Origin: Loxodes magnus
Taxonomy: Eukaryota; Ciliophora; Karyorelictea; Loxodida; Loxodidae
Direction: 5' to 3'
DNA length: 64,000 bases
Assembly: GCA_946699065.1 (NCBI GenBank)
Contig: CAMPDV010002392.1
Span: forward strand, 1 to 64,000
Both the position numbers and the translations under genes were made by a program. Under the pieces are notes generated by a model, which was given only the letters and a program-made list of their open reading frames with translations, was not told the DNA's origin and did no database searches. Positions 1-64,000 of the stretch are shown here, one piece after another. Numbering within the stretch: position 1 is the stretch's first letter; each line of letters opens with the position of its first letter.

Positions 1-1796
1 GTGATTTCAGTTTTTAGTGTTGAAGCTTTGATAAGATTAGAGTTATAAAGAGAAGTTAGTTTTAAAAGTAAAGTGAAGAAGAAAAGTAAGAAAAGAAGAG
101 TGATTTCAGTTTTTAAGTGTTGAAGCTTTGATAAGATTAGAGTTATAAAGAGAAGTTAGTTTTAAAAGTAAAGTGAAGAAGAAAAGTAAGAAAAGAAGAG
201 TGATTTCAGTTTTTAGTGTTGAAGCTTTGCTAAGATTAGAGTTATAAAGAGAAGTTAGTTTTAAAAGTAAAGTGAAGAAGAAAAGAAAGAAAAGAAGAGT
301 GATTTCAGTTTTTAGTGTTGAAGCTTTGATAAGATTAGAGTTATAAAGAGAAGTTAGATTTAAAAGTAAAGTGAAAGAGAAAAGTAAGAAAAGAAGAGTG
401 ATTTCAGTTTTTAGTGTTGAAGCTTTGATAAGATTAGAGTTATAAAGAGAAGTTAGTTTTAAAAGTAAAGTGAAGAAGAAAAGTAAGAAAAGAAGAGTGA
501 TTTCAGTTTTTAGTGTTGAAGCTTTGATAAAATTAGAGTTATAAAGAGAAGTTAGTTTTAAAAGTAAAGTGAAAGAGAAAAGTAAGAAAAGAAGAGTGAT
601 TTCAGTTTTTAGTGTTGAAGCTTTGATAAGATTAGAGTTATAAAGAGAAGTTAGTTTTAAAAGTAAAGTGAAGAAGAAAAGTAAGAAAAAAGAAGCGATT
701 TCAGTTTTTAGTGTTGAAGCTTTGATAAGATTAGAGTTATAAAGAGAAGTTAGTTTTAAAAGTAAAGTGAAGAAGAAAAGTAAGAAAAGAAGAGTGATTT
801 CAGTTTTTACTGTTGAAGCTTTGATAAGATTAGAGTTATAAAGAGAAGTTAGTTTTAAAAGTAAAGTGAAAAAGAAAAGTAAGAAAAGAAGAGTGATTTC
901 AGATTTGAAGATTCGAAGCTTTGATAAAATTAGAGTTATAAAGAGAAGTTAGTTTTAAAAGTAAAGTGAAGAAGAAAAGTAAGAAAAGAAGAGTGATTTC
1001 AGTTTTTAGTGTTGAAGCTTTGATAAGATTAGAGTTATAAAGAGAAGTTAGTTTTAAAAGTAAAGTGAAGAAGAAAAGTAAGAAAAGAAGAGTGATTTCA
1101 GTTTTTAGTGTTGAAGCTTTGATAAGATTAGAGTTATAAAGAGAAGTTAGTTTTAAAAGTAAAGTGAAGAAGAAAAGAAAGAAAAGAAGAGTGATTTCAG
1201 TTTTTAGTGTTGAAGCTTTGATAAGATTAGAGTTATAAAGAGAAGTTAGTTTTAAAAGTAAAGTGAAGAAGAAAAGTAAGAAAAGAAGAGTGATTTCAGT
1301 TTTTAAGTGTTGAAGCTTTGATAAGATTAGAGTTATAAAGAGAAGTTAGTTTTAAAAGTAAAGTGAAGAAGAAAAGTAAGAAAAGAAGAGTGATTTCAGT
1401 TTTTAGTGTTGAAGCTTTGCTAAGATTAGAGTTATAAAGAGAAGTTAGTTTTAAAAGTAAAGTGAAGAAGAAAAGTAAGAAAAGAAGAGTGATTTCAGTT
1501 TTTAGTGTTGAAGCTTTGATAAGATTAGAGTTATAAAGAGAAGTTAGATTTAAAAGTAAAGTGAAAGAGAAAAGTAAGAAAAGAAGAGTGATTTCAGTTT
1601 TTAGTGTTGAAGCTTTGATAAGATTAGAGTTATAAAGAGAAGTTAGTTTTAAAAGTAAAGTGAAGAAGAAAAGTAAGAAAAGAAGAGTGATTTCAGTTTT
1701 TAGTGTTGAAGCTTTGATAAAATTAGAGTTATAAAGAGAAGTTAGTTTTAAAAGTAAAGTGAAAGAGAAAAGTAAGAAAAGAAGAGTGATTTCAGT
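1..1796 (+). repeat. Higher-order duplication, 1190-bp offset
   Basis: The order of unit variants in about 1-606 recurs at about 1191-1796. The shared series includes a unit with TTTTTAAGTGTTG (from 100 and from 1290), then a GCTAAG unit, then a unit with GTTAGATTTAAAAG. The two copies part at about 606/1796, where an A unit is replaced by a B unit. Confidence 0.85.
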
Positions 1797-2170
1797 TTTG
1801 AAGATTCGAAGCTTTGATAAGATTAGAGTTATAAAGAGAAGTTAGTTTTAAAAGTAAAGTGAAAGAGAAAAGTAAGAAAAGAAGAGTGATTTCAGTTTTT
1901 AGTGTTGAAGCTTTGATAAGATTAGAGTTATAAAGAGAAGTTAGTTTTAAAAGTAAAGTGAAGAAGAAAAGTAAGAAAAGAAGAGTGATTTCATTTTTGA
2001 AGATTCGAAGCTTTGCTAAGATTAGAGTTATAAAGAGAAGTTAGTTTTAAAAGTAAAGTGAAAGAGAAAAGTAAGAAAAGAAGAGTGATTTCAGTTTTGA
2101 AGATTCGAAGCTTTGATAAGATTAGAGTTATAAAGAGAAGTTAGTTTTAAAAGTAAAGTGAAGAAGAAAA

Positions 2171-4610
2171 GTTAGAAAAGAAGAGTGATTTCATTTTTGA
2201 AGATTCGAAGCTTTGCTAAGATTAGAGTTATAAAGAGAAGTTAGTTTTAAAAGTAAAGTGAAAGAGAAAAGTAAGAAAAGAAGAGTGATTTCAGTTTTGA
2301 AGATTCGAAGCTTTGATAAGATTAGAGTTATAAAGAGAAGTTAGTTTTAAAAGTAAAGTGAAGAAAAAAAGTAAGAAAAGAAGAGTGATTTCAGTTTTGA
2401 AGATTCGAAGCTTTGATAAGATTAGAGTTATAAAGAGAAGTTAGTTTTAAAAGTAAAGTGAAGAAGAAAAGTAAGAAAAAAGAAGCGATTTCAGTTTTTA
2501 GTGTTGAAGCTTTGATAAGATTAGAGTTATAGTGTTGAAGCTTTGATAAGATTAGAGTTATAAAGAGAAGTTAGTTTTAAAAGTAAAGTGAAGAAGAAAA
2601 GTAAGAAAAGAAGAGTGATTTCAGTTTTTAGTGTTGAAGCTTTGATAAAATTAGAGTTATAAAGAGAAGTTAGTTTTAAAAGTAAAGTGAAGAAGAAAAG
2701 AAAGAAAAGAAGAGTGATTTCAGTTTTTAGTGTTGAAGCTTTGATAAGATTAGAGTTATAAAGAGAAGTTAGTTTTAAAAGTAAAGTGAAGAAGAAAAGA
2801 AAGAAAAGAAGAGTGATTTCAGTTTTTAGTGTTGAAGCTTTGATAAGATTAGAGTTATAAAGAGAAGTTAGTTTTAAAAGTAAAGTGAAGAAGAAAAGTA
2901 AGAAAAGAAGAGTGATTTCAGTTTTTAGTGTTGAAGCTTTGATAAAATTAGAGTTATAAAGAGAAGTTAGTTTTAAAAGTAAAGTGAAGAAGAAAAGTAA
3001 GAAAAGAAGAGTGATTTCAGTTTTTAGTGTTGAAGCTTTGATAAGATTAGAGTTATAAAGAGAAGTTAGTTTTAAAAGTAAAGTGAAGAAAAAAAGTAAG
3101 AAAAGAAGAGTGATTTCAGTTTTTAGTGTTGAAGCTTTGATAAGATTAGAGTTATAAAGAGAAGTTAGTTTTAAAAGTAAAGTGAAGAAGAAAAGAAAGA
3201 AAAGAAGAGTGATTTCAGTTTTTAGTGTTGAAGCTTTGATAAGATTAGAGTTATAAAGAGAAGTTAGTTTTAAAAGTAAAGTGAAGAAGAAAAGTTAGAA
3301 AAGAAGAGTGATTTCATTTTTGAAGATTCGAAGCTTTGCTAAGATTAGAGTTATAAAGAGAAGTTAGTTTTAAAAGTAAAGTGAAAGAGAAAAGTAAGAA
3401 AAGAAGAGTGATTTCAGTTTTGAAGATTCGAAGCTTTGATAAGATTAGAGTTATAAAGAGAAGTTAGTTTTAAAAGTAAAGTGAAGAAGAAAAGTAAGAA
3501 AAGAAGAGTGATTTCATTTTTGAAGATTCGAAGCTTTGCTAAGATTAGAGTTATAAAGAGAAGTTAGTTTTAAAAGTAAAGTGAAAGAGAAAAGTAAGAA
3601 AAGAAGAGTGATTTCAGTTTTGAAGATTCGAAGCTTTGATAAGATTAGAGTTATAAAGAGAAGTTAGCTTTAAAAGTAAAGTGAAGAAGAAAAGAAAGAA
3701 AAGAAGAGTGATTTCAGTTTTTAGTGTTGAAGCTTTGATAAGATTAGAGTTATAAAGAGAAGTTAGTTTTAAAAGTAAAGTGAAGAAGAAAAGTAAGAAA
3801 AGAAGAGTGATTTCATTTTTGAAGATTCGAAGCTTTGCTAAGATTAGAGTTATAAAGAGAAGTTAGTTTTAAAAGTAAAGTGAAAGAGAAAAGTAAGAAA
3901 AGAAGAGTGATTTCAGTTTTGAAGATTCGAAGCTTTGATAAGATTAGAGTTATAAAGAGAAGTTAGTTTTAAAAGTAAAGTGAAAGAGAAAAGTAAGAAA
4001 AGAAGAGTGATTTCAGATTTGAAGATTCGAAGCTTTGATAAAATTAGAGTTATAAAGAGAAGTTAGTTTTAAAAGTAAAGTGAAGAAGAAAAGTAAGAAA
4101 AGAAGAGTGATTTCAGTTTTTAGTGTTGAAGCTTTGATAAGATTAGAGTTATAAAGAGAAGTTAGTTTTAAAAGTAAAGTGAAGAAGAAAAGTAAGAAAA
4201 GAAGAGTGATTTCAGTTTTTAAGTTTTGAAGCTTTGATAAGATTAGAGTTATAAAGAGAAGTTAGTTTTAAAAGTAAAGTGAAGAAGAAAAGTTAGAAAA
4301 GAAGAGTGATTTCATTTTTGAAGATTCGAAGCTTTGCTAAGATTAGAGTTATAAAGAGAAGTTAGTTTTAAAAGTAAAGTGAAAGAGAAAAGTAAGAAAA
4401 GAAGAGTGATTTCAGTTTTGAAGATTCGAAGCTTTGATAAGATTAGAGTTATAAAGAGAAGTTAGTTTTAAAAGTAAAGTGAAGAAAAAAAGTAAGAAAA
4501 GAAGAGTGATTTCAGTTTTGAAGATTCGAAGCTTTGATAAGATTAGAGTTATAAAGAGAAGTTAGTTTTAAAAGTAAAGTGAAGAAGAAAAGTAAGAAAA
4601 AAGAAGCGAT
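2171..4610 (+). repeat. Higher-order duplication, 2121-bp offset
   Basis: The series of an AAGTTAG unit, a CATTTTTGAAGATTC/GCTAAG unit, B units and an AAAAAAGAAGCG unit at about 2171-2490 recurs at about 4292-4611. Two landmarks, GTTAG at 2171/4292 and GTAAGAAAAAAG at 2471/4592, give the same offset. In the left copy a partial unit is duplicated near 2530, where the text runs from AGAGTTAT straight into AGTGTTGAAGC. Confidence 0.8.
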
Positions 4611-6229
4611 TTCAGTTTTTAGTGTTGAAGCTTTGATAAGATTAGAGTTATAAAGAGAAGTTAGTTTTAAAAGTAAAGTGAAGAAGAAAAGTAAGAAAAG
4701 AAGAGTGATTTCAGTTTTTAGTGTTGAAGCTTTGATAAAATTAGAGTTATAAAGAGAAGTTAGTTTTAAAAGTAAAGTGAAGAAGAAAAGAAAGAAAAGA
4801 AGAGTGATTTCAGTTTTTAGTGTTGAAGCTTTGATAAGATTAGAGTTATAAAGAGAAGTTAGTTTTAAAAGTAAAGTGAAGAAGAAAAGAAAGAAAAGAA
4901 GAGTGATTTCAGTTTTTAGTGTTGAAGCTTTGATAAGATTAGAGTTATAAAGAGAAGTTAGTTTTAAAAGTAAAGTGAAGAAGAAAAGTAAGAAAAGAAG
5001 AGTGATTTCAGTTTTTAGTGTTGAAGCTTTGATAAAATTAGAGTTATAAAGAGAAGTTAGTTTTAAAAGTAAAGTGAAGAAGAAAAGTAAGAAAAGAAGA
5101 GTGATTTCAGTTTTTAGTGTTGAAGCTTTGATAAGATTAGAGTTATAAAGAGAAGTTAGTTTTAAAAGTAAAGTGAAGAAGAAAAGTAAGAAAAGAAGAG
5201 TGATTTCAGTTTTTAGTGTTGAAGCTTTGCTAAGATTAGAGTTATAAAGAGAAGTTAGTTTTAAAAGTAAAGTGAAGAAGAAAAGTAAGAAAAGAAGAGT
5301 GATTTCAGTTTTTAGTGTTGAAGCTTTGATAAGATTAGAGTTATAAAGAGAAGTTAGTTTTAAAAGTAAAGTGAAGAAGAAAAGAAAGAAAAGAAGAGTG
5401 ATTTCAGTTTTTAGTGTTGAAGCTTTGATAAGATTAGAGTTATAAAGAGAAGTTAGTTTTAAAAGTAAAGTGAAGAAGAAAAGTTAGAAAAGAAGAGTGA
5501 TTTCATTTTTGAAGATTCGAAGCTTTGCTAAGATTAGAGTTATAAAGAGAAGTTAGTTTTAAAAGTAAAGTGAAAGAGAAAAGTAAGAAAAGAAGAGTGA
5601 TTTCAGTTTTGAAGATTCGAAGCTTTGATAAGATTAGAGTTATAAAGAGAAGTTAGTTTTAAAAGTAAAGTGAAGAAGAAAAGTAAGAAAAGAAGAGTGA
5701 TTTCATTTTTGAAGATTCGAAGCTTTGCTAAGATTAGAGTTATAAAGAGAAGTTAGTTTTAAAAGTAAAGTGAAAGAGAAAAGTAAGAAAAGAAGAGTGA
5801 TTTCAGTTTTGAAGATTCGAAGCTTTGATAAGATTAGAGTTATAAAGAGAAGTTAGTTTTAAAAGTAAAGTGAAGAAGAAAAGTTAGAAAAGAAGAGTGA
5901 TTTCATTTTTGAAGATTCGAAGCTTTGCTAAGATTAGAGTTATAAAGAGAAGTTAGTTTTAAAAGTAAAGTGAAAGAGAAAAGTAAGAAAAGAAGAGTGA
6001 TTTCAGTTTTGAAGATTCGAAGCTTTGATAAGATTAGAGTTATAAAGAGAAGTTAGCTTTAAAAGTAAAGTGAAGAAGAAAAGAAAGAAAAGAAGAGTGA
6101 TTTCAGTTTTTAGTGTCGAAGCTTTGATAAGATTAGAGTTATAAAGAGAAGTTAGTTTTAAAAGTAAAGTGAAGAAGAAAAGTAAGAAAAAAGAAGCGAT
6201 TTCAGTTTTTAGTGTTGAAGCTTTGATAA

Positions 6230-9200
6230 GATTAGAGTTATAAAGAGAAGTTAGTTTTAAAAGTAAAGTGAAAGAGAAAAGTAAGAAAAGAAGAGTGATT
6301 TCAGTTTTGAAGATTCGAAGCTTTGATAAGATTAGAGTTATAAAGAGAAGTTAGTTTTAAAAGTAAAGTGATGAAGAAAAGTAAGAAAAAAGAAGCGATT
6401 TCAGTTTTTAGTGTTGAAGCTTTGATAAGATTAGAGTTATAAAGAGAAGTTAGTTTTAAAAGTAAAGTGAAGAAGAAAAGTAAGAAAAGAAGAGTGATTT
6501 CAGTTTTTAGTGTTGAAGCTTTGATAAAATTAGAGTTATAAAGAGAAGTTAGTTTTAAAAGTAAAGTGAAGAAGAAAAGTAAGAAAAGAAGAGTGATTTC
6601 AGTTTTTATTGTTAAAGCTTTGATAAGATTAGAGTTATAAAGAGAAGTTAGTTTTAAAAGTAAAGTGAAAGAGAAAAGTAAGAAAAGAAGAGTGATTTCA
6701 GTTTTGAAGATTCGAAGCTTTGATAAGATTAGAGTTATAAAGAGAAGTTAGTTTTAAAAGTAAAGTGAAGAAGAAAAGTTAGAAAAGAAGAGTGATTTCA
6801 GTTTTTAGTGTTGAAGCTTTGATAAAATTAGAGTTATAAAGAGAAGTTAGTTTTAAAAGTAAAGTGAAAGAGAAAAGTAAGAAAAGAAGAGTGATTTCAG
6901 TTTTTAGTGTTGAAGCTTTGATAAGATTAGAGTTATAAAGAGAAGTTAGTTTTAAAAGTAAAGTGAAGAAGAAAAGTAAGAAAAGAAGAGTGATTTCAGT
7001 TTTTAGTGTTGAAGCTTTGATAAGATTAGAGTTATAAAGAGAAGTTAGTTTTAAAAGTAAAGTGAAGAAGAAAAGAAAGAAAAGAAGAGTGATTTCAGTT
7101 TTGAAGATTCGAAGCTTTGATAAGATTAGAGTTATAAAGAGAAGTTAGTTTTAAAAGTAAAGTGAAGAAGAAAAGAAAGAAAAGAAGAGTGATTTCAGTT
7201 TTTAGTGTTGAAGCTTTGATAAGATTAGAGTTATAAAGAGAAGTTAGTTTTAAAAGTAAAGTGAAGAAGAAAAGTTAGAAAAGAAGAGTGATTTCATTTT
7301 TGAAGATTCGAAGCTTTGCTAAGATTAGAGTTATAAAGAGAAGTTAGTTTTAAAAGTAAAGTGAAAGAGAAAAGTAAGAAAAGAAGAGTGATTTCAGTTT
7401 TGAAGATTCGAAGCTTTGATAAGATTAGAGTTATAAAGAGAAGTTAGTTTTAAAAGTAAAGTGAAGAAGAAAAGTTAGAAAAGAAGAGTGATTTCAGTTT
7501 TGAAGATTCGAAGCTTTGATAAGATTAGAGTTATAAAGAGAAGTTAGTTTTAAAAGTAAAGTGAAAGAGAAAAGTAAGAAAAGAAGAGTGATTTCAGTTT
7601 TGAAGATTCGAAGCTTTGATAAGATTAGAGTTATAAAGAGAAGTTAGTTTTAAAAGTAAAGTGAAGAAGAAAAGTAAGAAAAGAAGAGTGATTTCAGTTT
7701 TGAAGATTCGAAGCTTTGATAAAATTAGAGTTATAAAGAGAAGTTAGTTTTAAAAGTAAAGTGAAGAAGAAAAGTAAGAAAAGAAGAGTGATTTCAGTTT
7801 TGAAGATTCGAAGCTTTGATAAGATTAGAGTTATAAAGAGAAGTTAGTTTTAAAAGTAAAGTGAAAGAGAAAAGTAAGAAAAGAAGAGTGATTTCAGTTT
7901 TGAAGATTCGAAGCTTTGATAAGATTAGAGTTATAAAGAGAAGTTAGTTTTAAAAGTAAAGTGAAGAAGAAAAGTAAGAAAAGAAGAGTGATTTCAGTTT
8001 TTAGTGTTGAAGCTTTGATAAAATTAGAGTTATAAAGAGAAGTTAGTTTTAAAAGTAAAGTGAAGAAGAAAAGTAAGAAAAGAAGAGTGATTTCAGTTTT
8101 TAGTGTTGAAGCTTTGATAAGATTAGAGTTATAAAGAGAAGTTAGTTTTAAAAGTAAAGTGAAGAAGAAAAGTAAGAAAAGAAGAGTGATTTCAGTTTTT
8201 AGTGTTGAAGCTTTGATAAGATTAGAGTTATAAAGAGAAGTTAGTTTTAAAAGTAAAGTGAAGAAGAAAAGAAAGAAAAGAAGAGTGATTTCAGTTTTTA
8301 GTGTTGAAGCTTTGATAAGATTAGAGTTATAAAGAGAAGTTAGTTTTAAAAGTAAAGTGAAGAAGAAAAGTAAGAAAAGAAGAGTGATTTCAGTTTTTAG
8401 TGTTGAAGCTTTGATAAGATTAGAGTTATAAAGAGAAGTTAGTTTTAAAAGTAAAGTGAAAGAGAAAAGTAAGAAAAGAAGAGTGATTTCATTTTTGAAG
8501 ATTCGAAGCTTTGATAAGATTAGAGTTATAAAGAGAAGTTAGTTTTAAAAGTAAAGTGAAGAAGAAAAGTTAGAAAAGAAGAGTGATTTCAGTTTTTAGT
8601 GTTGAAGCTTTGATAAGATTAGAGTTATAAAGAGAAGTTAGTTTTAAAAGTAAAGTGAAGAAAAAAAGTAAGAAAAGAAGAGTGATTTCAGTTTTTAGTG
8701 TTGAATCTTTGATAAGATTAGAGTTATAAAGAGAAGTTAGTTTTAAAAGTAAAGTGAAGAAGAAAAGTAAGAAAAGAAGAGTGATTTCAGTTTTTAGTGT
8801 TGAAGCTTTGATAAAATTAGAGTTATAAAGAGAAGTTAGTTTTAAAAGTAAAGTGAAGAAGAAAAGTAAGAAAAGAAGAGTGATTTCAGTTTTGAAGATT
8901 CGAAGCTTTGATAAGATTAGAGTTATAAAGAGAAGTTAGTTTTAAAAGTAAAGTGAAGAAGAAAAGTAAGAAAAGAAGAGTGATTTCAGTTTTTAGTGTT
9001 GAAGCTTTGATAAGATTAGAGTTATAAAGAGAAGTTAGTTTTAAAAGTAAAGTGAAGAAAAAAAGTAAGAAAAGAAGAGTGATTTCAGTTTTTAGTGTTG
9101 AAGCTTTGATAAGATTAGAGTTATAAAGAGAAGTTAGTTTTAAAAGTAAAGTGAAGAAGAAAAGAAAGAAAAGAAGAGTGATTTCAGTTTTTAGTGTTGA

Positions 9201-12200
9201 AGCTTTGATAAGATTAGAGTTATAAAGAGAAGTTAGTTTTAAAAGTAAAGTGAAGAAGAAAAGTAAGAAAAGAAGAGTGATTTCAGTTTTTAGTGTTGAA
9301 GCTTTGATAAGATTAGAGTTATAAAGAGAAGTTAGTTTTAAAAGTAAAGTGAAGAAGAAAAGTAAGAAAAGAAGAGTGATTTCAGTTTTTAGTGTTGAAG
9401 CTTTGATAAGATTAGAGTTATAAAGAGAAGTTAGTTTTAAAAGTAAAGTGAAGAAGAAAAGTAAGAAAAGAAGAGTGATTTCAGTTTTGAAGATTCGAAG
9501 CTTTGATAAGATTAGAGTTATAAAGAGAAGTTAGTTTTAAAAGTAAAGTGAAGAAAAAAAGTAAGAAAAGAAGAGTGATTTCAGTTTTTAGTGTTGAAGC
9601 TTTGATAAGATTAGAGTTATAAAGAGAAGTTAGTTTTAAAAGTAAAGTGAAGAAGAAAAGAAAGAAAAGAAGAGTGATTTCAGTTTTTAGTGTTGAAGCT
9701 TTGATAAGATTAGAGTTATAAAGAGAAGTTAGTTTTAAAAGTAAAGTGAAGAAGAAAAGTAAGAAAAGAAGAGTGATTTCAGTTTTTAGTGTTGAAGCTT
9801 TGATAAGATTAGAGTTATAAAGAGAAGTTAGTTTTAAAAGTAAAGTGAAGAAGAAAAGTAAGAAAAGAAGAGTGATTTCAGTTTTTAGTGTTGAAGCTTT
9901 GATAAGATTAGAGTTATAAAGAGAAGTTAGTTTTAAAAGTAAAGTGAAGAAGAAAAGTAAGAAAAGAAGAGTGATTTCAGTTTTTAGTGTTGAAGCTTTG
10001 ATAAGATTAGAGTTATAAAGAGAAGTTAGTTTTAAAAGTAAAGTGAAGAAGAAAAGTAAGAAAAGAAGAGTGATTTCAGTTTTTAGTGTTGAAGCTTTGA
10101 TTAGATTAGAGTTATAAAGAGAAGTTAGTTTTAAAAGTAAAGTGAAGAAGAAAAGTAAGAAAAGAAGAGTGATTTCAGTTTTTAGTGTTGAAGCTTTGAC
10201 AAGATTAGAGTTATAAAGAGAAGTTAGTTTTAAAAGTAAAGTGAAGAAGAAAAGTAAGAAAAGAAGAGTGATTTCAGTTTTTAGTGTTGAAGCTTTGATA
10301 AGATTAGAGTTATAAAGAGAAGTTAGTTTTAAAAGTAAAGTGAAGAAGAAAAGTAAGAAAAGAGAAGCGATTTAACATTTAAAGAGTTAAAGCTTTGATA
10401 AGATTAGAGTTATAAAGAGAAGTTAGTTTTAAAAGTAAAGTGAAGAAGAAAAGTAAGAAAAGAAGAGTGATTTCAGTTTTTAGTGTTGAAGCTTTGATAA
10501 GATTAGAGTTATAAAGAGAAGTTAGTTTTAAAAGTAAAGTGAAGAAGAAAAGTAAGAAAAGAAGAGTGATTTCAGTTTTTAGTGTTAAAGCTTTGATAAG
10601 ATTAGAGTTATAAAGAGAAGTTAGTTTTAAAAGTAAAGTGAAGAAGAAAAGAAAGAAAAGAAGAGTGATTTCAGTTTTTAGTGTTGAAGCTTTGCTAAGA
10701 TTAGAGTTATAAAGAGAAGTTAGTTTTAAAAGTAAAGTGAAGAAGAAAAGAAAGAAAAGAAGAGTGATTTCAGTTTTGAAGATTCGAAGCTTTGCTAAGA
10801 TTAGAGTTATAAAGAGAAGTTAGTTTTAAAAGTAAAGTGAAGAAGAAAAGTAAGAAAAGAAGAGTGATTTCAGTTTTGAAGATTCGAAGCTTTGATAAGA
10901 TTAGAGTTATAAAGAGAAGTTAGTTTTAAAAGTAAAGTGAAGAAAAAAAGTAAGAAAAGAAGAGTGATTTCAGTTTTTAGTGTTGAAGCTTTGATAAGAT
11001 TAGAGTTATAAAGAGAAGTTAGTTTTAAAAGTAAAGTGAAGAAGAAAAGAAAGAAAAGAAGAGTGATTTCAGTTTTTAGTGTTGAAGCTTTGATAAGATT
11101 AGAGTTATAAAGAGAAGTTAGTTTTAAAAGTAAAGTGAAGAAGAAAAGTAAGAAAAGAAGAGTGATTTCAGTTTTTAGTGTTGAAGCTTTGATAAGATTA
11201 GAGTTATAAAGAGAAGTTAGTTTTAAAAGTAAAGTGAAGAAGAAAAGTAAGAAAAGAAGAGTGATTTCAGTTTTTAGTGTTGAAGCTTTGATAAGATTAG
11301 AGTTATAAAGAGAAGTTAGTTTTAAAAGTAAAGTGAAGAAGAAAAGTAAGAAAAGAAGAGTGATTTCAGTTTTGAAGATTCGAAGCTTTGATAAGATTAG
11401 AGTTATAAAGAGTAGTTAGTTTTAAAAGTAAAGTGAAGAAGAAAAGTTAGAAAAGAAGAGTGATTTCATTTTTGAAGATTCGAAGCTTTGCTAAGATTAG
11501 AGTTATAAAGAGAAGTTAGTTTTAAAAGTAAAGTGAAAGAGAAAAGTAAGAAAAGAAGAGTGATTTCAGTTTTGAAGATTCGAAGCTTTGATAAGATTAG
11601 AGTTATAAAGAGAAGTTAGTTTTAAAAGTAAAGTGAAGAAGAAAAGTTAGAAAAGAAGAGTGATTTCATTTTTGAAGATTCGAAGCTTTGCTAAGATTAG
11701 AGTTATAAAGAGAAGTTAGTTTTAAAAGTAAAGTGAAAGAGAAAAGTAAGAAAAGAAGAGTGATTTCAGTTTTTAGTGTTGAAGCTTTGATAAGATTAGA
11801 GTTATAAAGAGAAGTTAGTTTTAAAAGTAAAGTGAAGAAGAAAAGTAAGAAAAGAAGAGTGATTTCAGTTTTTAGTGTTGAAGCTTTGATAAGATTAGAG
11901 TTATAAAGAGAAGTTAGTTTTAAAAGTAAAGTGAAAGAGAAAAGTAAGAAAAGAAGAGTGATTTCAGTTTTTAGTGTTGAAGCTTTGATAAAATTAGAGT
12001 TATAAAGAGAAGTTAGTTTTAAAAGTAAAGTGAAGAAGAAAAGTAAGAAAAGAAGAGTGATTTCAGTTTTTAGTGTTGAAGCTTTGATAAGATTAGAGTT
12101 ATAAAGAGAAGTTAGTTTTAAAAGTAAAGTGAAAGAGAAAAGTAAGAAAAGAAGAGTGATTTCAGTTTTTAGTGTTGAAGCTTTGATAAGATTAGAGTTA

Positions 12201-15200
12201 TAAAGAGAAGTTAGTTTTAAAAGTAAAGTGAAGAAGAAAAGTAAGAAAAAAGAAGCGATTTCAGTTTTTAGTGTTGAAGCTTTGATAAGATTAGAGTTAT
12301 AAAGAGAAGTTAGTTTTAAAAGTAAAGTGAAGAAGAAAAGTAAGAAAAGAGAAGCGATTTCAGTTTTTACTGTTGAAGCTTTGATAAGATTAGAGTTATA
12401 AAGAGAAGTTAGTTTTAAAAGTAAAGTGAAAGAGAAAAGTAAGAAAAGAAGAGTGATTTCAGATTTGAAGATTCGAAGCTTTGATAAAATTAGAGTTATA
12501 AAGAGAAGTTAGTTTTAAAAGTAAAGTGAAGAAGAAAAGTAAGAAAAGAAGAGTGATTTCAGTTTTTAGTGTTGAAGCTTTGATAAGATTAGAGTTATAA
12601 AGAGAAGTTAGTTTTAAAAGTAAAGTGAAGAAGAAAAGTAAGAAAAGAAGAGTGATTTCAGTTTTTTAGTTTTGAAGCTTTGATAAGATTAGAGTTATAA
12701 AGAGAAGTTAGTTTTAAAAGTAAAGTGAAGAAGAAAAGTAAGAAAAGAAGAGTGATTTCAGTTTTTAGTGTTGAAGCTTTGCTAAGATTAGAGTTATAAA
12801 GAGAAGTTAGTTTTAAAAGTAAAGTGAAGAAGAAAAGAAAGAAAAGAAGAGTGATTTCAGTTTTTAGTGTTGAAGCTTTGATAAGATTAGAGTTATAAAG
12901 AGAAGTTAGATTTAAAAGTAAAGTGAAAGAGAAAAGTAAGAAAAGAAGAGTGATTTCAGTTTTTAGTGTTGAAGCTTTGATAAGATTAGAGTTATAAAGA
13001 GAAGTTAGTTTTAAAAGTAAAGTGAAGAAGAAAAGTAAGAAAAGAAGAGTGATTTCATTTTTGAAGATTCGAAGCTTTGCTAAGATTAGAGTTATAAAGA
13101 GAAGTTAGTTTTAAAAGTAAAGTGAAGAAGAAAAGTAAGAAAAGAAGAGTGATTTCAGTTTTGAAGATTCGAAGCTTTGCTAAGATTAGAGTTATAAAGA
13201 GAAGTTAGTTTTAAAAGTAAAGTGAAAGAGAAAAGTAAGAAAAGAAGAGTGATTTCAGTTTTGAAGATTCGAAGCTTTGATAAGATTAGAGTTATAAAGA
13301 GAAGTTAGTTTTAAAAGTAAAGTGAAGAAGAAAAGTTAGAAAAGAAGAGTGATTTCATTTTTGAAGATTCGAAGCTTTGCTAAGATTAGAGTTATAAAGA
13401 GAAGTTAGTTTTAAAAGTAAAGTGAAAGAGAAAAGTAAGAAAAGAAGAGTGATTTCAGTTTTGAAGATTCGAAGCTTTGATAAGATTAGAGTTATAAAGA
13501 GAAGTTAGTTTTAAAAGTAAAGTGAAGAAAAAAAGTAAGAAAAGAAGAGTGATTTCAGTTTTTAGTGTTGAAGCTTTGATAAGATTAGAGTTATAAAGAG
13601 AAGTTAGTTTTAAAAGTAAAGTGAAGAAGAAAAGTAAGAAAAGAAGAGTGATTTCAATTTTTAGTGTTGAAGCTTTGATAAGATTAGAGTTATAAAGAGA
13701 AGTTAGTTTTAAAAGTAAAGTGAAGAAGAAAAGTAAGAAAAGAGAAGCGATTTAACATTTAAAGAGTTAAAGCTTTGATAAGATTAGAGTTATAAAGAGA
13801 AGTTAGTTTTAAAAGTAAAGTGAAGAAGAAAAGTAAGAAAAGAAGAGTGATTTCAGTTTTTAGTGTTGAAGCTTTGATAAGATTAGAGTTATAAAGAGAA
13901 GTTAGATTTAAAAGTAAAGTGAAAGAGAAAAGTAAGAAAAGAAGAGTGATTTCAGTTTTTAGTGTTGAAGCTTTGATAAGATTAGAGTTATAAAGAGAAG
14001 TTAGTTTTAAAAGTAAAGTGAAGAAGAAAAGTAAGAAAAGAAGAGTGATTTCATTTTTGAAGATTCGAAGCTTTGCTAAGATTAGAGTTATAAAGAGAAG
14101 TTAGTTTTAAAAGTAAAGTGAAAGAGAAAAGTAAGAAAAGAAGAGTGATTTCAGTTTTGAAGATTCGAAGCTTTGATAAGATTAGAGTTATAAAGAGAAG
14201 TTAGTTTTAAAAGTAAAGTGAAAGAGAAAAGTAAGAAAAGAAGAGTGATTTCAGTTTTTAGTGTTGAAGCTTTGATAAGATTAGAGTTATAAAGAGAAGT
14301 TAGTTTTAAAAGTAAAGTGAAGAAGAAAAGTTAGAAAAGAAGAGTGATTTCATTTTTGAAGATTCGAAGCTTTGCTAAGATTAGAGTTATAAAGAGAAGT
14401 TAGTTTTAAAAGTAAAGTGAAAGAGAAAAGTAAGAAAAGAAGAGTGATTTCAGTTTTGAAGATTCGAAGCTTTGATAAGATTAGAGTTATAAAGAGAAGT
14501 TAGTTTTAAAAGTAAAGTGAAGAAGAAAAGTTAGAAAAGAAGAGTGATTTCATTTTTGAAGATTCGAAGCTTTGCTAAGATTAGAGTTATAAAGAGAAGT
14601 TAGTTTTAAAAGTAAAGTGAAAGAGAAAAGTAAGAAAAGAAGAGTGATTTCAGTTTTGAAGATTCGAAGCTTTGATAAGATTAGAGTTATAAAGAGAAGT
14701 TAGTTTTAAAAGTAAAGTGAAAGAGAAAAGTAAGAAAAGAAGAGTGATTTCAGTTTTGAAGATTCGAAGCTTTGATAAGATTAGAGTTATAAAGAGAAGT
14801 TAGTTTTAAAAGTAAAGTGAAGAAGAAAAGTAAGAAAAAAGAAGCGATTTCAGTTTTTAGTGTTGAAGCTTTGATAAGATTAGAGTTATAAAGAGAAGTT
14901 AGTTTTAAAAGTAAAGTGAAGAAGAAAAGTTAGAAAAGAAGAGTGATTTCATTTTTGAAGATTCGAAGCTTTGCTAAGATTAGAGTTATAAAGAGAAGTT
15001 AGTTTTAAAAGTAAAGTGAAAGAGAAAAGTAAGAAAAGAAGAGTGATTTCAGTTTTGAAGATTCGAAGCTTTGATAAGATTAGAGTTATAAAGAGAAGTT
15101 AGTTTTAAAAGTAAAGTGAAGAAAAAAAGTAAGAAAAGAAGAGTGATTTCAGTTTTTAGTGTTGAAGCTTTGATAAGATTAGAGTTATAAAGAGAAGTTA

Positions 15201-18200
15201 GTTTTAAAAGTAAAGTGAAGAAGAAAAGTAAGAAAAGAAGAGTGATTTCAATTTTTAGTGTTGAAGCTTTGATAAGATTAGAGTTATAAAGAGAAGTTAG
15301 TTTTAAAAGTAAAGTGAAGAAGAAAAGTAAGAAAAGAGAAGCGATTTAACATTTAAAGAGTTAAAGCTTTGATAAGATTAGAGTTATAAAGAGAAGTTAG
15401 TTTTAAAAGTAAAGTGAAGAAGAAAAGTAAGAAAAGAAGAGTGATTTCAGTTTTTAGTGTTGAAGCTTTGATAAGATTAGAGTTATAAAGAGAAGTTAGA
15501 TTTAAAAGTAAAGTGAAAGAGAAAAGTAAGAAAAGAAGAGTGATTTCAGTTTTTAGTGTTGAAGCTTTGATAAGATTAGAGTTATAAAGAGAAGTTAGTT
15601 TTAAAAGTAAAGTGAAGAAGAAAAGTAAGAAAAGAAGAGTGATTTCATTTTTGAAGATTCGAAGCTTTGCTAAGATTAGAGTTATAAAGAGAAGTTAGTT
15701 TTAAAAGTAAAGTGAAAGAGAAAAGTAAGAAAAGAAGAGTGATTTCAGTTTTGAAGATTCGAAGCTTTGATAAGATTAGAGTTATAAAGAGAAGTTAGTT
15801 TTAAAAGTAAAGTGAAAGAGAAAAGTAAGAAAAGAAGAGTGATTTCAGTTTTTAGTGTTGAAGCTTTGATAAGATTAGAGTTATAAAGAGAAGTTAGTTT
15901 TAAAAGTAAAGTGAAGAAGAAAAGTTAGAAAAGAAGAGTGATTTCATTTTTGAAGATTCGAAGCTTTGCTAAGATTAGAGTTATAAAGAGAAGTTAGTTT
16001 TAAAAGTAAAGTGAAAGAGAAAAGTAAGAAAAGAAGAGTGATTTCAGTTTTGAAGATTCGAAGCTTTGATAAGATTAGAGTTATAAAGAGAAGTTAGTTT
16101 TAAAAGTAAAGTGAAGAAGAAAAGTTAGAAAAGAAGAGTGATTTCATTTTTGAAGATTCGAAGCTTTGCTAAGATTAGAGTTATAAAGAGAAGTTAGTTT
16201 TAAAAGTAAAGTGAAAGAGAAAAGTAAGAAAAGAAGAGTGATTTCAGTTTTGAAGATTCGAAGCTTTGATAAGATTAGAGTTATAAAGAGAAGTTAGTTT
16301 TAAAAGTAAAGTGAAAGAGAAAAGTAAGAAAAGAAGAGTGATTTCAGTTTTGAAGATTCGAAGCTTTGATAAGATTAGAGTTATAAAGAGAAGTTAGTTT
16401 TAAAAGTAAAGTGAAGAAGAAAAGTAAGAAAAAAGAAGCGATTTCAGTTTTTAGTGTTGAAGCTTTGATAAGATTAGAGTTATAAAGAGAAGTTAGTTTT
16501 AAAAGTAAAGTGAAGAAGAAAAGTAAGAAAAGAGAAGCGATTTAACATTTAAAGAGTTAAAGCTTTGATAAGATTAGAGTTATAAAGAGAAGTTAGTTTT
16601 AAAAGTAAAGTGAAGAAGAAAAGTAAGAAAAGAAGAGTGATTTCAGTTTTTAGTGTTGAAGCTTTGATAAGATTAGAGTTATAAAGAGAAGTTAGTTTTA
16701 AAAGTAAAGTGAAGAAGAAAAGTAAGAAAAGAAGAGTGATTTCAGTTTTTAGTGTTAAAGCTTTGATAAGATTAGAGTTATAAAGAGAAGTTAGTTTTAA
16801 AAGTAAAGTGAAGAAGAAAAGAAAGAAAAGAAGAGTGATTTCAGTTTTTAGTGTTGAAGCTTTGCTAAGATTAGAGTTATAAAGAGAAGTTAGTTTTAAA
16901 AGTAAAGTGAAGAAGAAAAGAAAGAAAAGAAGAGTGATTTCAGTTTTGAAGATTCGAAGCTTTGCTAAGATTAGAGTTATAAAGAGAAGTTAGTTTTAAA
17001 AGTAAAGTGAAAGAGAAAAGTAAGAAAAGAAGAGTGATTTCAGTTTTTAGTGTTGAAGCTTTGATAAGATTAGAGTTATAAAGAGAAGTTAGTTTTAAAA
17101 GTAAAGTGAAGAAAAAAAGTAAGAAAAGAAGAGTGATTTCAGTTTTTAGTGTTGAAGCTTTGATAAGATTAGAGTTATAAAGAGAAGTTAGTTTTAAAAG
17201 TAAAGTGAAGAAGAAAAGAAAGAAAAGAAGAGTGATTTCAGTTTTTAGTGTTGAAGCTTTGATAAGATTAGAGTTATAAAGAGAAGTTAGTTTTAAAAGT
17301 AAAGTGAAGAAGAAAAGTAAGAAAAGAAGAGTGATTTCAGTTTTTAGTGTTGAAGCTTTGATAAGATTAGAGTTATAAAGAGAAGTTAGTTTTAAAAGTA
17401 AAGTGAAAGAGAAAAGTAAGAAAAGAGAAGCGATTTAACATTTAAAGAGTTAAAGCTTTGATAAGATTAGAGTTATAAAGAGAAGTTAGTTTTAAAAGTA
17501 AAGTGAAGAAGAAAAGTAAGAAAAGAAGAGTGATTTCAGTTTTGAAGATTCGAAGCTTTGATAAGATTAGAGTTATAAAGAGAAGTTAGTTTTAAAAGTA
17601 AAGTGAAGAAGAAAAGTTAGAAAAGAAGAGTGATTTCATTTTTGAAGATTCGAAGCTTTGCTAAGATTAGAGTTATAAAGAGAAGTTAGTTTTAAAAGTA
17701 AAGTGAAAGAGAAAAGTAAGAAAAGAAGAGTGATTTCAGTTTTGAAGATTCGAAGCTTTGATAAGATTAGAGTTATAAAGAGAAGTTAGTTTTAAAAGTA
17801 AAGTGAAGAAGAAAAGTTAGAAAAGAAGAGTGATTTCATTTTTGAAGATTCGAAGCTTTGCTAAGATTAGAGTTATAAAGAGAAGTTAGTTTTAAAAGTA
17901 AAGTGAAAGAGAAAAGTAAGAAAAGAAGAGTGATTTCAGTTTTGAAGATTCGAAGCTTTGATAAGATTAGAGTTATAAAGAGAAGTTAGCTTTAAAAGTA
18001 AAGTGAAGAAGAAAAGAAAGAAAAGAAGAGTGATTTCAGTTTTTAGTGTTGAAGCTTTGAAAGATTAGAGTTATAAAGAGAAGTTAGTTTTAAAAGTAAA
18101 GTGAAGAAGAAAAGAAAGAAAAGAAGAGTGATTTCAGTTTTTAGTGTTGAAGCTTTGATAAGATTAGAGTTATAAAGAGAAGTTAGTTTTAAAAGTAAAG

Positions 18201-21200
18201 TGAAGAAGAAAAGTAAGAAAAGAAGAGTGATTTCAGTTTTTAGTGTTGAAGCTTTGATAAGATTAGAGTTATAAAGAGAAGTTAGTTTTAAAAGTAAAGT
18301 GAAAGAGAAAAGTAAGAAAAGAAGAGTGATTTCAGTTTTTAGTGTTGAAGCTTTGATAAGATTAGAGTTATAAAGAGAAGTTAGTTTTAAAAGTAAAGTG
18401 AAGAAGAAAAGTAAGAAAAAAGAAGCGATTTCAGTTTTTAGTGTTGAAGCTTTGATAAGATTAGAGTTATAAAGAGAAGTTAGTTTTAAAAGTAAAGTGA
18501 AGAAGAAAAGTAAGAAAAGAAGAGTGATTTCAGTTTTTACTGTTCAAGCTTTGATAAGATTAGAGTTATAAAGAGAAGTTAGTTTTAAAAGTAAAGTGAA
18601 AGAGAAAAGTAAGAAAAGAAGAGTGATTTCAGATTTGAAGATTCGAAGCTTTGATAAAATTAGAGTTATAAAGAGAAGTTAGTTTTAAAAGTAAAGTGAA
18701 GAAGAAAAGTAAGAAAAGAAGAGTGATTTCAGTTTTTAGTGTTGAAGCTTTGATAAGATTAGAGTTATAAAGAGAAGTTAGTTTTAAAAGTAAAGTGAAG
18801 AAGAAAAGTAAGAAAAGAAGAGTGATTTCAGTTTTTAAGTTTTGAAGCTTTGATAAGATTAGAGTTATAAAGAGAAGTTAGTTTTAAAAGTAAAGTGAAG
18901 AAGAAAAGTAAGAAAAGAAGAGTGATTTCAGTTTTTAGTGTTGAAGCTTTGCTAAGATTAGAGTTATAAAGAGAAGTTAGTTTTAAAAGTAAAGTGAAGA
19001 AGAAAAGTAAGAAAAGAAGAGTGATTTCAGTTTTTAGTGTTGAAGCTTTGCTAAGATTAGAGTTATAAAGAGAAGTTAGTTTTAAAAGTAAAGTGAAGAA
19101 GAAAAGAAAGAAAAGAAGAGTGATTTCAGTTTTTAGTGTTGAAGCTTTGATAAGATTAGAGTTATAAAGAGAAGTTAGTTTTAAAAGTAAAGTGAAGAAG
19201 AAAAGTAAGAAAAGAAGAGTGATTTCATTTTTGAAGATTCGAAGCTTTGCTAAGATTAGAGTTATAAAGAGAAGTTAGTTTTAAAAGTAAAGTGAAAGAG
19301 AAAAGTAAGAAAAGAAGAGTGATTTCAGTTTTGAAGATTCGAAGCTTTGATAAGATTAGAGTTATAAAGAGAAGTTAGTTTTAAAAGTAAAGTGAAAGAG
19401 AAAAGTAAGAAAAGAAGAGTGATTTCAGTTTTTAGTGTTGAAGCTTTGATAAGATTAGAGTTATAAAGAGAAGTTAGTTTTAAAAGTAAAGTGAAGAAGA
19501 AAAGTTAGAAAAGAAGAGTGATTTCATTTTTGAAGATTCGAAGCTTTGCTAAGATTAGAGTTATAAAGAGAAGTTAGTTTTAAAAGTAAAGTGAAAGAGA
19601 AAAGTAAGAAAAGAAGAGTGATTTCAGTTTTGAAGATTCGAAGCTTTGATAAGATTAGAGTTATAAAGAGAAGTTAGTTTTAAAAGTAAAGTGAAGAAGA
19701 AAAGTTAGAAAAGAAGAGTGATTTCATTTTTGAAGATTCGAAGCTTTGCTAAGATTAGAGTTATAAAGAGAAGTTAGTTTTAAAAGTAAAGTGAAAGAGA
19801 AAAGTAAGAAAAGAAGAGTGATTTCAGTTTTGAAGATTCGAAGCTTTGATAAGATTAGAGTTATAAAGAGAAGTTAGTTTTAAAAGTAAAGTGAAGAAAA
19901 AAAGTAAGAAAAGAAGAGTGATTTCAGTTTTGAAGATTCGAAGCTTTGATAAGATTAGAGTTATAAAGAGAAGTTAGTTTTAAAAGTAAAGTGAAGAAGA
20001 AAAGTAAGAAAAAAGAAGCGATTTCAGTTTTTAGTGTTGAAGCTTTGATAAGATTAGAGTTATAAAGAGAAGTTAGTTTTAAAAGTAAAGTGAAGAAGAA
20101 AAGTAAGAAAAGAAGAGTGATTTCAGTTTTTAGTGTTGAAGCTTTGATAAAATTAGAGTTATAAAGAGAAGTTAGTTTTAAAAGTAAAGTGAAGAAGAAA
20201 AGAAAGAAAAGAAGAGTGATTTCAGTTTTTAGTGTTGAAGCTTTGATAAGATTAGAGTTATAAAGAGAAGTTAGTTTTAAAAGTAAAGTGAAGAAGAAAA
20301 GAAAGAAAAGAAGAGTGATTTCAGTTTTTAGTGTTGAAGCTTTGATAAGATTAGAGTTATAAAGAGAAGTTAGTTTTAAAAGTAAAGTGAAGAAGAAAAG
20401 TAAGAAAAGAAGAGTGATTTCAGTTTTTAGTGTTGAAGCTTTGATAAAATTAGAGTTATAAAGAGAAGTTAGTTTTAAAAGTAAAGTGAAGAAGAAAAGT
20501 AAGAAAAGAAGAGTGATTTCAGTTTTTAGTGTTGAAGCTTTGATAAGATTAGAGTTATAAAGAGAAGTTAGTTTTAAAAGTAAAGTGAAGAAAAAAAGTA
20601 AGAAAAGAAGAGTGATTTCAGTTTTTAGTGTTGAAGCTTTGATAAGATTAGAGTTATAAAGAGAAGTTAGTTTTAAAAGTAAAGTGAAGAAGAAAAGAAA
20701 GAAAAGAAGAGTGATTTCAGTTTTTAGTGTTGAAGCTTTGATAAGATTAGAGTTATAAAGAGAAGTTAGTTTTAAAAGTAAAGTGAAGAAGAAAAGTAAG
20801 AAAAGAAGAGTGATTTCAGTTTTTAGTGTTGAAGCTTTGATAAGATTAGAGTTATAAAGAGAAGTTAGTTTTAAAAGTAAAGTGAAAGAGAAAAGTAAGA
20901 AAAGAAGAGTGATTTCATTTTTGAAGATTCGAAGCTTTGATAAGATTAGAGTTATAAAGAGAAGTTAGTTTTAAAAGTAAAGTGAAGAAGAAAAGTTAGA
21001 AAAGAAGAGTGATTTCATTTTTGAAGATTCGAAGCTTTGCTAAGATTAGAGTTATAAAGAGAAGTTAGTTTTAAAAGTAAAGTGAAAGAGAAAAGTAAGA
21101 AAAGAAGAGTGATTTCAGTTTTGAAGATTCGAAGCTTTGATAAGATTAGAGTTATAAAGAGAAGTTAGTTTTAAAAGTAAAGTGAAGAAGAAAAGTTAGA

Positions 21201-22051
21201 AAAGAAGAGTGATTTCATTTTTGAAGATTCGAAGCTTTGCTAAGATTAGAGTTATAAAGAGAAGTTAGTTTTAAAAGTAAAGTGAAAGAGAAAAGTAAGA
21301 AAAGAAGAGTGATTTCAGTTTTTAGTGTTGAAGCTTTGATAAGATTAGAGTTATAAAGAGAAGTTAGTTTTAAAAGTAAAGTGAAGAAGAAAAGAAAGAA
21401 AAGAAGAGTGATTTCAGTTTTTAGTGTTGAAGCTTTGATAAGATTAGAGTTATAAAGAGAAGTTAGTTTTAAAAGTAAAGTGAAAGAGAAAAGTAAGAAA
21501 AGAAGAGTGATTTCAGTTTTTAGTGTTGAAGCTTTGATAAGATTAGAGTTATAAAGAGAAGTTAGTTTTAAAAGTAAAGTGAAAGAGAAAAGTAAGAAAA
21601 GAAGAGTGATTTCAGTTTTGAAGATTCGAAGCTTTGATAAGATTAGAGTTATAAAGAGAAGTTAGTTTTAAAAGTAAAGTGATGAAGAAAAGTAAGAAAA
21701 AAGAAGCGATTTCAGTTTTTAGTGTTGAAGCTTTGATAAGATTAGAGTTATAAAGAGAAGTTAGTTTTAAAAGTAAAGTGAAGAAGAAAAGTAAGAAAAG
21801 AAGAGTGATTTCAGTTTTTAGTGTTGAAGCTTTGATAAAATTAGAGTTATAAAGAGAAGTTAGTTTTAAAAGTAAAGTGAAGAAGAAAAGTAAGAAAAGA
21901 AGAGTGATTTCAGTTTTTACTGTTAAAGCTTTGATAAGATTAGAGTTATAAAGAGAAGTTAGTTTTAAAAGTAAAGTGAAAGAGAAAAGTAAGAAAAGAA
22001 GAGTGATTTCAGTTTTGAAGATTCGAAGCTTTGATAAGATTAGAGTTATAA
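6230..22051 (+). repeat. Distant block duplication, 15311-bp offset
   Basis: Two rare private variants pair up across the array. GTGATGAAGAAAAG occurs only at 6368 and 21679. The box ending GTTAAAGC after TTTTTATT or TTTTTACT occurs at 6601 and 21912. Both pairs are 15311 bp apart, so a block of about 0.5 kb (6.23-6.74 and 21.54-22.05 kb) is a diverged duplicate. Confidence 0.75.
13280..16467 (+). repeat. Tandem higher-order repeat, two copies of 1594 bp
   Basis: A block of 16 units (mixed 99 and 100 bp) at about 13280-14873 is repeated directly at about 14874-16467. Matching landmarks are GTTAG (13335/14929), the rare TTTCAATTTTTAGTG (about 13651/15245), the C-type box (13751/15345) and GTAAGAAAAAAG (14830/16424). 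All four give an offset of 1594. The near identity suggests a recent tandem duplication. Confidence 0.9.
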
Positions 22052-23193
22052 AGAGAAGTTAGTTTTAAAAGTAAAGTGAAAGAGAAAAGTAAGAAAAGAA
22101 GAGTGATTTCAGTTTTGAAGATTCGAAGCTTTGATAAGATTAGAGTTATAAAGAGAAGTTAGCTTTAAAAGTAAAGTGAAGAAGAAAAGAAAGAAAAGAA
22201 GAGTGATTTCAGTTTTTAGTGTTGAAGCTTTGAAAGATTAGAGTTATAAAGAGAAGTTAGTTTTAAAAGTAAAGTGAAGAAGAAAAGAAAGAAAAGAAGA
22301 GTGATTTCAGTTTTTAGTGTTGAAGCTTTGATAAGATTAGAGTTATAAAGAGAAGTTAGTTTTAAAAGTAAAGTGAAGAAGAAAAGTAAGAAAAGAAGAG
22401 TGATTTCAGTTTTTAGTGTTGAAGCTTTGATAAGATTAGAGTTATAAAGAGAAGTTAGTTTTAAAAGTAAAGTGAAAGAGAAAAGTAAGAAAAGAAGAGT
22501 GATTTCAGTTTTTAGTGTTGAAGCTTTGATAAGATTAGAGTTATAAAGAGAAGTTAGTTTTAAAAGTAAAGTGAAGAAGAAAAGTAAGAAAAAAGAAGCG
22601 ATTTCAGTTTTTAGTGTTGAAGCTTTGATAAGATTAGAGTTATAAAGAGAAGTTAGTTTTAAAAGTAAAGTGAAGAAGAAAAGTAAGAAAAGAAGAGTGA
22701 TTTCAGTTTTTACTGTTGAAGCTTTGATAAGATTAGAGTTATAAAGAGAAGTTAGTTTTAAAAGTAAAGTGAAAGAGAAAAGTAAGAAAAGAAGAGTGAT
22801 TTCAGATTTGAAGATTCGAAGCTTTGATAAAATTAGAGTTATAAAGAGAAGTTAGTTTTAAAAGTAAAGTGAAGAAGAAAAGTAAGAAAAGAAGAGTGAT
22901 TTCAGTTTTTAGTGTTGAAGCTTTGATAAGATTAGAGTTATAAAGAGAAGTTAGTTTTAAAAGTAAAGTGAAGAAGAAAAGTAAGAAAAGAAGAGTGATT
23001 TCAGTTTTTAAGTTTTGAAGCTTTGATAAGATTAGAGTTATAAAGAGAAGTTAGTTTTAAAAGTAAAGTGAAGAAGAAAAGTAAGAAAAGAAGAGTGATT
23101 TCAGTTTTTAGTGTTGAAGCTTTGCTAAGATTAGAGTTATAAAGAGAAGTTAGTTTTAAAAGTAAAGTGAAGAAGAAAAGAAAGAAAAGAAGA
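17950..23193 (+). repeat. Block duplication, 4173-bp offset
   Basis: A block of about 1.07 kb at 17950-19020 recurs at 22123-23193. It carries the private markers GTTAGCTTTAAAAG (17985/22158), a 2-bp deletion giving GAAGCTTTGAAAGATT (18051/22224), a TTTTTACTGTT box (18531/22704) and a TTTTTAAGTTTTGAAGC box. All give an offset of 4173 bp. Confidence 0.85.
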
Positions 23194-24614
23194 GTGATTT
23201 CAGTTTTTAGTGTTGAAGCTTTGATAAGATTAGAGTTATAAAGAGAAGTTAGATTTAAAAGTAAAGTGAAAGAGAAAAGTAAGAAAAGAAGAGTGATTTC
23301 AGTTTTTAGTGTTGAAGCTTTGATAAGATTAGAGTTATAAAGAGAAGTTAGTTTTAAAAGTAAAGTGAAGAAGAAAAGTAAGAAAAGAAGAGTGATTTCA
23401 GTTTTGAAGATTCGAAGCTTTGATAAAATTAGAGTTATAAAGAGAAGTTAGTTTTAAAAGTAAAGTGAAGAAGAAAAGTAAGAAAAGAAGAGTGATTTCA
23501 GTTTTGAAGATTCGAAGCTTTGATAAGATTAGAGTTATAAAGAGAAGTTAGTTTTAAAAGTAAAGTGAAAGAGAAAAGTAAGAAAAGAAGAGTGATTTCA
23601 GTTTTGAAGATTCGAAGCTTTGATAAGATTAGAGTTATAAAGAGAAGTTAGTTTTAAAAGTAAAGTGAAGAAGAAAAGTAAGAAAAGAAGAGTGATTTCA
23701 GTTTTTAGTGTTGAAGCTTTGATAAAATTAGAGTTATAAAGAGAAGTTAGTTTTAAAAGTAAAGTGAAGAAGAAAAGTAAGAAAAGAAGAGTGATTTCAG
23801 TTTTTAGTGTTGAAGCTTTGATAAGATTAGAGTTATAAAGAGAAGTTAGTTTTAAAAGTAAAGTGAAGAAAAAAAGTAAGAAAAGAAGAGTGATTTCAGT
23901 TTTTAGTGTTGAAGCTTTGATAAGATTAGAGTTATAAAGAGAAGTTAGTTTTAAAAGTAAAGTGAAGAAGAAAAGAAAGAAAAGAAGAGTGATTTCAGTT
24001 TTTAGTGTTGAAGCTTTGATAAGATTAGAGTTATAAAGAGAAGTTAGTTTTAAAAGTAAAGTGAAGAAGAAAAGTAAGAAAAGAAGAGTGATTTCAGTTT
24101 TTAGTGTTGAAGCTTTGATAAGATTAGAGTTATAAAGAGAAGTTAGTTTTAAAAGTAAAGTGAAAGAGAAAAGTAAGAAAAGAAGAGTGATTTCATTTTT
24201 GAAGATTCGAAGCTTTGATAAGATTAGAGTTATAAAGAGAAGTTAGTTTTAAAAGTAAAGTGAAGAAGAAAAGTTAGAAAAGAAGAGTGATTTCAGTTTT
24301 TAAGTGTTGAAGCTTTGATAAGATTAGAGTTATAAAGAGAAGTTAGTTTTAAAAGTAAAGTGAAGAAGAAAAGTAAGAAAAGAAGAGTGATTTCAGTTTT
24401 TAGTGTTGAAGCTTTGATAAGATTAGAGTTATAAAGAGAAGTTAGTTTTAAAAGTAAAGTGAAGAAGAAAAGAAAGAAAAGAAGAGTGATTTCAGTTTTT
24501 AGTGTTGAAGCTTTGATAAGATTAGAGTTATAAAGAGAAGTTAGATTTAAAAGTAAAGTGAAAGAGAAAAGTAAGAAAAGAAGAGTGATTTCAGTTTTTA
24601 GTGTTGAAGCTTTG

Positions 24615-24875
24615 ATAAAAAGTTATAAAGAGAAATAAAAGTAAAGTGAAGAAGAAAAGTAAGAAAAAAAGTGATTTCAGAGATTCGAAGCTTTAGTAAG
24701 AAAAGAAGAGTGATTTAGTTTTGAAGATTCGAAGCTTTGATAAGATTAGAGTTAGTTAGTTTTAAAAGTAAAGTGAAAGAGAAAAGTAAGAAAAGAAGAG
24801 ATTTCAGTTTTTAGTGTTGAAGCTTTGATAAGATTAGAGTTATAAAGAGTAAAGTTAGATTTCATTTTTAAAAGT
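24615..24875 (+). repeat. Disordered satellite island
   Basis: Regular 99/100-bp periodicity breaks down for about 260 bp. Fragments of the unit are truncated and joined out of order, for example AAGCTTTAGTAAGAAAAG and a TTTCATTTTT fragment inside the AAGTTAG portion. Normal units resume on both sides. Several indels or a repair scar would explain it. A local assembly fault is the alternative. Confidence 0.75.
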
Positions 24876-27800
24876 AAAGTGAAGAAGAAAAGTAAGAAAA
24901 GAAGAGTGATTTCATTTTTGAAGATTCGAAGCTTTGCTAAGATTAGAGTTATAAAGAGAAGTTAGTTTTAAAAGTAAAGTGAAAGAGAAAAGTAAGAAAA
25001 GAAGAGTGATTTCAGTTTTGAAGATTCGAAGCTTTGATAAGATTAGAGTTATAAAGAGAAGTTAGTTTTAAAAGTAAAGTGAAAGAGAAAAGTAAGAAAA
25101 GAAGAGTGATTTCAGTTTTTAGTGTTGAAGCTTTGATAAGATTAGAGTTATAAAGAGAAGTTAGTTTTAAAAGTAAAGTGAAGAAGAAAAGTTAGAAAAG
25201 AAGAGTGATTTCATTTTTGAAGATTCGAAGCTTTGCTAAGATTAGAGTTATAAAGAGAAGTTAGTTTTAAAAGTAAAGTGAAAGAGAAAAGTAAGAAAAG
25301 AAGAGTGATTTCATTTTTGAAGATTCGAAGCTTTGATAAGATTAGAGTTATAAAGAGAAGTTAGTTTTAAAAGTAAAGTGAAGAAGAAAAGTTAGAAAAG
25401 AAGAGTGATTTCATTTTTGAAGATTCGAAGCTTTGCTAAGATTAGAGTTATAAAGAGAAGTTAGTTTTAAAAGTAAAGTGAAAGAGAAAAGTAAGAAAAG
25501 AAGAGTGATTTCAGTTTTGAAGATTCGAAGCTTTGATAAGATTAGAGTTATAAAGAGAAGTTAGTTTTAAAAGTAAAGTGAAGAAGAAAAGTTAGAAAAG
25601 AAGAGTGATTTCAGTTTTTAGTGTTGAAGCTTTGATAAAATTAGAGTTATAAAGAGAAGTTAGTTTTAAAAGTAAAGTGAAAGAGAAAAGTAAGAAAAGA
25701 AGAGTGATTTCAGTTTTTAGTGTTGAAGCTTTGATAAGATTAGAGTTATAAAGAGAAGTTAGTTTTAAAAGTAAAGTGAAGAAGAAAAGTAAGAAAAGAA
25801 GAGTGATTTCAGTTTTTAGTGTTGAAGCTTTGATAAGATTAGAGTTATAAAGAGAAGTTAGTTTTAAAAGTAAAGTGAAAGAGAAAAGTAAGAAAAGAGA
25901 AGCGATTTAACATTTAAAGAGTTAAAGCTTTGATAAGATTAGAGTTATAAAGAGAAGTTAGTTTTAAAAGTAAAGTGAAGAAGAAAAGTAAGAAAAGAAG
26001 AGTGATTTCAGTTTTTAGTGTTGAAGCTTTGATAAGATTAGAGTTATAAAGAGAAGTTAGTTTTAAAAGTAAAGTGAAGAAGAAAAGAAAGAAAAGAAGA
26101 GTGATTTCAGTTTTTGAAGATTCGAAGCTTTGATAAGATTAGAGTTATAAAGAGAAGTTAGTTTTAAAAGTAAAGTGAAGAAGAAAAGTTAGAAAAGAAG
26201 AGTGATTTCATTTTTGAAGATTCGAAGCTTTGCTAAGATTAGAGTTATAAAGAGAAGTTAGTTTTAAAAGTAAAGTGAAGAAGAAAAGTAAGAAAAGAAG
26301 AGTGATTTCAGTTTTTAGTGTTGAAGCTTTGATAAAATTAGAGTTATAAAGAGAAGTTAGTTTTAAAAGTAAAGTGAAGAAGAAAAGTAAGAAAAGAAGA
26401 GTGATTTCAGTTTTGAAGATTCGAAGCTTTGATAAGATTAGAGTTATAAAGAGAAGTTAGTTTTAAAAGTAAAGTGAAGAAGAAAAGTAAGAAAAGAAGA
26501 GTGATTTCAGTTTTGAAGATTCGAAGCTTTGATAAGATTAGAGTTATAAAGAGAAGTTAGTTTTAAAAGTAAAGTGAAAGAGAAAAGTAAGAAAAGAAGA
26601 GTGATTTCAGTTTTTAGTGTTGAAGCTTTGATAAGATTAGAGTTATAAAGAGAAGTTAGTTTTAAAAGTAAAGTGAAGAAGAAAAGTTAGAAAAGAAGAG
26701 TGATTTCATTTTTGAAGATTCGAAGCTTTGCTAAGATTAGAGTTATAAAGAGAAGTTAGTTTTAAAAGTAAAGTGAAGAAGAAAAGTAAGAAAAGAAGAG
26801 TGATTTCAGTTTTGAAGATTCGAAGCTTTGATAAGATTAGAGTTATAAAGAGAAGTTAGTTTTAAAAGTAAAGTGAAAGAGAAAAGTAAGAAAAGAAGAG
26901 TGATTTCAGTTTTGAAGATTCGAAGCTTTGATAAAATTAGAGTTATAAAGAGAAGTTAGTTTTAAAAGTAAAGTGAAGAAGAAAAGTAAGAAAAGAAGAG
27001 TGATTTCAGTTTTTAGTGTTGAAGCTTTGATAAAATTAGAGTTATAAAGAGAAGTTAGTTTTAAAAGTAAAGTGAAGAAGAAAAGTAAGAAAAGAGAAGC
27101 GATTTAACATTTGAAGAGTTAAAGCTTTGATAAGATTAGAGTTATAAAGAGAAGTTAGTTTTAAAAGTAAAGTGAAGAAGAAAAGTAAGAAAAGAAGAGT
27201 GATTTCAGTTTTTAAGTGTTGAAGCTTTGATAAGATTAGAGTTATAAAGAGAAGTTAGTTTTAAAAGTAAAGTGAAGAAGAAAAGTAAGAAAAGAAGAGT
27301 GATTTCAGTTTTTAGTGTTGAAGCTTTGATAAGATTAGAGTTATAAAGAGAAGTTAGTTTTAAAAGTAAAGTGAAGAAGAAAAGTAAGAAAAGAAGAGTG
27401 ATTTCAGTTTTTAGTGTTGAAGCTTTGATAAGATTAGAGTTATAAAGAGAAGTTAGTTTTAAAAGTAAAGTGAAAGAGAAAAGTAAGAAAAGAAGAGTGA
27501 TTTCAGTTTTGAAGATTCGAAGCTTTGATAAGATTAGAGTTATAAAGAGAAGTTAGTTTTAAAAGTAAAGTGAAGAAGAAAAGTTAGAAAAGAAGAGTGA
27601 TTTCAGTTTTTAGTGTTGAAGCTTTGATAAAATTAGAGTTATAAAGAGAAGTTAGTTTTAAAAGTAAAGTGAAAGAGAAAAGTAAGAAAAGAAGAGTGAT
27701 TTCAGTTTTTAGTGTTGAAGCTTTGATAAGATTAGAGTTATAAAGAGAAGTTAGTTTTAAAAGTAAAGTGAAGAAGAAAAGTAAGAAAAGAAGAGTGATT

Positions 27801-30800
27801 TCAGTTTTTAGTGTTGAAGCTTTGATAAGATTAGAGTTATAAAGAGAAGTTAGTTTTAAAAGTAAAGTGAAAGAGAAAAGTAAGAAAAGAGAAGCGATTT
27901 AACATTTAAAGAGTTAAAGCTTTGATAAGATTAGAGTTATAAAGAGAAGTTAGTTTTAAAAGTAAAGTGAAAGAGAAAAGTAAGAAAAGAAGAGTGATTT
28001 CAGTTTTGAAGATTCGAAGCTTTGATAAGATTAGAGTTATAAAGAGAAGTTAGTTTTAAAAGTAAAGTGAAAGAGAAAAGTAAGAAAAGAAGAGTGATTT
28101 CAGTTTTTAGTGTTGAAGCTTTGATAAGATTAGAGTTATAAAGAGAAGTTAGTTTTAAAAGTAAAGTGAAGAAGAAAAGTTAGAAAAGAAGAGTGATTTC
28201 ATTTTTGAAGATTCGAAGCTTTGCTAAGATTAGAGTTATAAAGAGAAGTTAGTTTTAAAAGTAAAGTGAAAGAGAAAAGTAAGAAAAGAAGAGTGATTTC
28301 AGTTTTGAAGATTCGAAGCTTTGATAAGATTAGAGTTATAAAGAGAAGTTAGTTTTAAAAGTAAAGTGAAGAAGAAAAGTTAGAAAAGAAGAGTGATTTC
28401 ATTTTTGAAGATTCGAAGCTTTGCTAAGATTAGAGTTATAAAGAGAAGTTAGTTTTAAAAGTAAAGTGAAAGAGAAAAGTAAGAAAAGAAGAGTGATTTC
28501 AGTTTTGAAGATTCGAAGCTTTGATAAGATTAGAGTTATAAAGAGAAGTTAGTTTTAAAAGTAAAGTGAAGAAAAAAAGTAAGAAAAGAAGAGTGATTTC
28601 AGTTTTTAGTGTTGAAGCTTTGATAAGATTAGAGTTATAAAGAGAAGTTAGTTTTAAAAGTAAAGTGAAGAAGAAAAGTAAGAAAAAAGAAGCGATTTCA
28701 GTTTTTAGTGTTGAAGCTTTGATAAGATTAGAGTTATAAAGAGAAGTTAGTTTTAAAAGTAAAGTGAAGAAAAAAAGTAAGAAAAGAAGAGTGATTTCAG
28801 TTTTTAGTGTTGAAGCTTTGATAAGATTAGAGTTATAAAGAGAAGTTAGTTTTAAAAGTAAAGTGAAGAAGAAAAGAAAGAAAAGAAGAGTGATTTCAGT
28901 TTTTAGTGTTGAAGCTTTGATAAGATTAGAGTTATAAAGAGAAGTTAGTTTTAAAAGTAAAGTGAAGAAGAAAAGAAAGAAAAGAAGAGTGATTTCAGTT
29001 TTTAGTGTTGAAGCTTTGATAAGATTAGAGTTATAAAGAGAAGTTAGTTTTAAAAGTAAAGTGAAGAAGAAAAGTAAGAAAAGAAGAGTGATTTCAGTTT
29101 TTAGTGTTGAAGCTTTGATAAAATTAGAGTTATAAAGAGAAGTTAGTTTTAAAAGTAAAGTGAAGAAGAAAAGTAAGAAAAGAAGAGTGATTTCAGTTTT
29201 TAGTGTTGAAGCTTTGATAAGATTAGAGTTATAAAGAGAAGTTAGTTTTAAAAGTAAAGTGAAGAAGAAAAGTAAGAAAAGAAGAGTGATTTCAGTTTTT
29301 AGTGTTGAAGCTTTGATAAGATTAGAGTTATAAAGAGAAGTTAGTTTTAAAAGTAAAGTGAAGAAAAAAAGTAAGAAAAGAAGAGTGATTTCAGTTTTTA
29401 GTGTTGAAGCTTTGATAAGATTAGAGTTATAAAGAGAAGTTAGTTTTAAAAGTAAAGTGAAGAAGAAAAGTAAGAAAAGAAGAGTGATTTCATTTTTGAA
29501 GATTCGAAGCTTTGCTAAGATTAGAGTTATAAAGAGAAGTTAGTTTTAAAAGTAAAGTGAAGAAGAAAAGTAAGAAAAGAAGAGTGATTTCAGTTTTTAG
29601 TGTTGAAGCTTTGATAAAATTAGAGTTATAAAGAGAAGTTAGTTTTAAAAGTAAAGTGAAGAAGAAAAGTAAGAAAAGAAGAGTGATTTCAGTTTTTAGT
29701 GTTGAAGCTTTGATAAGATTAGAGTTATAAAGAGAAGTTAGTTTTAAAAGTAAAGTGAAGAAAAAAAGTAAGAAAAGAAGAGTGATTTCAGTTTTTAGTG
29801 TTGAAGCTTTGATAAGATTAGAGTTATAAAGAGAAGTTAGTTTTAAAAGTAAAGTGAAGAAGAAAAGTAAGAAAAGAAGAGTGATTTCAGTTTTTAGTGT
29901 TGAAGCTTTGATAAGATTAGAGTTATAAAGAGAAGTTAGTTTTAAAAGTAAAGTGAAGAAGAAAAGTAAGAAAAGAAGAGTGATTTCAGTTTTTAAGTGT
30001 TGAAGCTTTGATAAGATTAGAGTTATAAAGAGAAGTTAGTTTTAAAAGTAAAGTGAAGAAGAAAAGTAAGAAAAGAAGAGTGATTTCAGTTTTTAGTGTT
30101 GAAGCTTTGATAAGATTAGAGTTATAAAGAGAAGTTAGTTTTAAAAGTAAAGTGAAGAAGAAAAGAAAGAAAAGAAGAGTGATTTCAGTTTTTAGTGTTG
30201 AAGCTTTGATAAGATTAGAGTTATAAAGAGAAGTTAGTTTTAAAAGTAAAGTGAAGAAGAAAAGTAAGAAAAGAAGAGTGATTTCATTTTTGAAGATTCG
30301 AAGCTTTGCTAAGATTAGAGTTATAAAGAGAAGTTAGTTTTAAAAGTAAAGTGAAGAAGAAAAGTAAGAAAAGAAGAGTGATTTCAGTTTTTAGTGTTGA
30401 AGCTTTGATAAGATTAGAGTTATAAAGAGAAGTTAGTTTTAAAAGTAAAGTGAAGAAGAAAAGTAAGAAAAGAAGAGTGATTTCAGTTTTTAGTGTTGAA
30501 GCTTTGATAAGATTAGAGTTATAAAGAGAAGTTAGTTTTAAAAGTAAAGTGAAGAAGAAAAGTAAGAAAAGAAGAGTGATTTCAGTTTTTAGTGTTGAAG
30601 CTTTGATAAGATTAGAGTTATAAAGAGAAGTTAGTTTTAAAAGTAAAGTGAAGAAGAAAAGTAAGAAAAGAAGAGTGATTTCAGTTTTTAGTGTTGAAGC
30701 TTTGATAAGATTAGAGTTATAAAGAGAAGTTAGTTTTAAAAGTAAAGTGAAAGAGAAAAGTAAGAAAAGAAGAGTGATTTCATTTTTGAAGATTCGAAGC

Positions 30801-33800
30801 TTTGCTAAGATTAGAGTTATAAAGAGAAGTTAGTTTTAAAAGTAAAGTGAAGAAGAAAAGTAAGAAAAAAGAAGCGATTTCAGTTTTTAGTGTTGAAGCT
30901 TTGATAAGATTAGAGTTATAAAGAGAAGTTAGTTTTAAAAGTAAAGTGAAGAAGAAAAGTAAGAAAAGAAGAGTGATTTCAGTTTTGAAGATTCGAAGCT
31001 TTGATAAGATTAGAGTTATAAAGAGAAGTTAGTTTTAAAAGTAAAGTGAAGAAGAAAAGTAAGAAAAGAAGAGTGATTTCAGTTTTTAGTGTTGAAGCTT
31101 TGATAAGATTAGAGTTATAAAGAGAAGTTAGTTTTAAAAGTAAAGTGAAGAAGAAAAGTAAGAAAAGAAGAGTGATTTCAGTTTTTAGTGTTGAAGCTTT
31201 GATAAGATTAGAGTTATAAAGAGAAGTTAGTTTTAAAAGTAAAGTGAAGAAGAAAAGTAAGAAAAGAAGAGTGATTTCAGTTTTGAAGATTCGAAGCTTT
31301 GATAAGATTAGAGTTATAAAGAGAAGTTAGTTTTAAAAGTAAAGTGAAGAAGAAAAGTAAGAAAAGAAGAGTGATTTCAGTTTTGAAGATTCGAAGCTTT
31401 GATAAGATTAGAGTTATAAAGAGAAGTTAGTTTTAAAAGTAAAGTGAAGAAGAAAAGTAAGAAAAGAAGAGTGATTTCAGTTTTTAAGTGTTGAAGCTTT
31501 GATAAGATTAGAGTTATAAAGAGAAGTTAGTTTTAAAAGTAAAGTGAAGAAGAAAAGTAAGAAAAGAAGAGTGATTTCAGTTTTTAGTGTTGAAGCTTTG
31601 ATAAGATTAGAGTTATAAAGAGAAGTTAGTTTTAAAAGTAAAGTGAAGAAGAAAAGTAAGAAAAGAAGAGTGATTTCAGTTTTTAGTGTTGAAGCTTTGA
31701 TAAGATTAGAGTTATAAAGAGAAGTTAGTTTTAAAAGTAAAGTGAAAGAGAAAAGTAAGAAAAGAAGAGTGATTTCAGTTTTGAAGATTCGAAGCTTTGA
31801 TAAGATTAGAGTTATAAAGAGAAGTTAGTTTTAAAAGTAAAGTGAAGAAGAAAAGTAAGAAAAGAAGAGTGATTTCAGTTTTTAGTGTTGAAGCTTTGAT
31901 AAGATTAGAGTTATAAAGAGAAGTTAGTTTTAAAAGTAAAGTGAAAGAGAAAAGTAAGAAAAGAAGAGTGATTTCAGTTTTTAGTGTTGAAGCTTTGATA
32001 AGATTAGAGTTATAAAGAGAAGTTAGTTTTAAAAGTAAAGTGAAGAAGAAAAGTTAGAAAAGAAGAGTGATTTCAGTTTTTAGTGTTGAAGCTTTGATAA
32101 GATTAGAGTTATAAAGAGAAGTTAGTTTTAAAAGTAAAGTGAAAGAGAAAAGTAAGAAAAGAAGAGTGATTTCATTTTTGAAGATTCGAAGCTTTGATAA
32201 GATTAGAGTTATAAAGAGAAGTTAGTTTTAAAAGTAAAGTGAAGAAGAAAAGTAAGAAAAGAGAAGCGATTTAACATTTGAAGAGTTAAAGCTTTGATAA
32301 GATTAGAGTTATAAAGAGAAGTTAGTTTTAAAAGTAAAGTGAAAGAGAAAAGTAAGAAAAGAAGAGTGATTTCAGTTTTTAGTGTTGAAGCTTTGATAAG
32401 ATTAGAGTTATAAAGAGAAGTTAGTTTTAAAAGTAAAGTGAAGAAAAAAAGTAAGAAAAGAAGAGTGATTTCAGTTTTTAGTGTTGAAGCTTTGATAAGA
32501 TTAGAGTTATAAAGAGAAGTTAGTTTTAAAAGTAAAGTGAAGAAGAAAAGTAAGAAAAGAAGAGTGATTTCAGTTTTTAGTGTTGAAGCTTTGATAAGAT
32601 TAGAGTTATAAAGAGAAGTTAGTTTTAAAAGTAAAGTGAAGAAGAAAAGTAAGAAAAGAAGAGTGATTTCAGTTTTTAGTGTTGAAGCTTTGATAAGATT
32701 AGAGTTATAAAGAGAAGTTAGTTTTAAAAGTAAAGTGAAGAAGAAAAGAAAGTAAAGAAGAGTGATCTCAGTTTTGAAGAGTTAAAGCTTTGATAAGATT
32801 AGAGTTATAAAGAGAAGTTAGTTTTAAAAGTAAAGTGAAGAAGAGAAGTTAGAAAAGAAGAGTGATTTCAGTTTTTAGTGTTGAAGCTTTGATAAGATTA
32901 GAGTTATAAAGAGAAGTTAGTTTTAAAAGTAAAGTGAAGAAGAAAAGTAAGAAAAGAAGAGTGATTTCAGTTTTTAGTGTTGAAGCTTTGATAAGATTAG
33001 AGTTATAAAGAGAAGTTAGTTTTAAAAGTAAAGTGAAGAAGAAAAGTAAGAAAAGAAGAGTGATTTCAGTTTTTAGTGTTGAAGCTTTGATAAGATTAGA
33101 GTTATAAAGAGAAGTTAGTTTTAAAAGTAAAGTGAAAGAGAAAAGTAAGAAAAGAAGAGTGATTTCAGTTTTTAGTGTTGAAGCTTTGATAAGATTAGAG
33201 TTATAAAGAGAAGTTAGTTTTAAAAGTAAAGTGAAAGAGAAAAGTAAGAAAAGAAGAGTGATTTCATTTTTGAAGATTCGAAGCTTTGCTAAGATTAGAG
33301 TTATAAAGAGAAGTTAGTTTTAAAAGTAAAGTGAAAGAGAAAAGTAAGAAAAGAAGAGTGATTTCAGTTTTGAAGATTCGAAGCTTTGCTAAGATTAGAG
33401 TTATAAAGAGAAGTTAGTTTTAAAAGTAAAGTGAAAGAGAAAAGTAAGAAAAGAAGAGTGATTTCAGTTTTGAAGATTCGAAGCTTTGATAAGATTAGAG
33501 TTATAAAGAGAAGTTAGTTTTAAAAGTAAAGTGAAGAAAAAAAGTAAGAAAAGAAGAGTGATTTCAGTTTTTAGTGTTGAAGCTTTGATAAGATTAGAGT
33601 TATAAAGAGAAGTTAGTTTTAAAAGTAAAGTGAAGAAAAAAAGTAAGAAAAAAGAAGCGATTTCAGTTTTTAGATTCGAAGCTTTGCTAAGATTAGAGTT
33701 ATAAAGAGAAGTTAGTTTTAAAAGTAAAGTGAAGAAGAAAAGTAAGAAAAGAAGAGTGATTTCAGTTTTTAAGTGTTGAAGCTTTGATAAGATTAGAGTT

Positions 33801-36800
33801 ATAAAGAGAAGTTAGTTTTAAAAGTAAAGTGAAGAAGAAAAGTAAGAAAAGAAGAGTGATTTCAGTTTTTAGTGTTGAAGCTTTGATAAGATTAGAGTTA
33901 TAAAGAGAAGTTAGTTTTAAAAGTAAAGTGAAGAAGAAAAGAAAGAAAAGAAGAGTGATTTCAGTTTTTAGTGTTGAAGCTTTGATAAGATTAGAGTTAT
34001 AAAGAGAAGTTAGTTTTAAAAGTAAAGTGAAGAAGAAAAGTTAGAAAAGAAGAGTGATTTTATTTTTGAAGATTCGAAGCTTTGCTAAGATTAGAGTTAT
34101 AAAGAGAAGTTAGTTTTAAAAGTAAAGTGAAGAAGAAAAGTAAGAAAAGAAGAGTGATTTCAGTTTTTAGTGTTGAAGCTTTGATAAGATTAGAGTTATA
34201 AAGAGAAGTTAGTTTTAAAAGTAAAGTGAAGAAGAAAAGTAAGAAAAGAAGAGTGATTTCATTTTTGAAGATTCGAAGCTTTGCTAAGATTAGAGTTATA
34301 AAGAGAAGTTAGTTTTAAAAGTAAAGTGAAGAAGAAAAGTAAGAAAAGAAGAGTGATTTCAGTTTTTAGTGTTGAAGCTTTGATAAGATTAGAGTTATAA
34401 AGAGAAGTTAGTTTTAAAAGTAAAGTGAAGAAAAAAAGTAAGAAAAGAAGAGTGATTTCAGTTTTGAAGATTCGAAGCTTTGATAAGATTAGAGTTATAA
34501 AGAGAAGTTAGTTTTAAAAGTAAAGTGAAGAAGAAAAGTAAGAAAAGAAGAGTGATTTCAGTTTTTAGTGTTGAAGCTTTGATAAGATTAGAGTTATAAA
34601 GAGAAGTTAGTTTTAAAAGTAAAGTGAAGAAGAAAAGTAAGAAAAGAAGAGTGATTTCAGTTTTTAGTGTTGAAGCTTTGATAAGATTAGAGTTATAAAG
34701 AGAAGTTAGTTTTAAAAGTAAAGTGAAGAAGAAAAGTTAGAAAAGAAGAGTGATTTCAGTTTTTAGTGTTGAAGCTTTGATAAGATTAGAGTTATAAAGA
34801 GAAGTTAGTTTTAAAAGTAAAGTGAAAGAGAAAAGTAAGAAAAGAAGAGTGATTTCAGTTTTGAAGATTCGAAGCTTTGATAAGATTAGAGTTATAAAGA
34901 GAAGTTAGTTTTAAAAGTAAAGTGAAAGAGAAAAGTAAGAAAAAAGAAGCGATTTCAGTTTTTAGTGTTGAAGCTTTGATAAGATTAGAGTTATAAAGAG
35001 AAGTTAGTTTTAAAAGTAAAGTGAAGAAGAAAAGTAAGAAAAGAAGAGTGATTTCAGTTTTTAGTGTTGAAGCTTTGATAAAATTAGAGTTATAAAGAGA
35101 AGTTAGTTTTAAAAGTAAAGTGAAGAAGAAAAGTAAGAAAAGAAGAGTGATTTCAGTTTTGAAGATTCGAAGCTTTGATAAGATTAGAGTTATAAAGAGA
35201 AGTTAGTTTTAAAAGTAAAGTGAAGAAGAAAAGAAAGAAAAGAAGAGTGATTTCAGTTTTGAAGATTCGAAGCTTTGATAAGATTAGAGTTATAAAGAGA
35301 AGTTAGTTTTAAAAGTAAAGTGAAAGAGAAAAGTAAGAAAAGAAGAGTGATTTCAGTTTTGAAGATTCGAAGCTTTGATAAGATTAGAGTTATAAAGAGA
35401 AGTTAGTTTTAAAAGTAAAGTGAAGAAGAAAAGTTAGAAAAGAAGAGTGATTTCAGTTTTTAGTGTTGAAGCTTTGATAAAATTAGAGTTATAAAGAGAA
35501 GTTAGTTTTAAAAGTAAAGTGAAAGAGAAAAGTAAGAAAAAAGAAGCGATTTCAGTTTTTAGTGTTGAAGCTTTGATAAGATTAGAGTTATAAAGAGAAG
35601 TTAGTTTTAAAAGTAAAGTGAAGAAGAAAAGTAAGAAAAGAAGAGTGATTTCAGTTTTTAGTGTTGAAGCTTTGATAAGATTAGAGTTATAAAGAGAAGT
35701 TAGTTTTAAAAGTAAAGTGAAGAAGAAAAGTAAGAAAAGAAGAGTGATTTCAGTTTTTAGTGTTGAAGCTTTGATAAGATTAGAGTTATAAAGAGAAGTT
35801 AGTTTTAAAAGTAAAGTGAAAGAGAAAAGTAAGAAAAGAAGAGTGATTTCATTTTTGAAGATTCGAAGCTTTGATAAGATTAGAGTTATAAAGAGAAGTT
35901 AGTTTTAAAAGTAAAGTGAAGAAGAAAAGTAAGAAAAGAGAAGCGATTTAACATTTGAAGAGTTAAAGCTTTGATAAGATTAGAGTTATAAAGAGAAGTT
36001 AGTTTTAAAAGTAAAGTGAAGAAGAAAAGTAAGAAAAGAAGAGTGATTTCAGTTTTTAGTGTTGAAGCTTTGATAAGATTAGAGTTATAAAGAGAAGTTA
36101 GTTTTAAAAGTAAAGTGAAGAAAAAAAGTAAGAAAAGAAGAGTGATTTCAGTTTTTAGTGTTGAAGCTTTGATAAGATTAGAGTTATAAAGAGAAGTTAG
36201 TTTTAAAAGTAAAGTGAAGAAGAAAAGTAAGAAAAGAAGAGTGATTTCATTTTTGAAGATTCGAAGCTTTGCTAAGATTAGAGTTATAAAGAGAAGTTAG
36301 TTTTAAAAGTAAAGTGAAGAAGAAAAGTAAGAAAAGAAGAGTGATTTCAGTTTTTAGTGTTGAAGCTTTGATAAAATTAGAGTTATAAAGAGAAGTTAGT
36401 TTTAAAAGTAAAGTGAAGAAGAAAAGTAAGAAAAGAAGAGTGATTTCAGTTTTTAGTGTTGAAGCTTTGATAAGATTAGAGTTATAAAGAGAAGTTAGTT
36501 TTAAAAGTAAAGTGAAAGAGAAAAGTAAGAAAAGAAGAGTGATTTCAGTTTTTAGTGTTGAAGCTTTGATAAGATTAGAGTTATAAAGAGAAGTTAGTTT
36601 TAAAAGTAAAGTGAAGAAGAAAAGTAAGAAAAGAAGAGTGATTTCAGTTTTTAGTGTTGAAGCTTTGATAAGATTAGAGTTATAAAGAGAAGTTAGTTTT
36701 AAAAGTAAAGTGAAGAAGAAAAGTAAGAAAAGAAGAGTGATTTCAGTTTTTAAGTGTTGAAGCTTTGATAAGATTAGAGTTATAAAGAGAAGTTAGTTTT

Positions 36801-36964
36801 AAAAGTAAAGTGAAGAAGAAAAGTAAGAAAAGAAGAGTGATTTCAGTTTTTAGTGTTGAAGCTTTGATAAGATTAGAGTTATAAAGAGAAGTTAGTTTTA
36901 AAAGTAAAGTGAAGAAGAAAAGAAAGAAAAGAAGAGTGATTTCAGTTTTTAGTGTTGAAGCTTT

Positions 36965-39900
36965 GATAAGATTAGAGTTATAAAGAGAAGTTAGTTTTAA
37001 AAGTAAAGTGAAAGAGAAAAGTAAGAAAAGAAGAGTGATTTCATTTTTGAAGATTCGAAGCTTTGATAAGATTAGAGTTATAAAGAGAAGTTAGTTTTAA
37101 AAGTAAAGTGAAGGAGAAAAGTAAGAAAAGAAGAGTGATTTCAGTTTTTAGTGTTGAAGCTTTGATAAGATTAGAGTTATAAAGAGAAGTTAGTTTTAAA
37201 AGTAAAGTGAAGAAGAAAAGAAAGAAAAGAAGAGTGATTTCAGTTTTGAAGATTCGAAGCTTTGATAAGATTAGAGTTATAAAGAGAAGTTAGTTTTAAA
37301 AGTAAAGTGAAGAAGAAAAGTAAGAAAAGAAGAGTGATTTCAGTTTTTAGTGTTGAAGCTTTGATAAAATTAGAGTTATAAAGAGAAGTTAGTTTTAAAA
37401 GTAAAGTGAAGAAGAAAAGTAAGAAAAGAAGAGTGATTTCAGTTTTTAGTGTTGAAGCTTTGATAAGATTAGAGTTATAAAGAGAAGTTAGTTTTAAAAG
37501 TAAAGTGAAGAAGAAAAGAAAGAAAAGAAGAGTGATTTCAGTTTTTAGTGTTGAAGCTTTGATAAGATTAGAGTTATAAAGAGAAGTTAGTTTTAAAAGT
37601 AAAGTGAAAGAGAAAAGTAAGAAAAGAAGAGTGATTTCAGTTTTGAAGATTCGAAGCTTTGATAAGATTAGAGTTATAAAGAGAAGTTAGTTTTAAAAGT
37701 AAAGTGAAGAAAAAAAGTAAGAAAAGAAGAGTGATTTCAGTTTTTAGTGTTGAAGCTTTGATAAGATTAGAGTTATAAAGAGAAGTTAGTTTTAAAAGTA
37801 AAGTGAAGAAGAAAAGTAAGAAAAGAAGAGTGATTTCAGTTTTTAGTGTTGAAGCTTTGATAAGATTAGAGTTATAAAGAGAAGTTAGTTTTAAAAGTAA
37901 AGTGAAGAAGAAAAGTAAGAAAAGAAGAGTGATTTCAGTTTTTAAGTGTTGAAGCTTTGATAAGATTAGAGTTATAAAGAGAAGTTAGTTTTAAAAGTAA
38001 AGTGAAGAAGAAAAGTAAGAAAAGAAGAGTGATTTCAGTTTTTAGTGTTGAAGCTTTGATAAGATTAGAGTTATAAAGAGAAGTTAGTTTTAAAAGTAAA
38101 GTGAAGAAGAAAAGTAAGAAAAGAAGAGTGATTTCAGTTTTTAGTGTTGAAGCTTTGATAAGATTAGAGTTATAAAGAGAAGTTAGTTTTAAAAGTAAAG
38201 TGAAAGAGAAAAGTAAGAAAAGAAGAGTGATTTCATTTTTGAAGATTCGAAGCTTTGCTAAGATTAGAGTTATAAAGAGAAGTTAGTTTTAAAAGTAAAG
38301 TGAAGAAGAAAAGTAAGAAAAAAGAAGCGATTTCAGTTTTTAGTGTTGAAGCTTTGATAAGATTAGAGTTATAAAGAGAAGTTAGTTTTAAAAGTAAAGT
38401 GAAGAAGAAAAGTAAGAAAAGAAGAGTGATTTCAGTTTTGAAGATTCGAAGCTTTGATAAGATTAGAGTTATAAAGAGAAGTTAGTTTTAAAAGTAAAGT
38501 GAAGAAGAAAAGTAAGAAAAGAAGAGTGATTTCAGTTTTTAGTGTTGAAGCTTTGATAAGATTAGAGTTATAAAGAGAAGTTAGTTTTAAAAGTAAAGTG
38601 AAGAAGAAAAGTAAGAAAAGAAGAGTGATTTCAGTTTTTAGTGTTGAAGCTTTGATAAGATTAGAGTTATAAAGAGAAGTTAGTTTTAAAAGTAAAGTGA
38701 AGAAGAAAAGTAAGAAAAGAAGAGTGATTTCAGTTTTTAAGTGTTGAAACTTTGATAAGATTAGAGTTATAAAGAGAAGTTAGTTTTAAAAGTAAAGTGA
38801 AGAAGAAAAGTAAGAAAAGAAGAGTGATTTCAGTTTTTAGTGTTGAAGCTTTGATAAGATTAGAGTTATAAAGAGAAGTTAGTTTTAAAAGTAAAGTGAA
38901 GAAGAAAAGAAAGAAAAGAAGAGTGATTTCAGTTTTTAGTGTTGAAGCTTTGATAAGATTAGAGTTATAAAGAGAAGTTAGTTTTAAAAGTAAAGTGAAA
39001 GAGAAAAGTAAGAAAAGAAGAGTGATTTCAGTTTTTAGTGTTGAAGCTTTGATAAGATTAGAGTTATAAAGAGAAGTTAGTTTTAAAAGTAAAGTGAAGA
39101 AGAGAAGTTAGAAAAGAAGAGTGATTTCATTTTTGAAGATTCGAAGCTTTGCTAAGATTAGAGTTATAAAGAGAAGTTAGTTTTAAAAGTAAAGTGAAAG
39201 AGAAAAGTAAGAAAAGAAGAGTGATTTCAGTTTTGAAGATTCGAAGCTTTGATAAGATTAGAGTTATAAAGAGAAGTTAGTTTTAAAAGTAAAGTGAAAG
39301 AGAAAAGTAAGAAAAGAAGAGTGATTTCAGTTTTTAGTGTTGAAGCTTTGATAAGATTAGAGTTATAAAGAGAAGTTAGTTTTAAAAGTAAAGTGAAAGA
39401 GAAAAGTAAGAAAAGAAGAGTGATTTCATTTTTGAAGATTCGAAGCTTTGATAAGATTAGAGTTATAAAGAGAAGTTAGTTTTAAAAGTAAAGTGAAGAA
39501 GAAAAGAAAGAAAAGAAGAGTGATTTCAGTTTTTAGTGTTGAAGCTTTGATAAGATTAGAGTTATAAAGAGAAGTTAGTTTTAAAAGTAAAGTGAAAGAG
39601 AAAAGTAAGAAAAGAAGAGTGATTTCAGTTTTTAGTGTTGAAGCTTTGATAAGATTAGAGTTATAAAGAGAAGTTAGTTTTAAAAGTAAAGTGAAGAAGA
39701 AAAGTAAGAAAAGAAGAGTGATTTCAGTTTTTAGTGTTGAAGCTTTGATAAGATTAGAGTTATAAAGAGAAGTTAGTTTTAAAAGTAAAGTGAAAGAGAA
39801 AAGTAAGAAAAGAAGAGTGATTTCAGTTTTTAGTGTTGAAGCTTTGATAAGATTAGAGTTATAAAGAGAAGTTAGTTTTAAAAGTAAAGTGAAGAAGAAA

Positions 39901-42900
39901 AGTAAGAAAAGAAGAGTGATTTCAGTTTTTAGTGTTGAAGCTTTGATAAGATTAGAGTTATAAAGAGAAGTTAGTTTTAAAAGTAAAGTGAAAGAGAAAA
40001 GTAAGAAAAGAAGAGTGATTTCATTTTTGAAGATTCGAAGCTTTGATAAGATTAGAGTTATAAAGAGAAGTTAGTTTTAAAAGTAAAGTGAAGAAGAAAA
40101 GAAAGAAAAGAAGAGTGATTTCAGTTTTTAGTGTTGAAGCTTTGCTAAGATTAGAGTTATAAAGAGAAGTTAGTTTTAAAAGTAAAGTGAAGAAGAAAAG
40201 TAAGAAAAGAAGAGTGATTTCAGTTTTTAGTGTTGAAGCTTTGATAAGATTAGAGTTATAAAGAGAAGTTAGTTTTAAAAGTAAAGTGAAGAAGAAAAGT
40301 AAGAAAAGAAGAGTGATTTCAGTTTTTAGTGTTGAAGCTTTGATAAGATTAGAGTTATAAAGAGAAGTTAGTTTTAAAAGTAAAGTGAAGAAGAAAAGTA
40401 AGAAAAGAAGAGTGATTTCAGTTTTTAGTGTTGAAGCTTTGATAAGATTAGAGTTATAAAGAGAAGTTAGTTTTAAAAGTAAAGTGAAGAAGAAAAGTAA
40501 GAAAAGAAGAGTGATTTCAGTTTTTAGTGTTGAAGCTTTGATAAGATTAGAGTTATAAAGAGAAGTTAGTTTTAAAAGTAAAGTGAAGAAGAAAAGAAAG
40601 AAAAGAAGAGTGATCTCAGTTTTGAAGAGTTAAAGCTTTGATAAGATTAGAGTTATAAAGAGAAGTTAGTTTTAAAAGTAAAGTGAAAGAGAAAAGTAAG
40701 AAAAGAAGAGTGATTTCATTTTTGAAGATTCGAAGCTTTGATAAGATTAGAGTTATAAAGAGAAGTTAGTTTTAAAAGTAAAGTGAAGGAGAAAAGTAAG
40801 AAAAGAAGAGTGATTTCAGTTTTTAGTGTTGAAGCTTTGATAAGATTAGAGTTATAAAGAGAAGTTAGTTTTAAAAGTAAAGTGAAGAAGAAAAGTAAGA
40901 AAAGAAGAGTGATTTCAGTTTTGAAGATTCGAAGCTTTGATAAGATTAGAGTTATAAAGAGAAGTTAGTTTTAAAAGTAAAGTGAAGAAGAAAAGTAAGA
41001 AAAGAAGAGAGATTTCAGTTTTTAGTGTTGAAGCTTTGATAAAATTAGAGTTATAAAGAGAAGTTAGTTTTAAAAGTAAAGTGAAGAAGAAAAGTAAGAA
41101 AAGAAGAGTGATTTCAGTTTTTAGTGTTGAAGCTTTGATAAGATTAGAGTTATAAAGAGAAGTTAGTTTTAAAAGTAAAGTGAAGAAGAAAAGAAAGAAA
41201 AGAAGAGTGATTTCAGTTTTTAGTGTTGAAGCTTTGATAAGATTAGAGTTATAAAGAGAAGTTAGTTTTAAAAGTAAAGTGAAAGAGAAAAGTAAGAAAA
41301 GAAGAGTGATTTCAGTTTTGAAGATTCGAAGCTTTGATAAGATTAGAGTTATAAAGAGAAGTTAGTTTTAAAAGTAAAGTGAAGAAAAAAAGTAAGAAAA
41401 GAAGAGTGATTTCAGTTTTTAGTGTTGAAGCTTTGATAAGATTAGAGTTATAAAGAGAAGTTAGTTTTAAAAGTAAAGTGAAGAAGAAAAGTAAGAAAAG
41501 AAGAGTGATTTCAGTTTTTAGTGTTGAAGCTTTGATAAGATTAGAGTTATAAAGAGAAGTTAGTTTTAAAAGTAAAGTGAAGAAGAAAAGTAAGAAAAGA
41601 AGAGTGATTTCAGTTTTTAAGTGTTGAAGCTTTGATAAGATTAGAGTTATAAAGAGAAGTTAGTTTTAAAAGTAAAGTGAAGAAGAAAAGTAAGAAAAGA
41701 AGAGTGATTTCAGTTTTTAGTGTTGAAGCTTTGATAAGATTAGAGTTATAAAGAGAAGTTAGTTTTAAAAGTAAAGTGAAGAAGAAAAGTAAGAAAAGAA
41801 GAGTGATTTCAGTTTTTAGTGTTGAAGCTTTGATAAGATTAGAGTTATAAAGAGAAGTTAGTTTTAAAAGTAAAGTGAAAGAGAAAAGTAAGAAAAGAAG
41901 AGTGATTTCATTTTTGAAGATTCGAAGCTTTGCTAAGATTAGAGTTATAAAGAGAAGTTAGTTTTAAAAGTAAAGTGAAGAAGAAAAGTAAGAAAAAAGA
42001 AGCGATTTCAGTTTTTAGTGTTGAAGCTTTGATAAGATTAGAGTTATAAAGAGAAGTTAGTTTTAAAAGTAAAGTGAAGAAGAAAAGTAAGAAAAGAAGA
42101 GTGATTTCAGTTTTGAAGATTCGAAGCTTTGATAAGATTAGAGTTATAAAGAGAAGTTAGTTTTAAAAGTAAAGTGAAGAAGAAAAGTAAGAAAAGAAGA
42201 GTGATTTCAGTTTTTAGTGTTGAAGCTTTGATAAGATTAGAGTTATAAAGAGAAGTTAGTTTTAAAAGTAAAGTGAAGAAGAAAAGTAAGAAAAGAAGAG
42301 TGATTTCAGTTTTTAGTGTTGAAGCTTTGATAAGATTAGAGTTATAAAGAGAAGTTAGTTTTAAAAGTAAAGTGAAGAAGAAAAGTAAGAAAAGAAGAGT
42401 GATTTCAGTTTTTAAGTGTTGAAACTTTGATAAGATTAGAGTTATAAAGAGAAGTTAGTTTTAAAAGTAAAGTGAAGAAGAAAAGTAAGAAAAGAAGAGT
42501 GATTTCAGTTTTTAGTGTTGAAGCTTTGATAAGATTAGAGTTATAAAGAGAAGTTAGTTTTAAAAGTAAAGTGAAGAAGAAAAGAAAGAAAAGAAGAGTG
42601 ATTTCAGTTTTTAGTGTTGAAGCTTTGATAAGATTAGAGTTATAAAGAGAAGTTAGTTTTAAAAGTAAAGTGAAAGAGAAAAGTAAGAAAAGAAGAGTGA
42701 TTTCAGTTTTTAGTGTTGAAGCTTTGATAAGATTAGAGTTATAAAGAGAAGTTAGTTTTAAAAGTAAAGTGAAGAAGAGAAGTTAGAAAAGAAGAGTGAT
42801 TTCATTTTTGAAGATTCGAAGCTTTGCTAAGATTAGAGTTATAAAGAGAAGTTAGTTTTAAAAGTAAAGTGAAAGAGAAAAGTAAGAAAAGAAGAGTGAT

Positions 42901-44314
42901 TTCAGTTTTGAAGATTCGAAGCTTTGATAAGATTAGAGTTATAAAGAGAAGTTAGTTTTAAAAGTAAAGTGAAAGAGAAAAGTAAGAAAAGAAGAGTGAT
43001 TTCAGTTTTTAGTGTTGAAGCTTTGATAAGATTAGAGTTATAAAGAGAAGTTAGTTTTAAAAGTAAAGTGAAAGAGAAAAGTAAGAAAAGAAGAGTGATT
43101 TCAGTTTTTAGTGTTGAAGCTTTGATAAGATTAGAGTTATAAAGAGAAGTTAGTTTTAAAAGTAAAGTGAAGAAGAAAAGTAAGAAAAGAAGAGTGATTT
43201 CAGTTTTTAGTGTTGAAGCTTTGATAAGATTAGAGTTATAAAGAGAAGTTAGTTTTAAAAGTAAAGTGAAAGAGAAAAGTAAGAAAAGAAGAGTGATTTC
43301 AGTTTTGAAGATTCGAAGCTTTGATAAGATTAGAGTTATAAAGAGAAGTTAGTTTTAAAAGTAAAGTGAAGAAGAAAAGTAAGAAAAGAAGAGTGATTTC
43401 AGTTTTTAGTGTTGAAGCTTTGATAAGATTAGAGTTATAAAGAGAAGTTAGTTTTAAAAGTAAAGTGAAAGAGAAAAGTAAGAAAAGAAGAGTGATTTCA
43501 GTTTTTAGTGTTGAAGCTTTGATAAGATTAGAGTTATAAAGAGAAGTTAGTTTTAAAAGTAAAGTGAAGAAGAAAAGTAAGAAAAGAAGAGTGATTTCAG
43601 TTTTTAGTGTTGAAGCTTTGATAAGATTAGAGTTATAAAGAGAAGTTAGTTTTAAAAGTAAAGTGAAAGAGAAAAGTAAGAAAAGAAGAGTGATTTCATT
43701 TTTGAAGATTCGAAGCTTTGATAAGATTAGAGTTATAAAGAGAAGTTAGTTTTAAAAGTAAAGTGAAGAAGAAAAGAAAGAAAAGAAGAGTGATTTCAGT
43801 TTTTAGTGTTGAAGCTTTGATAAGATTAGAGTTATAAAGAGAAGTTAGTTTTAAAAGTAAAGTGAAAGAGAAAAGTAAGAAAAGAAGAGTGATTTCAGTT
43901 TTTAGTGTTGAAGCTTTGATAAGATTAGAGTTATAAAGAGAAGTTAGTTTTAAAAGTAAAGTGAAGAAGAAAAGTAAGAAAAGAAGAGTGATTTCAGTTT
44001 TTAGTGTTGAAGCTTTGATAAGATTAGAGTTATAAAGAGAAGTTAGTTTTAAAAGTAAAGTGAAGAAGAAAAGTAAGAAAAGAAGAGTGATTTCAGTTTT
44101 TAGTGTTGAAGCTTTGATAAGATTAGAGTTATAAAGAGAAGTTAGTTTTAAAAGTAAAGTGAAGAAGAAAAGTAAGAAAAGAAGAGTGATTTCAGTTTTT
44201 AGTGTTGAAGCTTTGATAAGATTAGAGTTATAAAGAGAAGTTAGTTTTAAAAGTAAAGTGAAGAAGAAAAGAAAGAAAAGAAGAGTGATCTCAGTTTTGA
44301 AGAGTTAAAGCTTT
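36965..44314 (+). repeat. Tandem higher-order repeat, two copies of 3675 bp
   Basis: About 37 units at 36965-40639 are repeated at 40640-44314. Private markers agree on the offset: GTGAAGGAG (37108/40783), GTGTTGAAAC, which destroys the HindIII site (38741/42416), AAGAAGAGAAGTTAG (39094/42769) and TGATCTCAG (40611/44286). A stretch near 39.4-40.1 and 43.1-43.8 kb differs in variant order but keeps the same total length. Confidence 0.88.
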
Positions 44315-46889
44315 GATAAGATTAGAGTTATAAAGAGAAGTTAGTTTTAAAAGTAAAGTGAAGAAGAAAAGTTAGAAAAGAAGAGTGATTTCAGTTTTTA
44401 GTGTTGAAGCTTTGATAAGATTAGAGTTATAAAGAGAAGTTAGTTTTAAAAGTAAAGTGAAGAAGAAAAGTAAGAAAAGAAGAGTGATTTCAGTTTTTAG
44501 TGTTGAAGCTTTGATAAGATTAGAGTTATAAAGAGAAGTTAGTTTTAAAAGTAAAGTGAAGAAGAAAAGAAAGAAAAGAAGAGTGATTTCAGTTTTTAGT
44601 GTTGAAGCTTTGATAAGATTAGAGTTATAAAGAGAAGTTAGTTTTAAAAGTAAAGTGAAAGAGAAAAGTAAGAAAAGAAGAGTGATTTCATTTTTGAAGA
44701 TTCGAAGCTTTGATAAGATTAGAGTTATAAAGAGAAGTTAGTTTTAAAAGTAAAGTGAAAGAGAAAAGTAAGAAAAGAAGAGTGATTTCAGTTTTTAGTG
44801 TTGAAGCTTTGATAAGATTAGAGTTATAAAGAGAAGTTAGTTTTAAAAGTAAAGTGAAGAAGAAAAGTAAGAAAAGAAGAGTGATTTCAGTTTTTAGTGT
44901 TGAAGCTTTGATAAGATTAGAGTTATAAAGAGAAGTTAGTTTTAAAAGTAAAGTGAAGAAGAAAAGTAAGAAAAGAAGAGTGATTTCAGTTTTTAGTGTT
45001 GAAGCTTTGATAAGATTAGAGTTATAAAGAGAAGTTAGTTTTAAAAGTAAAGTGAAGAAGAAAAGTAAGAAAAAAGAAGCGATTTCAGTTTTTAGTGTTG
45101 AAGCTTTGATAAGATTAGAGTTATAAAGAGAAGTTAGTTTTAAAAGTAAAGTGAAGAAGAAAAGTAAGAAAAGAAGAGTGATTTCAGTTTTGAAGAGTTA
45201 AAGCTTTGATAAGATTAGAGTTATAAAGAGAAGTTAGTTTTAAAAGTAAAGTGAAGAAGAAAAGTAAGAAAAGAAGAGTGATTTCAGTTTTTAGTGTTGA
45301 AGCTTTGATAAGATTAGAGTTATAAAGAGAAGTTAGTTTTAAAAGTAAAGTGAAGAAAAAAAGTAAGAAAAGAAGAGTGATTTCAGTTTTTAGTGTTGAA
45401 GCTTTGATAAGATTAGAGTTATAAAGAGAAGTTAGTTTTAAAAGTAAAGTGAAGAAGAAAAGTTAGAAAAGAAGAGTGATTTTAGTTTTTGAAGATTCGA
45501 AGCTTTGATAAGATTAGAGTTATAAAGAGAAGTTAGTTTTAAAAGTAAAGTGAAGAAGAAAAGTTAGAAAAGAAGAGTGATTTCATTTTTGAAGATTCGA
45601 AGCTTTGCTAAGATTAGAGTTATAAAGAGAAGTTAGTTTTAAAAGTAAAGTGAAAGAGAAAAGTAAGAAAAGAAGAGTGATTTCAGTTTTGAAGATTCGA
45701 AGCTTTGATAAGATTAGAGTTATAAAGAGAAGTTAGTTTTAAAAGTAAAGTGAAGAAAAAAAGTAAGAAAAGAAGAGTGATTTCAGTTTTTAGTGTTGAA
45801 GCTTTGATAAGATTAGAGTTATAAAGAGAAGTTAGTTTTAAAAGTAAAGTGAAGAAGAAAAGTAAGAAAAGAAGAGTGATTTCAGTTTTTAGTGTTGAAG
45901 CTTTGATAAGATTAGAGTTATAAAGAGAAGTTAGTTTTAAAAGTAAAGTGAAGAAGAAAAGTAAGAAAAGAAGAGTGATTTCAGTTTTGAAGATGTTGAA
46001 GCTTTGATAAGATTAGAGTTATAAAGAGAAGTTAGTTTTAAAAGTAAAGTGAAGAAGAAAAGTAAGAAAAGAAGAGTGATTTCAGTTTTTAGTGTTGAAG
46101 CTTTGATAAGATTAGAGTTATAAAGAGAAGTTAGTTTTAAAAGTAAAGTGAAGAAGAAAAGTAAGAAAAGAAGAGTGATTTCAGTTTTTAGTGTTGAAGC
46201 TTTGATAAGATTAGAGTTATAAAGAGAAGTTAGTTTTAAAAGTAAAGTGAAGAGAGAAAAGTAAGAAAAGAAGAGTGATTTCATTTTTGAAGAGTTCGAA
46301 GCTTTGCTAAGATTAGAGTTATAAAGAGAAGTTAGTTTTAAAAGTAAAGTGAAGAAGAAAAGTAAGAAAAGAGAAGCGATTTAACATTTGAAGAGTTAAA
46401 GCTTTGATAAGATTAGAGTTATAAAGAGAAGTTAGTTTTAAAAGTAAAGTGAAGAAGAAAAGTAAGAAAAGAAGAGTGATTTCAGTTTTGAAGATTCGAA
46501 GCTTTGATAAGATTAGAGTTATAAAGAGAAGTTAGTTTTAAAAGTAAAGTGAAGAAGAAAAGTAAGAAAAGAAGAGTGATTTCAGTTTTTAGTGTTGAAG
46601 CTTTGATAAGATTAGAGTTATAAAGAGAAGTTAGTTTTAAAAGTAAAGTGAAGAAGAAAAGTAAGAAAAGAAGAAGTGATTTCAGTTTTTAGTGTTGAAG
46701 CTTTGATAAGATTAGAGTTATAAAGAGAAGTTAGTTTTAAAAGTAAAGTGAAGAAGAAAAGTAAGAAAAGAAGAGTGATTTCAGTTTTTAAGTGTTGAAG
46801 CTTTGATAAGATTAGAGTTATAAAGAGAAGTTAGTTTTAAAAGTAAAGTGAAGAAAAAAAGTAAGAAAAGAAGAGTGATTTCAGTTTTT

Positions 46890-47360
46890 AGTGTTGAAGC
46901 TAAGATTGATAGAGATTAGAGTAAAGTATAGAAGAGAAGTTGAAGTTTTAAAGAGTAAAGAGAAAGTGTAAAGTGAAGAAAAAAAGTAAGAAAAGAAGAG
47001 TGATGTTCTTTGATAAGATTAGAGTTATAAAGAGAAGTTAGTTTTAAAAGTAAAGTAGTAAGAAAAGAGAAGCGTTGTTAAAGCTTTGATAAGATTAGAG
47101 TTATAAAGAGAAGTTAGTTTTAGAGTGATTTCAGTAGTGTTGAAGATGAAGAGAGAAAAGTAAAAGTAAAAAGAAGAGTGATGAAGAGTTAAAGCAGTTA
47201 AAGTTTAGAAAAGAAGAGTGAAGATTGAAGCTTTGCTAAGATTAGAGTTATAAAGAGAAGTTAGTTTTAAAAGTAAAGTGAAGAAGAAAAGTAAGAAAAG
47301 AAGAGTGATTTCAGTTTTGAAGATTCGAAGCTTTGATAAGATTAGAGTTATAAAGAGAAG
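46890..47360 (+). repeat. Frayed right edge of satellite array
   Basis: After the last regular unit the sequence keeps satellite words (AAGATTGATAGAGATTAG, AGTTGAAGTTTTAAAG) but loses the unit order. A final, nearly perfect stretch of about 130 bp then ends abruptly at 47360. Degenerate edge monomers are usual for satellites, because edges escape homogenisation. Confidence 0.8.
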
Positions 47361-48001
47361 TAGCTCATTATTTTTAAAACTTAAATTTTATTTAATACTA
47401 AGAGACATAAAAAAGTATCAATTATCAAAGCAATTTAAGCCTAAAATTCCTCTATCACATAATTAGCGAAATAACTTTCGATCTATAGAATGTAAGTCCA
47501 ATAGTAGTTTAATAATTATATAACTTAGTTCATGCTTCAATTCTATAAAAGAGAAATTGTATGGAATATTCAGCTTATTGATTAAAGGCTTACTACAGAA
47601 AATCGCTTCAAACTTGATCTTAAAAAGAACTTATAATAATTGCCCTATCACTTCAAAAAAGTTGGTTTAGAAGAAAAGACAATTCCCTTTACTATAATTG
47701 GATATAGCAATAACGCAGAATGGACCTAAATGGCCAGTCAAAGATCACTAGCTTTCTTTAAATGTGAGATAAAAGTAAGATCTTGCAGTAAATTTACCTC
47801 ACCTTAGAAATAAAGCCACTAAAAATGGAATCAAAAGATTGTATCACCCAGATAGTTCAGAGCCAGGAGTATAAGACTAGAGAAAGACTAAGAAAAAAGC
47901 AGGCTGGAGAACATTTAGATTTTTAATAGTTTAGAAAGGATAGATACCTTATGCAGCTACTTAAACTTAAGAAGCCAAAGAAAAAATAGATAGAATAATG
48001 A
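47343..48001 (+). pseudogene. Coding-like fragment abutting the satellite
   Basis: With TAA/TAG read as Gln, the frame through 47343-47770 reads as protein, for example FYKREIVWNIQLIDQRL, LPYHFKKVGLEEK and IPFTIIGYSNNAEW. Coding character then moves to another frame at about 47768-47998 (EYKTRERLRKKQAGEH, FRKDRYLMQLLK), which ends at a TGA at 47999. A GTAAG at the switch could be a short intron or the site of a frameshift. The upstream end runs into the satellite without a start codon. The REIV segment resembles segments of the decayed gene copies at 50.0 and 52.7 kb, so it may be a further copy of that family. The function is not recognised. Confidence 0.45.
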
Positions 48002-48029
48002 TCTTATTTTTATTCCTAAATTGCTAGTT

Positions 48030-50255
48030 TCAATAACTTCTTTCCCTATTAACTATTTCTTTCCCATAATTTCTTCTGAAATTCCCTTCTACTAACTAAT
48101 TTTTCTTCAATAGTTCAAAACTTTCATATTGCTTCATACTAAAATAATTTTTTTATCCAAATTGCAGTTTCCACCAGCACTCAGCTTTTATCCTTCTTTT
48201 ATAATAAAAATAGAGGTATTTGGAGTTAAATTTTTTATATCTTAGATAGTTTACATTTGATTGAAGAAGCTTTAAGATTTATATTTGAGCATAACCAAAA
48301 CAAAAGATTTAATTTATCTTCGCTTGATAGGTTTTCTAATTTGATTCTACGTCTAAAAGTAATAAAATTTTAGAAATAGAACTAAATGTTGGTATAACAC
48401 CTTCTTATTAGAAATAAAGGTAAAACTTAGATATTAATATGATATCATGTTTGATTAGTATGTTTAAGTCCTTAAAGATTGACTTTAAATAAAAGAAGAA
48501 AGTATCTTCTGATATGTAAGATATATTCTTACTAATTTATGAAGTTTATAAGATTTAAGACTTTTAAAATTCTTCAGTATGATATTTTAAATAAGATAAG
48601 GTTTATACTTAAATTATTATTTAAATGCTTAGATGTTTAGCTTATGTTTTTTATAATTTGAATGAACTCCTAAATTTGCTAATCTTTTATTTCAAAATTT
48701 AAAATTCTTAATTATTAAAATTTGTTGTATTTCTTTAGTAATGCTTTTACATTTCATTTTTATCCTTTCCATTTCATATGAAAATATAGATATTCTTTAG
48801 TATAAGTAATTTCCTTTCATTTTATCTATTATTCTATTAGTAATCTTAAATATCTGCAAGATCCAAGCCTTTGATTCAATTTTCTCAGTAAGTTTATCGT
48901 CTGAGTAGTTAAAGCTACAACTCTATTTTATTGTTTCTCTTTTCTTAATAAAGATCTATGGGCTTTTTCTTAGTATTTAGAGTCACTCGCAATTTATCAT
49001 ATCTTACTGCTAACAAGTTTCTTTATTTATCTTTAAGAACAACTTTTCAATAACTCTTGATTGTTTCAGATTAATATAAAATAATATCTTCTTGAGATAT
49101 CTATTTAATAGCTAAGCTTATAGTGTTAGAAGTGGTAATTTTATAATATCATTATTAGCTAAAAGTATCTTTGCTTTACTTTTATCTTTAACAAACTTAT
49201 TCTTACCCAAGTTTGCCTTATGTTTTCTTAAAACTATTTAGAAATTATCACCTTAACAATTCATTTTTCAAGTCTCAGCATTTTCATTTTTTCTTAACTT
49301 TTTCCCTTTCAATAGTAGCTTACAGATACCAAATAGCTTAATCTCTTAATTAACAGTCTATTTTGATTTAATGTCTGACTTTAATATCTTTTTATTCTAA
49401 TTCTTTCCTTTTATGCGACTTTAAATGTTTCCTTCTTCAATACTTTACAAATAATACTTTAAACTAGCATTTAACTTAATACTTTCTTACACAGCTTTAT
49501 AGATAGTTAGTTAAGTTCAGCTTAAGTTACAGGCTTCTATTATATTTACTCTATTTAACATACCAATTCAAGTACAAAACAAACTCAACATACCATTAGT
49601 ACCAATAAAGGCTTAATATCTTTAAATTATTGTAGGAAGTGCTCCTAACTTAATAACAGGCTTGCTAATTATCAATCTTTTCTCAGCGATAATATTCATT
49701 TCCCTTAAGTAATTAACCTTCAAATTTCAATCCTTTAAAAAACTTTACTCTATTACCATTTTTCTTAATTGAAATACCGTTTTTAACTAAGTTTATCAGT
49801 CAATTTATTTTAAGCTCAAATCTTACTATATCCCTTTTATGATCTAACAATTTCCCTAATTAGCCAAATCCTCTATATTCACTTTTTTTGTATATCAAAC
49901 AGCCATCTTATCTAGATACTTTCTTTGAGTTATATCCTACTACTTCCCTTCTACTAACTTCAATTTTGATAATTTCCTACTTTTATTCCCGTTTTACTTG
50001 CCTCTATTATTTACCAATCTCCTTTAGTTTAAATATCTTTTCTTTTATCATACATTTTAATATTAGGCTAAGCAATTATTTTTAATCTCTTTCAATTAAA
50101 CTCTGTAAATGATAGCTTTAATCATATTTTTCACTTTTATAGTTTAGCATTCTTCTTATAATCTCTCTTGAGTTCTTAAAAATAAATTAATTTTAGTCTA
50201 TTATTGCTTTGCTTTTTATATAGTCTTATTTTGGTCTTTTACATAATGAAATTTA
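48030..50255 (-). pseudogene. Decayed long gene of unknown family (copy A)
   Basis: Reading the minus strand with UAR=Gln gives strong coding stretches. At 50255-49803, 151 codons are free of TGA (REQKQEIIKIEVSRREVVGY, GFGQLGKLLDHKRDIVRFEL). A middle part around 49.7-49.3 kb reads KPVIKLGALPTIIQRYQAFI and NQEIKLFGICKLLLKGKK. At 48773-48033, 247 codons are free of TGA (RYKKFNSKYLYFYYKRR, WWKLQFGQKNYFSMKQYESF). The parts are separated by TGA codons and frame changes, so this is either a decayed gene or one with recoded UGA and small introns. Parts of it are homologous to the sequences at 51.0-51.3 kb (same strand) and 52.6-53.5 kb (opposite strand). No enzyme motif was recognised. The multi-copy state suggests a mobile element. 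Confidence 0.5.
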
Positions 50256-50974
50256 TCATAGCAACATAATTATAAAGTTAATTTATATAAATCTTCGTTC
50301 TTTTTTCCGAAATAGTGTTATTCTTTTATCGTTAGTCTCAGTGACTTCTATCTCTATGAGTTAATAATTTAACTTTCTCATTGACATATATTTCAGCTAA
50401 CTGATACTAGTTTAAAAGTTTAACTCTGTTAGTCTTCTAAATAAGCTGTATCAGCAGCTTCTCTTTTCTTCTACTCTCTCAACTTTTAATTAATTTTCTT
50501 TTTAGTCTAAAATTTAGGTAGTTTCAGTTAGAACTTTAGCATCACAGAGTATCTAGGTCTAAGCGAAGAAATTTGGAGAGTAAAATTTTAAAAAGGGAAA
50601 ATAGGAAACTTAATTTATTGTTTAGTATCTAATTCCTAAATCTATTACACTTCAATAATTATAAATCTGTTTTATCTTAGATATTATTAATCTTTATACC
50701 TTCTTACTCACAATCATCACATAAATTAGTTATTAAAATTCCTTTTAGCTTCACTCTAATGTGAATAGATATCTTTTGTCATGTTAGACTAGCTCTTATT
50801 CATTTATAGCTTTTTTAATACTAAGAGTTTTAGTTCTTGATAAATCTTCTTTTATTCATTTTTTAAACTTAAGAATTTAGAGAGTTTAGCTGTATTTTTA
50901 TTGGCTACAGTCTTAATTTGCTAGTTCTTTTTTATAAGTATTAAATTCAAATCTTCTGCTTTTTTCTTATCTTT

Positions 50975-51730
50975 TCAAGGTTATATTATTCTAATAGGTA
51001 TTTTTCCTTTCCAAGTTAATCTAAACCCTTTTATTTTAAAATTCACCTAATTATCCTTTATCTCTAGTTTATTATTATAAATTCTAAAGTTTATTTGGAC
51101 GCTCCCAGTTTTTAATTAATTTGCTAAGTAAGTTTATCGTCTGAAGTGTAATAAGCCTGAAAACCCTATTTCATACTTTGTCTCTTTTCTAAATATAGAT
51201 AGGCAAGTTTTGTCTTAACATATAGAGTTTAGCCTATCTGCTATAACTAGTGATTTAACTTTACTTTCTAAGTTTATTCTCCAAACTGCAATATAGAGTT
51301 TTTTATTTCTTATTTTCAGCTTAGCTTTAATATCCTTTTTTTAGTTACTATTAGATTTAAGTTCCAACAATTATACTTTAGTTTATAGCTATAATAGCAG
51401 GTATTAGGAAAGGAGAAATAACTAATACTTGGAATAAAAATTAGCTTTAGGTTAGTTAAACTTGGTAATTATCTTCCAGTGGTGTTCGAAATGCTATATA
51501 GAGCAAACTTGTAATGCTATCTATTATTCATAAATCATATTATTCTATAACAATAAAAGGTAGAAGTAAGATACTAGATTTAATAAACTGTTCTGAAAAA
51601 GGCTTTTGCTATGACTCATAATTAATTTAAAAGCTAAGATATAAAGTAATCTCTTAGATAATAATTATTAATTTTAGCAAACCAGTAAGTATATAACTTA
51701 TAAACTAAAGATTAAACTCATTTCTTTAAA
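50975..51730 (-). pseudogene. Partial second copy of the unknown family (copy B)
   Basis: A frame of 251 codons is free of TGA between TCA triplets at 51731 and 50975. An ATG at 51619 would give 214 aa. The text is protein-like: KKDIKAKLKIRNKKLYIAVW, INLESKVKSLVIADRLN, KETKYEIGFSGLLHFRRQTY and NFKIKGFRLTWKGK. Part of it is homologous to copy A at about 49.0-48.75 kb: 18 identical bases occur at 48887-48904 and 51127-51144, with RRQTY following in both. The Trp codon TGG in FRLTWKGK corresponds to a TGA in copy A. The protein is mostly basic with a few hydrophobic stretches. The function is unknown. Another frame at 51315-51046 is also free of TGA, so the frame choice is only moderately certain. 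Confidence 0.4.
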
Positions 51731-52588
51731 TCATTCTTTAAATCTATTTTTACAACACTATTCAATTATATTATAATACTAGTATTCAGTTATTTACCAA
51801 AATCTATTTACTACTATCTCATTATTATTTCCTATCTATATTCTTTCTCTTACTACCTCAGCTTCTATAAACATTCATCTTTTACAATCAACATCCAGTC
51901 AATGCTACCATAAATATGCCTTTCTCTTTTATTATCTTTCCTTCTGAGCTATCTGCTTCATATCTATTAATAACATCCTTGGCTTATGCTATAACAGACT
52001 ATGTTGGCTGCTTAGTCTAATTACTAATTATACTTCTTTGGTATCTTTAATATCTAAGACTTTTACTAATAAACATTTACTATTTTACTTATTAATGAAA
52101 AGATCTAACTTAACCATATGATAAAATAGTTAAAATAACTAAAATAAGATTAAGAAAAGAACTAGACCAACCAGATTAAAAATAGAGTCAAGTAAACTAT
52201 TAGTTTCATGCTAATCATAATTACCCAATTTACCTAAACTATTTTCCAGATATTAAATTTAAATAACTGAAATTAAGCTTAGAGATATAAAGTGAAGCTT
52301 ATGAGAAGATACTGAACTAAATATATATACTAGTGCAAACTTAAAGTACTGTTTATAGTTTATTTGTATTTATAATTTAATTGGCTAATTATATGACTTA
52401 AATGGTACTATCATAATTAAGATCTGCTACTTTTAAATACTTACTTTTACTATTTATTTAATTGCAAAATTTAAAAGAAGGAATTTAAAAGAGAAATCTA
52501 GGAATTCAATCAAATTAGACTTTTAGCTTTTTACGAGTGACAAAGGTTGAAGGCTCATTTATAATAGAGAAGGACGTACATAAGATGA
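51731..52588. other. AT-rich stretch, no gene called
   Basis: All frames are interrupted at short intervals by TGA on both strands, and no frame stands out in composition. The stretch separates the minus-strand decayed copies from the plus-strand copy, so it may be the junction of an inverted pair. No clear inverted repeat was found by eye. Confidence 0.4.
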
Positions 52589-53550
52589 CTATTATTTAAC
52601 CATTTGAAGAATGAGAAGAAATTAGTGATGATAAGCAAATAAAAGATACAATTAAAAAGGAATAAAAGTAGGAAAATATTAAAGTTTAAGTTTATAGAAG
52701 GGAAATTGTAAGATATAGCTCTAGAAAGCGTCTAGATTAGAAGATTGTTTGATATATAAACAATATAGATATATGAAGATGATACTTATTAGAAAAGTAT
52801 TAGATCATATAAGAGGTTATAGCTAGACTAAGTTTCTAATAAATCGAAGATTACCTTATCTCTAAGCGCTATTTAAGTTAAACAAACTGTCAATAGAACT
52901 ATCCTTTTTAAAGCATTAGAAAATTTACTACTTAAGCTTAATAGTTAAAGGTTAAAAAATATTATCAATAATAGAAGAGCAATAAATAGCAAAGACTGAA
53001 TCAAGCTCGAGCAATCAGCATTTCCTGCAATCATTATAATAACTCTAAGAATATTTACCTTTGTAAGCACTAATGATATCCTAAACTTCTTCTGTACTAT
53101 AATTTGGTACTTAAATATTGTAAGTACAATAGAAGGATATAAAGTAAACTGAAGTTAGTTATTTTCTATGAAGTTGTGTAAGAAAGTACTACGTTAAGTA
53201 GCAAAAAAAATTAAAATTTTTATTTGTAAAGTAACTACAAAAGAACATGCAATGAGGCGTAAATGTAATAATCGGATTAAAAAGATATTAAAGTCGAAGA
53301 CTAAATCAAAATAAACTGTTATGATTAATTAAGAGATGAAGCTATTTGGAATCTGTAAGTTACTATTGAAAAGGAAAAAGTGAAGCAAAAAGGAAAATAC
53401 TCAATAGTCCTTATTAAGAAGAAAGAGAAAAATAAAACAGAACTTTAAATTTCAACCACTCCAGATTATAAACTTTCAGAGAATTTTAATCTACAGCTTG
53501 GATTGTAATGATATTAAGAGTTATTATTAAAAAAATAGTAAAAAGAAAAG
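52589..53550 (+). pseudogene. Inverted partial copy of the unknown family (copy C)
   Basis: Plus-strand sequence is homologous to the minus-strand copy A. KEQKQENIKVQVYRREIV matches copy A REQKQEIIKIEVSRREVV. FVSTNDILNFFCT matches FIGTNGMLSLFCT. NQEMKLFGICKLLLKRKK matches NQEIKLFGICKLLLKGKK. At nucleotide level the best block is 53275-53385 against 49294-49410. Several TGA codons and frame changes interrupt the copy. Copies A and C share one TGA at an equivalent place (after ACNLS in A, after GYKVN in C), so this one may be a genuine stop or a sense UGA. Confidence 0.5.
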
Positions 53551-53561
53551 AGACAATTTAG

Positions 53562-53810
53562 ATGTCAAAATAGCTTGATTTTCAATTATTAAGAATTGAT
53601 AAATATCTAATACGAAAACAAAGCTACAAAGCTGAAGAAATATGCAAAACTCATTTAAATAATGATAATGAATTTTCAAATTAAGATTTGTAAATTTAGG
53701 AGATCATTAGTGAAATAAAAAACAAATCTTAAATTTCTAAACAATTAATTAATCATTTGAGTATAAACCTTAGTTTTAATTAAATAGATAGAATATTCTA
53801 ATATTAATGA
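53562..53810 (+). CDS. Hypothetical small ORF, 82 aa, Gln/Lys-rich
   Basis: With UAR=Gln the frame from ATG at 53562 to TGA at 53808-53810 is open and protein-like: MSKQLDFQLLRIDKYLIRK, then SYKAEEICKTHLNNDNEF, QEIISEIKNKSQISKQ and a short LINHLSINLSF segment. The frame is also open upstream into the end of copy C. A possible AT-rich intron of about 41 nt (GTAATG to AAAAAG) just before the ATG would join the two in frame, so this may be the tail of the copy C gene. No domain was recognised. Confidence 0.35.
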
Positions 53811-54054
53811 ATATCGTAAATAAGTAATCTTGCATCTTACATAATAGAAGATACTTTCTTAGTTCAATTTTAAATAGATCTTAAAAAAATATTTTGAGAT
53901 AGTTGTTAAATTAGTAAGCCTTGAACTGAATTAACTACTAGATTTATTATTTTTAAGTTATTTCTTCCTTTTAAAAGTAAAATGGAAGAATTTTCCCTAT
54001 CTTTTATAGAATTACGTCTTAATTGTTTTTCTTTCTTTATATTTTTGCTTTAGC
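53811..54054. other. Short AT-rich spacer, no gene called
   Basis: The sequence lies between the end of the plus-strand small ORF and the end of the minus-strand coiled-coil gene, so the two face each other tail to tail. Nothing else was recognised. Confidence 0.5.
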
Positions 54055-54548
54055 TCAGCTGGATAAGTATTTTCTCCTTTTCTCTTAATACTATACTTTG
54101 ATTAGTTCTTGTATAGATCTTAGGTTAATTATTTAAGGAACGGAAACCAGATAGTCTAGTCTTAGGTTTTTCTCATCTTCACATATTCTTTCACGTCCCA
54201 ATGCTTGTAATTTAGTAATTAGGGCTATGAATTTTATTTAACTAACTTCAGGATACTTCTCTAAATACTGCTACTAGCTTTTTATAACGATATGGCATAA
54301 AAAATTTTTCAGCTGAATATAGTCTTCTATTTTTTAAGATTTTCGATAACTAAGCATTTCTGCTTTTACTCTGATTAAATGCTAAGTATTAAAATTTCAG
54401 CTTGTTATTTTAGTTATTTCTTTTCTAATTATTCCATGCTTTTCATCAGTTAATTGAACTTGCCTTTAGTTGAATTATTCCTCTTAAAAGTCCCTTTACT
54501 TTCTTACTTTTCTTTATTTTGCTGATATTTCTCCTTCATCTTAGACAT
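54055..54548 (-). pseudogene. Coiled-coil protein, ORF1/Gag-like, frameshifted
   Basis: The minus strand starts at ATG 54548 (MSKMKEKYQQNKEKQES) and runs into a heptad-like Lys/Gln/Leu stretch (FNQLMKSMEQLEKKQLKQ). Coding character then passes to a second frame that reads IEDYIQLKNFLCHIVIK, EKYPEVSQIKFIALITKL, ICEDEKNLRLDYLVSVPQ and LIKVQYQEKRRKYLSS, ending at TGA 54057-54055. The switch lies in or shortly before a run of six A. The total of 494 nt is not a multiple of three, which agrees with one indel, either real or from sequencing. The basic N-terminus followed by a coiled coil resembles retroelement ORF1 proteins and, loosely, the N-termini of the genes at 59.9 and 61.2 kb. The family assignment is an inference. 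Confidence 0.45.
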
Positions 54549-55386
54549 GAAACATGTAAAAATTAATCAATAGGAATTATTCTTGGCTAATTTAGTTCTA
54601 ATTAATAGCATAATTTAGAAATTACTTTATCTAGCTCCTGTTAAAAAGTTTTATAATGTCTAATATATTTTATTTATCTTACAGAAAGGCTAAGTTTTTT
54701 GAGATTAGATTAAGTAAGTAATATAGTTAAAATTTTATACGATTATTCAGGTAAAAAGAATTAATCTTAAGATCATCAAGGTACTTGCTTTTAGAAGATA
54801 CTTCTCTCATTTAATAAAATCTCTATGTGTTCAATTACTCCATTATATCTTTACTGTTATCTTTAGTTTATTTAGAAATATTAATAAATGTTTATTATTT
54901 TTTTAATTTTACTATCTGTTCTTCTTTCATTAAATAATCTAATATATCATCTATTTAATATTTTTATCTAAAAATAGTACATTTGCTTTATGTGATTACT
55001 ATAATTTGAAAAACTTTTTATTAAATAAATTTTATATGAGCTTGGTTAGATACCTGTTTATATCTATATTTAGTTTATATTATGTTTCTTAATAAAATTA
55101 GAATAATATAGCTTTTACTAATTTTAAAACCATCTAATGTTTCTTTTCTGTTTGTTCTTATTATTAGTTTCATCTATTTCTAAGTATTTACATTTATAAG
55201 TAATTTATTCCTTTTAGAGGTTATTTTCTTCCATTTTATGTAATAATTTTAAAAGTAGTTAATTCTTCTATTTAATTTAATAACTATTTTCATTCAATTA
55301 CTTTAATTTAAATTATTTTCTTAAGTTATTTCTATCCAATCAAATATTAAGTAGCATTTTTATTTTTTACTCAATAAAAAATTAAA
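54549..55386. other. Intergenic region between divergent genes
   Basis: About 840 bp of T-rich, very AT-rich sequence separates the start of the minus-strand coiled-coil gene from the start of the plus-strand RING/B-box gene. It should hold both promoters if the genes are transcribed. No promoter motif can be named. The base pairs before the RING gene ATG are A-rich (AAAAATTAAA), as is usual for ciliate start contexts. Confidence 0.5.
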
Positions 55387-57672
55387 ATGTCAGCGGCCAA
55401 GTGCGAAGCATGTGTGAAAGATTTCAACTAAGAGCTTAGAAAGCCTAGGCAGTTGGACTGCGGATGTATTCTCTGTGAGAAATGCATAAAAACTGTATAC
55501 AACCTCTATTAGAAATTTACTTGCAACAAGCATAACATCATTACGTAAAGACCAATTGAGTCATTATCAATTATGAACTTAGTAAGGCAATAGGCATAGA
55601 ACCTTATCAATCCGTAGGACATCTGCTCTATTCATAGATAGTATTCCTTAACTCTATATTGTGTATAGGACAGTATAAGAATATGTGTACAATGTGAATA
55701 AGAATCGCATTAAGGACATAGATGTATCGCTACGTAGGATGCAATCTAGCCTTTAAGGAGTTACTTGGAATCCACTTTTAGAGCTATCAAGTAGAGACTG
55801 GTCTAATATATATCTACATTGTATTAATGGTATAGTCAGATAAGTTAATTGTAGATATCCAGAATGGCTAATATGGTTTAGGTATAGCAATCGATCAAGT
55901 AGAGTATCAAGTAAGCATGCTAGAAGATGGTGAATAACTAATAAAACTAAATAAAGAAGTAAATTTAGTTTATTAAAGAAACATCTGATTACTATAAGGT
56001 GATAGGAAGTTAGGTCGAAGCTATCTCAAATAGTTCTTAGGATAATATCAATCAGTGTGAGAACAAGAAGAGACACTTGAATCAATTTGAGTTAGCAATC
56101 TAGGAAAGGTTCTAGAGTATCTCCTAATCATCCTCTGTTGTATGTCGAGAGAATTTAAGCTTATAGGCTCTCTAGAATTTTATCATTTCTTATCTAATGC
56201 AGTAGCTTTAGCCTAACCAAGTATACTAGAGTTACATGGCCTAAGCAAGCTAGATCAAGCAACTATAGTTAGCCATAAAGCGTTTATACTAAGACTTTCA
56301 ATAACGGTTCCTCTACTAAGAAAAAAAAGAATAAGACTTTCAACTCTAGTTAAGCAATAAGGACTAATAACTTCAGGCCAAGTAGTTCTAGTATGCTTAA
56401 GACATCTAAGAGTTGCAACAACAAAAACTCATTCTTCAATAGGAATTAGATCTTAGTCAATCATCCATCAATCAGTTATAAGACTAGTTACATAAATTAG
56501 CATAAGAGAATATCAATTACAAAGAGTAAATGAGAATCTTATTGAAGGAGTAGGAGAGTATGAAATCTGCATCTATTTAATTGGAAGCAGATAATAAGAA
56601 TAATACTGACTAGCTTAGATAAAAAGAATAGTAATTAAAAGATTTGCCATATTCTTTGGAATATAAGTCTTAAGCTAGATAAATTCAAGTCAGTGAATGG
56701 AGTGAGTTGGTGAAGGATTCTATCTATAAGTATCTAATACTTAAGAGAGTGAATAATTCTCCACCAAGGATAGCAGTATATAGGAGAGTATTCTATGATA
56801 CCAATAAGATATAATCTTACAAGTTGGACAGTATCAATGGCTCCTGTGTTTACAATGTGGTAGCATAAATGACTCCAATATGAGGCAATTGATCCTCGAC
56901 ACATTAGATATCTGATGAGTTATTAATCTAGGTGGGTGGTAACTCAACTAAATCACATCTGGATAAGATCTTATAAATAACTATAGGTAGTGATTCAGTG
57001 ATAAAAGCCTCAGCTTCTTTGATCTAGCCAAGAGCAATTAGATAAATGGGATATGACAATGACAGATTGTTGTATATATTAGGAGGGATGGATCCTTAAT
57101 CAAATTCTGGTTCATCTCATCCTTATTATAATTACTACAATTCATTCGAGGTGTACGACATAGTTTTGAATAAATCTGTGTCATTGTTGAGTAATAAGGA
57201 TTGCATCGCTTATAATGGAATATGGGTATCACATGAGAGAGTGTGGATAGTGGGTGGTCAAATATAAAGTTCAGATTTATCTAGTAATTTCAGCAATTCA
57301 AGTTTGGTATCATCATATGACGTGATGTTGAGTGTGTATTAGTAGTATGGGATGTAGTTACCTAAGCCGGCATCTTCATTGGCAAGTGTGTGAGTGAATG
57401 AGACTGAGTGTGCTTATATTTGGGACAGTTATAATCTTCTTTAGTAAACTTGTGTGTTTGACACTAGGTCCATGATAAGGGATGGTAGTTAATATCCTTA
57501 AGATACAAGCAAAACTGGTTTCTGATACAATGGTCAATAAGTGAATAATGTCATATGGATGTGGAGTAGTGATTCTAAGTCATAGGCAAATTTGATATAT
57601 TATTACGACATAAAAGGAGGTAGTTTTTTTAAGTCTAGAGAGTGGAAATCTATGCAATTGGATGTGAATTGA
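55387..57672 (+). CDS. RING-like/B-box/coiled-coil/kelch protein
   Basis: One frame runs from ATG 55387 to TGA 57670-57672 (762 codons), with more than 60 in-frame TAA/TAG read as Gln. A RING-like finger lies at residues 6-49 (CEAC, CGCILCEKC, CNKH; the usual His is Cys). A B-box type 2 lies at 80-111 with ligands C80, H83, C92, D95, C100, C103, H108 and H111. A long Gln-rich coiled coil lies at about 305-435 (ELQQQKLILQQEL, NQLQDQLHKLAQE). Kelch-like repeats follow from about 510 (LLIQVGGN, LYILGGMD, FEVYDIV, VWIVGGQ). The layout is that of TRIM-like proteins, many of which are ubiquitin E3 ligases. That activity is inferred only. Four internal TGA (56881, 56890, 57391, 57523) interrupt the kelch part, while the other two frames hold many more. 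They may encode Trp, and the first two could instead lie in an intron. If UGA is always a stop, the product is 498 aa and lacks the kelch part. Confidence 0.8.
56860..56907 (+). other. Candidate 48-nt intron (alternative to sense UGA)
   Basis: The segment begins GTAGCA and ends CATTAG, is a multiple of three, starts at a codon boundary and contains both TGA codons at 56881 and 56890. Removing it would join NGSCVYNV to ISDELLIQVGGN in frame. The retained reading, with UGA as Trp (MTPIWGNWSSTHQ), is equally protein-like. The sequence alone does not decide, and the later TGAs at 57391 and 57523 have no equally neat intron. Confidence 0.35.
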
Positions 57673-57689
57673 ATCTCTTAACGAGGACA

Positions 57690-57970
57690 ATTATTAAGTA
57701 ACTATATTATAAGTTATTAAGTTATTAAGTTATTAAAGCATATTTAAAGTATTTAAAGTATTTAAAGTGTTAAAAGTATTAGAGTATTATAAAGTATATT
57801 TAAAGTATATAGAGTATTATAAAGTATTAAAAGTATTAAGTATATTAGAGTATTATAAAGTATATAATATAAATTATGTATATAATTAGATGGTATATAT
57901 ATTATAAAAATAGAGTTTATAAATAGAGTATGTATAGAAATGTATAGAGTACATATAGATTACATATAGA
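57690..57970. repeat. AT-rich short tandem repeats
   Basis: Irregular short repeats of AAGTTATT, TTAAAGTATT and ATAGAGTATGTAT follow directly after the kelch gene. They probably form its 3' flank. No function is evident. Confidence 0.8.
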
Positions 57971-58077
57971 GTATGTATAGAGTATGTATAGAATATACTT
58001 AGAGTATGAATAGAGTATGAATAGAGTAAGTGAAGAGTAAGTGAAGAGTGTATGAGGCGAGTGAGTTAAATGAAATA

Positions 58078-58625
58078 AGAAAAGAAAAAAGAAAAAAATA
58101 AAAAAGAAAAAGGAAAAAAAAAAAATAAAATAAAAAAAAAAAAAAATAAAAAAGAAAAAGAAAAAGAAAAAGGAAAAAGGAAAAAGTAAAAAAGAAAAAG
58201 GAAAAAAAAAAAATAAAATAAAAAAAAAAATAAATAAAAAAGAAAGAAAAAGAAAAAGAAAAAGGAAAAAGGAAAAAGTAAGAAAGAAAAAAGAAAAAAA
58301 GCAAAGAAAGAAAAAAAGAAGAAAAGAAAAAAAGAAAAAAAGAAAAAAAGAAAAAAAGAAGAAAAGAAAAAAAGAAGAAAAGAAAAAAAGAAAAAAAGAA
58401 GAAAAGAAAAAAAGAAGAAAAGAAAAAAAGAAAAAAAGAAGAAAAGAAAAAAAGAAGAAAAGAAAAAAAGAAAAAGAAAATTAAGAAATTAAAAAAAAAA
58501 ATGAAAGTAAGAAAGAAAAGAACAAAAAAAAGCAAAGAAAGAAAAAAAAGTAAGAAAGAAAAAAAGAAAAGAACAAAAAAAATAAAAGAAAGAAAAAAAG
58601 AATAAAAAAGAATAAAAAGAAAAAT
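58078..58625. repeat. Purine-only low-complexity tract, about 540 bp
   Basis: The plus strand is almost entirely A and G with scattered T. It has two related blocks near 58112 and 58204, then runs of (A)4-7G such as GAAAAAAAGAAGAAAAG. Polypurine tracts of this length can adopt triplex (H-DNA) structures. The long minus-strand reading frame over it is a Phe/Leu/Ser artefact of the composition. Confidence 0.9.
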
Positions 58626-58863
58626 TTTTTTTTGTAAGAGAAAAAAATGCAAGTAAGAAAGGGAAAAAATTTTGAAGTAAAGAAGAAAAGGTAACAAAGG
58701 GGTGAAATTTAAGAGAATAAAAAATTTGAAAGAAGGGAGAAGGGGTGTAAAATAAATGAGTGTGTAGAAAGAGATAGTGGAGTTAAAGGAAGTAGATTAG
58801 AAGTATAAAGAAGTGCAAGGAAGTGTAAAGAAGTGGTAGTAAATTCATGAAAAATGTAAAAGT

Positions 58864-58913
58864 CTTTTTTTGCTCAGCGTTTTACACTACAAGAGATTTT
58901 TTTTGATGGACTA
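58864..58913 (+). repeat. 50-bp direct repeat, copy 1
   Basis: The copy reads CTTTTTTTGCTCAGCG, then TTTTACACTACAAGAG, then eight T and GATGGACTA. It matches 59296-59345 with very few differences (ACAAGAG against GCAAAAG), at an offset of 432 bp. The relatively GC-rich core GCTCAGCG stands out in this AT-rich context. Confidence 0.85.
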
Positions 58914-59295
58914 GAGGAGGGTTAAAGTGGATAGGGTGTGGGAGGGAATAATGAATAAAGGTAAAAAAAATAATTGTATAGGATATTTTTTGAAAAAAGG
59001 TAAAAAATTTAAGAAAGGGACAAATTTTTTGGTTAAATGGAGATGGAGTTAGGAATAAAAAATTATAAATTTATTTTCCTAAAAATTTTGTGAATGAGCG
59101 AGAATAAATTTTTTTTTGTGTGAAAGGAATCGAAATTTTTTTTGATTTTTGAAAATGAGTAAAAGGTAATTTGGTGATAAGAGTAAGAGAAGGTGAAATG
59201 AAAAATAAATGGAGTGTTTTTGGGATGAGTCGGATGTTAGAGGGAATTTTTTTTAAGAAAATGAGAAGTGTTATAAAGGGAAAAATGGTGAAAGC

Positions 59296-59345
59296 CTTTT
59301 TTTGCTCAGCGTTTTACACTGCAAAAGATTTTTTTTGATGGACTA
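59296..59345 (+). repeat. 50-bp direct repeat, copy 2
   Basis: This is the second copy of the GCTCAGCG-containing motif. Its final GATGGACTA runs directly into the GGACTAAAAATTTTTGG minisatellite, so the minisatellite seems to have grown from the end of this motif. Confidence 0.85.
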
Positions 59346-59512
59346 AAAATTTTTGGAACGGACTAAAAATTTTTGGAACGAACTAAAAATTTTGGAACGA
59401 ACTAAAAATTTTGGAACGGACTAAAAATTTTGGAACGGACTAAAATTTTGGGACGGACTAAAATTTTGGGTTGGACTAAAAAATTTTGGAACGGACTAAA
59501 AGATTTTGAAAA
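59338..59512 (+). repeat. 17-20-bp minisatellite, about 9 units
   Basis: The array repeats GGACTAAAAATTTTTGGAAC. Units shorten stepwise through loss of A/T at the AAAAATTTTT junction (20, 19, 18 and 17 bp) and vary in GGACGG/GAACGA. Each unit has a self-complementary AAAATTTT core. Confidence 0.88.
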
Positions 59513-59947
59513 ATTAAGGAAAAGGGGTAAAACGTAAGTATATTAAATAAAAAAATAATAGAATATGAATAATGAAAAAATAATTTAGAAAATAGAATAA
59601 AGTAAGTTCCGATATAATAAAAAGATTAAAATATTTATAAATTTAATTATTTAGACTTATCGATAAGAAAAACTAAGTTAAAGAAGAATTATCTTATAAA
59701 CTATTGTTAGAAGTATAAATAATTTGAATATAAGGATAGATAATGATGAAAAGAGATAACTAACTAAATAAGTAAAAGAAACCAAAAAAGAAATATAATT
59801 AAGAGAGAAAGGAAAAGTGTAGAGTTATTTTTGGAGATTCACACTATAGAAGAATTTTAAAAATGGACTAATCTTGGATGTTTTGGTTTTTACTTGATTA
59901 AAAAATAATAATAAATTATTATATAATATAATTTAATATAATATAAA

Positions 59948-60760
59948 ATGGCATCTAAGAAATAATAGAATTCTCCAACAAAATCTAATAATTAACCAGA
60001 CTTTGCTAACTATTTCTATTGTTTCAATTGGATAATTAGAAGTTAGTAAAAAAGTTTAAGACTTTAAATAAATAATTTAATCTCTCATGCTAACATTAAC
60101 TAATTGGTAAATTAATAGGACTCTAAGCAAGAAATTAAATAGTAGACTATTTCCTTAGAAATAGATAGAAAGGTAAATTGGTCAAATAGAATGAAATTTA
60201 AGATAAAATTTTTACCAGAGGATCAGATAACTGGAGCATATCAAGCTCAATTAATTATCAAATTCAGAATCATAAGGAGAAGAGAATCCGAACTAAACTT
60301 ATTCTATTAGAAAAGAAAAATTAAATGCTGATATTGCTATAAGTATGGACATAAGGTTAATTAGTGTTAACGATTTAAGAAGAAACAATCTTAAGTAACT
60401 GAAAGAGAAATCTAAAATTTATTTAAGATCTTATGCTTGACAACTAGAAGACTTTCAAGAAAAAATATTTTAACCATTCTTAGAAACTTCAAAAATCTAA
60501 AAGGCATTGAGAGATACAATCTGAATTTGACTTACAAGAATTAGCAAGAGGAGAAAATAAAAATGTTATAAGAATTTACGATTAAAAAAATAAAGTATAA
60601 TACGATCTCGAGACCTATTAATTACTACAAAACTCTAATTTATGGCAAGCTAAATAAAGGTGATGTCACATTATTATATTATTATATTAATTTAAAATAA
60701 AAAAATGAACATAAAAATTTGAAAGACAACGAAGTAAACGTAAATTAAAGTGTAATGTGA
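59948..60760 (+). CDS. Zinc-knuckle (Gag-like) protein, copy 1
   Basis: The frame runs from ATG 59948 to TGA 60758-60760 (270 codons plus stop). It starts MASKKQQNSPTK and has a Lys/Gln/Ile-rich body. At residues 127-140 a CCHC zinc knuckle reads C-[TGA]-YCYKYGHKVNQC, that is C-x2-C-x4-H-x4-C. The only internal TGA of the frame (60329) sits directly after the first Cys, where zinc knuckles normally have an aromatic residue, so Trp is the natural reading. The other two frames have four or five TGA each over the same span. CCHC knuckles of this kind bind nucleic acid in Gag/ORF1 proteins of retroelements and in some RNA-binding proteins. No polymerase ORF follows. A diverged tandem paralogue starts 440 bp downstream. 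If UGA is strictly a stop, the product is 127 aa and the knuckle is lost. Confidence 0.65.
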
Positions 60761-61200
60761 AAAGAATAATAGGATTTTTAAGGAGTTTAAGAGTAAAAGA
60801 GAATAAGAGAAATGTAAGAGGACAAGAAGTAATTTAAAATAAAAAAAATTGCAAAGACAAAAGTATTTAACATTAGCTAAATTAAAAATTAAATTAAAAA
60901 TAAAAAAAAAATTAAAAAAAAATTAATCATTAAAAAGATATCTTTATGAAATAGAAGCGATGAAAAGAAGCTGAAAAAAAATAATCTTTTAACTCTTCAA
61001 TTTAAAAAATAGAAAAGATAATAAGATAGATTGAAACATCATATAATGGATTTTAAATAAATAGAAGAGATAATTTAAATAAATTATATAGAATATATAA
61101 AGAAAAATAAAAGGATGCACTTCATCTGCATAGAGCATATCAGCTGTACTGCTTGTATACTATTTAAAAACATTTCTTAGATATATTATATAAAAATAAA
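60761..61200. other. Spacer between the two zinc-knuckle genes
   Basis: The spacer is A-rich with runs such as AAATTAAAAATAAAAAAAAA. No gene was recognised. Both genes are preceded by an ATAATATAATAT-like or ATATATTATATAAAA stretch directly before the ATG, which may belong to a shared promoter or element end. Confidence 0.5.
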
Positions 61201-61999
61201 ATGGTACCTAAGAAATAACAGACTTCACCAACAAAACTTTATAAAACTTAGAAGGATGTAGTCAATGATCTCTGCCATCTTTAGATAGAGAATTAAGAAA
61301 TAACAAAAGTAATTAAAGATCTTTATAAACTAACTAATGAATTGTAAAATTCTGTAGAAATTGTAAAATAGGAAAATTCAACACTACGATAGGAATTGCT
61401 CTAAACCCACACTTGCAACAAATTTAATGTGGAATTTTACAGACAGAACAAATAGCAATAGAAATTTAAAATTTGAAAATACTAAACCAGAAAAACTTAA
61501 AGAAAGTGATTCATTGGAAATAGAATAACAAACTGCAACAAAATATATTCCCTATCGGAAAATAATGATATGTTGACATTGCAAGCTTTCATTATATAAA
61601 GTAAGAAATTGCTACCAATTTTAATAAAAATAAAAGAGATTAATAATTCAAATGGTAAGATATGCTTAAAATAAGCAAGACAAGTGAATGTTTACTTAAT
61701 CTGAAAAAAACTCAAACTAAGCAAAAAAGCTCCTTATATCTAAAAGGCAGTAAACTATTTCAATGAAAATGATAGCGATTAGGCCTATCTAAAAAAATCA
61801 TGGAAAAAAATCTTAAAAATATCAAGAAACATGATAATGAAGATACAAGCAAATTTAAAGTGATAAATTATTTTTAAACAATAAATTAACAAACTAATAA
61901 GTGGTAAACCAAATAAAGGTGAGACCAGAAATAATAGTGTTATGCTATAATAATATATTAGAATAAAGAAATATCATAAGTTTGATTTTGATAAAATGA
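61201..61999 (+). pseudogene. Zinc-knuckle (Gag-like) protein, copy 2, frameshifted
   Basis: ATG 61201 opens MVPKKQQTSPTK, closely matching copy 1 (MASKKQQNSPTK). A coiled-coil-like stretch follows (NQEITKVIKDLYKLTNELQ), and this frame ends at TGA 61474 after 91 aa. Coding character moves near 61445 to another frame (NLKFENTKPEKLKESDS, TATKYIPYRKIMIC) and reaches C-[TGA]-HCKLSLYKVRNC at 61571-61612. This aligns without gaps with the copy 1 knuckle, including the TGA at the same place. The knuckle His is Tyr here. The rest (KSQKYQETWQWRYKQ if TGA is Trp) can be read to a TGA at 61997. The frameshift and lost His suggest a non-functional copy. Confidence 0.55.
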
Positions 62000-64000
62000 A
62001 GATTTATAACATTTGAATCTAAGACTAGAACAATCTAATTAAATATGAAAGTATTATTACAAAAGAATTTAGAAAATAACTGAAAATTTTAACAAATAAT
62101 TTAGTTAATTAAAGTAACAAGAGGTAAATTCATACAAAAGGAAATCATACAAACAAAGTATCTAATTGATAATGATATTTTATATATCATATATGAAATC
62201 TACAAAGAAATTTAAACTGGTAAGTAGCACTTGCGTTAAAAACGTAAGGAAATAATTATTTCTCAGCTTAAGAAACATAATTAAACATTTTCTATGATCT
62301 CTATACTCTTACTACTTTTCTCAATTTTTTCTTTTATATCTTCTTTTCATATTTATTTTTTCTTAAAATAAATCTTAATTTGAAAAGCAAACCTAAATAT
62401 TTAAAAAATACTATAATCTAATTATCTGAAGTCACGAAAATTTACCTTTTTTATCTCCTTTTATTTAAATTTTTTTTAATTCTTTATAAAATCTAGTAAA
62501 TTCTAGCTTTACCTTGTCTCGTTGTTGATATTTCTTTCTTTTATAAATTTTAAAATTAAAAATAATTACCTTATTAATAAAATTTCTGTTGATTCAGTAT
62601 GAAAAAAGATCTAAAGAAGAGTTAAGAGGAAAAACCAATAATATTGAAAAATACAACATTCGAAAAAAGATTTCAAATCTTTTTTTATCTTAGTAAATAG
62701 TAAGGAATTTTCATTAAAAATATGATGTACGAATTTAATGAAAAATACTTTGAGAGATGTTAATAACGAATTATAAGTAAGATTCGTGTAACATCAGATA
62801 AAAAAGTCAAAAAATCAAGGCGAAACTAAAGTGAAACTTCTAAACTGATCCAAAATGGATTTAAAAACAAAAAAACTGTAATGAAGAAAACATCACAAAT
62901 TAAGGAAAAATGACTAGAGAAAAACATCACCTTAAAAAAAAGAAAATTAAATTAAAAAAAGAATAAAATTAAATGCTTAAAACTTTTGAAATATAACCAT
63001 TTAACTAATCACTTAGATTAATTAAAAAAACCAGAAGGTCTTCACAAATAGCAGGTATTGATAAATTTTAACTTTGAAAAAAAAATTCTTTGTAGCCTAA
63101 AAAAAGCAACGTGAAGAAGAAAAAAAAATTATTTTGTAAATGCAGAAAGCTTGAAAGATGTTAAGATATGATAAAACTTGTAAAATATTAGATGAAAAAG
63201 AATTGCTAAAAAAAAATTAAAAGAAAAGAAAGTAAAAAAAAATCAAACTAAAAAAAATAAAAAAGTTATTAAAAAAGTAAAAAACGAAAAAAAAAACTAT
63301 AGATAAAAATAACGACATCAAAAAAATGAAATAAAACAAAAAAATTTAATAAGAAAAATTTTTTTTATGAAGAAAATTTGATAAAAAAAACTTGTGAGAA
63401 TTTGAGTAATAAAGGAAGTTTGAGTCTGAAAGAGTAATTGAATTTGTGAAGATTAAATAGAAGTTTTTACGAAATTTTAAATAAAGAATAATGAAAAAAT
63501 GCTTATAAGTAAGATAATCTCATTTTTTTTATATGATTTTTAATCTATTTTTTATAAATTTGAATCCCATCATCGTTTTTTTAATTTTTTAATTTTTCTT
63601 AAGTTTTTGCTTTACTAAATTAATTATTTGAGCTGACATTTTTAGTAAAGAATAACTATTAGCAATTTTTTTCTTTATTACAAAAATTATAAATTAAGCT
63701 AAATAAGGTTTTTATTAATTCTATTTCTTTAATCTTAAATGTTTTCGTATAAAAATTGGTAAAATCCGTCTTAAATCTTTTGTTATAGAATCAAAAAAAC
63801 ATTTTTTTTGGAGAAAAATGATAAGAGTTACAAATAAAAAAGTTCAGTCAAATTATTTTTTCGTTTTTTTTTATAAAAAGACAATTTTTATTGATTTTAT
63901 TATTTAAGTCATTTTTTTTGTAATATGATTTCTTATGTTTTAATTCTTTTCTTCATAAAATAAAGCATTTTTATTACTTTATTGATCTTTATAGAAAAGA
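62000..64000. other. AT-rich region, nothing assigned
   Basis: About 2 kb of A-rich then T-rich sequence (runs of A up to about 9). No frame on either strand has the composition of the genes to the left, and no repeats beyond homopolymer runs were seen. Confidence 0.5.

Follow-up and report, generated by a model that had tools for sequence, protein, structure and literature searches.

In-frame UGA codons of Loxodes magnus in conserved kinases, in a repeated zinc-knuckle module and in a RING/B-box/Kelch-like gene family with hypervariable patches

In the karyorelict nuclear code (NCBI genetic code 27; Swart 2016 and the Loxodes magnus paper of 2024, with Seah 2022 as cited in them), UAA and UAG encode glutamine, and UGA encodes tryptophan inside genes and serves also as a stop; the genome analysed here (705,730,643 bases in 7,843 contigs) appears to share these features, and no departure from the code was found in it. 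The published MAC assembly of Loxodes magnus, with 706 Mbp and many tandem repeats, has been assigned to this code (UAR=Gln, UGA=Trp or stop) (PMC11441545). The Condylostoma-type code (table 28) is alike in that UGA=Trp goes with UAR=Gln and that stops depend on context (PMC4967479); however, all three codons are also stops in that code, whereas the gene ends examined here, those of two eRF1 genes and of nine copies of the RBCC-Kelch gene described below, are UGA. The conclusion of the earlier note about the code is correct and already published, and since table 27 is in print for the genus, the claim itself matters little and its value is that of an independent check. The more unusual feature of the locus is the RBCC-Kelch family. 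TRIM/RBCC proteins resemble it in the order of RING, B-box and Q-rich parts and in a C-terminal region with short patches that differ from copy to copy, but that region is B30.2 in TRIM/RBCC proteins and a set of Kelch-like repeats here, and the RING and Kelch matches here lie below the Pfam cut-offs.

The window, i.e. the whole stretch of 64,000 nucleotides that was analysed (positions 1 to 64,000 of contig CAMPDV010002392.1, assembly GCA_946699065.1), contains the features collected in Table 1. Tandem Repeats Finder, run on 44000-64000, placed the 99-bp unit of the satellite at 44000-46986 with 95% matches, and the array probably reaches position 1, as judged from the uniform GC skew and the regular spacing of ORFs. 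The satellite has an extreme strand bias (GC skew about 0.8) and adjoins the RBCC-Kelch gene and the two knuckle stretches that follow it, which together (55387-61950) look like a module. A Pfam search in six frames of 49001-64000 gave only the RING/B-box gene and one unrelated match below cut-off.

Table 1 Features of the window discussed in the text
Feature	Position	Strand	Remarks
99-bp tandem satellite, G- and A-rich on + strand	1..47300	.	right end approximate
RING / B-box / Q-rich / Kelch-like gene (RBCC-Kelch)	55387..57672	+	761 aa under table 27
Kelch-like region; 23 hypervariable codons, grouped in short patches	56881..57600	+	4-6 amino-acid states among 9 copies
Hypervariable patch with in-frame UGAs at 56881 and 56890	56881..56892	+	codon comparison among copies
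In-frame UGA read as Trp	57391..57393	+	TGA in 9/9 aligned copies; conserved frame goes on
In-frame UGA read as Trp	57523..57525	+	TGA in 9/9 aligned copies; conserved frame goes on
UGA, probable true stop	57670..57672	+	TGA in 9/9 aligned copies; conservation stops there
Knuckle stretch 1	59948..61000	+	ATG 59948, table 27 read-through to 61000; 3 TGA, 9 TAG, 20 TAA
CCHC-type motif CWYCYKYGHKVNQC	60326..60367	+	UGA 60329-60331, in frame with ATG 59948
Knuckle stretch 2	61201..61950	+	begins like stretch 1, its similarity to which switches between frames
Degenerate knuckle CWHCKLSLYKVRNC	61571..61612	+	Tyr for His; UGA 61574-61576; out of frame with ATG

All these observations are explained together, with a probability of about 0.95, by the karyorelict code, with UAA/UAG read as Gln and UGA as Trp within genes and also as stop, and by knuckle TGAs that represent one ancestral TGA in a repeated module. 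The earlier note had proposed such a code, and this is supported by the kinases, the RBCC-Kelch gene, the ends of the eRF1 genes and the published Loxodes code. Its argument from the two knuckle TGAs was too weak to carry much weight, because the matching TGAs were copied by descent, as one inherited event, and no protein-level constraint was detected by permutation in the knuckle copies.

The earlier note had described two paralogous zinc-knuckle genes, both with TGA directly after the first Cys of a C-x2-C-x4-H-x4-C motif. TGA does follow the first Cys codon in both stretches, at 60329-60331 after TGC and at 61574-61576 after TGT. The motif is complete in stretch 1 (60326-60367; C-W-Y-C-Y-K-Y-G-H-K-V-N-Q-C under table 27), while stretch 2 (C-W-H-C-K-L-S-L-Y-K-V-R-N-C) has Tyr in the position of the His ligand and therefore does not contain it. 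The distance from ATG 61201 to the motif of stretch 2 is 370 bases, which places them in different frames. Blastn with lenient scores shows the two stretches to be homologous (E 3e-24), their starts match (MASKKQQNSPTK and MVPKKQQTSPTK, with MxxKKQQxSPTK in common), and several synonymous differences lie inside the knuckle; they are not independent genes, but both belong to one module that is repeated in the genome. In the six frames of 47301-64000, the loose pattern C..C....[HY]....C occurred three times, namely in both knuckles and in the B-box of another gene, and no match to Pfam zf-CCHC was obtained at E<=1 for the product of either stretch. An aromatic residue after the first Cys, which had been taken as usual for knuckles, is indeed common in 27 CNBP-like knuckles from four loci of the genome analysed (Tyr or Phe in 23, His in 4), but Trp was found in 0/27.

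When the product of stretch 1 was used as a query, at least 119 matches were found in the genome, and the best 30 of them, the window's own included, were used for the copy analyses. TGA was present in both knuckles of all 30 best-matching copies, and a genome-wide count of the exact first-knuckle motif (26 bases) gave 65 occurrences with TGA and none with TGG. These facts indicate that the shared position of the TGA is due to descent. The two TGAs at the same position were therefore rejected as independent observations, both being in repeat copies; a stop codon common to the copies of a repeat should be counted once. On contig C738, a match spanning the knuckle lists no TGA. DNA identity of the 30 best-matching copies was 93-100% over about 1 kb, and the listed protein identity of 57-91% was thus rejected as a measure of protein divergence, since most of the difference comes from frame shifts.

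As likely as not, the knuckle stretches belong to the repeated module as decayed or non-coding parts, in which a TGA, whether stop or not, was present before the duplication and has never been decoded, so that the code would be right for other reasons. A permutation test for too few replacement changes, run in three frames, gave no signal in any segment of either stretch (all P>0.05), whereas P=0.0002 was obtained for the RBCC-Kelch gene next to them in its proper frame. Single-base indels are common, such as a +1 at 60047 in 18 of the 30 copies, and they separate the ATG of stretch 1 from the frame of its knuckle in 14 of 30, which also fits decay, as does the loss of frame of stretch 2 within the window itself. 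However, of the three frames of stretch 1 the window frame had the lowest pairwise pN/pS in all five segments compared (0.10 for the knuckle itself, 0.29 for the part behind it), none of the 30 copies has lost the net frame between the knuckle and 60628 (three of them keep it through compensating indels), and both stretches have kept the common start and the knuckle despite heavy divergence. Variable sites of stretch 1 from the ATG to the knuckle fell on the three codon positions as 19, 19 and 25 of 140. Where the two methods disagree on stretch 1, the permutation test was weighted above pairwise pN/pS, and the evidence that the knuckle stretches code is mixed and weak. Introns of Loxodes magnus are about 17-25 bp long (PMC11441545) and could hide some of the indels; for example, the 19 bp at 60042-60060, which begin with GT and end with AG, form a candidate intron covering the indel at 60047, but its removal alone puts the knuckle of the window out of frame with the ATG. 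Assembly error as the source of all knuckle indels was rejected, because ten copies of the neighbouring gene show only one 3-bp indel in 55387-56880 and many knuckle indels are common to several copies. Under the preferred explanation, the single ancestral TGA of the repeated module would be consistent with the table 27 code and would be no test of it.

A test of in-frame UGA is provided by the RBCC-Kelch gene of the same window. The B-box was recognised by Pfam with 35.3 bits (cut-off 24.1) and is followed by a Q-rich stretch; the RING match (17.6 bits) was below its cut-off of 25.2, and the Kelch models (E 0.003-0.13) were all under cut-off. The mean pLDDT of the predicted structure was 31 for the Kelch-like part. 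In the table 27 frame, the window copy passes four UGAs, against eight TGG. A 1.6-kb piece of the gene used as query gave at least 40 matches in the genome, the window included, with 88-100% identity. Ten copies were fetched and nine were used in codon analyses; the copy L073 was left out for its masked N, owing to which the DNA alignment is unreliable past about 56881. Between 55387 and 56880, variable sites among the ten copies were mostly third positions, and the sole indel was of 3 bp. The shortage of replacement changes (P=0.0002) was found alike in the RING/B-box and coil parts, and the test gave P=0.037 between the second and third UGA and P=0.052 after the third; for the 48 codons after the last sense UGA taken alone, constraint was not significant (P=0.17). 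When the hypervariable codons were removed, which favours such an outcome, the constraint downstream of the UGAs was stronger (P=0.0006 and 0.0076). No constraint was found in the shifted frames. The gene is thus under protein-level constraint downstream of in-frame UGAs. In this one family, the 48 codons from the last sense UGA to the stop in the window copy can be compared with the depletion of sense UGA in about 20 codons before the stop, a trait of table 27.

Kinases gave a wider view of UGA in conserved genes. At least one in-frame TGA was present in 91 of the 136 listed Pkinase matches, with 157 TGAs in total. From 11 kinases with three or more TGAs, eight were chosen and examined, and most of their TGAs (18 of 26) fall on three Trp columns, namely the D-x-W column (6 TGA and 2 TGG of 8), the Trp before I/V/L-S (7 TGA of 8) and the HxW column (5 TGA and 1 TGG of 6). 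UGA is therefore located at conserved Trp positions of kinases. Six of the 26 TGAs lie off conserved Trp columns, and a sister kinase has TGG at two of these. Two of the kinases were also compared with PDB chains, with X placed at each TGA. In L083, two further TGAs align with Trp of the best match MEKK2 (9p6a) and a third aligns without Trp; at the two positions, the next-best relative MAP3K5 has Tyr and Phe. In L082, two of four TGAs, both among the 18, align with Trp of the calcium-dependent kinase 4mvf, and two with other residues. The other TGAs are at variable positions.

The use of UGA differs between genes, as can be seen from many in-frame TGAs in kinases and few or none in HSP70 and eRF1. 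The 31 best HSP70 matches, which are full length and include many near-identical array copies, contained no TGA, while a near-full-length match on contig C342 (positions 2-596) contained 2. HSP70 has few Trp. HSP70 genes stand in tandem arrays on contigs C45, C86 and C854, and on C854 matches split into two parts recur, the second part having 6 TGA. Two eRF1 paralogues (L010 and L011) were found 35 kb apart on contig C196, and neither has a TGA before the terminal UGA, where the recognisable protein stops. Behind its last recognisable residues, L010 has a close succession of three in-frame UGAs, and L011 of two. A Pelota-like gene (L009) has one in-frame TGA at what is not an obvious Trp site. 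The HSP70, kinase and eRF1 matches run on through many TAA and TAG, which shows both to be sense codons, and in the genomic sequence conservation in the eRF1 and RBCC-Kelch genes ends at UGA, consistent with UGA as a stop.

The table 6 code, in which UAR is Gln and UGA is only a stop, would agree with the best HSP70 matches and with both eRF1 genes, which lack internal UGA and, in the case of eRF1, run to UGA; it would however require all UGA-bearing genes to be pseudogenes, among them 91 of 136 strong kinase matches, and protein constraint in the RBCC-Kelch gene persists after UGA, so that this code is very improbable here. Other ciliate codes read UGA as another amino acid, and it is scarcely credible that UGA is here Cys as in Euplotes, or Sec via SECIS, because UGA alternates with TGG at two kinase Trp columns and aligns with Trp of PDB relatives, although the knuckle alone cannot distinguish between residues.

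Human eRF1 contains the motifs TASNIKS and YLCDNKF. In the two eRF1 paralogues these are replaced by RAQNIKS and FLCENTF, as the motif check proposed in the note shows. A search for tRNA-Trp(UCA) had also been proposed there; the UCA-type pattern was not enriched (82 matches vs 314 for the reversed control), while the 3'-half pattern of tRNA-Trp(CCA) type gave 255 matches vs 54 for its reversed control. Among the 100 CCA-type matches listed, 77 lie in two tandem arrays, on contigs C67 (482324-491201) and C148 (155465-163831) for the listed part, with periods of about 187 bp and 241 bp. The tRNA-Trp(CCA)-like 3' halves read TCCAGATCGAC in the arrays and TCCAGATCGAA in two genes on contig C110, and the expected position 43, as assigned from the 3' half, is C in the arrays and A in the two C110 genes. 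A 4-bp anticodon stem has been reported for Loxodes tRNA-Trp (PMC13092985; PMC12005148, the latter citing Swart 2023). Going by the literature, UGA would be read by tRNA-Trp(CCA) with such a shortened anticodon stem, and would terminate translation close to the 3' end of the mRNA. A tRNA family search yielded mainly one tRNA-Lys repeat, and ARAGORN, run on 28 of 30 loci from it, called tRNA-Lys in all 28, in some also tRNA-Ala, and in none tRNA-Trp. tRNA-Lys(TTT) genes are repeated many times, some of them paired with tRNA-Ala(TGC) (L012-L041).

The RBCC-Kelch family, with its short hypervariable patches within a Kelch-like region that is conserved elsewhere, is new here. Among the 8 records listed of 1,875, a literature search showed none on a family of this kind in Loxodes, and the main text of the Loxodes magnus genome paper does not contain the words kelch, RING, B-box, TRIM, hypervariable or satellite. 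In the Kelch region, nine copies have a single codon in 187 of 273 columns. Sixteen of the 23 hypervariable codons lie at most 3 residues after, or 14-18 residues before, one of five GG-like strand ends, where 3.4 were expected, with windows chosen post hoc. Loops so placed can make up a single binding face in Kelch propellers. UGA is itself one of the alternatives at four variable codons, three of which are within the 23. At 56881, other copies have TAT, ACT, TCT or TTT; at 56890, GCC, ACT or TTT; and at the other two codons the alternatives are TAT and AGA, and AAT, AGA, AGT and AAA, respectively.

The patches vary at all three codon positions, and the excess of replacement changes inside them was not significant (P=0.10). 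Informative column pairs incompatible with a single tree made up 156/276 in the Kelch framework, 1957/4560 in the N-terminal part and 33/171 within the patches; those outside the patches point to exchange between RBCC-Kelch copies. The patches may have been made by diversifying selection, by templated exchange or by both. Taken jointly, these results allow a tentative reading, which we hold to be somewhat less than an even chance, of a dispersed, satellite-associated repertoire of at least 40 TRIM-like genes, in which the framework would be homogenised by recombination and the patches, at two loop positions per Kelch-like repeat, would be kept highly diverse, as for recognition (of non-self, parasite or mating partner) feeding a ubiquitin ligase, with UGA as an interchangeable sense codon there. 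Since UGA is among the interchangeable codons of the variable patches, an ambiguous stop codon would then take part in the diversity. If true, a protist TRIM-like repertoire with hypervariable loops would bear on the diversification of recognition proteins in single-celled eukaryotes. The natural copies with UGA or another codon at a loop position also offer a ready test of UGA decoding. The association with the knuckles is regular: a knuckle match follows 39 of the 40 listed RBCC-Kelch copies on the same strand, 2.0-4.7 kb downstream of the 1.6-kb piece, the exception being on contig C2731. Some contigs carry knuckle copies at intervals of about 25-50 kb.
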